From Terriglobia bacterium (lineage in GTDB: Bacteria; Acidobacteriota; Terriglobia; JAIQFV01), in contig JAIQFV010000013.1 of NCBI GenBank assembly GCA_020073085.1, forward strand, positions 124,001-188,000: DNA of 64,000 nucleotides. The letters run 5' to 3'. The notes under the pieces are model-generated. The model saw nothing but the letters and a program-made list of their open reading frames with translations. It did no database searches and had not been told where the DNA came from. The position numbers and the translations under genes were made by a program. Positions 1 to 64,000 of this stretch are shown here, piece by piece. Position 1 is the stretch's first letter; the number at the start of each line of letters is the position of its first letter.

Positions 1-67
1 ACACCCTTGCGAGAACCATCGTCACCTCAAAAGATATTCTTCCAATTCCAGCCCGGAACGGTTGCAA

Positions 68-1399
68 ATGACGATCAAAACCCACATCCCACCTTCCTGC
101 CCTCAATGCGGTCGACCCATGGAGGCAGGGATGGACGTTTGTGCGTGCGGCTTCGATTGGACCGCTATCCAGCCCATGGGGGAAACTACGGCGGGCGGCC
201 TTTCTTCAGGACAGCCGATTGACGTTGCGTCGATGGCCCCACGACCCCGGGGAAGGCCGACCGTAACGTTCTTTTTGATCGCCCTCAGCGTCCTGATTTT
301 TCTTCTGATGACAGTGATGGGCGGTTCGACTGACATCAACACCCTTCTAAAATTTGGGGCCATGTACCGTCCGTTGTTTGCAGCAGGAGAGTACTGGCGT
401 TTGGTGACGCCTCTCTTCCTCCATATTGGTTTGCTGCACCTCATGTTCAACATGTACGCGCTTCTCATCCTCGGGAATGTCGTGGAACAGATCTACGGCT
501 CGACGCGGTTTCTTTATCTCTATTTGATTTCCGGGATTGGGGGAGCGGTGGCCAGTGCCTTGTTCTCTACGGCCGTGTCTGCCGGGGCCTCGGGAGCGAT
601 CTTTGGTGTTGCAGGAGTGGCGTTGATTGTCGGTTATCGCCACCGGGACCGCATCTCTTCCAACTTCAGAAGTGTCGTGGGACGGGGGATTGTGCCCTTT
701 GTCCTGTTCAACCTTGCCTACGGGCTGCTCAACCGGGGGATTGACAATTATGCGCATCTCGGAGGTCTGATCACCGGTGCGGTCCTGGCCTTTCTAGTTC
801 CTCCGGAACATGCAGGCTCTTCAATTGAGGATCGCAGGGTGCTCTCTTACGGTTTGCTGTTGCCATTCGCCGTCATCCTGGGGTCATTCTTCTTCCCTTT
901 GAGGGCCCATTTTGAGATGAAGCGGGTGGAGGCTGACTTTAAGATGGCGCTCTCCCTTGAGAAAGAGAGGCGCTATGACGAGTCGGCGGCCCTGTATCAG
1001 CGCGCCCTCAAGGTGCGTCCGGATCTTCCTTCCATTCATAATAATCTCGCGGTCATCTATACCCGCCAGGGTAAATTTGAGGAGGCGGAACGGGAAGCCC
1101 GCGCGGCGGTGCGATTGGGTGATGGGGAGGCCATGTATCATCAAACGCTGGGAGCCGTGTTGTGGCATCAGCAGAGACTTCAGGACGCCGCGGATCAATA
1201 CCTCCGCGCCGCCGAGCTCGATCCGAAGAATGCGGAGTCACACGCCGCTTTAGCGGCGATCTACCAGGATCAGCAGAGACCTGGGGACGCCATTCGAGAA
1301 TGGTTGAAGGTCAAAGAGCTTCGCCCCGCCGATGTGCTGGCTGATAAACAGATTGAGGCGCTGCGCCATCATATTGCCCCGGAAATGTCCCTGCCTTGA
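68..1399 (+). CDS. Zinc-ribbon rhomboid intramembrane serine protease with C-terminal TPR repeats
   Basis: Seen: an N-terminal zinc ribbon with Cys 11, 14, 25 and 27, then a six-helix hydrophobic block (about residues 60-290) with the rhomboid signatures: HLMFNMYALL in an early helix, GASGAIFG with the likely nucleophile Ser175, and NYAHLGG with the partner His230. From about residue 300 there are three or four TPR repeats. Rhomboids cleave transmembrane substrates inside the membrane; TPRs probably recruit partners on one face. ATG at 68 was chosen; an in-frame TTG at 62 would add two residues. It stands alone with no operon partner visible. Substrate unknown. Fold call is firm, biological role is not. 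Confidence 0.9.
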   Translation: MTIKTHIPPSCPQCGRPMEAGMDVCACGFDWTAIQPMGETTAGGLSSGQPIDVASMAPRPRGRPTVTFFLIALSVLIFLLMTVMGGSTDINTLLKFGAMYRPLFAAGEYWRLVTPLFLHIGLLHLMFNMYALLILGNVVEQIYGSTRFLYLYLISGIGGAVASALFSTAVSAGASGAIFGVAGVALIVGYRHRDRISSNFRSVVGRGIVPFVLFNLAYGLLNRGIDNYAHLGGLITGAVLAFLVPPEHAGSSIEDRRVLSYGLLLPFAVILGSFFFPLRAHFEMKRVEADFKMALSLEKERRYDESAALYQRALKVRPDLPSIHNNLAVIYTRQGKFEEAEREARAAVRLGDGEAMYHQTLGAVLWHQQRLQDAADQYLRAAELDPKNAESHAALAAIYQDQQRPGDAIREWLKVKELRPADVLADKQIEALRHHIAPEMSLP

Positions 1400-1587
1400 G
1401 TGGGCATGGGGAGTGATGAACGGCACCTCTGGAATTCAGTCACCTTGATTTTTTGTTTTTGCCCCGCTAGAATCGAGTTCGATTGCGCACAGTCTGACAC
1501 TGGGTTCAGGCTGACTGCTTTTCCTGTTGGTTTCCGACCCACCACCCTCAGTAAAAGAAATTCCATTCCTGTCGGCGAGGTGTTGTG

Positions 1588-3834
1588 ATGGACGATGATC
1601 CTCGAGTGCCTTCTCCCCTCGAACCAAAGATCGATGAGTTGCTTCGGCGTCTTACTGACCTCGAAGAGATTGTGGCGCGACAGACACAACGCATCTTCGC
1701 CTTGGAATCCCAGCGGGGCGTTCCGACCTCGTCAAGCGTCAGGAGCGACCAGAGAACCAAACCGGCGGTTCCGGTTGAGCGAGGGCCTGGTCCTGCGCCG
1801 GCAAGCTTGGGGTCGCCCCGCCCGGGCGCAGGGCAGGGGACCACGGCCCCGATACCCCCTCCAGTTCCCGTACCGTTGTTCAGAGAGTCTATCCCATCGT
1901 CGGACAAATCAGCGACCAGCCTGGAGGCGCGCATCGGGGGGAACTGGCTGCTGTGGGTGGGCATTGTCGCAATTGTCCTGGGCACGGTCTATTTCCTGAA
2001 GCTGGCGTTCGAAAACAACTGGGTGGGACCGAGCATGCGCGTCGCCATCGGCGCTTTTTTTGGCATCGGGTTCGTCTATTGGGGTGAAGAGCTTCAGAAG
2101 CGGGAGTATCCCATCTATGGGCAGACGGTCACGGGTGGAGGAAACGCGATCCTTTATCTATCGATCTATGCGGCTTTCAATTTTTATCACTTGATCCCGG
2201 CCCCTGCGGCATTCTTTCTGATGATCCTGGTTACGGCGACGATCTCGGTTCTCGCCGCCCGGTATTCCTCGCTGGCCCTGGCACTCATCGGCCTGGTGGG
2301 CGGTTTCATGACTCCCATCTGGTTGAGCACGGGCGAGGACCATCAGGTGATTCTGCTCAGTTACATAGCGCTCCTGGTCGCCGGGGTGGCTTATCTGGCG
2401 CGTGCGCGGAATTGGGCGGTCCTGAACTCTTCGAGTTTTATCCTGACACTGGTCATCTTCCTGGGATGGGCCATCCGGTTCTATAGCGGAGAGAAGCGGG
2501 GCACCACCGAGTTTTTTCTATGCCTCTTTGCGGGCTTGTTTCTATTTGTGGGGGCTGAATCCCAACGTCAAGCCGATGGCCCCAGGCAATTATTGGCCCG
2601 GGTCTTAATGGGCGCCTCGTCGATTCTGTTTTACGTGTTCAGTGTTGTTAATCTTTTTGACCACGGCACGGAGGTGTTTCTCTTCATCGTGCTCTTCGAT
2701 GTGATCGTGCTGGTCGTTGCGATGAAATTCCTCCTGAAAGGCCTCGGCTGGGCCGCGTTTCTTCTGAATGCCCTGAGTATTTATCCGTGGCTGTTGGTCC
2801 AATATCGCGAAGAGCACCTCGCTCTCACGCTGTGGTCGCTCACTATTATTTTTGTGTTCTTCCTGTCCTGGCCGCTGGGATTCATCTTCCGGAGGAAGGT
2901 GGCAACCTCCAGCCTGGATTTGGGTGTAACAGTCGCGAATGGCTTGGGATACTTCGGTGCCCTGTACTTTCTTTTGGAGCAGCATCATCACGGCATCCTT
3001 GGCCTCCTTGCCGTCTCCATGGGTGCGGTGTATTTTGTGACGGCGAATGCCATTTGGAGAAAGGCGGAACAGGAGAAGCGGTTTGCTCTGATAACACTTG
3101 GGGTGGCGATCACCTTTGTCACCCTGGCCATCCCGATTCAACTCAAACAGAACTGGATTACCCTGTCATGGGCCGTGGAAGCGGTAGTGCTCACCTGGGT
3201 GGCCGTTCGAACGTCCAGTGTCCGGATGCATCTGGCTTCGTGTGCCGTTATGGTATTGGCGGTGTTCCGTCTGTTTGCTTTCGACAAGGCCATTTCCAGC
3301 GACACCTTCCAGCTGGTGTTCAACAAACGATTTTTTACTTTCCTGAGCGTCATTCTGGCTTGCTATGCTATTGCCTGGCTGCTGAAGAAGATGCCCGCGA
3401 CCCTGGACCCGGGACTGCCCCAAAACTTCCGGGTGTTCCTTCTTCTGGCCAGTTTCCTGACGGTGATCCTGATGAGCATGGAGGCCTCCAGTTACTATGA
3501 CGCCAAGCAATGGTCCCTGCTGCGGGCTGAAGGATCGCGGTTTTACGATCCAGGCAGGAGATTCCGGGCCCTCGAGAACGGGAAGCAACTGGCCTATTCG
3601 GTGTTGTGGGGGATCTATTCGGTCACCCTGATCGTCGTGGGCATCATCAAACGGTTCCGCGATATCCGCTGGTTTGCCATGGCCTTGTTTGCCGTCACCA
3701 TCGCCAAGGTGTTTCTGGTTGATCTCAGCTCCCTGGAGAGGGCCTATCGTGTGCTCTCCATGATTGTCTTGGGGGCCATCCTGCTTCTGGCGGCCTATCT
3801 CTACCAACGCTACCGCAAGGCGATCTTTGAGTGA
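1588..3834 (+). CDS. DUF2339-family polytopic membrane protein
   Basis: 748 residues. A short N-terminal coiled coil (about 5-40) and a proline/alanine-rich linker precede some twenty hydrophobic helices. The segment GNWLLWVGIVAIVLG and the glycine-rich TVTGGGNAILYLS stretch are characteristic of DUF2339. ATG 1588 follows a GGCGAGG ribosome site by about 7 nt; an overlapping GTG at 1585 is the alternative. The next gene follows closely (a GTG in its frame overlaps this stop codon), and DUF2339-DUF3999 pairs are a recurrent arrangement. Function is unknown in the family; a cell-envelope role is inference. Confidence 0.85.
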   Translation: MDDDPRVPSPLEPKIDELLRRLTDLEEIVARQTQRIFALESQRGVPTSSSVRSDQRTKPAVPVERGPGPAPASLGSPRPGAGQGTTAPIPPPVPVPLFRESIPSSDKSATSLEARIGGNWLLWVGIVAIVLGTVYFLKLAFENNWVGPSMRVAIGAFFGIGFVYWGEELQKREYPIYGQTVTGGGNAILYLSIYAAFNFYHLIPAPAAFFLMILVTATISVLAARYSSLALALIGLVGGFMTPIWLSTGEDHQVILLSYIALLVAGVAYLARARNWAVLNSSSFILTLVIFLGWAIRFYSGEKRGTTEFFLCLFAGLFLFVGAESQRQADGPRQLLARVLMGASSILFYVFSVVNLFDHGTEVFLFIVLFDVIVLVVAMKFLLKGLGWAAFLLNALSIYPWLLVQYREEHLALTLWSLTIIFVFFLSWPLGFIFRRKVATSSLDLGVTVANGLGYFGALYFLLEQHHHGILGLLAVSMGAVYFVTANAIWRKAEQEKRFALITLGVAITFVTLAIPIQLKQNWITLSWAVEAVVLTWVAVRTSSVRMHLASCAVMVLAVFRLFAFDKAISSDTFQLVFNKRFFTFLSVILACYAIAWLLKKMPATLDPGLPQNFRVFLLLASFLTVILMSMEASSYYDAKQWSLLRAEGSRFYDPGRRFRALENGKQLAYSVLWGIYSVTLIVVGIIKRFRDIRWFAMALFAVTIAKVFLVDLSSLERAYRVLSMIVLGAILLLAAYLYQRYRKAIFE

Positions 3835-3890
3835 CAAGGGCCATCACGCCAGGACGCAAAGACAGAAAGAGGAACAACAAGGCTGAAGCT

Positions 3891-5153
3891 ATGGTCGCAA
3901 AGAGAGATTTTTTTCTCGGAATCCTTCTTCTCATCTTGCCGTCCGCTCTCCTCGTCGCTGACTTTGAGCTGACCCATTGGAAATACTTCAAGAGCATTCA
4001 GCTGACGGGGGTTTCATCGAAACAAGTTGTGTCTGTTGCCCTGGACAATGAGCTCATCTCCCACACTGCCTTTCTTGAGCATGAGGTTCGCCTCATCGAA
4101 GGGCAAGCCTCCGAAGTGGCATTCAACCTGGTAGCCGACAACGATGAGATCCTTGAGGAGAACCAGATCAATGTGGCGATCCTGAACAAGGCGGTCCTCG
4201 GTGAGAAGTACCAGCAGTTTATCTGTGATCTGGGAGCAGCGGGGCGAATCACAAACCGGCTGGTTCTGGAGACCTCGAGTCACAATTTTGTTCGGCGCGC
4301 TGACGTGGAGGGGAGTGGAGACGGGCGAAACTGGCTGTCTCTGGCAAAAGGCCTCCACATCTTTGACTGGTCGGAAGGCCGCCGTCTGAAGCTCGAATTT
4401 CCGGATTCCACGTATCGGTTTTTGAAAGTACTTCTGTGGCTGGACGGCGGTGCCCCTCTAGACATTCAGGGGGCGGGGGTCTCGCGGCACGAGAAGATAA
4501 GCGGTGAGTTGGAGCCGGTCCCGGTGGCTTTGCACTCACGACTGCCTCAAACACCACAGAAGTTCAGCGAATGGATTTATGATTTCGGACATGATCGGCC
4601 GCTCGTCAACCGCTGTATCTTTGAGGTGACAAAGCAAAATTTTCGTCGGCGCGTTGAGTTGGCGGTCAGTGACGACATCACCCAATGGCAACCGGGACCG
4701 GCTCTTGAGATCTTTCGGACCACATTAGGGGATTTCAAGGATGAATTCACGACGCTGGAGACTAACGCGCTGAACCACCGTTATCTGAGAATTCGCATCC
4801 TGAATGGAGATGACCGTCCCCTGGAAGTCACCGCCATCTCCTTTCGACGGTTTGTGCGCCGCGTTGTGTTTGAATTCGACCCCGCACGGTCCTACCGGTT
4901 GTTTTACGGCAACTCCTCTGCTCAGCATCCCAGCTATGATCTCACAGCCCTGGAATCCCGATCCGGCCCTGGCTCTCTTACCAAGGGAAGCCTCGCCCGC
5001 CAGGAGGTCAACCCTTCTTACCTGGAGCCCCTCAATCGACTTCCGTGGAGTGAGCGACACCCGCGCCTGCTCTGGGCTGTCCTTTTCATCGTCGTCCTTT
5101 TGTTAGGGACCCTGTTGATCAGGAGCGCAAAGATGATGGGGAAGAAGTCGTAA
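3891..5153 (+). CDS. DUF3999-like exported membrane-anchored protein
   Basis: 420 residues from ATG 3891, which begins directly with a signal-anchor (MVAKRDFFLGILLLILPSAL). An earlier in-frame GTG at 3831 would put 20 charged residues before it, so the later start is preferred. The body holds two discoidin-like beta repeats (each with NFVRRADV/NFRRRVEL-type strands and a RFLKV/RYLRI strand) and ends with one transmembrane helix (LLWAVLFIVVLLLGTLLI) and a short lysine-rich tail. This is how DUF3999 proteins look, and they usually neighbour DUF2339 proteins as here. Likely periplasmic, anchored at the C terminus. Role unknown. Confidence 0.7.
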   Translation: MVAKRDFFLGILLLILPSALLVADFELTHWKYFKSIQLTGVSSKQVVSVALDNELISHTAFLEHEVRLIEGQASEVAFNLVADNDEILEENQINVAILNKAVLGEKYQQFICDLGAAGRITNRLVLETSSHNFVRRADVEGSGDGRNWLSLAKGLHIFDWSEGRRLKLEFPDSTYRFLKVLLWLDGGAPLDIQGAGVSRHEKISGELEPVPVALHSRLPQTPQKFSEWIYDFGHDRPLVNRCIFEVTKQNFRRRVELAVSDDITQWQPGPALEIFRTTLGDFKDEFTTLETNALNHRYLRIRILNGDDRPLEVTAISFRRFVRRVVFEFDPARSYRLFYGNSSAQHPSYDLTALESRSGPGSLTKGSLARQEVNPSYLEPLNRLPWSERHPRLLWAVLFIVVLLLGTLLIRSAKMMGKKS

Positions 5154-5286
5154 AGGGACATTCAACAACAACTCTCCGAGTTTGAAGATCCGAAAGCGGT
5201 TCACCCCTCACAAGGGGGATGAGCGCGGACTTACGTATTTCATCTCTGTGTTCTTCGCAGTCTCCCCCATTTGGTTTTCAGCATTT

Positions 5287-5307
5287 GAGATTTCAAATTT
5301 GAGATTT
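5287..5307. repeat. 21-bp dispersed repeat, copy 1
   Basis: A 21-bp AT-rich sequence with a central CAAATTTG palindrome occurs here and again, identically, at 35908-35928. Both copies are intergenic. The rest of 5154-5423 contains no gene. Confidence 0.7.
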
Positions 5308-5395
5308 GAGATGCTTTTGCGAGAAGTTGGGCTGCCCTTGCGACATGCCGGAGGCGCATCTTCTCAAAAAATCCTGTCGTTTTTTTAAAATGCAG

Positions 5396-5401
5396 TATAA
5401 T
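5396..5401 (+). promoter_or_regulatory. Candidate -10 box of mqnA
   Basis: Perfect TATAAT 23 nt before the mqnA start codon. No good -35 hexamer is visible at 16-18 nt upstream (best match CTGTCG). Confidence 0.45.
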
Positions 5402-5423
5402 GGCCGATTCTTGAGGGGCACTG

Positions 5424-6251
5424 ATGACCGACAAACCCAGGCTTGCTGTAATTCACTATTTGAACACCCTGCCGCTCGTGTGGGGAATGCTGCACGGGCA
5501 GGAGCAGGACGCGTTTGAACTCTCCTTCTCCACACCTTCGGTCTGCGCCGAGTCATTGAAGCGGGGGACGGTGGATGTCGGGATCATTCCGGTCATTGAG
5601 TATCAACGGATTCCCGATCTGCTGGTGGTGCCGGAGATTGCCATCGTGAGCCGCCAGCGCGTTCGAAGCCTGCTGATTTTCTCCAAGGGTGACATCCGCG
5701 AGGCCCGGACCGTGGCCTTGGATACCTCGTCCCGCACTTCGGTGGCCATTACGCGGATCCTCTTTTCGGAGTATTACAAGACTCAGCCGAAATTTGATGA
5801 TTGCGCCCCTGATCTCGACAGCATGCTGCGGTATCACGACGCGGCGCTGCTGATCGGGGATGCGGCGATGCGCGCGCCGCAAAACAACCTGCTGGTTTAC
5901 GATCTCGCTGAACAATGGCACGAGTTTTCCGGCAAGCCGCTCGTGATGGCCGTGTGGGCGCTTCGCCGTGCCGTCGCGGATCGTGTTTCTTCCCGGACCT
6001 TCTTTGACTCCCGGGCCTTCGGGATGGCCCACCTCGAAGAGATCATTCGCAGTGAATCGAGCCGGTCGGGCTGGACAGAAGAGGATATCCGGGAGTATTA
6101 CACCAAGGATTTGGATTACTCGATGAAGGAAGAGAGTCTCGCCGGCCTGAAACTCTTCTTCGAACTGGCTCAGAAGCTGGGGTTAATTGGTCCGCCCCGC
6201 CAGTTCGAATTCCTCCCCGGCGTTTCAAGCCTGGCCGGCAGCAAGGCCTGA
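5424..6251 (+). CDS. mqnA: Chorismate dehydratase (futalosine pathway)
   Basis: 275 residues, normal for MqnA. The N terminus (LAVIHYLNTLPLVWGM) and the segment RGTVDVGIIPVIEY are typical of this periplasmic-binding-protein-like family, which dehydrates chorismate to 3-[(1-carboxyvinyl)oxy]benzoate as the first step of menaquinone synthesis by the futalosine route. ATG 5424 has a GAGGGG ribosome site. mqnC follows 176 bp downstream on the same strand, supporting the assignment. MqnB, MqnD and MqnE are not in the window. Confidence 0.92.
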   Translation: MTDKPRLAVIHYLNTLPLVWGMLHGQEQDAFELSFSTPSVCAESLKRGTVDVGIIPVIEYQRIPDLLVVPEIAIVSRQRVRSLLIFSKGDIREARTVALDTSSRTSVAITRILFSEYYKTQPKFDDCAPDLDSMLRYHDAALLIGDAAMRAPQNNLLVYDLAEQWHEFSGKPLVMAVWALRRAVADRVSSRTFFDSRAFGMAHLEEIIRSESSRSGWTEEDIREYYTKDLDYSMKEESLAGLKLFFELAQKLGLIGPPRQFEFLPGVSSLAGSKA

Positions 6252-6427
6252 TCTTGAATGGCTGGACAAGGATCTCCAGGATCTGGAGGATTTGTCTGGG
6301 TTCTTGCGTCTTCGGGGTTTCCCCACATAAACTGGGTTGTACAGCGACTATAAGGCAGCGGGAATGACGATGCCGAGATGACCCGCTGGGTCATCATCTA
6401 AAGGGTGCTTGACGGGTTTCGAGGAAT

Positions 6428-7540
6428 ATGAGCGAGCGGATTACACGACAGGAAGCCTTGGGGCTCTTTCACGCCGATCTCTTCGAGGTGGGCCAGCGTG
6501 CCGATTCCGTGCGGCGCGAGAAACACCGCGACAACATCGTTACTTACATCATCGATCGAAACATCAACTATACCAATCTCTGCAACGCCTACTGCACTTT
6601 CTGCGCCTTCTACCGCCCGCCGGGAGATAAGGAAGAGGGATACGTCCTCCCCAATGAAGTGATCTTCAAGAAGATTGAGGAGACCATAGCGCTGGGCGGC
6701 ACCGGCATCCTGCTGCAGGGCGGCGATAATCCGGATCTGCCGCTGGAGTATTACGAAACGCTGCTCCGCGAGATCAAGCGGCGCTATAAGATTCACACCC
6801 ATTGTTTTTCGGCGCCCGAGTTGGTCAATCTTGCCAATGTCGCCCACCTGTCAGTCGAGGAAACGTTGAAGCGACTGGTCGGCGCCGGCCTGGATTCCAT
6901 TCCCGGGGGAGGGGCCGAGATCCTCGATAACGCGGTGCGCAAGCGGATCTCTCCGCTCAAATGCACCTCCGAGGAGTGGCTCAATGTCCACCGCACGGCC
7001 CACCGTCTTGGCCTGCGCACGACGGCGACCATGATGTTCGGCTGCGGCGAATCGCTGGACCACCGGCTAAATCACTTCGAGCACATTCGCCATTTGCAGG
7101 ATGAGTACGGGGGATTCACAGCTTTTATTTCATGGCCATTTCAGCCCGACAACACCCCGCTGGGCAAAAAATACTCCCACCGGACCACGGCCATCGAATA
7201 TCTCATGAATCAAGCCATCTCTCGAATCTACCTCGACAACATCGACAATATCCAGTCGTCCTGGGTCACCATGGGGCTGGGCACCGGCCAGCTCGGCCTG
7301 CGCTTTGGCGCGAACGACGTGGGTTCGATTATGATTGAAGAAAACGTGGTCTCCGCCGCGGGAACGACCTACCGGACGACGGAGGGGGAACTCCGTTCGA
7401 TGATAACGGCTGCGGGTTTCATCCCGATGCAGCGGACTACTCTTTACACTATGAAGGCAGATTCCCTTCATGGCGTGGGGCAGGTGATCATCCCCGTGGA
7501 TGAAAGCGCTGTGTCTGCGGGGCAGGCATTGACTGTCTGA
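6428..7540 (+). CDS. mqnC: Cyclic dehypoxanthine futalosine synthase (radical SAM)
   Basis: 370 residues. The radical-SAM cluster is C52-x3-C56-x2-C59 (CNAYCTFC), followed by AFYRPPGDKEEGY and LLQGGDNPDLP, both hallmarks of MqnC. The enzyme cyclises dehypoxanthine futalosine in the menaquinone pathway; mqnA is the neighbour upstream. ATG 6428 is preceded by GAGG. The two mqn genes here carry out the first and a late intramolecular step; the remaining steps must be encoded elsewhere. Confidence 0.92.
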   Translation: MSERITRQEALGLFHADLFEVGQRADSVRREKHRDNIVTYIIDRNINYTNLCNAYCTFCAFYRPPGDKEEGYVLPNEVIFKKIEETIALGGTGILLQGGDNPDLPLEYYETLLREIKRRYKIHTHCFSAPELVNLANVAHLSVEETLKRLVGAGLDSIPGGGAEILDNAVRKRISPLKCTSEEWLNVHRTAHRLGLRTTATMMFGCGESLDHRLNHFEHIRHLQDEYGGFTAFISWPFQPDNTPLGKKYSHRTTAIEYLMNQAISRIYLDNIDNIQSSWVTMGLGTGQLGLRFGANDVGSIMIEENVVSAAGTTYRTTEGELRSMITAAGFIPMQRTTLYTMKADSLHGVGQVIIPVDESAVSAGQALTV

Positions 7541-7621
7541 CGACTTTCGGATTTGGATCGGCCGTCCGCCGTGGGACCTCCCGACCCCCCTACCGACAAC
7601 CCTTCCTAAAGCCCCAACCGC

Positions 7622-9517
7622 TCACAGAATCACCCTCACGTCGCCGTCGCGGCGCGTCACGCGTTCCCGGTCAAGGAACTCCAGCAGGGGAATGGCGTAC
7701 TTCCGGGTGATCCCTGTCAATTCCTTGAATTCGCTGACGGTCATTCGAGGCGCCGTTGATTTTCGTGCCAGAAGCCTGTTGCGAAGCTCCTGAATCGAGT
7801 CGGCATGAAACATCAGCTCCGAAGTCACACGAACGAGTCGGCCTTCTCTGACCAGCAACTGAACAATCTGCCCGGCCCGGCTGCGGTCGATTTTCACCTG
7901 GGCCAGCACCTCATTCGCGGAGGGCACCGAAAGTCCGGCCACCCGAAAGGCGTCCAGAATGACTTTCTTGCCGGCATCTTCTTCTGTGGACAGCGATACG
8001 CTTCGACCCGCCGAGTGAACCAGGTCTTTGGAGAGTTCCAGTGACTTCTCCTGTTGAGCTTTCTTCAACATGAATTCGAATACTTCATCGGAGACCCTCG
8101 GGCCGAGTCGCTCCTTCAATTCCTGTCTTGAGATGCCAATGGCCAGGGGATTACGGGAGTGAAACTCGCTCACCAGCGTGGCGATGTGTTGATGCAGTCG
8201 GCGCAGGTGCTCGGTGGAGACGATTCGCGCCGGCAGTTGCTCGGCCTTTCCCTGACTCGATAAGGTTCCCAACTGTGTCCGGAGAACCTCCGGGGAAAGT
8301 CCTGTTCGGAGGGTCAGCTCCTTGACCGTGACTCCGACGGTTCCGGATTCTTCCATCACATGGTGGACAATGTTTTCCAGCTCTCGCGCGCGAATGGCCT
8401 CGAGGAATCTGAGAACCTGGGGGTCTGCGCGAACCCGCCGGGGCGGGATAGGATCCAATACCATGCCTCCTCCGATGGTCACCACCGGCGAGAGACGACG
8501 GACAACAAATCGGTCCATGGGTTGGGCTATGGTAGGCGATGACAAAACCACCTGGACAATCCCCGTATCGCCCGGCTCCAGGACTTGCCGATCCAGCAGA
8601 TGCAGGGTCGCCACCATTTCAGCCGTGCCGATATGAAAGTGGACGCGGTTCCGTGATTTCAGCGGCGCCGGTGCGGAATCGAGCAAGTGGAGTTCGACAT
8701 CGAGGCGGGAAGTGGGTTGAAAGGTATTGCCCGGCGCAAGGACCATTCCCCGGGCGAGTTCGTTGACTTCCACTCCCTGCAAATTGATCGCCGTCCGCTG
8801 GCCTGCCGTGGCGCTAGAGACCGAGCGGTTATGGACTTGAATTCCCCGGACGCGGGCCCGCTTCCGTTTCGGAAGAACCTCCACTTCATCCTCGCGATTG
8901 ATTTGCCCGGAGATCAATGTTCCCGTGACGACCGTTCCAAATCCCTTCATCGTGAAGGCACGGTCGATGGGAAGACGAAAAAGGCTTCCGGAGTCCTTAG
9001 GAGTTACCTCGCTCGCCAGCCGCCGCAAGTGCTCCTTCAGTGCTTCCAGTCCTTGCCCCGTCCTGGAACTGACAGAAAGGATCGGCCGGTTTTCCAGGAA
9101 AGAGTTTTGAAAAAAGGAGTTCAGCTCGCGAACGACGACCTCCTGGGTTTCGGCATCGACAAGATCACACTTGGTCACGACGGTAAGACCCGCCTTCACA
9201 TTGAGAAGCTTCGCAATTTCAAAATGCTCTCGGGTTTGCGGCATCACGGATTCGTCCGCTGCCACCACCAGCATCAGGATATCGATCCCGTGAGCGCCCG
9301 CCAGCATGTTCTTGACGAAGCGCTCGTGGCCCGGGACGTCCACAAACGCGAGGTGCGTATCGGAATCGAGGTCCAGAGCTGCAAATCCAATGTCGATGGT
9401 AATCCCGCGTCGCTTCTCCTCTTCCCATCGATCACAGTCCACCCCGGTCAGCGCTTTGACCAGTGCCGTCTTCCCATGATCGATATGTCCCGCTGTTCCG
9501 ACAATAACGTACTTCAT
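7622..9517 (-). CDS. selB: Selenocysteine-specific translation elongation factor
   Basis: 631 residues. The GTPase starts at residue 1 with G1 loop GHIDHGKT, then [10 protein letters not shown] (G2), DVPGH (G3) and TKCD (G4). Beta-barrel domains follow, and the C-terminal 240 residues are winged-helix repeats that in SelB bind the SECIS hairpin of selenoprotein mRNAs. This delivers Sec-tRNA to recoded UGA codons. Length and order fit bacterial SelB. It lies alone, divergent from the ccm cluster; selA, selD, selC and any selenoprotein are not recognised in this window. Confidence 0.93.
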
Positions 9518-9884
9518 GATTGAAGGGATATCATACCATTGTTGTGGAGTCTGGTCCGCTAGGGCGGACCACTCCTTTCAAACGAGGAAGTCTCATGGAT
9601 TGTATTTACTTACCGGCCCCGAGGGAAGCGCTCCGCCAAGACGGACCGTTCTCGAAAGGAAGAGTGACATAAGTTATAGCGTCCCAAGCGGCATATGAGA
9701 CAATACGTCATGAGGCCCGGGGGCCGAGTCGCATCAGCGTCCATGTTGTTGTGCCTAAAGGCGCTGACTAAAAAATTGCACCCGCGGGTCGCTCGAGTGA
9801 TATAATCTCGGCTCATTTTGATGCGGCGGAGCACTCTTCACGTTAAGAGGATTTCTGACCCGGGGCCAAGGAGGTTCTGATCTT
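9518..9884. other. Intergenic region between selB and ccmE
   Basis: 367 bp without a gene. It holds an 8-bp perfect stem TGGTCCGC/GCGGACCA at 9552-9571 of unknown role (no T-tract on the plus side) and the likely ccmE promoter near 9776-9806. No tRNA-Sec fold was found despite the adjacent selB. Confidence 0.6.
9776..9806 (+). promoter_or_regulatory. Candidate sigma-70 promoter of the ccm cluster
   Basis: TTGCAC at 9776-9781 and a perfect TATAAT at 9801-9806, separated by 19 bp, lie about 80 bp before ccmE. The spacing is longer than ideal. Confidence 0.5.
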
Positions 9885-10301
9885 ATGAAGGGGAAGGGAA
9901 AATTTGTCGTGGGCGCCGTCATCATCGTCGCCGCTGTGGTTTGGCTTGCATTCAGCGGATTTAATGAAAGCAAGGCCTATTACAAGACGGTCGATGAACT
10001 GATGGCCATGAAGGACCAGGCGCATAACGTGCGTCTCAAGGTGGCCGGTGACGTGGTCAAGGGCTCCATTGAGCGCCAGGGTCGCACGCTCCGGTTCAGA
10101 ATCGAGCAGAAGGGCATCGTTGTCCCGGTCAATTACGTGGGTGATGAGACTTTGCCCGACACCTTTGTCGACGGCGTCCAGGCTGTCGTGGAAGGGAAAT
10201 ATGACCGGTCGGGGGTCTTCCAGGCTGACAAGATTCAGGCCAAATGCGCATCCAAATATCAGGCGAAACAGAAGGGGGAGACGCCCCCGAGTAAGACCTA
10301 A
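9885..10301 (+). CDS. ccmE: Cytochrome c maturation heme chaperone CcmE, cysteine (CxxxY) variant
   Basis: 138 residues: one N-terminal membrane anchor (FVVGAVIIVAAVVWLAF) and an OB-fold-like periplasmic domain. CcmE carries heme covalently between CcmC and CcmF. The usual HxxxY heme-attachment motif is replaced here by C121-A-S-K-Y125, the cysteine variant known from some archaea and sulfate reducers. The start has a strong AAGGAGG site about 10 nt upstream. It heads the ccm cluster, with ccmF 170 bp downstream; the gap holds short-period intergenic repeats. Confidence 0.9.
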   Translation: MKGKGKFVVGAVIIVAAVVWLAFSGFNESKAYYKTVDELMAMKDQAHNVRLKVAGDVVKGSIERQGRTLRFRIEQKGIVVPVNYVGDETLPDTFVDGVQAVVEGKYDRSGVFQADKIQAKCASKYQAKQKGETPPSKT

Positions 10302-10307
10302 TCGAGT

Positions 10308-10440
10308 GCGGATTTCGGATTGCGGAAGAGTTCACGTGAAATTTCTGATGTGTGAGTTGAGAATTGGGTTCCGGCCTCTGGCTTCTGACATCTGGCTTCA
10401 CCTCCAGTCTGAGTTCCAAATCCCTTTGTAAAAGTCCGCC
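10308..10440. repeat. Short-period intergenic repeat tract
   Basis: The ccmE-ccmF gap carries GCGGATTTCGGATTGCGGA and TCTGGCTTCTGACATCTGGC-like reiterations. Related tracts occur at about 20860-20905, 27120-27170, 30715-30810 and 58390-58470. Confidence 0.6.
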
Positions 10441-10471
10441 GGCTAACGACACCGTAACATCGAGGTAACCC

Positions 10472-12535
10472 ATGCCCGAGATCGGCAATTTTGCAGTCAT
10501 CCTGGTTTTTGTTTTTTCCGCCTACGCGGTACTGGGTGGAGTCCTCGGAGCGAGGCTGGATAATCGCAAGCTGGTCCGGAGTTCTGAACGCGCGGTCATC
10601 ATCAGCTTTGCGATGGTGACCCTGGCAGTCGTCATCCTGTGGACCTTGCTTTTGACCAATAGCTTCAACATCGCCTATGTGGCGGCACACTCCAACCGGG
10701 ACCTTCCTTTCTTTTACAAGTTTTCCGCGCTGTGGGCAGGGCAGGAAGGATCGCTCCTGTTCTGGGGCTGGCTGCTTTCCATTTACTCTTTTGTGTGCGT
10801 TCTCCAGAATCGCAACCGCCATCGTGCCATGATGCCTTACGTCATCGCAGTGCTGATGACGACACAGTGTTTCTTTTCCATCCTCAATCTTTTTGTGGCG
10901 AACCCCTTCTCCACGCTCGCCGTGGCCGGCGCCAGCGGCGGCCTGCAATCTTACGCCCCGCCCGATGGCAACGGACTCAACCCGTTGCTGCAGTATCCGA
11001 TGATGGTCATTCACCCCGTGATGCTTTACCTGGGCTATGTGGGATTCATCGTACCCTTTGCGTTTGCCATCGCGGCAATGGTCACCAAGCAGCTGGGAGA
11101 TACCTGGATCAAGACGACCCGGCGATGGACCATGGTGGCATGGTTCTTTCAGGGGTGCGGCATCCTGCTGGGAGCGGCCTGGGCGTATCACGTCCTGGGC
11201 TGGGGTGGGTATTGGGGTTGGGACCCGGTCGAGAATGCTTCCCTCATGCCGTGGCTGATGGGGACCGCCTTCCTCCATTCCGTGATGATCCAGGAGAAAA
11301 AAGGGATGTTGAAGGTTTGGAACATGGTGCTCATCATCCTGACTTTCTTCCTGTGCATATTCGGGACCTTTCTCACGCGCAGCGGGGTGGTCTCCTCGGT
11401 CCATGCCTTCGCCCAATCGTCCATTGGGACGTATTTTGTGACTTTCCTGGCGTTGATCCTGGCCTTTTCGTTGACCCTGCTTTTCGACCGGCTGAAATAT
11501 TTGAAGAGCGAGAACCAGCTGGATTCCGTGGTCTCCCGCGAATCGAGCTTCCTCTTTAACAACCTGATCCTGCTGGCGGCCTGTTTTGCTGTCTTCTGGG
11601 GAACGATGTTCCCGGTTATCTCGGAGGCCGTCAAGGGAGTCAAGATCACCGTCGGCGCGCCCTACTTCAACAAGATCAATTTGCCGATCGGCCTCTTTCT
11701 TCTGTTCCTCACTGGTGTCGGCCCGCTCTTTGCGTGGCGGAATACTTCCCTGAAGAGTCTGAAGAAGAATTTCATAATTCCGACCGCTATGTCGTTGGGT
11801 CTGGGTGTAGTTTTGTTCGCCCTGGGCGTCCACGATCTTTACGCACTGATGGCCTTCATGTTGTGCCTGTTTGTGACCGTCACCATCGTGGCGGAGTTTT
11901 ACAAGGGCGCCCGGGCGCGGGGAAGAAGCAGCGGAGAGGATTTTGTCACCGCTGTAATCAACCTGACGCATCGGAACACTCGCCGCTACGGCGGCTACGT
12001 CATCCATTTCGGCATCGTGCTCATCTTCATGGGGGTTGCCGGGGCGGCGTTTAACAAGCAGGTCAAAGCGGATATGGCGGTGGGAGAACGCACGCAGATT
12101 GGCTCTTATACCCTCCAGTGCGATGCGGTTCAGGATGCCGACAATCCGAACTATGCCTCCCAGCACGCGGTCCTCAGCGTCTTCCACAACGGGGTGAAAC
12201 AGAACTACACGCTACGACCCGAGCAGCGGTTTTACAAGGCCAGTGGCCAGCCCACTACCGAAGTCGCGCTTCATTCCACGCTGGTGGAGGATTTATACGT
12301 CGTGTTCTCGGGAACGGTGAACTCCGATAAGGCGATCATTCAGGCGTTCGTGAATCCGCTGGTGCTGTGGATCTGGATTGGGGGCCTGGTGGTGGTGTTT
12401 GGCACCGTCGTGGCCATGATCCCGAGCAAAGGCGAGATGGAGCGGCGTGCCGCGTGGGAAACGGAATGGGAAAAAATCATCACGACGCGGGAAGCTGAAC
12501 TGGTCGAGGCGACAAAGGAAAACCCCCGTGCCTAA
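10472..12535 (+). CDS. ccmF: Cytochrome c heme lyase subunit CcmF
   Basis: 687 residues with about 15 transmembrane helices. The tryptophan-rich heme-handling motif WGGYWGWDPVEN (starting near residue 243) and flanking conserved histidines (MVIHPVMLYLGYVG) identify CcmF, which with CcmH attaches heme from CcmE to CxxCH sites of apocytochromes on the outer face of the inner membrane. ATG 10472 has a GAGG site. It overlaps the downstream ccmH start by 8 nt, so the two are probably translationally coupled. Confidence 0.95.
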   Translation: MPEIGNFAVILVFVFSAYAVLGGVLGARLDNRKLVRSSERAVIISFAMVTLAVVILWTLLLTNSFNIAYVAAHSNRDLPFFYKFSALWAGQEGSLLFWGWLLSIYSFVCVLQNRNRHRAMMPYVIAVLMTTQCFFSILNLFVANPFSTLAVAGASGGLQSYAPPDGNGLNPLLQYPMMVIHPVMLYLGYVGFIVPFAFAIAAMVTKQLGDTWIKTTRRWTMVAWFFQGCGILLGAAWAYHVLGWGGYWGWDPVENASLMPWLMGTAFLHSVMIQEKKGMLKVWNMVLIILTFFLCIFGTFLTRSGVVSSVHAFAQSSIGTYFVTFLALILAFSLTLLFDRLKYLKSENQLDSVVSRESSFLFNNLILLAACFAVFWGTMFPVISEAVKGVKITVGAPYFNKINLPIGLFLLFLTGVGPLFAWRNTSLKSLKKNFIIPTAMSLGLGVVLFALGVHDLYALMAFMLCLFVTVTIVAEFYKGARARGRSSGEDFVTAVINLTHRNTRRYGGYVIHFGIVLIFMGVAGAAFNKQVKADMAVGERTQIGSYTLQCDAVQDADNPNYASQHAVLSVFHNGVKQNYTLRPEQRFYKASGQPTTEVALHSTLVEDLYVVFSGTVNSDKAIIQAFVNPLVLWIWIGGLVVVFGTVVAMIPSKGEMERRAAWETEWEKIITTREAELVEATKENPRA

Positions 12536-13085
12536 CGGTCCGATCTTCTTTCCTCGCTCCAAGCAATTTTTAGGGTTTGCCTTCTTGATGGTATTGCTCG
12601 GTTCCATGCTCATGGCGCAGGGCGGGCCCGGCCCGGCGATTACCCCGAAAACCACCCTCGATGATGTATCCGAAAAGCTTTCCTGCCGATGCGGATGTAA
12701 TCTCGTCTTGAATCGCTGTAATCACGTCCAATGCGGCTCGGCCATCCCCATGCGGGAGCGCATCACGCGAGAGATTGCCCAAGGGAAGACTCGGGACGAG
12801 ATCATTGCCGGCTTCGTCCGGGATATGGGAGAAGAGGTCTTGGCGGTCCCTCCCACTTCAGGATTTAACTGGAGCGCCTGGATCATGCCATTCGCCATGC
12901 TTGGCGTGGGCACCGTCCTGGTCATCGTCGTTCTGAAAATCATGATGCGAAGGCGTCCGATGGAGATTCCGGCGACCTCCCCGGCCGGGGCGGGTGAACT
13001 TCCCCCGACCACGGCGACGCGCGCGAGTTCCAAAGACCTCGAGGATCGCGTCGAGATGGAATTGAAGGAGTTTGGAGACTCCTAG
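12528..13085 (+). CDS. ccmH: CcmH-like thioredoxin-fold apocytochrome reductase with extra cysteines
   Basis: 185 residues from GTG 12528, preceded by AAAGGAA and overlapping the ccmF stop; an upstream in-frame ATG at 12447 lies deep in ccmF and is unlikely. A signal-anchor (about 13-32) leads to the CcmH domain; a second helix lies near 118-140. Instead of the usual LRCxxCQ motif the sequence reads LSCRCGC with further Cys at 64 and 69 (Cys 53, 55, 57, 64, 69). CcmH keeps apocytochrome c reduced for heme ligation. Family call rests on position, length and helix pattern as well as this motif. Confidence 0.82.
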   Translation: MPNGPIFFPRSKQFLGFAFLMVLLGSMLMAQGGPGPAITPKTTLDDVSEKLSCRCGCNLVLNRCNHVQCGSAIPMRERITREIAQGKTRDEIIAGFVRDMGEEVLAVPPTSGFNWSAWIMPFAMLGVGTVLVIVVLKIMMRRRPMEIPATSPAGAGELPPTTATRASSKDLEDRVEMELKEFGDS

Positions 13086-13180
13086 CCCGCGTCTGCAAAA
13101 ATGATGTTTGGTTCGAGAATCGCCTTCCGTTCCACAACTGCTCTCAGAAACTTCTGATTCTTACGATCGGAACCTGATTT

Positions 13181-13525
13181 ATGATCTATGCCTTCTGTGC
13201 GCTGCTGGGAATTTTGGTTTTGGCCTATGCTTTGGAGCCCCTGTTTCGGCAGAGTGAATCGCTGGTCTACATCGACAACCTCGGCGAGACGGAGTTGGAG
13301 GGCCTGTTGCAGAAGAAGGACTCCATCTATGAGAACATGAAGGACCTCGAATTTGAGTGGAAAATGGGTAAACTTTCGGAAGAGGACTTTCACAAGCTGC
13401 GAGACGAATACAAGATGGAAGCCGCGCTGGTCCTCGACCGGATCGACTTCATCGAGCACGGCGAAGATTACAATGCCCTGGTCGAAAAAGAAGTGGAAGC
13501 AAAACGCCGCGGCCCCAAACGTTGA
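13181..13525 (+). CDS. Small CcmI-like membrane protein of the ccm cluster
   Basis: 114 residues: one N-terminal helix (MIYAFCALLGILVLAYAL) followed by a charged coiled coil. The segment MKDLEFEWKMGKLSEEDF resembles the N-terminal heptad region of CcmI (DLEF...GKLSEEDY), but the C-terminal TPR part of full CcmI is absent. Position between ccmH and the rest of the ccm genes fits an assembly or apocytochrome-handling role. Function inferred from similarity and context only. Confidence 0.65.
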   Translation: MIYAFCALLGILVLAYALEPLFRQSESLVYIDNLGETELEGLLQKKDSIYENMKDLEFEWKMGKLSEEDFHKLRDEYKMEAALVLDRIDFIEHGEDYNALVEKEVEAKRRGPKR

Positions 13526-13595
13526 CCCTTGGCCTGCCTTTGGATTCAAACCAACTGAATGATTCATGCTAAGACTTGCAGAAGGAGGGAGTGGA

Positions 13596-14051
13596 ATGCG
13601 GGGAAAGAGCCCTGCTAGCTTCGGCAAGCGGATCGAGCATTGGATAATCTCACTCATGCTAAAGGAGGGCATGGAGGTTTACGTGCCGCTCGTCGACGAC
13701 CACGCGGTCGACGCAGTGGTAATACGCCCTGACGGAACGACAGCACTGATCCAAGTCAAAGCGCACTCCGAGGGGGTCGTCCCCGAAGGCGCGGCTCAGT
13801 TTTCAGTCCGCCGGCCTGAACCTGAAAAGGGCCGCAAGGACTACTGGTACGTTTTTTATTCTGAACGCTTCGACAGGATGTGGATTATGACATCCGAGGA
13901 GTTCAAAAAGAATTCGAAGCCCACCAGGACGGGGAAGTATCGCGGGCTTCGTTACATCCGGTTCAGCGGAAAGCGGCAAGGCCCCCTTGACAGCTACGTT
14001 GACGTTGATAAGAACTTTCGTAGAATTCGAGGCCAGCGGAGCAAGTCTTAG
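13596..14051 (+). CDS. Putative PD-(D/E)XK-type nuclease-like protein
   Basis: 151 residues from ATG 13596, which has a strong AAGGAGGG site; the longer frame from 13566 lacks one. Seen: E14 in RIEHW, D39 in HAVDAVV, and Q53-V-K55 in ALIQVKA, i.e. the E...D...(E/Q)xK layout of the restriction-endonuclease-like fold with Gln in the Glu position. A basic tail follows. It belongs to no pathway of its neighbours and, with the next two genes, interrupts the ccm cluster. A Holliday-junction-resolvase-like or DUF4365-like role is possible. Activity is not established. Confidence 0.5.
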   Translation: MRGKSPASFGKRIEHWIISLMLKEGMEVYVPLVDDHAVDAVVIRPDGTTALIQVKAHSEGVVPEGAAQFSVRRPEPEKGRKDYWYVFYSERFDRMWIMTSEEFKKNSKPTRTGKYRGLRYIRFSGKRQGPLDSYVDVDKNFRRIRGQRSKS

Positions 14052-14140
14052 CTGTCTGATCTCTCCGAGCGGGACTCGGGACCACGCTGCCGGATGATGA
14101 ATGAGCTTTGGCGACGCCATACGTAGGCAGATGGATGGGA

Positions 14141-14146
14141 TATAAT
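14141..14146 (+). promoter_or_regulatory. Candidate -10 box before the DUF4160 gene
   Basis: Perfect TATAAT 7 nt before the ATG at 14153; a transcript from it would be nearly leaderless. No convincing -35. Confidence 0.35.
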
Positions 14147-14152
14147 CCACCG

Positions 14153-14413
14153 ATGCCAATAATCTCGATGTTTTTCGGAATTGTGATCCGGATGTTCTAC
14201 AATGAACACGAGCCTCCGCACTTCCATGCCGAGTACCAGGGATAGCGGGGGAAATTCGATCTCAATGGCGAGATGGTTGCAGGGAACGTTCACTCGAGAA
14301 CAGCGCTGCGGCTTATCAAGGACTGGGCATCACTGCACCGGCGAGAGATCGAGGCCAATTGGGAGAACATGAGGGCTGGCTGCCCGCTGGAGCGGATCGA
14401 GCCCCTGGAGTGA
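14153..14413 (+). pseudogene. DUF4160 gene interrupted by an in-frame amber codon
   Basis: Reading from ATG 14153 gives MPIISMFFGIVIRMFYNEHE then PPHFHAEYQG, the start of a DUF4160 protein, followed by TAG at 14243-14245. The same frame continues with RGKFDLNGEMVAG and ends with PLERIEPLE before TGA at 14413, so the full 86-codon product is present apart from the single stop. A C-to-T change of CAG would explain it. DUF4160 genes are commonly paired with DUF2442 genes, as here 10 bp downstream, and such pairs look like toxin-antitoxin modules. It may be a decayed gene, a sequencing error, or a suppressed stop. Confidence 0.75.
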
Positions 14414-14422
14414 GGGATTGTC

Positions 14423-14674
14423 ATGACATTCATGCCGATGGTCGTCCAAGCAGAGTATCGAGGCGGATATCGAATTCGCGTAACCTTCAACGATGGTATG
14501 CAGAAAACCATTGATTTTGAGAACTGGTTGCACGGACCTGTCTTCGAGCCCCTAAAGTCCCCCGAATATTTCAAACGGTTTATCCTCGATGGCTGGACCG
14601 TGGCGTGGCCGAACGGCGCCGATATTGCCCCCGAAACTCTTTACGAGTGCCGAGAGGCGGAGGAGGCGGCTTAG
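14423..14674 (+). CDS. DUF2442-family protein, partner of the DUF4160 gene
   Basis: 83 residues. YRIRVTFNDGMQKTIDFENW and PDxTLYE-like ending (IAPETLYECRE) are typical of DUF2442, small proteins usually encoded next to DUF4160 proteins and suspected to be one half of a toxin-antitoxin-like pair. It is intact although its partner is interrupted. No function has been established. Confidence 0.75.
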   Translation: MTFMPMVVQAEYRGGYRIRVTFNDGMQKTIDFENWLHGPVFEPLKSPEYFKRFILDGWTVAWPNGADIAPETLYECREAEEAA

Positions 14675-14789
14675 CTGGCCAATATTCTGGTCCGTTGCGG
14701 GTCTCGGACGCGCGTGGTTGGATGAGACCCTGTTCGTCGATTGGCTTCCATTGTGGCAAGAGGTTTGCTGTGATTATTCGAATACTCTA

Positions 14790-16046
14790 ATGAATGAACG
14801 ATTGAGCGCTTTTGGAACTAAAGCATCTTTCATCTTCTTGTGCGGCCTAGTGCTTTTGTCTGGCCCTCTCTTCGCACAGCCCTCTGTCGAGATCGAAGGT
14901 GCGATCAAGAACGGGACGAGCGGCAAGCCCGTCAAGGGCCAGCGGATTCTCCTGATCTCGCCCTCCAGGGGAATGGAAGAGGTGGCGAGCGTCGAGTCAG
15001 ACGGCGAAGGACGATTCAAGTTCGAAAGAGTGCAAGGCCCGTTTTTCGTGGTCCAGACGCACTACCAGGGCGCCAACTACAATCAGCCTGTTCAGCCCCA
15101 GGAGAGGGGCCTGACCCGGACTACCCTCACGGTGTATGACGCCACCACCTCGGATGCCAATGTTTCGGTGACCCGGGCGCAATGGCGGCTGGTTCCGGAA
15201 TCGGGGAAATTGAATATCGACGAAGTGTTTGAAGTGGTGAATCGAACAGATCCCCCGCGGACGCTGGTGCGAAGCGACGGATCATTCAAGTTCGCAGCTC
15301 CGGCCGGGGCTACCGTCGAGAACGCGAGCCTGGAAGAGTCGGCGGGGATGCCGCTGCCGCAGACGCCACGGGAGATCGTCCCCGGGAAGCTGTTTGCCAT
15401 TGATCACCCCATCCAGCCGGGCACGACGCGCATTGGCATTCACCTGACCGCTGATTACAGCTCGCAGAGCTTTTCCTTTTCCCAAAAGCTTGCCAACGCG
15501 CCGGGAGAGATTGACTTGTTCCTCCCCAAGGATATGCAGGTCAATTCCAGCGTCGGCCTCGAGAAAAGTTCTGCCGACACCCAGGGCTATCAGGTGTATG
15601 CCGCGCGAGGCAAGCGCGCAGGAGACGACGTGACGGTCAACGTCGCGGGCGGGACGGCGCCGGTCGAAGGATCGGACTCGGGCATTGGGGAGGGCAGTGG
15701 CTCGTCGTCAGTAACCCAGTTGCCGAATGCCATTGGATCCATCCAGGTTCCGCTCGTCGGTCTATTGGGATTGCTGATGCTCTGGTCGCTGAGCTTTGCC
15801 ATTTTCCAGCGCCGCGAGCCATCCAAAAAATCGGACGGGCCATCGCCGGGCAAGAAAAAACAACTGTCCGAACAGAAGGACTATTTGGTCCGGCGGATCA
15901 TTGAACTCGACCAGCGTTTCGCGGCCAAAGAGATCGTGGAACGGGATTATCACCTCCAGCGCAGCCGCCTGAAAAGCAAGTGCGCCGAGCTGATGCGGCG
16001 CCTTCAACCGGTTCCCACCAGGAAGCGAGAGAAGACCGTTGCCTGA
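14790..16046 (+). CDS. Carboxypeptidase-regulatory-like membrane protein of the ccm cluster
   Basis: 418 residues from ATG 14790 (upstream in-frame sequence to 14589 lacks a signal sequence). A signal peptide ends near FAQP, then a beta-sandwich resembling carboxypeptidase regulatory domains (about 30-110), a long extracytoplasmic beta-rich region, one transmembrane helix (LVGLLGLLMLWSLSFAIF) and a basic cytoplasmic coil (RRIIELDQRFAAKEIVERDY). The final coil resembles that of the small CcmI-like protein at 13181. It overlaps the ccmA start by 8 nt. Probably an accessory subunit of cytochrome c maturation; exact role unknown. Confidence 0.65.
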   Translation: MNERLSAFGTKASFIFLCGLVLLSGPLFAQPSVEIEGAIKNGTSGKPVKGQRILLISPSRGMEEVASVESDGEGRFKFERVQGPFFVVQTHYQGANYNQPVQPQERGLTRTTLTVYDATTSDANVSVTRAQWRLVPESGKLNIDEVFEVVNRTDPPRTLVRSDGSFKFAAPAGATVENASLEESAGMPLPQTPREIVPGKLFAIDHPIQPGTTRIGIHLTADYSSQSFSFSQKLANAPGEIDLFLPKDMQVNSSVGLEKSSADTQGYQVYAARGKRAGDDVTVNVAGGTAPVEGSDSGIGEGSGSSSVTQLPNAIGSIQVPLVGLLGLLMLWSLSFAIFQRREPSKKSDGPSPGKKKQLSEQKDYLVRRIIELDQRFAAKEIVERDYHLQRSRLKSKCAELMRRLQPVPTRKREKTVA

Positions 16047-16694
16047 GTCCGCGCCCCATGTCCGCCTTGCCGTCATTCACAAATCCTTCGGCCATTTCAC
16101 GGCGCTTGACCGGGTCACCTGTTCGATTGCCTCTTAATGCGGCCCACCTCGGGCGACTACCAGTTGCTGGGTGAAAACGCGCGGCACCAGCCGGACCGAA
16201 CCCGGGCCCAAATCGGGTTCATTTCCCACTCCACCTATCTCTACGCTGACCTGACTGCATATGAGAACTTGAAATTTTTTGGCGCGCTCTACGGTTTAGA
16301 CGACCTCGAGGGGCGAATTCGAAGCGCCCTTGATGATGTCAGGTTGTGGGACCGTCGCGGAGAGCGCGTTCGCGGATTTTCCCGCGGCATGCAACAGCGA
16401 CTTTCGCTGGCTCGCACCTTCCTGCATAATCCATCGCTTTTATTGCTCGACGAGCCTTACACCGGGCTCGATCCCATTGCCGCGGACATGCTGGACCGCT
16501 TGATTGAGCGGTGTCAGGGGGAAGGGCGCACGGTCATTCTGACCACCCATAACCTGGATCTGCGACTGCGCGGCGTGAGTCATGTGTTGGTGCTCGAGAA
16601 AGGGAACGTCGTGTTTGATGAGCGCGGGACCGGGTTCTCGCCGAAGGAGTTTACCGAGATCTTCCGCACTCACGTGGACGAGGCTGAAGAGTAG
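16039..16694 (+). pseudogene. ccmA: ccmA (heme exporter ATPase) lacking its Walker A segment, frame broken
   Basis: From TTG 16039 the product reads VRLAVIHKSFGHFTALDRV then TCSIAS and stops at TAA 16135-16137. In another frame, starting at 16137, the same ABC ATPase resumes with MRPTSGDYQLLGE and continues to 16694 with the signature FSRGMQQRLSLA and Walker B LLLLDEPYTGLDP. The 20-odd codons between, which should encode GPNGAGKTT (the P-loop), are missing and the frame is shifted. As read, neither piece could bind ATP normally. Position before ccmB identifies it as CcmA, the ATPase that with CcmB and CcmC-D releases holo-CcmE. A real deletion or an assembly error are both possible. Confidence 0.8.
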
Positions 16695-16759
16695 CCGGGA
16701 GGAGAGTCCGCTTCTCGCGCGGCCGGCGGCCGCGAATCGATCCAAACCCGCGATTATCA

Positions 16760-17434
16760 ATGTTCAAAAAAATCCTCAGGATCCTCTGGAAAGACGTCGT
16801 CACCGAATTTCGGACGCGCGAGTTGTTCAGCGCCATGTTTGTCTTTGCGCTGCTGGTTGTCGTCATCTTCAACTTCGCCTTTGAGAGTGCCCCGCGAGAG
16901 TCCATTCTCCAGGCGGCCCCGGGATTGTTGTGGGTGGCCTTCACTTTTTCCGGGGTGCTCGGCCTGAACCGGTCCATCGCCATCGAGCGCGAGAATATGT
17001 CCATCCAGGCGCTCATGCTGGCGCCCGTCGACCGGGGGGGAATCTATCTCGGGAAGATGCTGGGTAACTTTGTGTTTATGATGGTCAGCGAGCTGCTCAT
17101 CGTCCCGCTCTTTGCTGTCCTGTACAACTTCTCCTTTACCGCCCACTTTGGCCAATTTGTGTTGATCCTCGTGCTGGGGACCCTCGGCTTTTCGGCGGTG
17201 GGGACCATTTTTTCGGCCATTGCCGTCAATACCAAGATGCGCGATGTGCTGCTGCCGATCCTGTTCCTGCCGGTGGTTGTCCCGGTGCTGATCGGCGCGG
17301 TGGAGACGTCAGTGCGCACCCTCGCCGGAGAGCCATTGCGTGGTATGATGGATTGGATCAAAATTCTCATCGTGTTTGACGTCATTTTCATTACGACGTC
17401 GTTCCTGGTGTTTGAGTTTGTACTTGAGGAATGA
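16760..17434 (+). CDS. ccmB: Cytochrome c maturation membrane subunit CcmB
   Basis: 224 residues with six hydrophobic helices. The N terminus (ILWKDVVTEFRTRELFSAM) and the segment APVDRGGIYLGKMLGN are typical of CcmB, the membrane partner of the CcmA ATPase. It follows ccmA by 65 bp and precedes ccmC, the canonical order. Intact, in contrast to its ATPase partner. Confidence 0.93.
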   Translation: MFKKILRILWKDVVTEFRTRELFSAMFVFALLVVVIFNFAFESAPRESILQAAPGLLWVAFTFSGVLGLNRSIAIERENMSIQALMLAPVDRGGIYLGKMLGNFVFMMVSELLIVPLFAVLYNFSFTAHFGQFVLILVLGTLGFSAVGTIFSAIAVNTKMRDVLLPILFLPVVVPVLIGAVETSVRTLAGEPLRGMMDWIKILIVFDVIFITTSFLVFEFVLEE

Positions 17435-17580
17435 GAGTCGGCACATTTCGACCCGCCACCGGAGAGGCACAGGAAATCAGATGTCGGAAGTCATACTCCG
17501 CAGGATCGACCGAACCTATTCATGGGAGATCAGAAGTCAGAATCCGCGGCGGACGGATGCAGGACCTTAGAGGTGCTTTT

Positions 17581-18258
17581 ATGTTAGCCAGGATCTCGCG
17601 ATATTTTTTCTATCCCCTCGTGATTCTTTTTCCGTTTTCGCTCTACATGGTTTTTGTTTACGCGCCGGAAGAAGAGACGATGGGGATCGTGCAGAAGATT
17701 TTTTACTATCATGTCTCCGCCGGATGGGTGTTCATGCTGGCCTTCGGGCTCGTGTTCCTGGGCTCGGTCGGATATCTGATCACGCAGCGGCAGGTATGGG
17801 ACACCTTCGCGGCCTCCTCCGCCGAATTGGGCGTGGTCTTCTGCTCCATCTCATTGACCACGGGACCCATCTGGGCCAAACCCGTCTGGGGAATCTGGTG
17901 GACCTGGGATGCGCGCCTGACGTCGACGCTGGTCGAGTGGCTGATCTACGTGGCTTACCTGATGCTCCGCGCCAATGTCCCGGAGCCGACCAAGCGCGCC
18001 AATCTCTCGGCAGTCTTTGGCATCCTGGGGGCGCTCGATGTCCCCATCGTCTATTTTTCAATCCGCTGGTGGCGGACACAGCACCCTCAACCCGTCATGG
18101 GAGGCGGAGGTTACCTGGATCCGCAGATGCGTCTGGCCTTCTTTGTGTGCCTCCTGACCTTCACACTCCTTTACTTCTTCATGTTAGGCCGGCGGATCGA
18201 ACTCGCCCAGGCGCAGGAAACTTTGAGCTCACTGAAGAGACGCTGGACGAGACGGTAG
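17581..18258 (+). CDS. ccmC: Heme exporter/CcmE-loading protein CcmC
   Basis: 225 residues from ATG 17581, which has an AGAGG site; the open frame extends to 17431 but without membrane or conserved sequence. Six transmembrane helices and the tryptophan-rich WGIWWTWDARLTS (near residues 104-116) with flanking His residues (FYYHVSAGW) identify CcmC, which loads heme onto CcmE. Confidence 0.94.
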   Translation: MLARISRYFFYPLVILFPFSLYMVFVYAPEEETMGIVQKIFYYHVSAGWVFMLAFGLVFLGSVGYLITQRQVWDTFAASSAELGVVFCSISLTTGPIWAKPVWGIWWTWDARLTSTLVEWLIYVAYLMLRANVPEPTKRANLSAVFGILGALDVPIVYFSIRWWRTQHPQPVMGGGGYLDPQMRLAFFVCLLTFTLLYFFMLGRRIELAQAQETLSSLKRRWTRR

Positions 18259-18393
18259 GGATACGTTCGGGTCTCACTGGGACCCAAGGCGCTCCATTGG
18301 ACCAATGACTATCTTCTGGGTGAGCCCCGGTTTGGCCGGCAGATCTGAGAGTTGAAATCGTCCTCCTACTTGAACCTATTCACGGAGCCTGTG

Positions 18394-18534
18394 ATGAACA
18401 ATTATCTGGTCGCTGCTTATGCTGTCCTCTGGATCGTCCTGTTGGTTTACACTTTCCTTCTTGCCCGCAAGTGCAAACGGCTGACGGAGGAACTGGAGCG
18501 GCTGAAACAGCAGATCGAACAGGAAAAACGGTAG
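18394..18534 (+). CDS. ccmD: CcmD-like single-helix protein
   Basis: 46 residues: one transmembrane helix (LVAAYAVLWIVLLVYTFLL) then a basic coiled tail. Size, topology and position directly after ccmC match CcmD, which helps release holo-CcmE from CcmC. ATG 18394 was chosen over 18352 because the helix begins there and a GGAG-like site precedes it. Confidence 0.8.
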   Translation: MNNYLVAAYAVLWIVLLVYTFLLARKCKRLTEELERLKQQIEQEKR

Positions 18535-18634
18535 CGGCTGCCTCCACGCCGGCTTCTTGAATCGGGTGTTCATCCTGAAGGCCCGTTTAGAAGTTCACCG
18601 AAACCTTCCATACCCTGAATCGTATCATCCAGAG

Positions 18635-19351
18635 ATGACAGCCATTCTTGAAAGTGTTGATCTGAAGAGGCATTACCCCATGGGTCGCTCCGTGGTGCGC
18701 GCCCTGGATGGAGTGTCCTTCACCATCCAGGAGGGCGAGTTCGTGGGGTTGCTCGGGACCTCCGGTTCGGGGAAATCCACTCTGCTCAACTTGATTGCAG
18801 GCTTGGACCGCCCGACCAGCGGCGCCCTGAAGATATTCGACCAACAGCTGGACCAGATGAGCCGGGAGGCCCTGAGCCAGCATCGACGCAAGAACGTAGG
18901 TATGATCTTCCAGTCGTTCAATCTCATTGCGACGATGACTGCCTTTGAGAATGTCACACTGGCGATGATGTTTTCCGGTGTCCCTCGCGCAGAGCGAGAA
19001 CGGCGCGGGCTGGAGCTGTTCGAGTCCGTGGGCCTTCAAGACCGCCAACTTCATCGACCCGCGGAACTCTCGGGCGGAGAGCAACAACGCGTCGCCATCG
19101 CCCGGGCGCTTGCCAACAGTCCTGCCATTCTGCTGGCGGACGAACCCACGGGGAATCTGGACAGCACGACCGCCCGCGAAATACTGGAGATTTTGAAGCT
19201 ACTCAACGAACGCGAAGGGAAGACGATCCTGTGGGTCACGCACGACACGGAGCTGGCCTCGAAATATATCCAGCGCAGCATTCGCTTGAAAGATGGAAGG
19301 ATCGCGGATGACGGAATTTCACCGGCCTTGCCGTCAGGGGGCTCTGCATGA
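18635..19351 (+). CDS. LolD/MacB-type ABC transporter ATPase
   Basis: 238 residues from ATG 18635. Walker A GTSGSGKST (41-49), signature LSGGEQQR, Walker B ILLADEPTGNLD and a switch His (WVTHD) are all intact. The pattern and TGNLDS sequence place it in the LolD/MacB/FtsE group that powers mechanotransmission permeases rather than import. The FtsX-type permease gene follows 69 bp downstream. An open frame upstream to 18557 has no family features. Substrate unknown. Confidence 0.9.
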   Translation: MTAILESVDLKRHYPMGRSVVRALDGVSFTIQEGEFVGLLGTSGSGKSTLLNLIAGLDRPTSGALKIFDQQLDQMSREALSQHRRKNVGMIFQSFNLIATMTAFENVTLAMMFSGVPRAERERRGLELFESVGLQDRQLHRPAELSGGEQQRVAIARALANSPAILLADEPTGNLDSTTAREILEILKLLNEREGKTILWVTHDTELASKYIQRSIRLKDGRIADDGISPALPSGGSA

Positions 19352-19420
19352 TTGGTTTGAATATGGTTCACTCAACAGGGCGACGCGTCTCGTTGCCTTG
19401 CAAGGCCGCAGGTCGTACAA

Positions 19421-20794
19421 ATGATCTTTCCTGACGTCCTTCAACTCTCATTGAGAAATCTTCGTGAGGCCAAGCTGCGGACCTCGCTGACCACCCTCGG
19501 TGTCTCGATTGGTATCGCATCACTTGTCGGCATGGTGTCACTCGGGGTCGGATTGCAGGAGCTCACCGTCGGGCAATTCAAAAAATCAGGGCTTTTTGAC
19601 ACGATTACGGTGTTTTCCGCGGGTCAAGGCTTTGGCCGCAACACGCGGGTGCGTCCGGCAAGACGAAATCCGGCGGCTTCGGCCAGCGAGCCCGCCCGTC
19701 CGGAAAAGCCTCCGGAGCCGCTGGATGACAAGGCGATCGAAAAGATTCAAGCCCTCCCGAATGTGAAGGAAGTTTACCCCAATCTGCGTATGCCCGTGGA
19801 GGTGAAGTACGGAAGTTACTCTGAATTTGTCACCGCGGTGGGTGTGCCGCTTTCATCGCGCGGTGAGGGGGTATTCCAAAAAATTACGTTTGGATCCTTT
19901 TTGAAGAACGAGACCGAGGATGGTTGCATGTTGAGCCTGGATTTTGTACACAATATGACCTCGGAAGATCCGAAGAACGTCGTCGGAAAAGAGATCACTT
20001 TGAGCTACGCGACGGCAGCCGATCTAGCCAACGCCGTGATGGGTGGCCCCCTCGGACAGATGACCATTCAGCGGACTGAAAAAAAATATTCGATCGTTGG
20101 CATCGTAGAGCGCGAACCCGGCCCCAACTTCGGAGGAGGGTTTTTTTCATCCATTATGGTTCCACTCAGGAAGATTCAGGAGGCCGGGTTTCAGGACTTC
20201 ACGAACCCCCAGGCCTTCCTGCGTGGTCTTTCTAATAAGCCCTCGTACAGCGCGGTGACTGTCAAGGTGAAACACCTCCAGGACACGGAAGACGTGGAGA
20301 AGAAAATAAAGGATCTCGGATTCAACGCATTCTCGATCAACGATGCACTGCAAGGCGCCAAGAAAGCCTTCATCATCCTGGATATTCTTCTGGGCCTGGT
20401 GGGCTCCATCGCCCTCGCCGTGGCATCCCTGGGTATTGTCAACACCATGGTCATGTCGATCCTGGAGCGTACCCGCGAAATCGGAGTCATGAAGGCCATT
20501 GGCGCGGGCGATGGGGACATTCGAAAGATCTTTTTCGTGGAGGCTTCCCTGATCGGCATCCTGGGGGGGGCCGTTGGGGTGGCGCTGGGATGGTCTGTGG
20601 ACAAGATCATTAATTTTGGAGCGAACATCTACATCCAGCGCCAGGGAGGATTTCCAGCCCAGATGTTCTTTACCCCGTGGTGGCTGGTTGCGGGAGGGAT
20701 CGGGTTTTCTATTCTGGTCAGCCTGATTGCCGGAAGCTATCCTGCAAGCCGGGCGGCGCGAGTGGATCCGATCAAGGCGCTGCGGCACGATTAA
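19421..20794 (+). CDS. MacB/FtsX-type ABC transporter permease
   Basis: 457 residues. One N-terminal helix (TTLGVSIGIASLVGMVSLGVG) is followed by a large MacB-type periplasmic domain (about 45-300) and three C-terminal helices of the FtsX fold (ALAVASLGIVNTMVMSILERT, then TREIGVMKAIGA). This topology belongs to type VII ABC systems such as MacB and LolCE. It pairs with the ATPase just upstream. No periplasmic adaptor gene is adjacent, so the function (export, lipoprotein handling or signalling) stays open. Confidence 0.88.
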   Translation: MIFPDVLQLSLRNLREAKLRTSLTTLGVSIGIASLVGMVSLGVGLQELTVGQFKKSGLFDTITVFSAGQGFGRNTRVRPARRNPAASASEPARPEKPPEPLDDKAIEKIQALPNVKEVYPNLRMPVEVKYGSYSEFVTAVGVPLSSRGEGVFQKITFGSFLKNETEDGCMLSLDFVHNMTSEDPKNVVGKEITLSYATAADLANAVMGGPLGQMTIQRTEKKYSIVGIVEREPGPNFGGGFFSSIMVPLRKIQEAGFQDFTNPQAFLRGLSNKPSYSAVTVKVKHLQDTEDVEKKIKDLGFNAFSINDALQGAKKAFIILDILLGLVGSIALAVASLGIVNTMVMSILERTREIGVMKAIGAGDGDIRKIFFVEASLIGILGGAVGVALGWSVDKIINFGANIYIQRQGGFPAQMFFTPWWLVAGGIGFSILVSLIAGSYPASRAARVDPIKALRHD

Positions 20795-21028
20795 CGACCG
20801 CCACAGCCAAGATAAGAACTAACCGCAAAGAGCGCAAAGGAGGCCCCCCATTGCGGATTGCGGGTTGTGGAAGATCGCAGTTACAGATTGCGGATTTCAG
20901 AACAGCACGGCGCGGCTCTTGTGCTAAAGCAGCGGGCCCGAGTTGTCCCCCACGGTGAACCGATCTCTCCCTGCGAGATCAATTATGCTTGGTTGGTAAT
21001 TTAGCTCATTGCAGGGACCCAAATAAAA

Positions 21029-21052
21029 AAGCCCCGGACTTCGGGGCTTTCT
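21029..21052 (-). terminator. Bidirectional rho-independent terminator
   Basis: Stem GCCCCG-gactt-CGGGGC flanked by A6 on the left and TTTC on the right. On the minus strand the stem is followed by T6, the better reading, so it mainly terminates the sigma-factor operon ending at 21084; it may also stop reading from the ABC permease on the plus strand. Confidence 0.85.
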
Positions 21053-21083
21053 TAATGTCTCGCAGGATGAAGGGAGCTGTTTG

Positions 21084-22472
21084 CTAGAGTTGGGCGACCT
21101 TCAGGTTGCCGTAAGTCGTTTCAAGCCGCACATGAGGGCCCCCCTTGCCGACCGAACCCGAAATTTCGTTCGTGGGTTGATCCTGGGTGACCTTTAGAGT
21201 CGGCGCCTTAAAATCGGTCTGAATATCCCCTGATCTCGTCTTACCATCGATTTGAAACGATGCATTGCGTGGCAATTCAAGGTCAATCGATGAGGATTGG
21301 GTCCGGATTTCAATATCGGCCTTTGGAGGCAACGAGGCGCGATATTGTACATTTCCCCGGCTGTTATCGACCCGGACCGGCCCCACCACCTCCTCGAGCC
21401 GGATGTCCTTGTCTCTTGTCTTCACGGTAAAGGGTCCCTTAATATTGCGCACCGTCAGATTGCCTGACTCCAGCCGGATTTCCCCTTCGACCTTGTCCGC
21501 CAATAAATCGGTTCGACTGGAGAGGAAGCGCGCTTGCTTCTTCACATCCTGGAAATCAACCGAGAAGAATTCGCCTTTGACCGACCCGTTCCCTCCGACC
21601 TTGACGAGAGCAACATCATTCCCGCGTCCGGAGAGATCCACATTTCCGGTGACATCATTAATCTTGAGATCGCCCCGTCGCATTGCGATCACAACGTTTC
21701 CCACAATCTGTGAAACTTCCACATCGCCGCGGGTGGAGTCCACGGATTGATCGCCCACCAGTCCGGTGAGGCTAACGTCGCCACGCTGCTGGTTGGTTGT
21801 CACCTGGGAGTCCTTGGGGACATTGATCTCAAGGTCCACGTTGAGTCGATACCCCTTGTTCGAGGCATCCTGACGGTTTGTCACGATCTTGTATTTTCCA
21901 CCCTCCTCCGAGATGGTCGTCTTATTCAGATCCGCGCGGGCCTTGGCGTCATTATCATTGTCGGCATAGACGCGCTTTTTCACCTGGACCTGAATCTTGG
22001 GTTGGTCCCATCCGGTGACCTTGATATTGCCCCGGACATCGGGAATTTCGATCACCGCCTTCGGGCCGGCGGCAGACTCAACCTGTTCTGTATAGTCGTA
22101 GGGATTGCCGAAGAGCCCCTCGAAGGAGATGGTTTCATCATCGTCTCCAATATGGATTCCGGGTCCGCGGAAGAACCGGTCGGAGTTCCGCACGCCGCTG
22201 GAGATGGCCGTTCCGATGATGAGGAGGAAGACCAGCGCGACAATCTCGCCGCCCGTGATGAAGGGTCCCGGAGGAACGTTCGGGTCCTGGCGGAACTTGA
22301 AATAGGCATACAGCTTGCTCAACCCCCAAAAAATGATCAGGATCGGCCAATACTTCCCGACAATGTGCCAGGGCCGGACGTCATGATGAAAGTTGGTATA
22401 AAGAAACAACCCCCCGATCGCGATCAGCGTCAATGCCCAAAAGATCGAATCCCTTCGATATCCGTTTGCCAT
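21084..22472 (-). CDS. Membrane protein with LiaI/LiaF-like helices and DUF4097 beta-helix domain
   Basis: 462 residues. The first 100 hold three hydrophobic helices (SIFWALTLIAIGGLFLYTN, HIVGKYWPILIIFWGLSKL) as in DUF5668/LiaF-like proteins; the rest (about 140-460) is repetitive beta structure (GDVSLTGLVGD, GDVEVSQIVGN, GDLKINDVTGN) of the DUF4097 type. It is the last gene of the operon led by an ECF sigma factor. LiaF-type proteins take part in cell-envelope stress sensing; that role here is inference. Confidence 0.78.
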   Translation of the reverse strand: MANGYRRDSIFWALTLIAIGGLFLYTNFHHDVRPWHIVGKYWPILIIFWGLSKLYAYFKFRQDPNVPPGPFITGGEIVALVFLLIIGTAISSGVRNSDRFFRGPGIHIGDDDETISFEGLFGNPYDYTEQVESAAGPKAVIEIPDVRGNIKVTGWDQPKIQVQVKKRVYADNDNDAKARADLNKTTISEEGGKYKIVTNRQDASNKGYRLNVDLEINVPKDSQVTTNQQRGDVSLTGLVGDQSVDSTRGDVEVSQIVGNVVIAMRRGDLKINDVTGNVDLSGRGNDVALVKVGGNGSVKGEFFSVDFQDVKKQARFLSSRTDLLADKVEGEIRLESGNLTVRNIKGPFTVKTRDKDIRLEEVVGPVRVDNSRGNVQYRASLPPKADIEIRTQSSSIDLELPRNASFQIDGKTRSGDIQTDFKAPTLKVTQDQPTNEISGSVGKGGPHVRLETTYGNLKVAQL

Positions 22473-22566
22473 ATAGGGTCTCCTGTTTCCAGGGTGTGAA
22501 TTTTCCTTTGTAAACGCCCCCGTTATTCGTTCCCTCTGCGTGACCCGAAGTCTCGGGGCTGTTCAT

Positions 22567-22896
22567 CTACGGCTTTGGCGGCTCCGGGCCGCCCGCCGAT
22601 GGATTTTGTCCCCCGCCCGGAGAAGCCGGGGTTGCCTGCGTCTGGGGAGACGCCTGCCAAGTGGGATTCCCGGGGGGCGTACCAGGGCCGGCCGGTGGCG
22701 GAACGAGAGGGGGAGCAGCGGGCGCGAAAAATCGTTCCAGAATTTTCACCGCCCCAATTACCACCAGGATCACCGGCCAGGTGTGACCTATTCCCCAACC
22801 CCGGTAGGGAAAGAGCTCATCCAGAAGGAATAGCAGTCCTACTGTGATCACGACGATGGGTCCCATTAACCGCCGAGGATAATAGCCGTTTGACAT
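22567..22896 (-). CDS. Small LiaF-like (DUF5668-type) membrane protein
   Basis: 109 residues: two hydrophobic helices (LMGPIVVITVGLLFLLDEL, TWPVILVVIGAVKILERF) with the short linker motif also seen in the two neighbouring genes, then a proline/glycine-rich tail. Part of the sigma-factor operon. Function unknown. Confidence 0.75.
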   Translation of the reverse strand: MSNGYYPRRLMGPIVVITVGLLFLLDELFPYRGWGIGHTWPVILVVIGAVKILERFFAPAAPPLVPPPAGPGTPPGNPTWQASPQTQATPASPGGGQNPSAGGPEPPKP

Positions 22897-22981
22897 GGTC
22901 GTCTTACTCCTAAGGATTGACTAAAGGTTCTTGAATTTTGTCTTGAGGCAGGTCGACCGTCGTGGTCCACCCCCTCACCAA

Positions 22982-23620
22982 TCATCTCGGTCTGCTCAGC
23001 CGGTTCCGCAGCATGAGGATGCCGCAGATGACCAGTATCACAGGCCACAAGCGCCACAGCCTGCCAAAGTTGTAAATGTTCATGTTATCGAGCAGGAAGA
23101 GCACTCCGATCACCACCAGGATGATTCCGCCAATAGGCGCGTTCAACTTCCAGTCGCTCCAGAAATCCTGGTAGAACTGCGGCTGGGCCAGGGACGGCTG
23201 TGCCGCGGTCGGGCTGCTCATGCCCGCAAGTTGTTTGCGGCGTGCCGTCTGATACGCTTCAAAGGGCATGTACAGACAAAAGAACCCCAGAAAAATTCCC
23301 ACGAAAGCGTCACCGGCATCCGGGAGGTTGCCACTGGCCAGGAGCGCGATCGTGCCGGCGAAGATGGCCACATGCACAGCCGCCTTGGTGTATTCGCCAT
23401 TCACGACAGCCCCCACGCCCGGAATCCATCCCAGGCCGAAAGCCACCCAGGGGTGGGCAAAGTCGGGTGGCGGACCGGCCGGAGTTCCCACGTTTCGGGC
23501 GAGACAGGCCTCGCAAAATGCCTGGCCTTGAATAAGGTGAGTGCATGTCTGGCACATGGGCTTGCCGCAATGGCGGCAGAAATAGGAAGAATCGACTTCA
23601 GCATGGTTAGCGCATTTCAT
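22982..23620 (-). CDS. B-box zinc-finger membrane protein with LiaF-like C terminus
   Basis: 212 residues. The first 42 form a B-box-like zinc finger (MKCANHAEVDSSYFCRHCGK, then CxxCTHLIQGQAFCEAC). Several helices follow, ending with two (IGGIILVVIGVLFLLDNM, RLWRLWPVILVICGILML) that match the small LiaF-like protein encoded downstream. Its ATG overlaps the stop of the anti-sigma gene (ATGA), so the two are translationally coupled. Such proteins are frequent in acidobacterial genomes; role unknown. Confidence 0.75.
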   Translation of the reverse strand: MKCANHAEVDSSYFCRHCGKPMCQTCTHLIQGQAFCEACLARNVGTPAGPPPDFAHPWVAFGLGWIPGVGAVVNGEYTKAAVHVAIFAGTIALLASGNLPDAGDAFVGIFLGFFCLYMPFEAYQTARRKQLAGMSSPTAAQPSLAQPQFYQDFWSDWKLNAPIGGIILVVIGVLFLLDNMNIYNFGRLWRLWPVILVICGILMLRNRLSRPR

Positions 23621-24291
23621 GAGAGGCCTCCCGGGTTCTCCGAACGATGGAAATTCTGTACAAGAATGGGTCCCGTATCATGCCCCTCGCTGATGGTGCG
23701 CTGCGATCCCGATTTCGCCGGGGGAGTGGGCGCGGCTTTCTCCTGGGGTTCGACGGGGTTGGGTTGGTCCTGATCCGTAGTTGATGCGTTCAGGCTATCG
23801 ACCCGCGACTGGATCTCATAGACAATTCGCAGGGCATTGTAGTACTTCACCCCGCGGCTGTAGGCGAGGTGCACTTCCCGGTTGGTGTGTTCCCACAAGC
23901 GGGAGGGCTTCAGGTCAGCGGTCGTGAGGTGCCGGAAGTCGAGGCCCACCGCGTAAAGTACGACTGCCAGCGAGGCGACAGCCATCAGCGACCCCATGGC
24001 GAGCTTGGGAAGCTGCTGCGGGCGGATAAAATCAAAGATGAAATCGTACCATGCAGGAACCGCCGGAGCTCCGGAAGTTTCCGCAATGATCCGGGTGATC
24101 AGTCCCAGCGGGGGCTCGGCTTCCGGGATCGCACTGGCCAGAAAGCGGTTGCCGCGCATCTCCGCCGCGAGCGCCGTGCACTGTTCGCAATGGGAGAGAT
24201 GCTCCTCCACCTGCCGCCGGGTGGCGCCATCCAGTGTTTCGTCGAGATAATCGATCCAGAGATCTTCAAAGTGGTTGCAGTTCATAGTCAT
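23617..24291 (-). CDS. Zinc-finger anti-sigma factor
   Basis: 224 residues. The N-terminal zinc-finger anti-sigma motif is clear: HLSHCEQC (H-x3-C-x2-C) preceded by LWIDYLDETLDGATRRQVEE. One transmembrane helix (LPKLAMGSLMAVASLAVVLYAVG) and an extracytoplasmic tail rich in Pro/Gln follow. It lies directly downstream of the ECF sigma gene, the usual arrangement for a membrane-anchored inhibitor that frees sigma on an envelope signal. Confidence 0.87.
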   Translation of the reverse strand: MTMNCNHFEDLWIDYLDETLDGATRRQVEEHLSHCEQCTALAAEMRGNRFLASAIPEAEPPLGLITRIIAETSGAPAVPAWYDFIFDFIRPQQLPKLAMGSLMAVASLAVVLYAVGLDFRHLTTADLKPSRLWEHTNREVHLAYSRGVKYYNALRIVYEIQSRVDSLNASTTDQDQPNPVEPQEKAAPTPPAKSGSQRTISEGHDTGPILVQNFHRSENPGGLS

Positions 24292-24335
24292 TTCACCGCA
24301 TTCCTTTGTCCAGGGCGGTGCCCCCGGGTTTCTGC

Positions 24336-24911
24336 TTAGATTTCAACCTGACTTCGCTTCCGCTCCAGGATGCGTGCCAGTTCGATGCGCCCCCGGTTGA
24401 TTCGAGATTTGACCGTTCCCTCGGGAACGTGAAGCACGGTTGCGATCTCGTCGTACCGCATGTCCTCGCAGTCCCGCAGCACGACGGCCTCGCGCAGGTC
24501 CGGAGACAACCGGCTCAAACCCCAGCGGACCATCTCGATCTTGTCGTTGGTGGAGATCTGATCCATCGCCGTCTTCGTCCGTGAAGGATTGCTCTCCACG
24601 CTCTCAAAGACTTCCTCCAGGGCAACGTCCCCTGCCTCTTTTTTGTGTTTGCGGTAATGATCGACCAGGAGGTTGCGGGTCACACTCATCAGCCAGGTGG
24701 AAAACGAACCTTCCTGCGCGTTGTAGCTCTTGAGGGTTTTATAGACTCTCATGAAAACTTCCTGGGTCAGATCTTCCGCGTCGTGCCAACTGCCTGTGAA
24801 TCGATAACAGAAGTTATACACGCGCTTGGTGTGCAACCTCACGATTTCCTCCCACGCTGCGTTGTCGCCGTTCAGGCACCGGCTGATCACCTCCGCATCA
24901 ACGTGAACCAA
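24336..24911 (-). CDS. ECF-type RNA polymerase sigma factor
   Basis: 191 residues. Region 2 (YNFCYRFTGSWHDAEDLTQE, then VFMRVYKTL) and region 4 (LSPDLREAVVLRDCEDMRYD, then EIATVLHVPEGTVKSRINRG) define an RpoE-like sigma. The start is TTG 24911, supported by AAGGAG at 24920-24925 with 8 nt spacing. It heads a five-gene minus-strand operon with its anti-sigma factor, and a GGAACTT-type sequence upstream suggests it transcribes its own operon. Confidence 0.92.
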   Translation of the reverse strand: MVHVDAEVISRCLNGDNAAWEEIVRLHTKRVYNFCYRFTGSWHDAEDLTQEVFMRVYKTLKSYNAQEGSFSTWLMSVTRNLLVDHYRKHKKEAGDVALEEVFESVESNPSRTKTAMDQISTNDKIEMVRWGLSRLSPDLREAVVLRDCEDMRYDEIATVLHVPEGTVKSRINRGRIELARILERKRSQVEI

Positions 24912-24946
24912 AGCGCCTGCTCCTTCTCGTTCTCGGTTCCACTATC

Positions 24947-24975
24947 AGAAACGAAAGCGAGGGCCAAAAAGTTCC
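24947..24975 (-). promoter_or_regulatory. Candidate ECF autoregulatory promoter
   Basis: On the minus strand GGAACTT (24975-24969) is followed after 16 nt by GTTTCT (24952-24947), close to the RpoE-type GGAACTT-N16-GTCTAA. It would start transcription about 30 nt before the sigma-factor TTG. Confidence 0.55.
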
Positions 24976-25234
24976 ATTTCCTTCAACGGACGAGGCGGTG
25001 GAAAGAGAGCCTCCGTGCGCAGACCGGGACACCGAAATCGCCATTGGTGAGAGTTCCTTGGAGGGCATGCCACGGCTGCGTGGGAGGGCCAAATGTGCTT
25101 GACTTAATCACAATTTGTAGTATAGGTTGAGCCCGCGGTACGTATCCCTAGGGTGATGGCTGGCCTCGAGTGATCCAATCCCCAAAACGAAGTGGGCTCG
25201 CTTTCTCATACCGGTCTTCAGCACTTGACTTTCC
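24976..25234. other. Divergent intergenic region, sigma operon / flippase-like gene
   Basis: No gene. A candidate plus-strand promoter for the gene at 25235 is TTGACT (25099-25104) with TATAGG (25121-25126), spacing 16. The remainder shows nothing recognisable. Confidence 0.45.
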
Positions 25235-26317
25235 ATGAGCTTGAGATTTCGCACGTTTGTCTGGGTGGCGCTCCTCCTCGGTGTCCTTATTCTAGTGGTT
25301 TGGGGGGCGAAAAACAATCCTGAATGGCATGCCTTCAGCTGGCGCCTGTTCCTGAGTTACCTCGTCCATGTTCATCTCGGGTACTTGCTCGCGGGGTTGG
25401 TGCTCTCGCTCAGTGGTTATTTCATTCGAGCCCTCCGGTGGAGGGAATTTCTTTTCCCGGTGAAGGTGGTTTCACTGAGGAATCTGTTCTCCGCTGTTTT
25501 GATTGGTTTTGCTGCCGTGACCCTGCTGGGCCGGGCCGGCGAGTTTTCCCGCCCCTTCATCCTGTCGCGAAAGGAAAACTTGCCACTTTCAATTTCCCTG
25601 ACGACCGTCATCGTGGAGCGGCTTTTTGATTTCGGTACGATTCTAATCTTGTTTCTGGGGAACCTGGCATTTTTCCATTTAGGCGCTTCCGTTTCTTCGC
25701 AAAATGTCGCCGTGTTCCACTTCTTCTCGCGGGCCTCGGCCCTGGTTCTGGCGGTGTTGGTCGGCATCACCGTCTTCCTTTTTTTGTTTCAGATGAATGC
25801 CGTACGATGGATTGACTTCCTGATGGAGCGGTTGCACATCGTTCCGCAAAGAATCCTGGTGAAAACGGAGCAGGCGCTGAAATCCTTCGTTGAAGGTCTG
25901 GCGTTTATCGCTCACCCGCGCCCGCTGTTTTTTTCTCTTTTCTACTCCCTGTTGCTGTGGTTGGGGGCAACGGCCGGCATTTATTTCATTGTCAGGGGGT
26001 TTGGAATCGGGTTTTCGTTTTCCATGGGCATTGTTCTGCTGACTTTTTCGGCGATCGGGGCCATCGTGCAACTTCCGGGCGTGGGAGGAGGCTACCAGGC
26101 GCTGATTCTGTTTACGCTGGTGAGTTTTCTCGGCGTGGATCCCAATGTCGCTTCGGGGATCACCCTGGTCGCCTGGGTGATTGCCTTTTTGCCGGTCGCC
26201 CTGATCGGTCTCCTAGAATTGATCCGGGGAGGCTGGTCATTGACCTCTCTGGCTCGAGAAGCGGAGAAGGAAGCCGCTTCAGCGCTTGCAGGGCCGGAAC
26301 CGGCGTTTAAGAAGTAG
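25235..26317 (+). CDS. Lysylphosphatidylglycerol-synthase-TM-region (YbhN/AglD-type) flippase-like protein
   Basis: 360 residues with about eight transmembrane helices. GYFIRALRWREFL and LLGRAGEFSRPFILSRKENL with the later VIVERLFDFG are typical of the UPF0104/LPG-synthase transmembrane family, thought to move lipids or lipid-linked sugars across the inner membrane. No catalytic aminoacyl-transfer domain is attached. Start ATG 25235. Stands alone; substrate unknown. Confidence 0.82.
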   Translation: MSLRFRTFVWVALLLGVLILVVWGAKNNPEWHAFSWRLFLSYLVHVHLGYLLAGLVLSLSGYFIRALRWREFLFPVKVVSLRNLFSAVLIGFAAVTLLGRAGEFSRPFILSRKENLPLSISLTTVIVERLFDFGTILILFLGNLAFFHLGASVSSQNVAVFHFFSRASALVLAVLVGITVFLFLFQMNAVRWIDFLMERLHIVPQRILVKTEQALKSFVEGLAFIAHPRPLFFSLFYSLLLWLGATAGIYFIVRGFGIGFSFSMGIVLLTFSAIGAIVQLPGVGGGYQALILFTLVSFLGVDPNVASGITLVAWVIAFLPVALIGLLELIRGGWSLTSLAREAEKEAASALAGPEPAFKK

Positions 26318-26328
26318 AGCGAAGAGCG

Positions 26329-26545
26329 GGAAGCGATCAGCGGTCAGCGAACAGCCATCAGCTTTTAGCTATCAGCGGTCAGCTATTGTCAGGCCCCTAT
26401 TTGTAATGGATGAAACGTTCGATACCGTCATCCTTGCACCACCTCAATTCACAGATCAAGAAGGTTTATATTTTCTTTACTTTAATTGCAAAAGGCTAAC
26501 GTCTGATAGCTAATAGGTGATGGCTGAGCGCTAATCGCTGACAGC
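26329..26545. repeat. About 215-bp imperfect inverted-repeat element upstream of nrdR
   Basis: A 24-bp arm at 26352-26375 pairs with 26503-26526 with two mismatches, and outer GCGATCAGCGGTCAGC-like units extend the pairing on both sides. The centre is AT-rich. The arms are made of reiterated AGCTATCAGC/GGTCAGC units. No reading frame inside is convincing. Confidence 0.7.
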
Positions 26546-26575
26546 TTCTTTACCCAAGTTCAAGGAGGTCTACCC

Positions 26576-27061
26576 GTGAAATGCCCTTATTGTTCTCATA
26601 TTGAAGACAAAGTTGTGGACTCGCGCGAAAGCAAAGAGGGTGAGGCGATCCGCCGGCGTCGCGAATGTCTGCGGTGCGGGAAACGCTTCACGACGTACGA
26701 GCGGATCGATGAAATCCCATACATGGTGGTCAAAAAGGATGGCCGGCGCGAGAAATTCGATCGCGGCAAGATTTTAGCCGGGCTGTTACACGCCTGTGAG
26801 AAACGACCGGTCTCCATGGCCAAAATGGAGGAGATCGTCAATCAGGTGGAAAGTTATGTCATGGAGTCGCCCACGCGGGAACGATTGACCAAAGAGATCG
26901 GCGAGATCCTGATGAAGAACCTGAAGAAACTCGATAAAGTGGCTTATGTCCGGTTTGCCAGCGTTTATCTGGATTTCAAAGATGTGACCGAGTTCATGGG
27001 GGAAGTGAAAGAACTCCTCGGGGCTCGAGTGAAAAAAGAATCCCAGAAAGACAAAGAATAA
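26576..27061 (+). CDS. nrdR: Transcriptional repressor NrdR
   Basis: 161 residues. N-terminal zinc ribbon MKCPYCSHIEDKVVDSRESK with CLRCGKRFTTYE (C3, C6 and a second Cys pair) followed by an ATP-cone domain. NrdR senses nucleotide triphosphates and represses ribonucleotide reductase operons via NrdR boxes. GTG 26576 is preceded by a strong AAGGAGG. The upstream region contains the inverted-repeat element described separately. Confidence 0.95.
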   Translation: MKCPYCSHIEDKVVDSRESKEGEAIRRRRECLRCGKRFTTYERIDEIPYMVVKKDGRREKFDRGKILAGLLHACEKRPVSMAKMEEIVNQVESYVMESPTRERLTKEIGEILMKNLKKLDKVAYVRFASVYLDFKDVTEFMGEVKELLGARVKKESQKDKE

Positions 27062-27211
27062 GAGGGACAGGAAGACAACAGGTCAAGGCTGAAGCTCCAG
27101 CGGTCGGGGAGGGTCTGTATTTGTTCCCGACACCCGAAACCTGACACCCGGCACCTCTGCATCCTCTTCTTGCCACCGAGGGCTGCAAACAAGGGTTGTT
27201 CTCCCTTCGCA

Positions 27212-27241
27212 TTGACAATTTGCCGAACTCGCCCCTATAAT
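27212..27241 (+). promoter_or_regulatory. Strong sigma-70 promoter of rplU-rpmA
   Basis: Consensus TTGACA at 27212-27217 and TATAAT at 27236-27241 with 18 bp between, 35 nt before the rplU start. It is the best promoter match in the window and fits ribosomal protein genes. Confidence 0.8.
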
Positions 27242-27275
27242 CGGCGTTTTCGATTTGCGGTGAAGGAGCGCCTAC

Positions 27276-27587
27276 ATGTACGCAGTCATCAGTTCCGGTG
27301 GAAAGCAATACCGGGTTCAGCCCGGAGAGACCATTGAGGTTGAAAGGCTGGAGGCCGAAGTAGGTCAAAATGTGAAGTTTGATGAGGTTCTGGCCGTCAA
27401 GACTGACACCGATTTCAAGGTGGGAACGCCGTGGGTGGCCGGCGCCAGTGTGAGCGGGACCGTGGTGAATCACGGGCGGGGAGACAAAATTATCGTCTTC
27501 AGGTTTAAACGCAAGAAGCAGTACAAAAAGACGACCGGACACCGACAGGATTTTACCGCCGTCAAGATTGCGGACATTGTTGGATAG
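27276..27587 (+). CDS. rplU: 50S ribosomal protein L21
   Basis: 103 residues, standard length. MYAVISSGGKQYRVQPGETI and the C-terminal KKQYKKTTGHRQDFT are diagnostic. rpmA and obgE follow, the classic L21-L27-Obg order. Confidence 0.97.
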   Translation: MYAVISSGGKQYRVQPGETIEVERLEAEVGQNVKFDEVLAVKTDTDFKVGTPWVAGASVSGTVVNHGRGDKIIVFRFKRKKQYKKTTGHRQDFTAVKIADIVG

Positions 27588-27708
27588 AAGCAGCTCGGCC
27601 GGGCGTTTCGGGATGCCTTTTGGAAATGAACGAACCACCGATGACGGAGTTATCCCGGGGGTCATCGTGCCGATCGAGAACGACATTTGAATTTGCAGGT
27701 GGGAGCTT

Positions 27709-27972
27709 ATGGCACACAAAAAAGGTGTAGGTAGTTCACGGAATGGCCGCGATTCCAACGCGCAGCGGCTGGGTGTGAAGCGCTTTGCAGGACAATTTGT
27801 CACCGGGGGATCGATCCTGGTGCGCCAGCGCGGCGCAAAGTTCAAGCCGGGCCCCAACGTGGGCCGGGGAAAAGATGACACCCTGTTTGCCAAGGTGAGC
27901 GGGATCGTGCAGTTCCACGACAAGGGCAACCTGGGGCGCTTCATCAGTATTTCGCCGCAGGCTCAGGCATAG
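27709..27972 (+). CDS. rpmA: 50S ribosomal protein L27
   Basis: 87 residues. [20 protein letters not shown] is the conserved N terminus that reaches the peptidyl-transferase centre; no Firmicutes-type cleavable leader. GGTGGGAGCT lies upstream of the ATG. It lies between rplU and obgE. Confidence 0.97.
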
Positions 27973-28091
27973 GATTCTATTCAGGAACTCTGTGTGGTCT
28001 CGTCACGGACGGCGGATGGCTCAAAGCGGGTCGCCAACGTATCATCGTCTGGCTTCTGGCTCGGTTCCATCCGCTTTTTCTTTTGGGTCGC

Positions 28092-29123
28092 ATGATCTTT
28101 CTCGATGAAGCCAGGATCTTTGTAAAGGCCGGAGGCGGCGGGAACGGCTGTCTCGCCTTTCGCCGCGAAAAGTTTGTCCCGCGGGGCGGGCCCAGCGGGG
28201 GCGACGGGGGGCGGGGTGGGAACGTTTTCATGGAGAGTTCACAACGCCACAACACCCTCCTTCATTACCGTTACAACAGGGAGTTCAAAGCGCAGCGTGG
28301 CCGGCACGGGGAGGGTTCGAACCGGCATGGGGCTGATGGGGAGGACGTGGTTCTAAAGGTTCCTCTGGGAACGCTCCTTTTGGATGAATCCACCGGGGAG
28401 ACTCTGCATGATTTCACCCGCACGGACGAAAGAATTCTGATCGCTACGGGGGGGCGCGGGGGATATGGCAATGCCCATTTTGCCACCTCGACCAACCGGG
28501 CCCCGCGACGCCATGACGCGGGCCAGCCGGGAGAGGAGCGACATCTCCGGCTTCAGCTGAAGCTCCTGGCGGATGTGGGACTGGTGGGTTTTCCCAACGT
28601 CGGCAAATCGACCCTCATTTCGCGCATTTCGGCGGCGCGTCCCAAAATTGCCGATTACCCCTTCACCACGCTCGTGCCGAACCTCGGGGTCGTGGCCGTC
28701 GACGAGGAGCGCAGCTTCGTTGTAGCGGACATCCCCGGTCTCATCGAGGGCGCCCATCTGGGACAGGGACTCGGCGTTCAGTTCTTAAAGCACATCGAGC
28801 GCACGCGCCTGATCCTGCACCTGGTGGATGTCTCGGAAAGCAGCGGGAGAGACCCCGTCCACGACCTCCAAACCATTAACTGCGAACTGGCCTCCTTCAA
28901 CCCTGTCCTTCTTCAGAAAATCCAATTTATCGTGGCCGCCAAAATCGATATCATGGAGGATGGGAAGCGGCTGGAAGCGGTCGAACGGTACTGTCGGGAT
29001 GAAGGCTTGACCTTGCTGAAGATATCCTCGGTCAGCGGCGCCGGCATTCCGGAGTTGGTCTACACCGTGGACGGAGAACTCCGAAGGCTTGCAAATCAGG
29101 CCGATCCGGTCAAGGTCATGTAA
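28092..29123 (+). CDS. obgE: GTPase Obg (ribosome assembly)
   Basis: 343 residues from ATG 28092; a TTG three codons earlier is less likely. The glycine-rich Obg fold ([30 protein letters not shown]) fills the first 155 residues, then the GTPase with GFPNVGKST (near 166), DIPGL and AKID motifs. There is no long C-terminal extension. Obg acts in late 50S assembly; it follows rplU-rpmA as in many bacteria. Confidence 0.96.
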
Positions 29124-29203
29124 GTCAGGGTGATCGTTCGAAACGAATTGCAGGCCTTCGGGAGGCCGGCGGCTGCGCTTTTTGGAAACAGACGGGGGTT
29201 CTC

Positions 29204-29881
29204 TTGCGGGTCGCTATTTTTGGAGGCACTTTTGATCCCATCCATCGCGGACACCTGCGTATTGCACGGCAGGTGACGCGCCTGCTCCAACTGGAGCGCG
29301 TTCTCTTCGTCACGGCTGCGCGCCCTCCCCACAAAGCGGCCGCCCAACTGACCCACGCGTGCGATCGCCACGCCATGGTCGCCCTGGCCCTGCGTAGCGA
29401 ACGGCGGTTTGTGGCTTCGAATCTTGAGTTGCTGTCACCCCTTGAGAAAAACTACTCCATCGACACCCTGGCCCAGGTCCGGACCCAACTCCACCCGTCC
29501 GACGAACTCTTTTTTATTATGGGGGCGGATCAATTCGCCGAATTCCGGACCTGGAGGGACTCCGACCGTCTGCTCGAGTCCGTGGCCCTCGTGGTCGTGT
29601 CCCGGCCCGGCCTTGCCATCGAGGAGCTGATCGAGAAATGTGATCAGAAGATTCAGCGCGCCATCAAACGTCTCCCGGGAAACGCCCGGAAGCGGGCAGG
29701 GCGCTCGCGGCGGCTCTCCGCCACCCCTCCCGTAATCTTCCTTGTTTCGGACCTGAAAATCGACATTTCGTCCACTTCCATCCGTGATAGAATATCCGCG
29801 GGTAGATGGGTTCGTGGAGTACTCGATCCCGCAGTCGCCGATTACATTCGGAAAAACCGCTTGTACACAAAAAGAACCTGA
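29204..29881 (+). CDS. nadD: Nicotinate-nucleotide adenylyltransferase
   Basis: 225 residues from TTG 29204. [12 protein letters not shown] contains the HxGH nucleotidyl-transfer motif, and STSIRDRI matches the C-terminal ISSTxxR. It makes deamido-NAD from nicotinate mononucleotide and ATP. Followed by rsfS and rlmH in an arrangement common to many bacteria. Confidence 0.94.
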
Positions 29882-29910
29882 AGACTCAATCGAGCGTCCC
29901 CACTGGGGAA

Positions 29911-30279
29911 ATGAAAAAATCCCTTACTCAAGCAGTACGAGCCGCCGAGGATAAGAAGGCGGAAGATATCGTCATTCTCAACCTTTCCTCTATCTGCTCT
30001 TTCACTGACTACTTCCTGATTTGTACCGGTCATTCGTCGCGCCAGGTCCAGGCCATCGTGGACGGGATTGAAGAGAAATTGCGGAAGCAATCCTTCCGGC
30101 CCACGCACATTGAAGGATACTCACAGGGAGAGTGGGTGCTGATGGATTACACCGATTTTGTGGTGCATGTGTTTTCGCCGAAGGCGCGCGAATTCTATGA
30201 TCTGGAGCGATTGTGGCGCGGGGCCCGGCGTCTCGAAGTCTCCGCCGCCCGTCGCGGCACCTCGCGGAAGCAGGGTTGA
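29911..30279 (+). CDS. rsfS: Ribosomal silencing factor RsfS
   Basis: 122 residues from ATG 29911. [20 protein letters not shown] and [20 protein letters not shown] are the family signatures. RsfS binds L14 and blocks subunit joining during starvation. The open frame extends back to 29806, overlapping nadD in another frame, but conserved sequence begins at 29911. It abuts rlmH directly (TGA immediately followed by GTG). Confidence 0.94.
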
Positions 30280-30711
30280 GTGAAGATCCGGGCATTCTGG
30301 GTGGGAAAGATCAAGCAGGCACAGTGTCGCGAGCTGTTTGAACTATACTGGTCGCGCCTGGGCCAGATGGCTCCGTGCGAGGTCGTGGAGGTGCGGGATA
30401 ACGCCGCCCTGCTCAAAGGGGCCGAAAAGGAGACCGTCAATTCCTTTTCGATCGTGTTTGACGAAGGGGGACGGCAGTTCAAATCCAGCGAATTTGCCGA
30501 GGTCATCAAGCGTCTTCAGGATCGATCGGTCCAGGAACTTCGGATTTTCATGGGGGACCACGACGGCCTCCCGGAGGACCTGAAGGCCGGCGCCAATCTG
30601 CTGGTTTCACTTTCGGCGATGACCTTTCCGCACGATCTGGCGCGAGTCATGGTCGCCGAGCAGTTGTACCGGGCCATGACCCTCATCAAAGGACACCCGT
30701 ATGCGCGGTGA
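30280..30711 (+). CDS. rlmH: 23S rRNA pseudouridine-1915 N3-methyltransferase
   Basis: 143 residues, GTG start abutting rsfS. A SPOUT-fold methyltransferase: KIRAFWVGKIK at the start, LSAMTFPHDLARVMVAEQLY and GHPYAR at the end. The usual GGxxG-type cofactor loop reads MGDHDGL and the last residues are YAR rather than YHR, modest departures from the best-known members. It modifies helix 69 of 23S rRNA. Confidence 0.88.
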   Translation: MKIRAFWVGKIKQAQCRELFELYWSRLGQMAPCEVVEVRDNAALLKGAEKETVNSFSIVFDEGGRQFKSSEFAEVIKRLQDRSVQELRIFMGDHDGLPEDLKAGANLLVSLSAMTFPHDLARVMVAEQLYRAMTLIKGHPYAR

Positions 30712-30714
30712 GAC

Positions 30715-30810
30715 AGCGGGGAGGCGAGGGGTCAGGTGCCAGGTGTCGGGTGTCAGCGAGAGCCGAGGGATTTCTTTTGGCCTCCGGCTTCTGACCTCTG
30801 GCCTCGGTTG
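30715..30810. repeat. Short-period intergenic repeat tract
   Basis: GGTGCCAGGTGTCGGGTGTC followed by GGCCTCCGGCTTCTGACCTC; inverted kin of the tract at 27120-27170. No gene. Confidence 0.6.
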
Positions 30811-30879
30811 ATTGTCGTCTTCCACTTTCGGAGAACCCGTGAGATTTGACCAATCTGAAGATTGTTGAGGCATTCCACC

Positions 30880-31728
30880 ATGGCGGCTTGGTTCAAAAAA
30901 GAAAAAACACCGATCGCCTCTGTCGAAGAGAAGCGGGTCAAGACGGAAGGCTTATGGACAAAATGTGAATCCTGCAAGCAGATTATCTGGAAGAAGGATC
31001 TCGCTGCGAACTTCAATGTCTGCCCGAAGTGCAATTTTCATTTCAAGTTGGATGCTCGCGAGCGCTTGAAGATGCTGTTCGACGACGGGGTGTTTTTCGA
31101 GCTGGACAGCGACCTGGCAAGCAACGATCCGCTTCATTTCAAAGACATCAAGGCGTATCGCGACCGCTTGCGGGATGCCACCAAGGCGACCGGCCTCAAG
31201 GATGCCATCATTACCGGGGACGGCGCCCTGGGAGGGCGCCCCGCCCTCATTCAGGCCATGGAGTATCGATTCATCGGAGGCAGCATGGGAGCGGTGGTGG
31301 GAGAAAAAATTGTCCGGGCCATCGAGGCCTGTCTTCAGCGCCGATGTCCGCTCATCATCATCTCCGTCTCAGGAGGCGCCCGCATGATGGAGGGTGCCAT
31401 CAGCCTGATGCAACTGGCCAAGATCAGCGCCGGACTGGCCCGGCTGGACGAGGCCAAGGTTCCCTTTATCTCGGTCCTGACCGATCCCACCACGGGGGGG
31501 GTCACCGCCAGCTTCGCGATGTTGGGAGACTTGAACGTCGCGGAACCCGGCGCCCTCATCGGCTTTGCGGGTCCGCGCGTCATCGACCAGACCATCCGGC
31601 AAAAGCTGCCCGAAGGTTTCCAGCGGAGCGAGTTTCTGCTCGAACACGGCATGCTTGACGGCATCGTCTCGCGCAAGGATATGCGCCAATTCCTGATTCA
31701 GTCGCTGGAGTTCATGGTGGCGGCGTAG
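30880..31728 (+). CDS. accD: Acetyl-CoA carboxylase carboxyltransferase subunit beta
   Basis: 282 residues from ATG 30880. The zinc ribbon (CESCKQIIWKK...CPKCNFHF) is followed by the crotonase-like carboxyltransferase with SGGARMMEGA and DPTTGGVTASFAMLGD. It transfers CO2 from carboxybiotin to acetyl-CoA with AccA, which is not nearby. accD-folC adjacency is common. Confidence 0.96.
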   Translation: MAAWFKKEKTPIASVEEKRVKTEGLWTKCESCKQIIWKKDLAANFNVCPKCNFHFKLDARERLKMLFDDGVFFELDSDLASNDPLHFKDIKAYRDRLRDATKATGLKDAIITGDGALGGRPALIQAMEYRFIGGSMGAVVGEKIVRAIEACLQRRCPLIIISVSGGARMMEGAISLMQLAKISAGLARLDEAKVPFISVLTDPTTGGVTASFAMLGDLNVAEPGALIGFAGPRVIDQTIRQKLPEGFQRSEFLLEHGMLDGIVSRKDMRQFLIQSLEFMVAA

Positions 31729-31862
31729 AACGAGCTTGAGGGAATAATCGAATCTGGCGCGGCGACGAGTCCGTGTGCAGAGTCTTCAAGGTGTTGATTC
31801 AGAGCGGCCAAGGCCTCCCGGATCCTGCTCGCCCCGCCTCCATCCAGACCTTAATTTTCGCG

Positions 31863-31883
31863 ACGGCCCTCGCGGCCGTTTTC
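31863..31883 (+). terminator. Candidate terminator just before folC
   Basis: Perfect 6-bp stem ACGGCC-ctcgc-GGCCGT followed by TTTC, ending within 10 nt of the folC start codon. Short T-tract, so efficiency may be low. Confidence 0.5.
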
Positions 31884-31890
31884 TGTTGTG

Positions 31891-33207
31891 ATGCCTCTTA
31901 TCCGTGCAGAGAAGCAGTTGCTGGCCCTGGGGGACGAAGTCCTGACCATGAAGTTTGGACTCCGCAATATGCGGACACTGCTTCATGCCCTGGGCTCTCC
32001 GCACCACGCCTATCCCTCAATCCACGTGGCTGGGACGAATGGCAAGGGTAGCGTGTGCGCCATGCTGGACAGCATTTTGCGCGCCAGCGGCCGTAGGGTG
32101 GGGCTATTCACCTCGCCCCATCTCATCTCGATTCGCGAGCGCATGAAGATCAATGGGAGGGACATCTCCCCCGCGGAATTCACGAAATCTTACGAGCGCG
32201 TGGCCCGCACCATTCGCTCACTGCAGGGAACGCGCCATCTGCCGTCCCACCCAACTTATTTTGAGACCATTACCGCGATGGCCTTTGATTACTTTGCGCG
32301 CGCCAAGGTCGACGTCGCCGTTGTGGAAGTGGGCATGGGAGGGCGGCTGGATTCAACGAACCTCATCACTCCCGTTGTCTCCCTGATTACCAATATTGAT
32401 TTCGACCACGAGCGCTTCCTGGGAAACACCATTCGAGGGATTGCTCGAGAAAAAGCGGGGATCATAAAAAAAGGAGTACCCGTTTTGACCTCCGCTCGCC
32501 GTGCGGACGCGCTGCAGGTGATCCGGCGAGTAGCGCGTTCCCGAAAGGCGCCCTTCCACCAAGCCCGCCACAGAACCAGGCTTTCCAGGATTCACCTGGA
32601 ATTAGGCCGCTCCCGTTTTTTTTTGACCACCCCGGATGGCCCATATGAAAAAGTGGAACTTCCCTTGACGGGACGGCATCAAATTGATAATGCCGTCCTC
32701 GCCATACGGGGTCTGGAGGAATGTCGCGGACGCGGATTGAGTGTTTCGCGCGCAGACATCCTCACGGGTCTGGGAACGGTCCGATGGCCCGGACGATTCG
32801 AAAGAATCAGCACGCGTCCCGAGATCGTTGTTGACGGGGCGCACAATCCGGCGGGCGCGCGGGCTCTTCGGCGTGTCGTCAAAGATCTTTTGCGCGGCCG
32901 TAAAATTATTCTGATTTACGGCGCGATGCGGGACAAGGCCATCCGAAAGGTATTTCGACAATTGGAGCCGCTCGCCACTCAAGTCATTTTCACTCACCCG
33001 GCGATTCACCGGGCGGCGACGCCGCAGGAGATATTCTGCCAGGCCGGCGAGCCGGGTTGCCCCTCGTATCTTGCCCGAAATCTGCCGGTTGCCCTCAAAC
33101 TGGCACGGCACCTGGCAAGACGAACCTCGACGATTCTCATCACGGGCTCTCTCTACCTTGTCGGTGAGGCAAAACGAATACTGGGGAGAGGGGACACCGA
33201 AGGATGA
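31891..33207 (+). CDS. folC: Bifunctional folylpolyglutamate synthase / dihydrofolate synthase
   Basis: 438 residues from ATG 31891 (GTG 31888 overlaps). P-loop GTNGKGS (48-54), SPHLISIRERMKINGRDIS, VVEVGMGGRLDSTN and the C-terminal VVDGAHNPAGA are diagnostic. It adds glutamate to dihydropteroate and to folates. It lies 160 bp after accD behind a possible terminator. Confidence 0.94.
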   Translation: MPLIRAEKQLLALGDEVLTMKFGLRNMRTLLHALGSPHHAYPSIHVAGTNGKGSVCAMLDSILRASGRRVGLFTSPHLISIRERMKINGRDISPAEFTKSYERVARTIRSLQGTRHLPSHPTYFETITAMAFDYFARAKVDVAVVEVGMGGRLDSTNLITPVVSLITNIDFDHERFLGNTIRGIAREKAGIIKKGVPVLTSARRADALQVIRRVARSRKAPFHQARHRTRLSRIHLELGRSRFFLTTPDGPYEKVELPLTGRHQIDNAVLAIRGLEECRGRGLSVSRADILTGLGTVRWPGRFERISTRPEIVVDGAHNPAGARALRRVVKDLLRGRKIILIYGAMRDKAIRKVFRQLEPLATQVIFTHPAIHRAATPQEIFCQAGEPGCPSYLARNLPVALKLARHLARRTSTILITGSLYLVGEAKRILGRGDTEG

Positions 33208-33280
33208 CATGTCCCTTAAATCCTCACCACAGAGGGCGAGCCATCACGCGCCGTTGTGATATACTTTCTTGCCGCGTCTT

Positions 33281-35686
33281 ATGCGATTAAAAATCCGCCT
33301 TCCTTCCAAGCCTTCCCACTTCATCTGGACCCGCACTAAAATCCTTTTAGCCACACTCCTCCTGCTGGTCCTCGCGGCGGCCGTGCCGCTGGTGTACTTC
33401 TACGTGAAATACTCCAACATGATCGACCAGCGGTTCAGCGGTGAGATTTTTGCAAAGACATCCCAGATTTTTGCCTCCCCGACCGTGATCGGGGTGGGTT
33501 GGCCGGGCCGTCCTTCCGAGATCACCTCCGAGCTGCGCCGGTCCGGGTATGTGGAGCAGGGGAAGGGGAGTTCGCGTCGGGGCGAGTTTCGGTATGTTCG
33601 CACGGGGTTGGACATTATTCCCGGACCTGAATCGGCCCTGGATCCCAAGCGGGACCACGTCCGGATTGAATTCCAGGAAGGGAGAATTTCACACCTCACG
33701 CGGGTCGACGATGGTGCCGAGGTTTCGACTGCTCAGCTCGAACCTGAACTGATCACAAACCTCTTCGACCAGCGACGGGAAAAGCGGCGCCTGCTCAAGT
33801 ATGAAGATCTTCCTCCCAACCTGATTGCCGCCGTCATTTCGGCCGAGGACAAACGGTTTTTCAGTCACAGCGGTTTTGATGTCCTGCGGACCTTGAGCTC
33901 CGCCTTTCGTGATGTTTCGAGAATGGAAATGGCCCAGGGGGGTTCCACCATTACCCAGCAGGTGGCCAAGGGATTCTTTCTTACTCCCGTGAAGTCCTGG
34001 CGACGCAAGCTGGCAGAACTCTATATTGCTATTCTGCTGGAGCGGAAGCTGTCGAAGCAGGAGATCTTTGAACTTTATGCCAACAACACCTATGAGGGTC
34101 AGCGGGGGAGTTTCTCCATTAATGGCTTCGGTGAAGCCGCAGCCGCCTATTTCAACAAGGATATCAAGAACCTCACGCTCCCCGAAGCCGCTCTGCTCGC
34201 AGGCATTATTCCGTCACCCAACCGGTATTCACCCTGGCGTCATCCGGACAAGGCGCACGTCCGCCGCGACTGGGTGCTGGGCCAGATGAAGGAGAACGGG
34301 TTTATCAACGAGAGCCAGAGGGAAGCGGCGACGAAAACGTCCATCGCCGTCATGCCTCCCAATTATGATTACGGGGACGCCCCTTACTTTGTGGACCTCG
34401 TCAAGGACCAACTCCTGGAGAAATACAGCGAGAGCGACTTGGTCACCCAGCAGTTTCAAATCTATACCTCGCTGGATCTGGTGCTTCAAAGGGCCGCTTT
34501 TGAGGCGGTGCGGGACGGGATGAAACAGGTCGATGACCTGGTGGCACAGCGAACGCGCCGTCGTTTAAAAAAGGGCGAAACGGCACCTCCCTTGGAGTTT
34601 TCCAAGCTTCCCCAGGCCGCCTTGATTGCATTAGATCCTCACTCTGGGGAAATCAAGGCCCTCGTGGGAGGGACCGATTACGGTCTCAGCCAGCTGAATC
34701 ACGTGCTGGCCAAACGCCAGCCCGGATCTTCGTTCAAGCCGTTCGTCTATGCCACGGCCTTAAACTCCGGTGTCGACGGGTCCCAGCCGCTCATTACGCC
34801 GGTGACGACCGTGGTGGATGAACCCACGGTGTTCACGTTCGACGATAAAACGTACGAGCCGGACAATTTTGGTCAGGAGTTCTACGGGACCGTCTCCGTG
34901 CGGTTCGCACTGGCTCATTCCCTGAACGTCGCGACGATCAAGATTGCGGAGATGGTGGGGTTTCCCAAGGTGGCCGCGTTCGCAATCGAGACGGGACTCA
35001 ATAACAAGATCAAAGCAACCCCCTCCATGGCGATTGGCGCCTATGAAGTCACACCCCTGGAATTGGCAGGTGCTTACACGGTGTTCGCGAACCGAGGGGT
35101 GCGGGTGGATCCCATTATGATCGGAAGGATTCGCAACCAGAGCGGCCAGGACTTGGAACGTGCCCAAATGAAAACCCGTCCCGTCCTCGATCCGAGGACC
35201 ACTTATCTTCTCACGTACTTGTTGGAGGGAGTGGTCAACAACGGAACGGCCGCGGGAGTCCGCGGCAGGGGTTTCTCCCTGCCGGCGGCGGGCAAGACCG
35301 GGAGTTCCCACGACGCCTGGTTTGCGGGATACACTTCCGGATTGCTGTGTATTGTGTGGGTCGGTTACGACGATAATCATGATATCAAGATTGAAGGCGC
35401 CAAGGCAGCATTGCCTATCTGGACGGAATTCATGAAGAAAGCCGCCGCCCTGCGTCCAAGGTCCGTAGGAGGACAGCCGTTCACCCCGCCCGAGGGGATC
35501 GAGTTTGTGAAAATTGATCCGGAAAGTGGGGAACTGGCCAACGACAAGTGCCCCACGACCCATGATGAAGCCTTCATTGCGGGAACCGCCCCGTTGCAGC
35601 ATTGCCACCTCCACGGAGGAGGATTCCTGCAGAGACTGTTCGGGATTTTCGGCCACAAGGAAGTTCAACCCCCACCCAAACCGTAG
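33281..35686 (+). CDS. Class A penicillin-binding protein (PBP1B-like transglycosylase/transpeptidase)
   Basis: 801 residues from ATG 33281; a TTG at 33269 is the alternative. One N-terminal membrane anchor (ILLATLLLLVLAAAVPLVYFY), a UB2H-like region, the GT51 glycosyltransferase with AEDKRFFSHSG and GGSTITQQ, then the transpeptidase with SSFK (S483-x-x-K486), SLN and KTGSSHDAW. All catalytic motifs are intact. It polymerises and cross-links peptidoglycan in the periplasm. The UB2H-like segment suggests PBP1B type, but a partner lipoprotein is not nearby. Confidence 0.93.
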   Translation: MRLKIRLPSKPSHFIWTRTKILLATLLLLVLAAAVPLVYFYVKYSNMIDQRFSGEIFAKTSQIFASPTVIGVGWPGRPSEITSELRRSGYVEQGKGSSRRGEFRYVRTGLDIIPGPESALDPKRDHVRIEFQEGRISHLTRVDDGAEVSTAQLEPELITNLFDQRREKRRLLKYEDLPPNLIAAVISAEDKRFFSHSGFDVLRTLSSAFRDVSRMEMAQGGSTITQQVAKGFFLTPVKSWRRKLAELYIAILLERKLSKQEIFELYANNTYEGQRGSFSINGFGEAAAAYFNKDIKNLTLPEAALLAGIIPSPNRYSPWRHPDKAHVRRDWVLGQMKENGFINESQREAATKTSIAVMPPNYDYGDAPYFVDLVKDQLLEKYSESDLVTQQFQIYTSLDLVLQRAAFEAVRDGMKQVDDLVAQRTRRRLKKGETAPPLEFSKLPQAALIALDPHSGEIKALVGGTDYGLSQLNHVLAKRQPGSSFKPFVYATALNSGVDGSQPLITPVTTVVDEPTVFTFDDKTYEPDNFGQEFYGTVSVRFALAHSLNVATIKIAEMVGFPKVAAFAIETGLNNKIKATPSMAIGAYEVTPLELAGAYTVFANRGVRVDPIMIGRIRNQSGQDLERAQMKTRPVLDPRTTYLLTYLLEGVVNNGTAAGVRGRGFSLPAAGKTGSSHDAWFAGYTSGLLCIVWVGYDDNHDIKIEGAKAALPIWTEFMKKAAALRPRSVGGQPFTPPEGIEFVKIDPESGELANDKCPTTHDEAFIAGTAPLQHCHLHGGGFLQRLFGIFGHKEVQPPPKP

Positions 35687-36089
35687 CCCCGCCGTTATCC
35701 CTGGTTCTGAAGTCGATACCTCGTCTCTCAAAACAAATCTGGAGCCGTGGTTTGAAATCCTTCAAGGGGACTGGCTGGAGTCGGAAAAGACTTCCTGATT
35801 GCCTCCATTTTTCCTGGGGATGGGATTTCCCCCTTGTGTTCAAGGCTCGGGAGCCATCATGAAAGCTTTTCTCATCGCTGCCCTTCCGTTCCGTCGCAAG
35901 GCAATCGGAGATTTCAAATTTGAGATTTCAGAGGTTGCGAACCGGTCAGTCGAGATTTGTGTGCGCTGCGATTGACCTGTGCCTTGACCCCCGGGCTGTT
36001 GATTTTCGAACCGAGGTTTGTGCCCCCACCTCCGCAGAGACGTCTCACCGGGAATCCTTTATGAACGGATTTCACATTCATGGCGAAAA
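35687..36089. other. Intergenic region between the PBP gene and the GT39 gene (convergent)
   Basis: About 400 bp. The only recognisable item is the second copy of the 21-bp AT-rich repeat at 35908-35928. No good terminator hairpin or conserved frame was seen. Confidence 0.5.
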
Positions 36090-37514
36090 TCAAAACCTCA
36101 ATTTCCGTGGGGCGATTGCAAATCCTCCGAGGGCAATGACCTCCGGAAAAACCTCGACGACGTAACGGGGTTCGGGAAAGGCGAAATAAGAGAGGAAAAC
36201 GGTGCGAAGGAAAATAAGGGAGAGCAGCAAGAATGCGCCGACGACCTCCGGGTCGTCGGGGGAGCGGTGGTGGCGGAAGATTCTCCAAACGCCCGCCAGT
36301 GCAAACGCAAGGTAGACCAGGTTGACGAGGAAGAGAAGGAGTGAAAAGAGAAAATCCCGTGGATCATTCTCCCAGGCCTCCCTGATGGGAAGCAGTCTCC
36401 CTTCCAGCGGGAGGATTTCGACCCGCGGTGTAAACCAGAGTGCCAGGGTGCGGAGGGCAGGAGTGATCACGAAAACGCGGAAGGGATGCCGATGAAGGCG
36501 CTCGCGAGCCATGCCCTCGAACTCAGAGTCGGCGGCGGAGTCGAGAGAGTGCGATTCGTTGTGGCCGCGGAGGAGGAGCAGGATTCTCTCGCGCTCTGCT
36601 GGAGTATCGCTGGCGCTGCCGGGCAAGGCCCCCAGGGGGATGTCCGAATCCTGGACCGTCCAAATGAAGTTATAGACATCCCCGAATCTCCACAGCCATG
36701 TCCGGCACCAGTTGTAATATCCACGTGGGACGAATTCGTCGGGATCCTGGGCGTACGCAGGGGCGAGAGGTTGAAACGTCTTGAAGGTGACCAGGTTTCG
36801 AACGGTCCAGGGAAAAAGCGCCAGGGCCAATCCAAGGATGACAAGGAAGCCATCCGCAACAATCGCACGCCAGCGGTGATGGGAGACTCTTCGAAGGACG
36901 AGGACCAGGCCGATGGCAACCAGCCAGAGCCCGCTCTCGACCCGGAACAGGGTGGCCAATCCGGCCGACAGGCCGCAGAAGAGCCAGTTTCTTTTTGGCA
37001 TCGAAGGTTGGAGCCCCCGGACTGCAAACAGGGTCGCGGCAGTCAGGAGAAGAGTTGTGGGCACCTCAGCGAGAATCGATGCCGCGTAATTCGCCACGAA
37101 GGGACATAGCGCGGCCAACAAGAGCGCCCGCTGTGCGAGGCGTCTCCGCCCGGCCAACTCGCCGGTGGAGAGGCTAAAAACAATTATAGCGATCAGGACA
37201 CAGGTGAGCGTATCGAGTAATGCTTGCACGATACGAACCGCCGTTTCATTTCCGTGGCCGGTGAGGGCAAACAGGGCAGCAAGAAAGAGGGGATAACCCG
37301 GCGCGCGGGTCAGGGTCGGCGCCGGCGGCTGCTGGTCCTGCGGCTCCAGATGAGAATAAACGCCATATTGGAGCAGGTTTCGGGCATACGCTTCGTAGAT
37401 GGGCGAATCGCCTCCCACGTGGGGAAAGGCGAGCGCCAGAAGGATTCGAAGGGTCAGGGCGAGTAGAACCAACGCGTAGGTTTGCTTTCGATGCCCCGAA
37501 AAGGCCTCTTTCAT
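36090..37514 (-). CDS. GT39/ArnT-type membrane glycosyltransferase
   Basis: 474 residues, about ten transmembrane helices. The first extracytoplasmic loop has GGDSPIYEAYARNLLQYG with the acidic residue expected for catalysis, followed by TRAPGYPLFLAALFALTG, typical of dolichyl-phosphate-mannose-type (GT-C) transferases. These use lipid-linked sugars on the outer membrane leaflet. Divergent from the large fusion gene that follows. Acceptor unknown. Confidence 0.82.
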   Translation of the reverse strand: MKEAFSGHRKQTYALVLLALTLRILLALAFPHVGGDSPIYEAYARNLLQYGVYSHLEPQDQQPPAPTLTRAPGYPLFLAALFALTGHGNETAVRIVQALLDTLTCVLIAIIVFSLSTGELAGRRRLAQRALLLAALCPFVANYAASILAEVPTTLLLTAATLFAVRGLQPSMPKRNWLFCGLSAGLATLFRVESGLWLVAIGLVLVLRRVSHHRWRAIVADGFLVILGLALALFPWTVRNLVTFKTFQPLAPAYAQDPDEFVPRGYYNWCRTWLWRFGDVYNFIWTVQDSDIPLGALPGSASDTPAERERILLLLRGHNESHSLDSAADSEFEGMARERLHRHPFRVFVITPALRTLALWFTPRVEILPLEGRLLPIREAWENDPRDFLFSLLLFLVNLVYLAFALAGVWRIFRHHRSPDDPEVVGAFLLLSLIFLRTVFLSYFAFPEPRYVVEVFPEVIALGGFAIAPRKLRF

Positions 37515-37535
37515 GTTTCTGGACCCGGTTTGGGA

Positions 37536-37541
37536 TATAAT
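37536..37541 (+). promoter_or_regulatory. Candidate -10 box of the GH18/deacetylase/GT2 gene
   Basis: Perfect TATAAT 64 nt before ATG 37606; -35 region weak. Confidence 0.45.
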
Positions 37542-37605
37542 CTTGTGGTAGTAACTGGTGGTGGCCGTGCGTGCCCTGGGCCGGTTTGGGTGCCGGACCT
37601 ATCCT

Positions 37606-40600
37606 ATGGCAGATCTGAACTCACATCGACCGGTTTTCTTTGATCCCCACCAACGCCGCTGGTGGAAATGGCGACAGGGTTTCTTCTCCCTGGCCGCCCT
37701 GCTGGCGGTTGTCATGGTGATTTTTGTTGCGAATGTTTTGAGTCAGCCTCGCCTGACTTCGTTAGGGCTTCCGGATCTGACGCGGGCTTACCGTCCGGTC
37801 CCAGGGGAACTCTCAAAGCCGGGAATGTCGCCCAAGGAACGTCGCAAGCGCCGGCTCAACCGGATGATAACCCGACTGGAAAACCTGAACAAGGGTCAAG
37901 GGGCCAAACAGTCCCAGGTCGACACCTCGATCAAAGAGTTCTCCGCTCTCATGATCGCATTCTTTGTCAACTGGGATGCAACCAGCTTGACCTCGTTTCT
38001 CGCCCACTACGATAAGATCGACGTTCTTGTCCCCGAATGGCTCCAACTCGGAGACGCCAACGGAACCCTCATCAAGAAGGATGATGAGGAGAAAGCCAGG
38101 ATCGTCCGTGACTTCATCAAGCATGGCCAGGTTGATGTCAAGATCATGCCGCTGCTGAACAATTTCAATGGGCAGGTCTGGGAAAGCGAATTGCTGGCCC
38201 GATTCCTGGCGAACCCACACGCCCGCAAGCGGCTGATTGACGACCTCGTTCCCTTCCTGAAGGAGAACGGTTTCATCGGAGTGAACGTCGATTTCGAGAA
38301 TGTCCCGCGCAAGTCCCAGCGAGATCTGCACGCCTTCATGCAGGAACTTTATCACGCACTGCACACCGAAAACCTCCTGGTTTCGCAGGACCTGCCCGCT
38401 TCCGACGGTGAATTCGACTATGGATTCTATGCCGCCGTGAACGACTTCATCGTCCTGATGAATTACGACCAACACTGGGAAAACTCGGACCCCGGCCCGG
38501 TGGCCTCGCAGGATTGGTTTCTCAGCAATGTTCAGGACCGCCTTGAGAAGATCCCGCACGACAAGCTGGTCATTGCCTTGGCGAATTATGGATATGATTG
38601 GGGTGTTCTGGGGAAGAAGCGTTACTCCGGGAAGTCCATCACCTTCCAGGATGCCATGCGCACAGCCAAGGAGTCCGACGCCAGTCCCGAGCTGGATCCA
38701 GACTCCCTGAATCCAAACTTCGAGTACTACGACGAGAGTAATCGAGTCCACCAGGTGTGGTTCCTCGACGGGGTGACCATCTTCAACCAGATTGCGCAGA
38801 CAAAAGCGCTGTCCCCGCACGGTTATGCGCTCTGGCGTCTCGGTTCGGAGGATCCCTCGGTGTGGCACGTCCTTGCAGAATTCCAAACAGACTCCAAGGT
38901 GGCGGATCAGTTACGACCCCTGAAGTACGGGTACGATGTGGACTACAACGGGGACGGCGAGTTGCTGACAATCCAGAACGTTCCCCAGACGGGAGAGCGC
39001 GATCTGACTCTCGATCCCCAAATCAATCTGGTGACGGATGAGTCCTTCCCGAAGCTCCCGTTGGGCTATCTCATTGACCGGCGGGGCCGGCAAAAAAACA
39101 AGATGGCGCTCACCTTCGATGACGGACCTGACCCACACTATACGCCTGAGATCCTCGATGTCCTGAAAGAGTACAAGGCCCCCGCCACTTTCTTTTTGGT
39201 GGGTCTGGAGGCGGAGAGCAACATTGGAATCGTCCGAAGGATGGTGGAGGAGGGCCACGAGATCGGGAACCACACCTTCACGCATCCCAATATTGGGGAT
39301 GTTTCCGCGCGGCAGCTGGGGATTGAATTGAACCTGACGCAGAGGCTGTTCGAAAGCAAGCTGGGAAGGGAATCGCTGTTCTTCCGGCCGCCGTACGGCG
39401 TCGATTCGGAACCGGAGGTCCCGGCCGAGGTTCAGCCCCTCGAAGTCGTGCAGAATATGGGGTATCTGCTGGTCGGGGAGCGGCCGGACTCCAATGACTG
39501 GTATGTCAGAGACCCGGATCAGATTGTCAAGACGGTACTCGAACAGGCGTCCCGCGGAAACGTGCTGCTCCTTCACGATGCCGGCGGAAATCGTGATGCC
39601 ACAGTGGTGGCGCTTCCCCGTATCATCACCGAGCTCCGCCGGAACGGGTACGAGTTGGTGTCACTGTCTGCCCTGCTGGGCCGGACCCGCGATGCCGTCA
39701 TGCCTCCCGTGCCCGGCAATGAGCAATGGCGGGCTCGTCTCGATGATGTCGCCTTCACCTTTTTCAGCGTGCTGGATCACGCCTTTCACTGGCTGTTCCT
39801 GATTGGAATTGTCTTTGGCATCGGCCGGTTCATTTTCATCGGGACCCTTGCCATCATCCAGGAGATCCTGCGCCACCGTGAAAAATTCAACGAGAATTTC
39901 ACGCCCTTCGTGAGCGTCATCGTGCCGGCGCATAACGAGGAAAAGGTGATCGTGCGGACCATCGCCACCCTGCTCCGCTCAAACTATCCCCGCTTCGACG
40001 TCATCGTCGTCGATGATGGCTCCACGGATACCACGGCCGCCAGCGTGACGGAAGTTTTCGGCAAGGACCCGCGGGTACGGCTCTTTGTCCAGGAAAACAC
40101 GGGAAAGGCGGGCGCCCTGAACTTCGGGTTGGAGCAATCGGTCTCTGAGATCATCATCGCCCTGGACGCGGACACGCTGTTCGACCGGGATACGATGCGC
40201 AAGCTGGTGCGTCATTTCGAGGAGAAGGAAGTGGGAGCGGTGGCCGGCAATACCAAGGTGGGCAACCGTGTCAACATGCTCACCCGGTGGCAGGCCCTGG
40301 AATACATCACTTCGCAGAACCTGGACCGCCGGGCCTTTGATGCCCTGAACTGCATTACGGTGGTTCCGGGCGCCGTGGGGGCGTGGCGACGCGATCTGAT
40401 TCAGAAAGTGGGTGGCTTCGCCAATGACACCCTGGCGGAAGACACGGATTTGACCATCTCCATCCGGCGCCTCGGCTACGACATTGTCTTCGAAGACGAA
40501 GCGATGGCATACACGGAAGCGCCGGACACCATTCGGAACTTCATCAAACAGCGCTTCCGCTGGACGTTTGGGACGATGCAATCGGTGTGGAAGCATCGAG

Positions 40601-41016
40601 ACACCCTGCTGCGCCGGCGCTACGGCTCGCTCGGCTGGATCGCGCTGCCGAACATCGTGACCTTTCAGATCCTATTCCCGCTGATCTCGCCGCTGATGGA
40701 TTTTCTTATGATCGTGGCGGTCGCGCTCGCCGGACTCCAGCATCATTATCATGGGACGTCCTATTCCGCCACCAATCTGCTGCGCATCGCTTTGTTCTAT
40801 GCCATCTTTCTCGCCGTCGACTACTTCACCTGTGTGCTTGCTTTTGTCCTGGAGTGGAAGGAAGATTGGAAACTTCTGTTCTGGCTCTTCTGGCAGCGGC
40901 TGCTCTACCGGCAGGTGATGTACTACATCGCGGCGAAATCGGTGGTGGCCGCGATACGGGGCCGCTCCGTCGCCTGGGCCAAGGTGGAACGCAAAGCCAC
41001 CGTGCCGATGGGGTGA
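37606..41016 (+). CDS. Trifunctional GH18-like / polysaccharide deacetylase / GT2 synthase fusion protein
   Basis: 1136 residues from ATG 37606. After one membrane helix (about 25-48) comes a GH18-type barrel with GVNVDFENV (catalytic DxE near 229-231). Next a NodB deacetylase with TFDDGPD (near 503), NHTFTHP and RPPYG. Then two helices (720-750) and a processive GT2 synthase with VIVPAHNEE (near 768), DADT, EDTDL and QRFRW, plus three or four C-terminal helices. This joins in one chain what Pga-type exopolysaccharide systems split between a synthase and a deacetylase/hydrolase, so it likely makes and trims an N-acetylhexosamine polymer. Its last 39 codons are duplicated at 55118. ATG 37606 begins the membrane-proximal sequence; the open frame to 37558 looks unconserved. 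Confidence 0.88.
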   Translation: MADLNSHRPVFFDPHQRRWWKWRQGFFSLAALLAVVMVIFVANVLSQPRLTSLGLPDLTRAYRPVPGELSKPGMSPKERRKRRLNRMITRLENLNKGQGAKQSQVDTSIKEFSALMIAFFVNWDATSLTSFLAHYDKIDVLVPEWLQLGDANGTLIKKDDEEKARIVRDFIKHGQVDVKIMPLLNNFNGQVWESELLARFLANPHARKRLIDDLVPFLKENGFIGVNVDFENVPRKSQRDLHAFMQELYHALHTENLLVSQDLPASDGEFDYGFYAAVNDFIVLMNYDQHWENSDPGPVASQDWFLSNVQDRLEKIPHDKLVIALANYGYDWGVLGKKRYSGKSITFQDAMRTAKESDASPELDPDSLNPNFEYYDESNRVHQVWFLDGVTIFNQIAQTKALSPHGYALWRLGSEDPSVWHVLAEFQTDSKVADQLRPLKYGYDVDYNGDGELLTIQNVPQTGERDLTLDPQINLVTDESFPKLPLGYLIDRRGRQKNKMALTFDDGPDPHYTPEILDVLKEYKAPATFFLVGLEAESNIGIVRRMVEEGHEIGNHTFTHPNIGDVSARQLGIELNLTQRLFESKLGRESLFFRPPYGVDSEPEVPAEVQPLEVVQNMGYLLVGERPDSNDWYVRDPDQIVKTVLEQASRGNVLLLHDAGGNRDATVVALPRIITELRRNGYELVSLSALLGRTRDAVMPPVPGNEQWRARLDDVAFTFFSVLDHAFHWLFLIGIVFGIGRFIFIGTLAIIQEILRHREKFNENFTPFVSVIVPAHNEEKVIVRTIATLLRSNYPRFDVIVVDDGSTDTTAASVTEVFGKDPRVRLFVQENTGKAGALNFGLEQSVSEIIIALDADTLFDRDTMRKLVRHFEEKEVGAVAGNTKVGNRVNMLTRWQALEYITSQNLDRRAFDALNCITVVPGAVGAWRRDLIQKVGGFANDTLAEDTDLTISIRRLGYDIVFEDEAMAYTEAPDTIRNFIKQRFRWTFGTMQSVWKHRDTLLRRRYGSLGWIALPNIVTFQILFPLISPLMDFLMIVAVALAGLQHHYHGTSYSATNLLRIALFYAIFLAVDYFTCVLAFVLEWKEDWKLLFWLFWQRLLYRQVMYYIAAKSVVAAIRGRSVAWAKVERKATVPMG

Positions 41017-41040
41017 GGCCCACCCCCGGGCGATTCATCG
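40900..41040. repeat. 141-bp direct repeat, left copy (end of the GT2 fusion gene)
   Basis: Covers the last 38 codons and stop of the fusion gene plus 24 bp downstream; identical to 55118-55258. Confidence 0.95.
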
Positions 41041-41076
41041 CGGAGAACCTGCTTTCATCCTGATGCGGCGGTAACC

Positions 41077-41262
41077 CAACTCCGTAGGAGTGACATATTT
41101 ATAGCCTTACCGAACCCCTTCTCTCCCTATTGGGTTGAACCCCGTCAGGGGTGACATCTGAATTGCAATTCTTACCCACGACGTGAGATACATTTTCAAG
41201 CCAGTAGAGAGATGACGCGGGAGGTTAACAGCCTAGAATGGCACCCCTGACAGGGTTAGACC
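41077..41262. repeat. Partial MITE-like palindromic element, left copy
   Basis: Starts with the 29-bp terminal sequence (ACTCCGTAGGAGT hairpin) and contains ACCCCGTCAGGGGT and its inverted partner, but lacks the far terminal repeat found in the copy at 55328-55570. About four-fifths identical to it by eye. With the promoter and operator at 41307-41386 it accounts for the gene-free stretch 41017-41386. Confidence 0.75.
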
Positions 41263-41306
41263 ATGGAATGGTCTTAACTATCATGATATTAAAACACTTA
41301 CTGAGC

Positions 41307-41333
41307 TTGACAATCAATGGTTTCAGTTATAAC
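41307..41333 (+). promoter_or_regulatory. Candidate promoter of the AbiE-like pair
   Basis: TTGACA at 41307-41312 and TATAAC at 41328-41333, spacing 15 bp (short). The -10 box touches the operator-like repeats. Confidence 0.5.
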
Positions 41334-41386
41334 ATGGCCGTGGTAATTAACATGGCCATGTTATATATCATGGCCATGGTGGCCAT
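41328..41386. promoter_or_regulatory. Operator-like palindrome cluster before the AbiE-like pair
   Basis: A perfect 16-bp palindrome TAACATGGCCATGTTA (41348-41363) is flanked by two imperfect copies of the ACATGGCC/GGCCATG unit (41328-41346 and 41367-41386), the last touching the start codon at 41387. AbiEi-type antitoxins repress their own operon by binding repeats in this position. Confidence 0.65.
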
Positions 41387-42619
41387 ATGCCAATCAATCT
41401 TCAGGACCGACCTGCGTCAAGAGAGGGTGATTTCGTCCGCCTGCTTGCCAATCTGTTTCGTCGAGCGGGTTGGCGCATTGTGCGCGAACTCAAACCAGGC
41501 CCGGAAGATTGGCGCCCGGATCTTGTCGTTGATTCAGGAGACAAAAAATATATCATCGAAGTCAAAAGGGCCCCAGAAAGCCGGCGCGACCGGCTAATTC
41601 CCCTTTTATCTCAAGCCATCCTGCAGGCGCAGTCGGCTGCGCGGCAGTTTCCTGAGTCCGTCGCCCCGGTCGCGGTAGTCGTTTCCAAGCATATCCCCGA
41701 TTCAGCGGCGGACCAGGTCAAACAGTTCGCCATGCGCCACGTTCCCTCAGTGGGAATCGGAATGATTGACTCCGAAGGCTTCCGAGTCTTTTTCGGGTAT
41801 GGACTGGAAGCGTTCAACAGCGAGAGATCTGGCTCTTCCGCGCAGGTTTTGTCAGAGGAGCGTTGGCGGCCCTCACATATCTTCTCCGATCTCAACCAAT
41901 GGATGCTGAAAATTCTGCTCTCTGCGAATATCCCGGAATCCCTTCTGTCCGCACCCCGAGCGCGGTGCCAGAATGCTACGCAACTCGCGCAGGCAGCGGA
42001 TGTTTCGGTGATGAGCGCCTCCCGATTTCTCAGACAATTATCGATTGAGGGATTTCTGGACGTACGCAAAGGCTGGTTGCGCCTCGTGCGGACTGATGAA
42101 TTGATGAAGCGTTGGCTGAATGCAAACCCAAGGAGCGTCCGGGAGGTCCCTGCTCACTGGATCATCAGAGGCCGCGAGGAACAGATCTCCCTTGCGGTTC
42201 GCTCCTACGTTGCACATATGGACGCGACTGCAGCACGGCCTCGAAAATCTCGTGAAGGCCGACTCCCCCGCGTTCCACCTCGAATCTGCTTAGGACTTTA
42301 TGCGGCTGCTGATGCGCTTGGCTTCGGATTTGTGCGGGGCGTGCCACCGTATCTTTACCTGGAGCGGCTGGAATCCGAAGCTCTGAAACTGCTCGGACTC
42401 TCTACTGAGGACGCCGACCGGCATCCTGACGTCTATCTGAGAATCCCTCAGAATGATGAGGCGATCTTTCGTGCTCTAGTCCGACAGCAGGGTGTTCCAG
42501 TTTCTGACATTATCCAGGTATGGCTCGACGTGTCCAATCACCCTGCCAGAGGAAAAGAACAGGCAGAGGAGATCTGGCGCCGAGTCCTTGCACCAGCCAT
42601 CCATAAGGCAGAAGAATGA
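41387..42619 (+). CDS. AbiEi-like antitoxin/regulator with N-terminal PD-(D/E)XK-like domain
   Basis: 410 residues. The first 110 look like a restriction-endonuclease-like fold (D45 in RPDLVV, E58-V-K60 in YIIEVKR). A winged helix follows (ATQLAQAADVSVMSASRFLR, about 200-240), then a C-terminal region as in AbiEi-type antitoxins of type IV toxin-antitoxin systems (LGLYAAADALGFGFVRGVPP, YLYLERLESEALKLLGL). Its stop overlaps the next start (ATGA), so the two products are coupled. Which activity the nuclease-like part keeps is unknown. Confidence 0.65.
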   Translation: MPINLQDRPASREGDFVRLLANLFRRAGWRIVRELKPGPEDWRPDLVVDSGDKKYIIEVKRAPESRRDRLIPLLSQAILQAQSAARQFPESVAPVAVVVSKHIPDSAADQVKQFAMRHVPSVGIGMIDSEGFRVFFGYGLEAFNSERSGSSAQVLSEERWRPSHIFSDLNQWMLKILLSANIPESLLSAPRARCQNATQLAQAADVSVMSASRFLRQLSIEGFLDVRKGWLRLVRTDELMKRWLNANPRSVREVPAHWIIRGREEQISLAVRSYVAHMDATAARPRKSREGRLPRVPPRICLGLYAAADALGFGFVRGVPPYLYLERLESEALKLLGLSTEDADRHPDVYLRIPQNDEAIFRALVRQQGVPVSDIIQVWLDVSNHPARGKEQAEEIWRRVLAPAIHKAEE

Positions 42620-43440
42620 GGAGTAACAGCGAGAACGATCAATTTGCGCGATTAATCACTTCAATTGAGCCATGGCTGGGAGAGGTAGTGATCATCGGTG
42701 GGTGGGCTCACAGACTTTACCGCCTCGATGCCCGCGCACAACTGCTTGACTACATGCCAGTATTCACTGTAGATGCGGACATTGCGCTCCCATCCAACCT
42801 GAAAGTTGAAAGAAAGGATATTCGGGAATGTCTCGTCGACCATGGGTTCAAAGAGGATCGAATGGGGGAGGACAAGCCTCCGGTCACCCATTATCATCTC
42901 GCGGAGGATGGGACCGGTTTCTACGCTGAATTCTTGACCCCATCGACCGGGGGTGAACATCGGCGCGACGGAACGAGCAATTCGACCATGACGATCGCTG
43001 GGGTGGTCTCCCAGAAACTCAGATTCATTGAAATATTACTGAATGCTCCTTGGACAGTGGATCTGGATCAGACGAATGGCTTTCCGTTCGAGGAAGCGAT
43101 ACGAGTGAGAATTGCCAATCCGGCCGCTTTCCTGGCACATAAACTTCTGATCGAAAAGAGGCGAACTAGTACCAGGCATCCGAAGGACATCTTGTACATA
43201 CATGACACACTTGAAACCTTTGGCGGACGTCTTCAAGAGTTGAACGCGGAATGGAAGAATCATATCGGACCGATACTATCTCCGAAAAACGTCAGGCTGA
43301 TAGAGCGCTCAGCAGAGAGCCTCTTCCATGAAGTCACCGACCCCGTCCGCGAAGCGGCCCTGATCGCCAGCGGCAGGAGCCTTTCTCCAGAACGGATTCG
43401 CGAGATTTGTAATTGGGGATTGAAACAAGTCTTTGGTTGA
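42616..43440 (+). CDS. Nucleotidyltransferase-fold toxin-like protein (AbiEii-like)
   Basis: 274 residues. The nucleotidyltransferase signature is IIGGWAHRLYR (G28, G29) with TVDADIAL (D53, D55), the GG...DxD layout of Pol-beta-type minimal transferases. The fold resembles NTP_transf_8/GSU2403-type proteins. Encoded by an ATGA overlap with the winged-helix gene, it fits the toxin half of an AbiE-type pair, which typically blocks tRNA function or translation. Target not predictable. Confidence 0.68.
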   Translation: MRSNSENDQFARLITSIEPWLGEVVIIGGWAHRLYRLDARAQLLDYMPVFTVDADIALPSNLKVERKDIRECLVDHGFKEDRMGEDKPPVTHYHLAEDGTGFYAEFLTPSTGGEHRRDGTSNSTMTIAGVVSQKLRFIEILLNAPWTVDLDQTNGFPFEEAIRVRIANPAAFLAHKLLIEKRRTSTRHPKDILYIHDTLETFGGRLQELNAEWKNHIGPILSPKNVRLIERSAESLFHEVTDPVREAALIASGRSLSPERIREICNWGLKQVFG

Positions 43441-43780
43441 GTGCGCCTGGGGGATGCCAATCAAACTGCAAGCGTTTCATGCCCTCAATTCTTGAGAGCC
43501 ATCCCGGTACGCGAAAAGTGAAAACCATTCTCATACATATAGGGGTTGATTACAGTGACAGTCACTGGAAGAGGGGCACAGTCCCTCTGGGCTCAGCAGA
43601 CACCCCAGCGTATTTGCGTTCTTCAAACATATTACTTTTCGGAGGCTTTGGCGCTACAATGCTTGACAAGCCCTTGGGCTTGACCCCGGCCCGGGCGATC
43701 GGAAAAGTCGCTCGGATGACCCTTCGGAAATGTCTGCGATTAATCATCAGATCAACACAATAAGGTAGGACGAGTCGCGC
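43441..43780. other. Intergenic region upstream of hsdM
   Basis: 340 bp without a convincing gene. It holds a 16-bp perfect palindrome CAAGCCCTTGGGCTTG (43667-43682), with no T-tract after it; perhaps a regulator site. A TACAAT box lies just before it. Confidence 0.4.
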
Positions 43781-45781
43781 ATGAGCAGCAATAACCTCAA
43801 TTGGATTGCCAATTTCATTTGGGGCGTCGCCGATGACGTGCTCCGCGACATTTACGTTCGCGGAAAATACCGCGACGTGATTTTGCCGATGACGGTCATC
43901 CGGCGCCTCGATGCCGTCCTGGAACCGACGAAACAGGCGGTGCTGGATATGAAGAAGCGCCTCGACAAGTCCCGTATCACGAATCAGGACGCTGCGCTTC
44001 GGGACGCTGCAAAGCAGGCGTTCTACAATTCCTCACCATTTACCCTTCGCGATCTGAAGGCCCGCGCCAGGCAGCAGCAGCTCAAGGCCGACTTCGAAAC
44101 TTATCTCGATGGCTTTTCGCCCAACGTCCAGGAGATTCTCGACAAATTCAAACTCCGCAACCAGATCGAAACGCTTGTCGAAGCCGACATCCTTGGAAGC
44201 CTGATCGAAAAATTTCTCGACAGCTCCGTCAATTTGGGACCCCAACCGGTCCCTAACCTGGATGGCTCGGAACGACTGCCCGGACTCGACAACCACGCCA
44301 TGGGGACCATCTTCGAGGAACTAATCCGCCGCTTTAACGAAGAGAACAACGAAGAGGCCGGTGAACACTTCACCCCGCGCGATGTGGTGACATTGATGGC
44401 GGATCTGGTCTTCCTGCCCATCGCCGACCAGATCCAGTCAGGCACTTACCTGGTTTATGACGGCGCCTGTGGCACGGGTGGCATGCTCACAGTCGCGGAG
44501 CAACGGCTCACCGAGTTGGCAAAAGAACATGGAAAGGAGGTCTCGATCCATCTTTTTGGCCAGGAGGTTAACGCCGAGACCTACGCCATCACAAAAGCCG
44601 ATCTCCTGTTGAAGGGCGAAGGCGAAGAGGCGGAGAACTTTCGCCATTGTTCCACCCTTTCGCTGGACGGGTTTCCCGCTCGCGAGTTCGACTTCATGCT
44701 TTCCAACCCGCCCTACGGCAAGAGCTGGAAGACCGATCTCGAGCGGATGGGCGGCAAAGGCGATATTCGAGATCCGCGTTTTGTTATTGAACATGGAGGC
44801 GATCCGGAGTTCAGTCTTATCACCCGCTCGAGCGACGGGCAACTCATGTTCTTGGTGAACAAGCTGTCCAAGATGAAACATGGCACGCCGCTTGGCAGTC
44901 GCATCGCGGAAGTGCACAACGGATCGTCGCTCTTCACCGGGGATGCCGGACAGGGCGAGAGCAACATCCGCCGATGGATTCTCGAGAACGACTGGCTCGA
45001 AGCGATCATCGCGCTGCCGCTCAACATGTTTTACAACACCGGCATCGCCACCTACGTTTGGGTCCTCACCAACCGCAAGCCTGCGCACCGCCGGGGTGAG
45101 GTGCAGCTTATCGATGCAACTCAGTGGTTCAAGCCTTTACGCAAGAACCTCGGCAAGAAGAACTGCGAGTTGTCGGAAGAGGACATCCAGCGCATCTGCG
45201 ATACGTTCCTCGCGTTCAAGGAGACCGAGCAGTCGAAGATTTTTCCGAACGCCGCCTTCGGCTACTGGAAGGTGACGGTGGAGCGACCGCTCCGGCTCAA
45301 GGATGCGGACCCAAACCACGTTTATATTCCGAAAGAAATAAAGGCGCTCATGGAGAGCGCCAGGCGTGATGAGTCTGCTCAGCCGATCGTCCGGCGGATT
45401 CACAAGAAAGGGGCCGAGGCCGATCCGCTGTGTGGGCTGTTCGAGGCGACGGTGGACGGCAAGAAGTCCGTAGTCGAATATGAACCGGACTCCGAGCTCC
45501 GCGACACTGAACAAGTGCCCTTGCTGGAGAAAGGCGGAATCGAAGCGTTCATCCGCCGCGAAGTGCTGCCGCACGTGCCGGATGCTTGGTACGATCGCGA
45601 CAGCGTCAAGACGGGCTACGAGATCAGCTTTACGCGCTACTTCTACAAGCCGCAACCGCTGCGAACGCTGGAGGAGATCCGCACCGACATATTGGCGCTG
45701 GAGAAGGAGACCGAAGGGTTGCTGGACGAGATCGTCGGGGTCTCACGCGAAGACGCGAAGGCGCGAGGGGAGAAGGGGTGA
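43781..45781 (+). CDS. hsdM: Type I restriction-modification DNA methyltransferase subunit
   Basis: 666 residues. Motif I DGACGTGGM (near 227) and motif IV NPPY (near 309) define an N6-adenine methyltransferase; the N-terminal helical bundle and the AGEHFTPRDVV entry are typical of HsdM. It modifies adenine at sites chosen by HsdS. The last dozen codons fall inside a repeat unit (45744-45766) that borders the next gene, so the C terminus may have been rebuilt by that insertion. The stop overlaps the GTG of the next gene. Confidence 0.95.
   Translation: MSSNNLNWIANFIWGVADDVLRDIYVRGKYRDVILPMTVIRRLDAVLEPTKQAVLDMKKRLDKSRITNQDAALRDAAKQAFYNSSPFTLRDLKARARQQQLKADFETYLDGFSPNVQEILDKFKLRNQIETLVEADILGSLIEKFLDSSVNLGPQPVPNLDGSERLPGLDNHAMGTIFEELIRRFNEENNEEAGEHFTPRDVVTLMADLVFLPIADQIQSGTYLVYDGACGTGGMLTVAEQRLTELAKEHGKEVSIHLFGQEVNAETYAITKADLLLKGEGEEAENFRHCSTLSLDGFPAREFDFMLSNPPYGKSWKTDLERMGGKGDIRDPRFVIEHGGDPEFSLITRSSDGQLMFLVNKLSKMKHGTPLGSRIAEVHNGSSLFTGDAGQGESNIRRWILENDWLEAIIALPLNMFYNTGIATYVWVLTNRKPAHRRGEVQLIDATQWFKPLRKNLGKKNCELSEEDIQRICDTFLAFKETEQSKIFPNAAFGYWKVTVERPLRLKDADPNHVYIPKEIKALMESARRDESAQPIVRRIHKKGAEADPLCGLFEATVDGKKSVVEYEPDSELRDTEQVPLLEKGGIEAFIRREVLPHVPDAWYDRDSVKTGYEISFTRYFYKPQPLRTLEEIRTDILALEKETEGLLDEIVGVSREDAKARGEKG
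45744..45766. repeat. Left inverted repeat of the GxxExxY cassette
   Basis: Three GCGAAGRC-type units within the hsdM 3' end; inverted counterpart at 46162-46185 (about 21 of 23 positions match). Confidence 0.75.
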
Positions 45782-46236
45782 AGAACATCGAAGGAGTCTC
45801 CTCGGAGATCGTGGACGCGGCTTTTCACCTTCACAAGGACTTGGGACCCGGCCTACTCGAATCGGTGTATGAGGCTGTCCTGGCCCGACTGCTGGAGTGG
45901 CGGGGGCTGCGGGTCGAGCGTCAGAAGCCTATCGCAATCAGCTATGAGGGATTGCAATTCGATGAGGGGTTTCGGGCTGATCTGCTGGTTGAGGGGAAGG
46001 TTGTGGTGGAGCTGAAGTCCGTTGAAACGTTTGCCCCGGCTCAAGGCAAACAATTGTTGACCTACCTGCGGCTGCTGAATCTCCCGCTGGGCTTGCTGAT
46101 CAATTTCGGCGCGGCCACCTTCAAAGAAGACGTAAAGAGGGTTGTGAACAACCATCGCGATTTCGCGTCTTCGCGCCTTCGCGTGAACCAGGAACTCGCG
46201 CGAAGCCGCGAAGGACGCGAAGGGAAAGAATCATGA
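45778..46236 (+). CDS. GxxExxY-family protein inserted between hsdM and hsdS
   Basis: 152 residues from GTG 45778. The family motif is GPGLLESVY, with the PD-(D/E)XK-like core FRADLLVEGKVVVELKSVE (D...ExK). GxxExxY genes have no known function and occur near GCGAAGRC-type repeats, as here. Both ends overlap its neighbours (GTGA with hsdM, ATGA with hsdS), so all three are translationally coupled. The C-terminal 20 residues are encoded by repeat sequence. A restriction or repair nuclease accessory role is a guess. Confidence 0.8.
   Translation: MKNIEGVSSEIVDAAFHLHKDLGPGLLESVYEAVLARLLEWRGLRVERQKPIAISYEGLQFDEGFRADLLVEGKVVVELKSVETFAPAQGKQLLTYLRLLNLPLGLLINFGAATFKEDVKRVVNNHRDFASSRLRVNQELARSREGREGKES
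46162..46185. repeat. Right inverted repeat of the GxxExxY cassette
   Basis: Complement of the left repeat; further direct GCGAAG units follow at about 46195-46228. Confidence 0.75.
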
Positions 46237-47651
46237 TTGCCGACCTCAAGTCCTATCCTGCGATGAAGGATTCCGGCGTTCCGTGGCTGGGGGAGGTGCC
46301 GGAGCACTGGAAAATCGTTCCGGGGCGTGCCTGCTATCGCGAGAAAAAGGTGCCCAACTTAGCATCGAGAGAGGCGACCGTCCTTTCCCTCAGCTATGGA
46401 CAAATCGTCGTCAAGCCGGCAGAGAAACTTCACGGCCTCGTTCCAGCCTCGTTTGAGACATACCAGATCGTTGATCCGGGCGACATCGTCATTCGCCCGA
46501 CTGATCTCCAGAATGATTGGAACAGCTTGCGTTTCGGCCTCTCCCAGCAACGGGGCATCATCACATCGGCTTACATGTGCTTCGACACAAAAGACTCTCT
46601 TGACCGAAACTATGGCTACGTCCTGCTTCACGCATACGACTTGAAAAAAGTGTTCTATGGGCTCGGCTCTGGTCTACGTCAGAATCTGAATTGGAACGAT
46701 TTTAAGTACCTCCCTTGCCTTATGCCTTCAAAGGACGAACAATCCACCATCGTCCGGTTCCTCGACCACACAGACCGGCGCATCCGGCGTTACATGCGCG
46801 CGAAGCAGAAAATAATCAAACTGCTGGAGGAGCAAAAGCAGGCCATCATCCACCACGCCGTCACCCGCGGCCTCGACCCGAACGTCCGCCTGAGACCGTC
46901 TGGCGTGGAATGGCTCCGCGACGTGCCGCAGCATTGGGAGGTTCGTCGCAACGGTCAACTCTTTGCCCAGCGCAACCAAACTGGGTTCGCCGAACTTCCT
47001 ATCCTGGAGGTCTCGCTCAAAACGGGCGTCCGCGTGCGTGACTTCGAGAATTCGATACGCAAGCAGATTATGTCCGACCGCGCCAAGTATAAGGTCGCAC
47101 ACAAAGGCGACATTGCTTACAACATGATGCGGATGTGGCAAGGCGCGGTTGGAATCGCCCCGGTCGATGGATTGGTGAGCCCGGCCTATGTCATTGCCAG
47201 ACCGCTTGCCGGCGTTGAGGTCCGCTACTTCAACAATCTATTCCGCACAGCCTCCTATATGAGTGAGGTGGACAACTGCTCGCGTGGCATCGTCAAGGAC
47301 CGCAATCGATTGTATTGGGAGGATTTCAAGCAGATTTATTCCCCATATCCCCCCGTGGGCGAGCAAACGCAGATTGCTGATGCCATCGAGGAAAGCACGC
47401 AAGGCCTGAATTGCGCGATCGATCAGATGGAGCGTGAAATTGCCCTGCTCCGCGAATATCGCACCCGTCTGATCGGCGACGTGGTGACCGGCAAGCTGGA
47501 TGTGCGTGAAGCGGTTGCGAATCTGCCCGAGGAAGTCGCCGAGCCGGAGGCGCTAGAGGAGGCCGAGGAGTTGGACGACTCCGCCACTGGCGAAGAAATC
47601 GAAGTGGACGAGGCGATTGAGACTGAAGAGGCGGCCGAAGTCAGCGAGTGA
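46233..47651 (+). CDS. hsdS: Type I restriction-modification specificity subunit
   Basis: 472 residues. Two target-recognition domains each open with a WLGEVPEHW/WLRDVPQHW motif (about 20 and 220), separated by a conserved helix (LLEEQKQAIIHHAVTRGLDP). HsdS chooses the bipartite DNA site for HsdM and HsdR. The long acidic C-terminal tail (EAEELDDSATGEEIEVDE) is unusual for the family. ATG overlaps the preceding stop (ATGA). Confidence 0.94.
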   Translation: MIADLKSYPAMKDSGVPWLGEVPEHWKIVPGRACYREKKVPNLASREATVLSLSYGQIVVKPAEKLHGLVPASFETYQIVDPGDIVIRPTDLQNDWNSLRFGLSQQRGIITSAYMCFDTKDSLDRNYGYVLLHAYDLKKVFYGLGSGLRQNLNWNDFKYLPCLMPSKDEQSTIVRFLDHTDRRIRRYMRAKQKIIKLLEEQKQAIIHHAVTRGLDPNVRLRPSGVEWLRDVPQHWEVRRNGQLFAQRNQTGFAELPILEVSLKTGVRVRDFENSIRKQIMSDRAKYKVAHKGDIAYNMMRMWQGAVGIAPVDGLVSPAYVIARPLAGVEVRYFNNLFRTASYMSEVDNCSRGIVKDRNRLYWEDFKQIYSPYPPVGEQTQIADAIEESTQGLNCAIDQMEREIALLREYRTRLIGDVVTGKLDVREAVANLPEEVAEPEALEEAEELDDSATGEEIEVDEAIETEEAAEVSE

Positions 47652-47668
47652 TCTTGGCGGAAAGGACC

Positions 47669-47685
47669 TTTACCCAAAAGGTAAA
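47669..47685. promoter_or_regulatory. Operator-like palindrome 1 of the HigBA-like module
   Basis: TTTACC-N5-GGTAAA, perfect dyad, just upstream of the TTGACA box. Confidence 0.65.
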
Positions 47686-47693
47686 TAATCCAT

Positions 47694-47723
47694 TTGACAT
47701 TCAAAGGGTCCCTATGTCATTAT
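47694..47723 (+). promoter_or_regulatory. Candidate promoter of the HigBA-like module
   Basis: TTGACA at 47694-47699 and CATTAT at 47718-47723, spacing 18 bp, between two operator-like palindromes. Confidence 0.55.
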
Positions 47724-47724
47724 C

Positions 47725-47741
47725 TTTACCCAAGAGGTGAA
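47725..47741. promoter_or_regulatory. Operator-like palindrome 2 of the HigBA-like module
   Basis: TTTACC-N5-GGTGAA; the second site, 56 bp from the first centre-to-centre, near the presumed transcription start. Confidence 0.6.
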
Positions 47742-47770
47742 GATCGGCAGCCCAAGTCAAGGCACATCAC

Positions 47771-48073
47771 GTGGAAGTTATCTTTCGAACGCGTAAGCTG
47801 GAAAAAGAATACTGTGACCATCAACGAGCCGATAAAGCCTATGGGCCAGATGTGGCGCGGCGCTATATTGGGCGCATCAATCTCATCAAGGAGACTTTGG
47901 ACATTGAGGACCTCAAGCGACTTCCCGGACTCCGGTGCCACGAACTGAAAGGGGACCGGCGAGGGTTCTGGGCAGTGAATCTCACAGGACGATACCGCCT
48001 GATCTTCACCCTCGAAGGCAAGCGTTTGGAGATTGTTAGGATCCAGGAGGTCAGCAAACATTATGATGACTAG
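47771..48073 (+). CDS. higB: HigB-type (RelE/ParE superfamily) toxin
   Basis: 100 residues from GTG 47771. RLPGLRCHELKGDRRGFWAV followed by NLTGRYRLIFTLEG and IVRIQEVSKHY are typical of HigB/plasmid-maintenance toxins, ribosome-dependent mRNA endonucleases. Toxin precedes antitoxin as in HigBA loci. The stop overlaps the start of the next gene by 11 nt. Confidence 0.85.
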   Translation: MEVIFRTRKLEKEYCDHQRADKAYGPDVARRYIGRINLIKETLDIEDLKRLPGLRCHELKGDRRGFWAVNLTGRYRLIFTLEGKRLEIVRIQEVSKHYDD

Positions 48074-49154
48074 AGAAGCAGTTCATTCCAATCTGCCGAT
48101 TCCTCCAGGAGAATACTTGGAGGAGGTCGTGGGCGAGTTGGGTATGACCAAGGATGAGCTGGCGGCACGCATGGATCGACCCGCCACAAAGTTAAGCCAA
48201 ATCTTCAAGGGGGATAAGGCCATCACCGCTGATACCGCGCTGCAACTTGAAAAAGTGGTCGGGGTTCCTGCCCATATCTGGATTGGGCTGGAGGCGGAAT
48301 ACCGCCTGTCCCTGGCGCGACAGCAGGAATCTGGTAAGCCACAGGAGACGAAGGATGCATCGGGACTTTTGAAGAGATTTTGCTATACAGAATTGGTGAG
48401 GCTCAAAGCAGTGGAGAAGCGCGTGACTCTTGCCGAAAAGGTTACAGAACTTGAGCGCTTCTTCGGTGTGACCTCGCTGACCTGTGTTCGAGATCTCCGC
48501 CGTTACCAGGCGGCATTTCGTTGCGGGAAATCGGACAAATGGGCGCCTTCTCCCGAGGCGCTTGCGGCATGGCTTCGATTTGGGGAGGTCAGAGGACAGG
48601 GAATTCAATGTCAGCCCTTTGATCGGGCACGGCTGGAACAGGCGATTGACAACTTGCGTGAAATGACCATTCAATCTCCCGATAAATTTCTGAAACCTCT
48701 GCGCGAGACACTGGCTGAAGCCGGTGTGGCCATGGTGTTGTGTCCCCATTTTTCGAAGACCCGGACCCACGGGGCGACCTTCTGGCTGAGGCGCGACAAG
48801 GCTGTCCTCATGATGAGCAATCGAGGGAAGTGGGCCGACATCTTCTGGTTCAGTTTGTTTCATGAAATCGGGCACCTTCTACTGGAAAACTGGAGGGCCG
48901 TGTGCGTGGAAGTTGGCGCCCAAGACGACCAGGAAAAGAGGGCCGACAAATTCGCTGGTGATAGGTTAATCAATCCTGAAGAGTACAAAATATTTGTCAG
49001 AAGGCGGGCATTCTATCCGACTGATATTGAAACGTTCGCCAAACGCGCTGGGGTTCACCCAGGGATTGTGGTAGGACGTCTGCAGCATGACAAGCTGCTC
49101 AAACCGAACTGGCATAATGGCCTGCGAGTACGATTCAAATGGGCCGATCAATGA
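48063..49154 (+). CDS. HigA-type HTH antitoxin fused to an ImmA/IrrE metallopeptidase domain
   Basis: 363 residues from ATG 48063. An N-terminal HTH (GMTKDELAARMDRPATKLSQ, then IFKGDKAITADTALQLEKVV) is the HigA DNA-binding part. A C-terminal zinc-peptidase signature HEIGHLLLE with an ImmA/IrrE-like surrounding (about 230-320) follows. It probably neutralises the toxin upstream and represses the operon through the TTTACC-N5-GGT sites; the peptidase could link its turnover to a stress signal. It precedes hsdR by 36 nt. Confidence 0.85.
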   Translation: MMTREAVHSNLPIPPGEYLEEVVGELGMTKDELAARMDRPATKLSQIFKGDKAITADTALQLEKVVGVPAHIWIGLEAEYRLSLARQQESGKPQETKDASGLLKRFCYTELVRLKAVEKRVTLAEKVTELERFFGVTSLTCVRDLRRYQAAFRCGKSDKWAPSPEALAAWLRFGEVRGQGIQCQPFDRARLEQAIDNLREMTIQSPDKFLKPLRETLAEAGVAMVLCPHFSKTRTHGATFWLRRDKAVLMMSNRGKWADIFWFSLFHEIGHLLLENWRAVCVEVGAQDDQEKRADKFAGDRLINPEEYKIFVRRRAFYPTDIETFAKRAGVHPGIVVGRLQHDKLLKPNWHNGLRVRFKWADQ

Positions 49155-49190
49155 CGACGTATTGACAGTCGCTTAAAGGGAACCTGGCCG

Positions 49191-52100
49191 ATGAAATATA
49201 CGGACACCTCCGAAGCCGGGCTCGAAACTCTCATTGTAGAACATCTTACCGGCCGGGCCCCGTTGGACGCCCCAGCCTCTGGACGAATTGTTGGCGCTCA
49301 AGAGCTGACCGAGAGTCGCGCAGGAGCAGGTTATGAGCTGGGCGATTCAAAGGATTTCGACCGCGACCATGCAGTGGACCTCGCGAAACTATTGGGATTT
49401 CTCGAAGCCACACAACCCAAGATTATCGAACAATATGCTCTCAGCACCGATGGCCCCAAGCGACAGCAGTTTCTGAGCCGGCTGCAGGGGGAAATGGAAA
49501 GGCGCGGCGTGGTGGACTTGCTCCGCCACGGCTTCAGGCACAGGCCGGCACAGATTGATCTCTTCTACGGCACTCCATCGCCCGGAAACCTGAAGGCCGC
49601 GGAACGGTTCGCGGCCAACATCTTCAGTGTTACCCGCCAACTGCGCTACAGCAAGGACGAAACACAGCTCGCCCTCGACCTGTGCTTGTTCATCAACGGC
49701 CTGCCCGTAGCCACCTTTGAACTCAAGAATCGATTGACGAAGCAGACTGTGGACGATGCGGTACAACAATACAAGCGGGACCGCGATCCGCGAGAGCTGC
49801 TCTTCCATTTTGCTCGCTGCCTGGAGCACTTTGCCGTCGACGATCAGGAAGTGCGCTTTTGCACCCATCTTCAAAGCAAGGACTCATGGTTCCTGCCTTT
49901 CAATAAAGGCTGGAACGACGGCGCCGGCAATCCCCCCAATCCCAATGGGATTAAGACCGACTACCTGTGGCGACAAGTCCTCACGCGTGAAGGCCTGACC
50001 GACATTATTGAAAACTACGCCCAGGTGGTGGAGGAAAAAGACGAGCGCACGGGGCGAAAGAGGAAGGTGCAGATCTTTCCGCGATACCACCAGCTTGACG
50101 TGGTCCGGAAGCTTCTGGCCGATACCCGACAAAAGGGGGCTGGTCGTCGGTACCTCATCGAGCATTCGGCAGGCAGCGGCAAGAGCAACTCTATCGCCTG
50201 GCTGGCGCACCAACTGGTCGGCCTCGAAAGGGGGAGCAAATCCCTTTTCGAATCGGTAATCGTCGTCACGGACCGCCGCGTGCTCGACAGGCAGATTCGG
50301 GACACAATCAAACAGTTTGCTCAAGTGACGGCAACGGTGGGTCACGCCGAACACTCCGGGGACCTCAGGAAGTTCCTAACCACAGGCAAGAAGATCATCA
50401 TCACCACGGTGCAAAAATTCCCGTTTATCCTCGACGAGATCGGCAACGAACACCGGGGACATACCTTCGCCATCCTGATCGATGAGGCCCACTCCAGCCA
50501 GGGCGGACGCACAGCGGCCAAAATGAACATCGCACTTTCAGAGCAAGGCGGGGAGGTCGACGAAGAAACCTTCGAGGATGCCATCAATCGGATCATGGAA
50601 GCGCGAAAGATGCTTCCTAATGCCAGTTACTTCGCGTTTACCGCGACTCCCAAGAACAAAACTTTGGAAGTGTTTGGCGAACCCGTTCCAGAAGGCGAAA
50701 AGCATAAGCATCGGCCCTTTCACAGCTATACGATGAAGCAAGCCATACAGGAAGGCTTCATTTTGGACGTGCTGCGAAGTTACACACCGGTGGGGAGTTA
50801 CTATCGGCTGATGAAAACGGTGGAAGACGATCCGGAGTTCGACGTCAAAAAGGCTCAGAAGAAGCTTCGGCGATACGTCGAATCGCACGAGCAGGCCATC
50901 CGCGAAAAGGCCGAGATTATGGTGGATCACTTCCACGACCAGGTGCTTGCCAAGGGTAAGATCGGCGGCAAGGCCCGGGCCATGGTGGTGACCAGCGGGA
51001 TTGACAGAGCCATCCAGTACTATCACGCGTTCACCGATTATTTGAAAGAGCGCAAGAGCCCCTGGAAGCCGATCGTGGCGTTTTCCGGCGAACATGAGTA
51101 CGGCGGACGTAAGGTGACCGAGAGTTCTTTGAATGGGTTCCCGAGCAACACAATTGTGGACCGAATTCAGGAGGATCCATACCGCTTTTTGATCTGCGCT
51201 GACAAATACCAAACTGGTTACGACGAGCCGCTGCTGCACACCATGTACGTTGACAAACCACTGTCGGGAATCAAGGCAGTCCAGACGCTTTCTCGCCTCA
51301 ATCGGGCGCATCCCAAGAAGCATGACACCTTCGTGCTCGACTTCATGAACGACGCCGAAGTGATCCGGGTATCATTCGAGCCATACTACAGGACGACGAT
51401 CCTGAGCGAGGAAACTGACCCAAACAAACTGCACGATCTGAAGTCGGATCTGGACGGTTTTCAGGTTTATGCCAGCGATCAGGTGGACCAGCTGGTGAGG
51501 CTCTATTTGAACGGCGCCGACAGAGACCAACTGGATCCGATCCTGGATGCCTGTGTTGCGATTTATGTTGAGACGCTCGACGAAGATGGGCAAGTGGATT
51601 TCAAGGGCAAGGCCAAAGCGTTTGTCCGGACCTATGGCTTTCTGGCTTCGATCTTGCCATTCGCAAACGCCGAATGGGAAAAACTGTCCATCTTCCTGAA
51701 TTTTCTCATTCCCAAGCTGCCTGCGCCTGTGGAACCGGATATGGCCAAGGGAATCTTGGAAGCCATTGACATGGAAAGCTATCGGGTAGAAGTCCAATCC
51801 TCGATGAGCATTGCCTTGCCCGACCAGGATGCGGAGATAGAACCCGTACCGACGAGTGGTGGGGGCCGCATGCCGGAGCCGGAAATGGACCGATTGAGCA
51901 ATATCATCCGGGACTTCAACGACCTTTTCGGCAACATCGAGTGGAAGGACGCAGACAAGATCCGGAAGGTCATCAGTGAGGAAATCCCAGCGAAGGTGTC
52001 GGCAGATAAAGCCTACCAAAACGCGATGAAGAACTCCGACAAAGAAAATGCCCGCATCGAACACGACAGCGCATTGCAGCGGGTGCTTGTCGAGTTGCTC

Positions 52101-52205
52101 TCGGACCACACAGAACTGTTCAAACAGTTCCAAGACAACCCGGCTTTTAAGAAGTGGCTTGCGGACACAATCTTCTCAGTGACCTACGCTGCCCCGGCGA
52201 CATGA
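49191..52205 (+). CDS. hsdR: Type I restriction endonuclease subunit R
   Basis: 1004 residues. The nuclease motif is VATFELKNRLTKQ (ExK near 176), followed by the SF2 translocase with HSAGSGKSN (Walker A near 327), LIDEAH (431) and TGYDEPLLHTMYVDK-type helicase motifs, and a helical C terminus that contacts the methylase. It cuts unmodified DNA after ATP-driven translocation. Complete at normal length. ATG 49191 has an AAAGGGA site. It completes the hsdM-S-R set although two unrelated modules separate the genes. Confidence 0.95.
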   Translation: MKYTDTSEAGLETLIVEHLTGRAPLDAPASGRIVGAQELTESRAGAGYELGDSKDFDRDHAVDLAKLLGFLEATQPKIIEQYALSTDGPKRQQFLSRLQGEMERRGVVDLLRHGFRHRPAQIDLFYGTPSPGNLKAAERFAANIFSVTRQLRYSKDETQLALDLCLFINGLPVATFELKNRLTKQTVDDAVQQYKRDRDPRELLFHFARCLEHFAVDDQEVRFCTHLQSKDSWFLPFNKGWNDGAGNPPNPNGIKTDYLWRQVLTREGLTDIIENYAQVVEEKDERTGRKRKVQIFPRYHQLDVVRKLLADTRQKGAGRRYLIEHSAGSGKSNSIAWLAHQLVGLERGSKSLFESVIVVTDRRVLDRQIRDTIKQFAQVTATVGHAEHSGDLRKFLTTGKKIIITTVQKFPFILDEIGNEHRGHTFAILIDEAHSSQGGRTAAKMNIALSEQGGEVDEETFEDAINRIMEARKMLPNASYFAFTATPKNKTLEVFGEPVPEGEKHKHRPFHSYTMKQAIQEGFILDVLRSYTPVGSYYRLMKTVEDDPEFDVKKAQKKLRRYVESHEQAIREKAEIMVDHFHDQVLAKGKIGGKARAMVVTSGIDRAIQYYHAFTDYLKERKSPWKPIVAFSGEHEYGGRKVTESSLNGFPSNTIVDRIQEDPYRFLICADKYQTGYDEPLLHTMYVDKPLSGIKAVQTLSRLNRAHPKKHDTFVLDFMNDAEVIRVSFEPYYRTTILSEETDPNKLHDLKSDLDGFQVYASDQVDQLVRLYLNGADRDQLDPILDACVAIYVETLDEDGQVDFKGKAKAFVRTYGFLASILPFANAEWEKLSIFLNFLIPKLPAPVEPDMAKGILEAIDMESYRVEVQSSMSIALPDQDAEIEPVPTSGGGRMPEPEMDRLSNIIRDFNDLFGNIEWKDADKIRKVISEEIPAKVSADKAYQNAMKNSDKENARIEHDSALQRVLVELLSDHTELFKQFQDNPAFKKWLADTIFSVTYAAPAT

Positions 52206-52387
52206 GCCCAAGCTGCTGCCAGTGTCCATGTAACGGGGGGTCTATTTCTCCCCAAGAAACTGGCGAAATAATCACATGAATAGGCAGTTTCTATGAAAAG
52301 TGGTGGGTCTCTGCAATCCCCCAATGCTACTTAGCTATTTCCAGGGACCCGACGCCCATCATCGATCTCCTTTCAATAAATCGGGTC

Positions 52388-54901
52388 TCAATGGATGACC
52401 GTTTGAAGTTCGGCCATCTTGATATCATCCGCAAGAACCTTTAATTGGGTGTCCAGAGGATGTCTTTTGCATCCCTCTAATACCTCGGCGTGCAGTTCAC
52501 GTAGTTTTCCAGCCTTTTGTTCTTTTACAATCCAAGCATTTGTAAATGCCAGCATTTGACTTCCGAGGACATGGTACGGATATGGGTCATTGGACCCGAT
52601 TCGTACAATCTGCTGTCTAAGCCTAGCAAGCCCCTGTCTTACAAGGTCATTAGCTTCCATCAACGACTTGGCTTCGACCCCCTTCTTCATCAATAGATAG
52701 CCCATAGCTGTTCCGACCCATGGGTGATCAGGCATCAAAGCCTCGGCTTGGAGCAAGTAGTTTTCTGCAAAATCGAGATCTCCGAACTCAAGCTCATAAG
52801 ACCCGTATTGGAGCCAGTACTGGCCGTCTCCAACGAAGTGTTGGCGGACTGATTCGTATATTCTCCTGCAGATATCCTGCTGTCTAAGAAAGATCAAATG
52901 CAAGCTTCTGTGGTTGATGACATCTCTGTACAGTTTAAATGTTCTGCTTGCCCTACGCTCCTTGGAGGGGGGGAGGTCGTGAGCCAACAATTCCAAATAC
53001 CGAATATACGCTTCGGCCAAAATATCTCTAGGCGCAGCATTAGAAATAACATGCTCAGCGATCAATGGATGACGAATTTGAAATTTCAGTGGATCTTCCG
53101 CCGTCGGGATGAGTATCCCTGATAGATTTTCATCAATTAAACTGGAAGTCTCATTTGGTGAGGTATCCATTGATGCAATCAACTGCCCACGCGAGACTGC
53201 ATAATTGTACATTGAAGGAATTGCTGAAATTAGGTACAGCAATTTAGCCCTGTACGGCTGAATCTCGTTAAATTCTTCCTCAATGATTTCATCGAACCCT
53301 TTGCCTCTGGTCGCCTCGCGCATTGCAATCAAGATTTGCTTCTTCGCCTTGGTTTGGAAAACCCTAACTCTTTCTTCCACGTCGAGATGTCTCAGCCAAC
53401 CCAAAAGACCATGAGTTTCCAATGTCTGCAAAATTGCCTTAATATCGGACATCGATAAATCTGGAACTTTCAATTCTTGGAGATTTCGTACGCCCTGCAG
53501 TTGGTATCTCTTCACCGCGATCTCATTAGTCCTTGCTACCAATAGGACAGCTGGCATGGATGTGAGTTCGTCACATCTGGCGATCACCTCACAGATTAGT
53601 CGTAAATCAGCAGTTGCCCCGTCGAAGACAAGTACCACGCGACGGTCCAGAAACCGCAAGTATTCGATTATATATTCAGGTAATGGGCGACACTCCCCGT
53701 CGGCAAAGAAGACGGAAAAGCCTTCAGCAACTAAGGTGGCAGAAACGCGTTTTGCGATGGTGCTCTTACCGGATCCTGCTGCCCCGTTGAGAAGTACAAC
53801 TGGAGTATTCTTCGAGTCAGAAGAGAGAACCCTCCTGATCAACTCTACTGCTTCAGTGTTAATGTCTCTATGAGCGTCGAATCCAGCAAAAATATCGTCC
53901 CACCGGGGAGGACTCCCCAAAAGGAAATGACTCCTGACCGTCCTTTCCACCACTCGGCTCTTTACTGGCCTGAAGACAGAAAAGAAATTCTCTGCATTCT
54001 TAATTTGTGGGAATTGGATTCCGGACCGTTGGAATTCGAATAATTCTTCGAGAGAAGGGTCAATGTTCCGAAGGACGTCTTCCCGGTGTGGAATTGAAGC
54101 ACTTGAGGATGTCAGCTCTTCAAAAAAATCTCTTCCCGTGGCTTCTATGGGGATGACATTGAAATCAGTCAAAACCATCCTTTTTGCGGGTGAAATCTGC
54201 GGACAAACAATAAACGATTTTGGCCGTTTCTCAGCCACCTCTTTAGTACGTCTTTGACGGATCGCAATGTATTCCCAGAAGAGTGGCTCGTCCAGTTCTG
54301 TGCCGATAAACAGCGTAGGATAGGTGGTAAAGTCTCGCACAAAATGGTCATACCAAACGTCCTGTTCAGCAGCTCTACGCCCATACTCCAATGGACCAAA
54401 AGTAAGGCCATGTACTGGATCGTTCAACGATCCATGCAGTTTTATAAATTGTATGCTTCGAAGAAAGGCATCTCTGTCATGGTATTCACACGGAGCGACA
54501 ACACTCATTATCCCAGTGCCACCGCTGTATTTGTGATAAATGTTTTCCACAAGATCATCTATGTTAGTTGAGTATATCCTGTACCAAAACCACTTTGATA
54601 TATTTGCGTACCAAGCCGGAACTGATGACACTGATAAATGGCTTTTAAGGAATTGGATCAAAGTGTCCCGTCCTTTTTTGTGATTCAGTGCTGCCTGATA
54701 AAGGATGCCAAGAGATGTGCCATCATAATCGCCTTTATATTCGAGGTATTTCCACATTTGTTTGGCAAGCTCACGTGAGGTGGGAATCTTCTCGCCCAAC
54801 AAATTTACTGCATCCGTGGAAAAACCAGCTCCCAAGAAAAGGACGACGTCATTCCTATGCAAATGACGTTCGAGATACTCGAGATCGTTTCCGTCAATCA
54901 C
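52388..54901 (-). CDS. SIR2-STAND NTPase, Avs5-like antiphage candidate
   Basis: 837 residues. SIR2-like NAD-binding domain: FLGAGFS (residues 22-28), STNIDDL and FIKLHGS. Central P-loop NTPase of STAND type with GAAGSGKST (about 370-380) and Walker B RRVVLVFDGA (about 415-425). The C terminus (620-837) is helical with TPR-like pairs. SIR2-STAND proteins include the Avs5 antiphage group, in which recognition of a phage component by the helical part triggers NAD depletion. The gene reads against the rest of the island and is visibly more AT-rich than its neighbours, consistent with transfer. The target is not predictable. Confidence 0.8.
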   Translation of the reverse strand: MIDGNDLEYLERHLHRNDVVLFLGAGFSTDAVNLLGEKIPTSRELAKQMWKYLEYKGDYDGTSLGILYQAALNHKKGRDTLIQFLKSHLSVSSVPAWYANISKWFWYRIYSTNIDDLVENIYHKYSGGTGIMSVVAPCEYHDRDAFLRSIQFIKLHGSLNDPVHGLTFGPLEYGRRAAEQDVWYDHFVRDFTTYPTLFIGTELDEPLFWEYIAIRQRRTKEVAEKRPKSFIVCPQISPAKRMVLTDFNVIPIEATGRDFFEELTSSSASIPHREDVLRNIDPSLEELFEFQRSGIQFPQIKNAENFFSVFRPVKSRVVERTVRSHFLLGSPPRWDDIFAGFDAHRDINTEAVELIRRVLSSDSKNTPVVLLNGAAGSGKSTIAKRVSATLVAEGFSVFFADGECRPLPEYIIEYLRFLDRRVVLVFDGATADLRLICEVIARCDELTSMPAVLLVARTNEIAVKRYQLQGVRNLQELKVPDLSMSDIKAILQTLETHGLLGWLRHLDVEERVRVFQTKAKKQILIAMREATRGKGFDEIIEEEFNEIQPYRAKLLYLISAIPSMYNYAVSRGQLIASMDTSPNETSSLIDENLSGILIPTAEDPLKFQIRHPLIAEHVISNAAPRDILAEAYIRYLELLAHDLPPSKERRASRTFKLYRDVINHRSLHLIFLRQQDICRRIYESVRQHFVGDGQYWLQYGSYELEFGDLDFAENYLLQAEALMPDHPWVGTAMGYLLMKKGVEAKSLMEANDLVRQGLARLRQQIVRIGSNDPYPYHVLGSQMLAFTNAWIVKEQKAGKLRELHAEVLEGCKRHPLDTQLKVLADDIKMAELQTVIH

Positions 54902-55117
54902 CCTAGACCTTTCTGAAAATGAAATCGACCAGATTTACTCTTGCATGGCGATTATAATACAAGAAGAGAGGGAGATTGAAAGTCATTGAAAATTAGGGAC
55001 AATCCGGACACCAGGATGAAACGGCAGGAACCTGAAGGTGAAGTGCTGTGCAGGAATGGACATTGGCCAAGTTATCTCCGGTTTGTGTTATGTCCCGATC
55101 TGAGTCGAATAGCAATT

Positions 55118-55234
55118 CTGCTCTACCGGCAGGTGATGTACTACATCGCGGCGAAATCGGTGGTGGCCGCGATACGGGGCCGCTCCGTCGCCTGGGCCAA
55201 GGTGGAACGCAAAGCCACCGTGCCGATGGGGTGA
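55118..55234 (+). pseudogene. 3' remnant of the GT2 fusion gene
   Basis: The last 38 codons (LYRQVMYYIAAKSVVAAIRG and on to VPMG) plus stop of the 37606-41016 gene, without a start or upstream homology. It is part of the right direct repeat. Confidence 0.85.
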
Positions 55235-55258
55235 GGCCCACCCCCGGGCGATTCATCG
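55118..55258. repeat. 141-bp direct repeat, right copy
   Basis: Identical base for base to 40900-41040, offset 14218 bp. Marks the right edge of the defence island. Confidence 0.95.
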
Positions 55259-55327
55259 GCCTTCATTCCTGTGCAACAAAGCGTCGCCAGCGCTGAGAAC
55301 CTGCTTTCATCCTGATGCGGCCGGGAC

Positions 55328-55570
55328 CCAACTCCGTAAGAGTGGCCTACTTATAGCCTCACCAAACCCCTTCCCTCCCTATTTGGTTAAACCCCGCCAG
55401 GGGTGACATCTGAATTACTATTCTCTCCCAAGACGAGGGATACATTTTCAAGCTTGTAGAGAGAGGGTGATGGAAGGTTAGCAGCCCATATGGCACCCCT
55501 GACGGGGTTAGACCTAAGAAGAAGAAAAGGGGGCGGCCGGTCTATAAATATGCCACTCCTACGGAGTTGG
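55328..55570. repeat. MITE-like element with nested inverted repeats
   Basis: 243 bp with 29-bp terminal inverted repeats (55328-55356 and 55542-55570, 26 of 29 matching) and an inner inverted pair around ACCCCGCCAGGGGT and ACCCCTGACGGGGT. No open frame. A partial, diverged copy lies at 41077-41262. Confidence 0.8.
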
Positions 55571-55730
55571 ATTATGGCAGATTCGAAATGAACCCGTGTC
55601 TGCTTCCCATCCATCCGACCTTCGCTTACAATGGTATTGGTCTTTCATCGCAATCACAGAGTATCGACGGTCCCTTAATGGGAGCACGTGTTTTCACGCA
55701 CAAACGGTAACTCCCTTGACTGTGAGGCCC

Positions 55731-58388
55731 ATGAATACAACTCCGGAACCGGACCATCGGAAAACGCTCTACCTCATTGACGGCATGTCGCAGATCTTCC
55801 GGGCTTTTTTTGCGTTGCCGGCCCTGGCCACCTCCAAAGGGCTGCCCACCAATGCCATTCGCGGGTTCACTGCCATACTCCGCAAGATCATCCAAACGCA
55901 TCGGCCGGACTACATCGGGGTCGCCTTCGACACGGCCGAGCCCACCTTTCGGCATGACTCCTTTGCGGATTACAAGAAAGATCGGCCGGAGATGCCAGAG
56001 GATCTCTCCGTTCAATTGCCCTACATCCGGAGAGTGTGTGCGGCCCTGCGGGTCCCCATCATTCAATCCGAGAAATTTGAGGCCGACGATGTCATTGGGA
56101 CCCTCGCGCGCAAGGGCGAAGGACAGGATCTCGACATCGTCATCGTCACCCAGGACAAAGACATGTTTCAACTGGTGAACGATCACGTGCGAGTCATGCG
56201 GGCTTCGCGTCAGGGCGATGAAACCGTTTATGACTCTTCCGGAGTCGAGGAGTTCATGGGGCTGCCTCCGGAGAAAATCATCGATTATCTCGGCCTCTGT
56301 GGCGATGCCGTCGACAACATTCCAGGCGCGCCGGGGATCGGGGAAAAAGGCGCCCGGAAATTGCTGACGGAATTTGGCTCCGTAGAGGCCCTGCTGGAGC
56401 GATGGAATGAGGTGCCGAATAAACGTTACAGCGAGTCTTTACGGGACAACAGGGACCTCATTATGAAGTCGAAGGAACTGGCAACCATTCGACTCGATGT
56501 TCCCGTGGAGTTGAACCTCGATGAGCTCCATCTTGATCCACCCGATCGCCAGGCCGTGATGGAGGTGTTCCGGGAACTGGAATTCAATACCCTGCTTAAA
56601 GAATTTGAAGGGGAGTCGAAATCGTCGGGTGCGGGTCCGGAGGTTGCGGTGTCCCTCGACGCGCCGCCAAAAGAGGAAACCTCTTATCCATCCCTCAAAG
56701 GGCTCGATGAAGTGAAAGAATTTGTTGCGAGGCTTAAGAAGGAAAAATCGATCGCCGTCTCCCTGGCCCAGGTTCCACCCGGCCAGCTGCATGGTTCCAT
56801 TGCTGAGATCGGCTTGGCCAGCGGGAAGCTGGGTGCAGCGAGTGTAGAGACGGGAAGCAGGGATTTCTGGAAGACGAGCGGTTTGGCTGAACTCCTCGGC
56901 GATAGGGAAGTTTCCAAGCAGATCCACGACAGCAAGACGGTTGCACTGAACTTGCAACTGGCAGCCGGCGTGGCCCTGAACGGCGTCGGCGAAGATACCA
57001 TGCTGATGTCTTATCTGATCAATGCAAATGAGAGCAACCACGCGCTCGAGCGCGTGGTGCGCGCCCATCTTGAAGCGGACCTGTCCCCCCGTCCAGCTGC
57101 GGCGGCCGATTGCACGCAGCGCCTTGTTCCGGTGTTGAGCCGGGAAATCGAAGCCCTCGGCTTGAAGCAGGTCTATGAAACGGTCGAACTCCCCCTGGCG
57201 GATGTTCTCGTCCGCGTCGAGCAGAATGGGATGCGCGTGGATGAGAAGGTCCTGGCCGGCCTTTCCTCGGAATTCGAGTCCAAGCTTATTGAGCTCACCC
57301 GGAACATCTATCAACTTGCCGGCACAGAATTCAACATCAACTCCCCCAAGCAACTGGGCGAAATCCTGTTTGAGAAGCTCAACCTGCCCTCCGGAAAGAA
57401 ATCGAAGAAATCGGGTCAATACTCCACGGCGATCGATGTCCTCGAAGAGCTGGCCGCCAGCTACGAGCTGCCGCGGGTGATCCTCGAGTACCGGCAGATC
57501 GCGAAACTCAAGTCCACCTATGTGGATGCCCTGCCCAAGCTGATCGATCCGAACACGCACCGCCTTCACACCTCATTCAACCAGACAGTGGCGGCAACGG
57601 GACGGCTCTCCTCCACGGAGCCCAACCTTCAAAACATTCCCATCCGCACGGAGGTGGGAAGGAAAATCCGCTCCGCGTTTGTCGCGGAGCCGGATTTTCT
57701 GCTCCTATCGGCAGACTACTCGCAGATTGAATTGCGACTGCTCGCCCACTTCAGCGAAGATGCGGTGCTGGTGGACGCCTTTCAACGCGGCGAAGATATT
57801 CACGCCCGAACGGCGGAAGAGATTTTCGGCGTGCCCCGGTTGATGCAGACCCCCGATCATCGCCGCCAGGCCAAGGCCATCAATTTCGGGATCGTGTACG
57901 GGTTGAGCCCGTTCGGCCTGGCACAACAGCTGGGCATCTCGAATGCCGACGCCAAGAGTTATATTGAGGCCTATTTTGCGCGCTACAAGGGAGTCAAACG
58001 ATTCATCGAACGCGTGCTTGCGGAAACAAGGAAGTCCGGGGAAGTTCGCACGCTCCTGGGAAGGCTCCGACGCATCCCTGATATCAATTCCAGAAATCCC
58101 ACCATGCGTGGATTTGCGGAGCGCACCGCCATCAATACCCCGCTGCAGGGAACCGCCGCTGATCTGACCAAGCTGGCGATGATTCAAATCGACCGCCAGC
58201 TCCTGTCACAAGACTTGAAGGCGAAAATGATCCTCCAGGTCCACGACGAACTCATCTTTGAAGTTCATGAGAGCGAGGTGGCCCTCCTGCGCAAGCTCGT
58301 CAAACAGGGGATGGAACATGTCTACAAGCTGCAGGTCCCGTTGATCGTGGATATTTCGGTCGGCAAGAACTGGCGGGATGTGGAGTAG
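55731..58388 (+). CDS. polA: DNA polymerase I
   Basis: 885 residues from ATG 55731, preceded by GAGG; the open frame to 55596 is unconserved. The 5' nuclease domain (IRGFTAILRKII, EFEADDVIGTLA) is intact. The polymerase has motif A DYSQIELR (near 662), motif B RRQAKAINFG (near 711) and motif C VHDE (near 837). The middle 3'-5' exonuclease-like domain lacks the DxE metal motif (KSIAVSLAQV at the expected site), so it is probably not proofreading. It replaces RNA primers and fills repair gaps. It lies immediately right of the defence island and reads away from it. Confidence 0.95.
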   Translation: MNTTPEPDHRKTLYLIDGMSQIFRAFFALPALATSKGLPTNAIRGFTAILRKIIQTHRPDYIGVAFDTAEPTFRHDSFADYKKDRPEMPEDLSVQLPYIRRVCAALRVPIIQSEKFEADDVIGTLARKGEGQDLDIVIVTQDKDMFQLVNDHVRVMRASRQGDETVYDSSGVEEFMGLPPEKIIDYLGLCGDAVDNIPGAPGIGEKGARKLLTEFGSVEALLERWNEVPNKRYSESLRDNRDLIMKSKELATIRLDVPVELNLDELHLDPPDRQAVMEVFRELEFNTLLKEFEGESKSSGAGPEVAVSLDAPPKEETSYPSLKGLDEVKEFVARLKKEKSIAVSLAQVPPGQLHGSIAEIGLASGKLGAASVETGSRDFWKTSGLAELLGDREVSKQIHDSKTVALNLQLAAGVALNGVGEDTMLMSYLINANESNHALERVVRAHLEADLSPRPAAAADCTQRLVPVLSREIEALGLKQVYETVELPLADVLVRVEQNGMRVDEKVLAGLSSEFESKLIELTRNIYQLAGTEFNINSPKQLGEILFEKLNLPSGKKSKKSGQYSTAIDVLEELAASYELPRVILEYRQIAKLKSTYVDALPKLIDPNTHRLHTSFNQTVAATGRLSSTEPNLQNIPIRTEVGRKIRSAFVAEPDFLLLSADYSQIELRLLAHFSEDAVLVDAFQRGEDIHARTAEEIFGVPRLMQTPDHRRQAKAINFGIVYGLSPFGLAQQLGISNADAKSYIEAYFARYKGVKRFIERVLAETRKSGEVRTLLGRLRRIPDINSRNPTMRGFAERTAINTPLQGTAADLTKLAMIQIDRQLLSQDLKAKMILQVHDELIFEVHESEVALLRKLVKQGMEHVYKLQVPLIVDISVGKNWRDVE

Positions 58389-58389
58389 A

Positions 58390-58470
58390 AGCAGTGGGCA
58401 GTGGGCGGTGTGCAGTGGGCAGACGTCGGAAGCCAGAGGTAGGAAGTCAGACGCCGGACGCCAGGAACCG
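58390..58470. repeat. Short-period intergenic repeat tract
   Basis: Reiterated GCAGTGGGCAGTGGGC and GGAAGCCAGAGGTAGGAAG; no gene. Confidence 0.6.
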
Positions 58471-58485
58471 CTTGAAGCGGTGTTT
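58467..58485 (+). terminator. Weak candidate terminator after polA
   Basis: ACCGCT-tga-AGCGGT followed by GTTT, 80 bp past the polA stop; 6-bp stem and a short T-run. Confidence 0.35.
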
Positions 58486-58590
58486 ACCGTGCCGGGATCA
58501 TGGGCCCAATCCAACTAGAATGCCGAACAACGTAACCTCGCACACCCCCACGGATCCGGGTTTGCGCCGCCTACCATCAATAATTCAATC

Positions 58591-59583
58591 TTAGGGCGGA
58601 CCTGATGGCGACTCTCCCGCGGTGTTGGGGAGGATGTAGCCCTGGCGGGCACGGACCTTGAGCCCCTTGGAGTGAAGCGTCACTTTGATCCGGCGATAGT
58701 GATTGTCCGGCACGGGGTTGGAGGGATAGTACCCTAATGTGTATTGGGTACTCATGTCCCTGGAGATTCGCTCGGCGGCGGTTTGCAGTGATTTGTCAGA
58801 CCTGGGGAAGAAGACGCTCGCTCCGGACTGCTCGGCAAGGCGCTCAAAAACTGCGCGGGGATTATCGATGAAACCTCCCATGGCCAACATCAATCTGTCG
58901 CCGCCTTTCAGGAAGATTTCCTCTTCCCGCGTGCTGAAATATCCGATCGCGTAGACCTGTACGAGGGATTCCTGTACCGCGTGGATTACTTCGTCAAGGG
59001 TGTGCTCACTGTGCTCGTCGGCGCCGTCGCTGATGATGACAAGCGCCTGCCTTCCATTCTTCGCGTGCTTCGAGCGTTCCAGGGCCATCAAGATGGCATC
59101 GTAGAGGCTCGTTCCGCCGCCCACGGTCGTCGTCGCGATCCGGTGTTTCACGGACTCCCGGTCCTCGGTGAATTCAACCGAGACCTCAACGCGGTCGTCG
59201 AAGGGGATGTACATGAATTCCGTCCCGGTGTGCGCGGAATCAACCATCAACTCCGCCGCTGCCTTGGCCCGCTTCAGTTTGTCTCCCTCCAACATGCTGG
59301 TGCTCCGGTCGAGCAGGATGCCGAGACTGACCGGCTGCGCTTCGTTTGAAAAGAAATTAACGTTTTGGACGACGCCATCCTCAAAGACCGCGAAATCCTT
59401 TGCGGTGAGGCTGGATATTTCGCGTCCTTTGGCGTCAGTTACCTGAACCCCTACCGTCACCAGGGAGACATCAACGTGGAGTGTGGGCATCTGCTGCGCC
59501 AGGGCGAAGAACGACAACATGGCGGCAAGCAACAGGCTTATCAACCAGGGGCCATGGAACGCCTTTTTGATTTCGAAGCTCAT
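58591..59583 (-). CDS. Secreted VWFA-related domain protein
   Basis: 330 residues from ATG 59583 (TTG 59592 is in frame but too close to AGGAG). A signal peptide (LISLLLAAMLSFFALAQQ) leads to an Ig-like part (VTDAKGREISSLTAKDFAVF) and a von Willebrand A domain with MIDAS motif LLDRSTSM, GGTSL and SDGADEHSE. This combination is abundant in acidobacteria (VWFA-related domain type). Probably an adhesion or envelope protein; ligand unknown. Confidence 0.85.
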   Translation of the reverse strand: MSFEIKKAFHGPWLISLLLAAMLSFFALAQQMPTLHVDVSLVTVGVQVTDAKGREISSLTAKDFAVFEDGVVQNVNFFSNEAQPVSLGILLDRSTSMLEGDKLKRAKAAAELMVDSAHTGTEFMYIPFDDRVEVSVEFTEDRESVKHRIATTTVGGGTSLYDAILMALERSKHAKNGRQALVIISDGADEHSEHTLDEVIHAVQESLVQVYAIGYFSTREEEIFLKGGDRLMLAMGGFIDNPRAVFERLAEQSGASVFFPRSDKSLQTAAERISRDMSTQYTLGYYPSNPVPDNHYRRIKVTLHSKGLKVRARQGYILPNTAGESPSGPP

Positions 59584-59592
59584 GGTTCTCAA

Positions 59593-59883
59593 TTTCTCCT
59601 GGTTCTGGGTGCGAGAGCAAATGCCATCCCGCCGCAGCAGGAGTGGGTTGATTCAGATTGCCAAGGCCTTCACTAAGTGCCATACAAGGCTGTCCCGATA
59701 CCATTCAGTCAGGGAAACCCGGGTGGAAACCCCCCATTCGATTTGACACTTCTCATGACGACACTTTGCTTGAGTGGACCGTCGATATATTGTGAAAGGA
59801 AGAGATTCTTTCGCCCCTCCTGGGCTCACATCATCATTCGACCCTTACCCCGCCCCTGCCATCGTCTCTTGCTCCGGATTCGA
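59593..59883. other. Intergenic region between the VWFA and SIMPL genes
   Basis: 290 bp; no conserved frame or clear signal seen. Confidence 0.4.
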
Positions 59884-60654
59884 CTACTGAATCTGGAAGG
59901 CGCACTGTACAGTGGCACTCACAGTGATCTTTTCCGGCTGCGGCAAGGGCGGGGGAGGGGGCGGCGGCATTTTCTTGGCTCTTCCGCCCCCGCCCTCGCT
60001 TGAAACCGATACCGTTTCTGTCAGCGCCATTTGATAGACATCCATTTGCGAAACCCCGACCAGCTGCTTTACGTCCAGATTCGCAAAGCGCAACGCGCCG
60101 ACCTTCTGACCCTTCTGCTCAAGCGCCGCGCTGGCGCGACCGATGGCGCGTCGCATCGCCTCTGCCACAGCCCGTTGTTTTGCGGCTTCTTCATCGGCCA
60201 ACGAATAGGTCAACGACCGGAAATCTGTGATCCCGTCCTCAACCGACCCATCCAGAATTGGTCCGAGTTTGGTGAAATCTCTCACCCGCAGGGTGACCTG
60301 CCCTTGCACGGAGTAATATTTGGCTTTTCTCTTCTTTTCATTATCATAGTACGGCCTGACCGTCAGCACCCCCGAGGAGATATCGTCCTTCCGAAGGCCG
60401 TTCTGCTCAGCCAGTGCCACGATCTTCCGCATCGATTCAGAGGCGCGGCCATACGTTGTCTTGAGGTCTTTATCCTGCACGGAAATGTCAAACAGGAGCG
60501 TCGCGAGGTCAGGATCCGCTTGGTACGTCCCGTCGGCCTGAACGATCAGGGTATCTGCGATGAACTTGATTTCCGTGTTTTGAGCTTGTTCGGGATGACC
60601 GGAGATAAACAAACACACTGCGGCGAAGAGAAACGAGATCAGGTTCCGTTTCAT
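59884..60654 (-). CDS. Periplasmic SIMPL (DUF541) domain protein
   Basis: 256 residues. Signal peptide (LISFLFAAVCLFISG), then the SIMPL domain: GTYQADPDLATLLFDISVQD, KDDISSGVLTVRPYYD, VRDFTKLGPILDGSVEDGIT and the basic helix QRAVAEAMRRAIGRASA. A proline-rich low-complexity insert (PPPPPPPLPQPE) lies near the C terminus. Family members are linked to oxidative stress tolerance or immune signalling partners, but the bacterial role is unsettled. Confidence 0.83.
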   Translation of the reverse strand: MKRNLISFLFAAVCLFISGHPEQAQNTEIKFIADTLIVQADGTYQADPDLATLLFDISVQDKDLKTTYGRASESMRKIVALAEQNGLRKDDISSGVLTVRPYYDNEKKRKAKYYSVQGQVTLRVRDFTKLGPILDGSVEDGITDFRSLTYSLADEEAAKQRAVAEAMRRAIGRASAALEQKGQKVGALRFANLDVKQLVGVSQMDVYQMALTETVSVSSEGGGGRAKKMPPPPPPPLPQPEKITVSATVQCAFQIQ

Positions 60655-61145
60655 GGATGCCTCCAGAATTTAACAATTAGGGACAACGACCTACTCTTTA
60701 GTAATCGATGCCCGGAAATAGTCGGCGGTGCCATGCCCGCTCAAATTCGATGGTCAGGATTGCGCAGCATGGACAACGTGGGCAGGTGCCCTCAGGCTGT
60801 TGCCCAAATCAATTCGCACAGGGACTTACAGGGCTTGCAACCGCCACGCCTCAGCTTTGGGGCTATCTTCCTTCCAGTTGAGAGAAACGGTCACGCTCCT
60901 GCGTTCATCCTATCACAACAGGTGGCACCCGGAGGGGAAGAAGGTCTGGACAAGTGGCGCATTAAGAACGAAAGGAGTTTGCTTTCGTCAGTCGTTCCAT
61001 TGAAACGGTCCTCCACGCTCTTGGAAAATCAGTTGACGCAACCGCCCATCCAGCACAGAGAACCTGATCGATACGGTTCGCCATCTGCCCTTCTCTTATA
61101 TGGCAGATCTGGACTCCCCGCTCCTCCAGGCTATTCGTCGTCCCT
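60655..61145. other. Gene-free region between the SIMPL and TPR genes
   Basis: About 490 bp. Short open frames exist but none shows a conserved domain, ribosome site or codon pattern like the neighbours. No transposase remnant could be identified. Confidence 0.5.
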
Positions 61146-62999
61146 TCACTTTGATGGCTGTGCTGTCAGTTGATTCAAAGCCGCACGGGCCTTGGGGAAA
61201 TTGGGATTGATTTCGAGCACCTTCTGATATTCCTCGATGGCTTCGGGGATTCTTTGCATCATCCGCAGCGCGTAACCTCTGTTGAAACGGGCCTCGGTGT
61301 CCGAGGGATCGTTGTGAATCAATCGATCGAATTCGGAAATCGCGGCGTCGGGCTGGTTGAGCTTGAGGTAAGCGAGCCCCAGGCCGCCACGCGCCATCCG
61401 ATTTGCAGGCTCGAGTCCCAGGGCCTTCTGGAAACTCTGAACCGCGTCCCCGGCACGGTCGATCCTTAGATACAAATTGCCGAGATTCACGAGGAGTGGA
61501 AGCGATTCGGCATGATCCGATGACTGCTGAATGGATTCAGCCATCCGGTATTGCTCGAGGGCAAGGTCGTATTGTTTGCGGGAGTAATATTGATTCCCCA
61601 GTTCGTGGTGCGCCTTGGTGCTCCCCGGAGACGTCTGCGCGGTTTGGGAGTAGAGGGTGAATTCATCTTTCCAGTCCGGGTTTCGTGCAACAGTGCGGGC
61701 CGTGAGGATCAGAATCAATAGGACCAGACATCCCTGGAAAACACGGCGCCCACCCGTTTTTTCTGCGAGAGACTGCCACCGGGTCAGGGCAACTCCCACG
61801 ATCACGCACAAGCCCAGGCAGGGCAGGTAAAGCAGGCGATCGGCTCGGATCGTTCCGATGGGGATAACCAAGTTGCTGACAATGGAGTAAGTGATCAGAA
61901 AGAAAGCAAGGCCGAAAAAAGCCTCACGACAACGCTTGTAACTCCACAGGAGGAGAACGACAAGCAGTCCCAAGCCCGCGAGAACCAGCAGGGAAGAAAC
62001 AGAATTCCATGGCGTGATCAGCGGGACCTGATTATAGGAATAATCCGCCGAGAGCGAGCGGGGATAAAAGAAAAGGGCGAGATTCTGAAACAGGATTTTC
62101 GAGCCGGTCAAGGTTCGCGGGAAAATGGAGGCATACGCCAGGGGATTGAGGTAGAAATCCACTTGCATGGGCGCCAAACCCTTCAATACCGCCACACGGA
62201 TCATCAGAATCAGGCTGGTCGCCGCGGCCAACCCTGCATAGGCTTTCCATCCCCCTTCCTTAAGCAGACTCCAGAAGGACTTTCCGTCTCGCCGGTTTTC
62301 ATAAAGCCAGTCCGTCAGGAATGCGACGCCCAGAAAGGTAACGGCATTTTCCTTGGAGAGAAGGCTGAGAAAATAATAAATCGTCGATAGCCACAGGTAT
62401 TTCCCTGAGGGTCGGCCGCTGGTGCGTAGCCGCAGAAAATAGAACCAGGCTGCGGCAAAGAACAGCATGGCCAGGGCGTCCGGTCTGCCGCTGACGTAGG
62501 TGACGACTTCGGTCTGGATCGGATGGGCCGCAAAGATCAAGGCGGAGAAAAGGGCGACCTCCGGAGGTTTCGCGATCAAGAGCCGGATGCACCAGAACAC
62601 CATCAAGGTAATCAAAACATGCAGAAGCCGGTTCACCAGATGAAATCCATCATAATGCGGACCGGTCACCCATGAATTGATCGCGTAGCTGAGCACGGTG
62701 AGGGGCCGGTAAAGACCCGTGGCCACTTCCGAAGTGGGATCGCTGGGGCGGGAGAAAATGTCAATAAAACGGCTGGCGTCGGTCACCAGCGGATTTGAGA
62801 GAATGCGGGCTCGATCGTCAACCACAAACTGGTGGCCCCAGCCATTGAGGTCACATAAGAGTGCCGCGAGGACCAGGAGCCATTCCGGTTTGCGGAGACG
62901 ATCCAGGAAGGCGGGGTGTGAAGAATTCCTCTCAGGTTTCTTAACCTTTGATCTCTTTGCCATGAAGCCCCGGAGGCTCAACGTTTGACGATTACCCAT
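61146..62999 (-). CDS. TMTC-like membrane protein with C-terminal TPR repeats
   Basis: 617 residues from ATG 62999; ATG 62963 (MAKRSKVKKPERN) is an alternative. About ten to eleven transmembrane helices begin with FVVDDRARILSNPLV (paired Asp as in GT-C transferases) and continue to about residue 430; the last 180 residues are four or five TPRs (AHHELGNQYYSRKQYDLALE, MARGGLGLAYLKLNQPDAAI). The layout is that of TMTC/DUF1736-type proteins, which in animals are O-mannosyltransferases. A protein glycosylation role in the bacterium is an inference. Confidence 0.75.
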   Translation of the reverse strand: MGNRQTLSLRGFMAKRSKVKKPERNSSHPAFLDRLRKPEWLLVLAALLCDLNGWGHQFVVDDRARILSNPLVTDASRFIDIFSRPSDPTSEVATGLYRPLTVLSYAINSWVTGPHYDGFHLVNRLLHVLITLMVFWCIRLLIAKPPEVALFSALIFAAHPIQTEVVTYVSGRPDALAMLFFAAAWFYFLRLRTSGRPSGKYLWLSTIYYFLSLLSKENAVTFLGVAFLTDWLYENRRDGKSFWSLLKEGGWKAYAGLAAATSLILMIRVAVLKGLAPMQVDFYLNPLAYASIFPRTLTGSKILFQNLALFFYPRSLSADYSYNQVPLITPWNSVSSLLVLAGLGLLVVLLLWSYKRCREAFFGLAFFLITYSIVSNLVIPIGTIRADRLLYLPCLGLCVIVGVALTRWQSLAEKTGGRRVFQGCLVLLILILTARTVARNPDWKDEFTLYSQTAQTSPGSTKAHHELGNQYYSRKQYDLALEQYRMAESIQQSSDHAESLPLLVNLGNLYLRIDRAGDAVQSFQKALGLEPANRMARGGLGLAYLKLNQPDAAISEFDRLIHNDPSDTEARFNRGYALRMMQRIPEAIEEYQKVLEINPNFPKARAALNQLTAQPSK

Positions 63000-63101
63000 C
63001 CGCCTCGTTTGTCCCGGGCCCCCGAACCTCAGTCAACCCGATTGCGCGCCCCCCTGCGTCTCAGGGGATTTGAGGCTGCCCCTCCATCTAATTCGTCGGG
63101 A

Positions 63102-63971
63102 TTATAGATCCACGAGGTCGTGGTAAAGTTCGGGGCGACGGTCACGGAAGAACTGCCAGGTGGAGCGGACCTCCTGGATCTTGTCAAGATTCAGATCGGC
63201 CACCAGCAGTTCGTCCTTGTCGCGGGATGCCTCGGCAATAATCTGGCCGCGGGGATCGCAGAAGTAGGAGGTTCCATAGAACTCCCCGATGCGCCAGGGG
63301 TCTTCATAGCCGACGCGGTTGATGGCGCCGACAAAATAACCGTTGGCCACCGCGTGGGCAGGCTGCTCGAGCTTCCACAGGTATTCACTGAGTCCGGCCA
63401 CGGTGGCGGAAGGGTTGAACACGATCTCCGCTCCATGCAGACCGAGGGCGCGCGCTCCTTCAGGGAAATGGCGGTCGTAACAGATATAAACGCCGATCCT
63501 GGCAAAGCCCAAATCAAATACCGGATATCCCAGATTGCCCGGCCGGAAATAGAACTTTTCCCAAAATCCGGGCGCCACGTGCGGAATATGGGTCTTTCGG
63601 TATTTCCCCAGATACTTCCCCGTTCCGTCCAGGATGGCGGCGGTATTGTAATAGAGCCCATCCATCTCCAACTCGTAAATGGGAACAATGAGTGCCATCC
63701 CGTACTTGCGGGCCTGTTCTTGCATCAATTGGACGGTCGGGCCGTCGGGAATCTTTTCAGCGGACTTGTACCAATGCTCCTTCTGTTCCGCGCAAAAGTA
63801 AGGGCCGCTGAAGATTTCCTGGAGGCAAAGGATCTGCACCTTCTTCTTGCCCGCCTCCTCGATCATCTTCAAGTGCTTGGCGATCATTCCGTCTTTGATC
63901 TCCTGGAGGGGGTGGTCAGCAGGGACGGCGTTGGAGGCTTGAATCAAACCACAGCGCACATTACGAGGCAT
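63102..63971 (-). CDS. Nitrilase-family carbon-nitrogen hydrolase (beta-ureidopropionase / N-carbamoylputrescine amidase type)
   Basis: 289 residues, ATG 63971 with AAGGAG upstream. The catalytic triad is E52 (LQEIF), K126 (YRKTHIP) and C164 (CYDRHFPE). GPYFCAEQKEHWYKSAEKIP and NPSATVAGLSEYLWKLEQPA fit N-carbamoyl-beta-alanine amidohydrolases, the last step of reductive pyrimidine breakdown; N-carbamoylputrescine amidase is close enough that it cannot be excluded. The upstream neighbour lies beyond the window. Confidence 0.85.
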   Translation of the reverse strand: MPRNVRCGLIQASNAVPADHPLQEIKDGMIAKHLKMIEEAGKKKVQILCLQEIFSGPYFCAEQKEHWYKSAEKIPDGPTVQLMQEQARKYGMALIVPIYELEMDGLYYNTAAILDGTGKYLGKYRKTHIPHVAPGFWEKFYFRPGNLGYPVFDLGFARIGVYICYDRHFPEGARALGLHGAEIVFNPSATVAGLSEYLWKLEQPAHAVANGYFVGAINRVGYEDPWRIGEFYGTSYFCDPRGQIIAEASRDKDELLVADLNLDKIQEVRSTWQFFRDRRPELYHDLVDL

Positions 63972-64000
63972 GGAGAAACTCCTTGGTGGATTCCGTGGGC

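Follow-up and report, generated by a model that had tools for sequence, protein, structure and literature searches.

A putative Avs5-like SIR2-STAND antiphage receptor within an inserted defence block of a Terriglobia bacterium

In the window analysed here (64,000 nucleotides of contig JAIQFV010000013.1 of a Terriglobia bacterium), a set of type I restriction-modification (R-M) genes is met head-on by a gene whose product joins a SIR2 domain to a STAND NTPase. This raises the question of whether the gene encodes an NLR-like antiphage sensor related to Avs5, as an earlier reading based on the sequence alone had proposed, and how it came to occupy its present location. Our answer, to which we assign a probability of roughly 0.78, is that the gene arrived as defence-island cargo and that its product alone forms an NLR-like antiphage receptor of the Avs5 (SIR2-STAND) type. 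The features on which this answer is based are collected in Table 1.

The gene, present as a single copy in its own genome, starts with GTG and encodes a protein of 837 amino acids, without an internal stop. Two Pfam families were recognised in the protein above their gathering cut-offs. These are: (i) SIR2_2 (PF13289; residues 109–245, 40.6 bits vs a cut-off of 24.5) and (ii) nSTAND_NTPase5 (PF25199; residues 325–467, 73.8 bits vs a cut-off of 34), the latter being a curated STAND family, which establishes the relationship of the central domain to STAND NTPases. The co-occurrence of SIR2 and STAND NTPase in one chain, noticed in the sequence-only reading, was thereby confirmed. Three other Pfam models, i.e. 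nSTAND3 (PF20720; 19.7 bits vs a cut-off of 27.2), NACHT and NB-ARC, stayed below their cut-offs. The TPR-like C terminus that had also been proposed is well founded: although Pfam TPR models gave no match to the protein itself, helical hairpins extend from ~608 to 836 in the AlphaFold2 model, several full-length homologues have TPR calls in their C-terminal part, and a three-sequence subfamily profile matched HAT and designed TPR structures in this region. Much of the sequence of the C-terminal part is poorly conserved among relatives.

An alignment of eight SIR2-STAND proteins, including two close relatives of the solved EfAvs5, revealed invariant columns at, among others, G24, G26, N113, D115, G157, G200, G376, G378, K379 and R457. 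Further motifs of the SIR2 domain are LHG (residues 155–157) and the acidic E205. Judging by its position after the Walker B strand, Arg457 is the likely counterpart of Arg438 of PaAvs5-1.

Table 1 Features of the SIR2-STAND gene, its product and the surrounding block (positions are those of the window).
Feature	Position	Strand	Basis
Inserted defence block, 14.1 kb (R-M genes, TA genes, SIR2-STAND)	41041..55117		absent from G001 and G002, whose flanks are collinear
Left copy of perfect 141-bp direct repeat (3' end of glycosyltransferase gene)	40900..41040	+	two copies only in genome
Right copy of 141-bp direct repeat, just upstream of SIR2-STAND gene	55118..55258	+	two copies only in genome
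hsdM	43781..45781	+	HsdM_N and N6_Mtase
hsdS	46233..47651	+	Specificity_I profiles, 320 bits
hsdR, convergent with SIR2-STAND gene	49191..52205	+	HSDR_N and SWI2_SNF2; hsdR 217 bits
SIR2-STAND-helical repeat protein, 837 aa	52388..54901	-	open frame; Pfam SIR2_2 and nSTAND_NTPase5; AlphaFold2 fold match to EfAvs5 9jap
SIR2-like NADase domain, residues 1-265 (boundary approximate)	54107..54901	-	SIR2_2 at 109-245; fold match to KomC and ThsA SIR2 domains
GAGFS NAD-binding motif, residues 24-28	54818..54832	-	motif and numbering identical to those reported for PaAvs5-1 (PMC12931631)
STNID motif (catalytic Asn113, Asp115), residues 111-115	54557..54571	-	N113 and D115 invariant across 8 proteins
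HG motif, His156-Gly157	54431..54436	-	G157 invariant; Asn instead of His in L022 and EfAvs5-like proteins
STAND NTPase module, residues 325-600, NTPase core and helical region (end approximate)	53102..53929	-	PF25199 at 325-467; AlphaFold2 secondary structure
Walker A GAAGSGKS, residues 373-380	53762..53785	-	motif reading; eight-protein alignment
Walker B-like VVLVFD, single acidic residue Asp427, residues 422-427	53621..53638	-	motif reading
Arg457, candidate arginine finger/sensor	53531..53533	-	invariant across 8 proteins
C-terminal helical-repeat (TPR-like) domain, residues 610-837, presumed sensor	52391..53074	-	AlphaFold2 hairpins; TPR calls in homologues; HAT/TPR profile matches

With the protein and seven relatives as input, AlphaFold2 gave a model (mean pLDDT 78.4, pTM 0.58) that was compared with structures in the PDB. 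The top fold match was EfAvs5 (9jap, a helical structure of SIR2-STAND; E-value 7.3e-29, 904 columns), followed by the AVAST5 filament (9nc9; 4e-18) and human SAMD9 (8e-15), and each of these matches spans nearly the whole chain. Despite the strong E-values of the fold search, the global TM-score vs Avs5 is low (0.29) and the rmsd large; we read this as matching domains that are probably placed differently, a filament being compared with a monomer model of moderate pTM. A search of the model against a viral fold library returned mainly AAA-type ATPases, and PDB phmmer matches to guanylate kinase were set aside as P-loop noise.

Profile comparison with hhalign linked the window subfamily to the EfAvs5 relatives (99.9%, E-value 5e-33) over 711 columns, which begin at residue 4 and extend into the C-terminal repeats, while the identity of the protein to EfAvs5 is only ~16–28%. 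L020, a protein from an Escherichia coli plasmid, has a sequence nearly identical with that of 9jap, which ties this comparison to a solved, named Avs5. In the tree, the SIR2-STAND protein lies in a well supported clade separate from the EfAvs5-like proteins.

Formal family tests were less favourable. The Avs5 equivalog of NCBIfam (NF041814) reached 22 bits on the protein vs a curated cut-off of 1000, and none of 119 Acidobacteriota genomes contained a match over that cut-off. However, L020, an EfAvs5 orthologue, also has no NF041814 match at an E-value of 0.01 and scores similarly with nSTAND3 (33.2) and nSTAND5 (32.8); consequently, the NF041814 and nSTAND3 tests are weaker than they look. 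The NF041814 model covers only part of Avs5. Assignment to nSTAND5 and not nSTAND3 was likewise dropped as a strong argument for a separate family, because the two models overlap on EfAvs5-like proteins. Among the Avs5 features, SIR2_2 with GAGxS, TNxD and HG, Walker A, D427, R457, helical repeats and an Avs5-like fold are all present in the window protein. The Avs5-like architecture claimed in the sequence-only reading thus stood in profile search, structure prediction and fold search, whereas the cut-offs of the Avs5 equivalog and nSTAND3 were missed. By architecture and fold, the protein is Avs5-like in the broad sense, without being filed as a strict Avs5; it is distantly related to a known system and does not form a new kind.

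EfAvs5 (AVAST type 5) shares the domain order SIR2–STAND–helical repeats and the whole-chain fold, and its catalytic Asn/Asp, P-loop Lys and conserved Arg align with those of the window protein; on the other hand, in EfAvs5-like proteins NG replaces HG and the P-loop (SDLGNGKS) is degenerate. EcAvs5 (NF041814) and the AVAST5 filament (9nc9/9nah) are alike in architecture and fold, but with the sequence profile 9nah is matched in its SIR2 part only. The three Pseudomonas aeruginosa proteins PaAvs5-1, PaAvs5-2 and PaAvs5-3, compared here by their description (PMC12931631), have GAGxS at residues 24–28, TNxD, the P-loop Lys, a Walker B with a single acidic residue and C-terminal repeats. The STAND domain of Avs5 is labelled nSTAND3 in that study, as opposed to nSTAND5 in the window protein. 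Other SIR2 defence proteins are more remote: DSR2 and ThsA share a SIR2-type NADase effector and a partial fold match, but do not have a STAND module in such an arrangement and show weak or no sequence similarity. The full-length ThsA profile of PADLOC gave a weak match (20 bits) over the SIR2 part only, with a STAND domain following instead, and the Dsr (DSR1/DSR2) profiles of NCBIfam and PADLOC gave no match at an E-value of 0.01.

Mutagenesis of PaAvs5-1 has demonstrated that the SIR2 Asn and Asp, the Walker A Gly and Lys, the single acidic Walker B residue and the conserved Arg matter for immunity (PMC12931631). The motif residues of the window protein match those required in PaAvs5-1, including the single acidic Walker B residue, and this, together with the Pfam domains, the fold and profile matches to Avs5, the R-M and Abi neighbours of the nearest relative and the island setting, argues for an antiphage receptor. 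The points against it are the identity of 16–28% to EfAvs5, the TM-score of 0.29, the pTM of 0.58, the missed Avs5-equivalog and nSTAND3 cut-offs and a PADLOC match limited to a weak one with ThsA. By analogy with Avs5 and other SIR2 defence proteins, a sequence of events may be proposed. As long as the cell is at rest, the C-terminal helical repeats would keep the STAND NTPase closed. Binding of a phage protein to the repeats, and of NTP at the site formed by Walker A, Walker B and Arg457, would let the STAND modules assemble into oligomers, probably filaments of the kind seen with EfAvs5, and the SIR2 heads, brought together in this way, would then hydrolyse NAD+ to ADP-ribose and nicotinamide, stopping the infection at a cost to the cell.

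The same architecture and NADase switch might respond to something other than a phage protein. Some SIR2 effectors linked to short Argonautes respond to plasmids, transformation or other stress, and a trigger of this type would suit the occurrence of homologues on plasmids and viral contigs; moreover, the trigger is not readable from the sequence and the C-terminal part varies considerably between relatives. We nevertheless regard a non-phage trigger as unlikely, given that each of the proteins with the full architecture characterised in PMC12931631 (EcAvs5, EfAvs5 and PaAvs5-1 to -3) defends against phages, and that the gene has R-M genes as neighbours, with AbiE genes at the same site in a sister genome.

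Single-sequence searches of genome contigs and viral contigs found no relatives of the presumed antiphage receptor; matches there required two- and three-row alignments. Apart from the gene itself, the 60 nearest genomes yielded only a weak match of 69 residues, and phage records yielded no match, while PF25199 exceeded its cut-off in 17 of 396 Acidobacteriota genomes. The nearest relative found is a protein (L022, identical with L003) from a Thermoanaerobaculia metagenome-assembled genome, which belongs to the same phylum as the genome of the window; the identity is ~30–32% over the whole length. The next one, L023, is encoded on a viral contig and is 22% identical. Both group with the window protein in the tree (support 97/94 and 89/94). 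The L022 gene lies immediately downstream of genes for a C5 cytosine methyltransferase, Vsr and a type II restriction enzyme (400 bits) and adjoins an AbiJ_NTD4 gene. On its contig, the L023 gene lies between phage tail-type genes and an integrase. The defence-gene neighbours of L022 and the context of L023 support a putative defence role.

Another group is composed of SIR2-nSTAND5-TPR proteins of ~1050 amino acids (L016, L017, L019, L037, L038 and L040), found on plasmids of Vibrio, Methylobacterium and Klebsiella and on viral contigs. These share SIR2_2, PF25199 and TPR with the window protein (hhalign 100%), but their C terminus is ~200 residues longer; they carry no annotation beyond SIR2 family or hypothetical protein and are apparently uncharacterised. 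In L017, the extra C-terminal segment has a weak cold-shock domain call. On a Klebsiella plasmid (L018, 5158–8178), the SIR2-STAND gene is annotated as two ORFs beside IS4321; the L019 gene is full-length.

The position of both the window gene and the L022 gene beside R-M loci could mean that the protein guards its neighbours, being triggered once the R-M enzymes are disabled or displaced by a phage, in which case the island would act as one layered system. This is improbable: only two loci are concerned, their R-M systems differ in type (type I in the window, type II at L022), the SIR2-STAND gene is convergent with hsdR, and further homologues on a viral contig and a plasmid have no adjoining R-M genes. 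Proximity is, furthermore, explained by a shared island, and the base composition suggests a separate origin. Equally small is the chance that the window protein represents a separate nSTAND5-type SIR2-STAND branch with a sensor tuned to the state of co-resident R-M systems, whereas known Avs5 sense a structural or early protein of the phage.

The earlier observations that the gene is transcribed against the R-M genes and differs from its neighbours in base composition were both correct. Within the 64-kb window, to which the composition comparison is confined, the G+C content of the gene is 45.7% (0.457) vs 56.4 ± 1.4% in windows of equal length from the rest (z = -7.6), and its GC3 is 46.5% (0.465) vs 0.69–0.74 for hsdM, hsdS and hsdR. 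On these grounds, the SIR2-STAND gene looks like a separate arrival within the block.

The block itself is flanked by a glycosyltransferase/polysaccharide deacetylase gene (37558–41016) on the left and by polA on the right. It lies between the two copies of a perfect 141-bp direct repeat, which duplicates the 3' end of the glycosyltransferase gene. Both flanks are collinear in the two genomes compared, one of the same genus (G001) and one of the same family (G002). In G002, nothing is inserted and ~245 bp separate the matched flanks, while in G001 the site holds ~2.6 kb with AbiEi and AbiEii, the latter broken by an in-frame stop (L028, 17559–19786). As the site is empty in one genome, contains AbiE genes in another and a 14-kb block in the window, the glycosyltransferase–polA interval is likely a defence hotspot. 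Separate acquisition, suggested in the sequence-only reading on the basis of composition, is now supported by synteny with these two relatives as well.

A dispersed REP-like repeat is present at both island edges (41041–41262 and 55288–55592), with inverted partners, and has 29 matches in the genome; its copy at the inner left edge argues that the block belongs to the organism and is not a contamination. Contig ends of the assembly share overlaps of mostly exactly 139 bp, which is close but unequal to the length of the 141-bp repeat, and the junction at the repeat could still be an effect of assembly. None of the ORFs within the block was recognised as an integrase.

A PDDEXK_3 protein and a HigB/HigA-ImmA pair are encoded among the type I R-M genes of the block (43781–52205). 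The pair, located between hsdS and hsdR (47771–49154), comprises a HigB-like toxin and a HigA-ImmA/IrrE-type protein (PADLOC PD-Lambda-2_B, 86 bits). At 41387–43440, a gene for a 410-aa protein with no Pfam match overlaps a PF12281 nucleotidyltransferase gene by 4 bp; inspected by eye, the protein has a nuclease-like N terminus and a winged helix, and the two genes look like an uncharacterised toxin-antitoxin or defence pair.

Foreign composition may also point to a gene that has decayed or fallen silent after horizontal transfer. The GTG start would be in line with this, as would the consensus scan, in which no convincing sigma-70 promoter was found upstream. Such a remnant is highly improbable, as the 837 codons are uninterrupted and all catalytic motifs are intact; the promoter scan was restricted to a single type of promoter, and it is the AbiEii gene at the same site in G001, not the SIR2-STAND gene, that has an in-frame stop.

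A putative, intact receptor of the Avs5 type in this block extends Avs5-like receptors to a branch in Acidobacteriota for which no characterised member was found; the window protein shares ~30% identity with the nearest relative found. The NCBIfam Avs5 model and PADLOC overlook proteins with this architecture, among them an orthologue of the solved EfAvs5, and Avs5 counts made with these tools are therefore likely too low.
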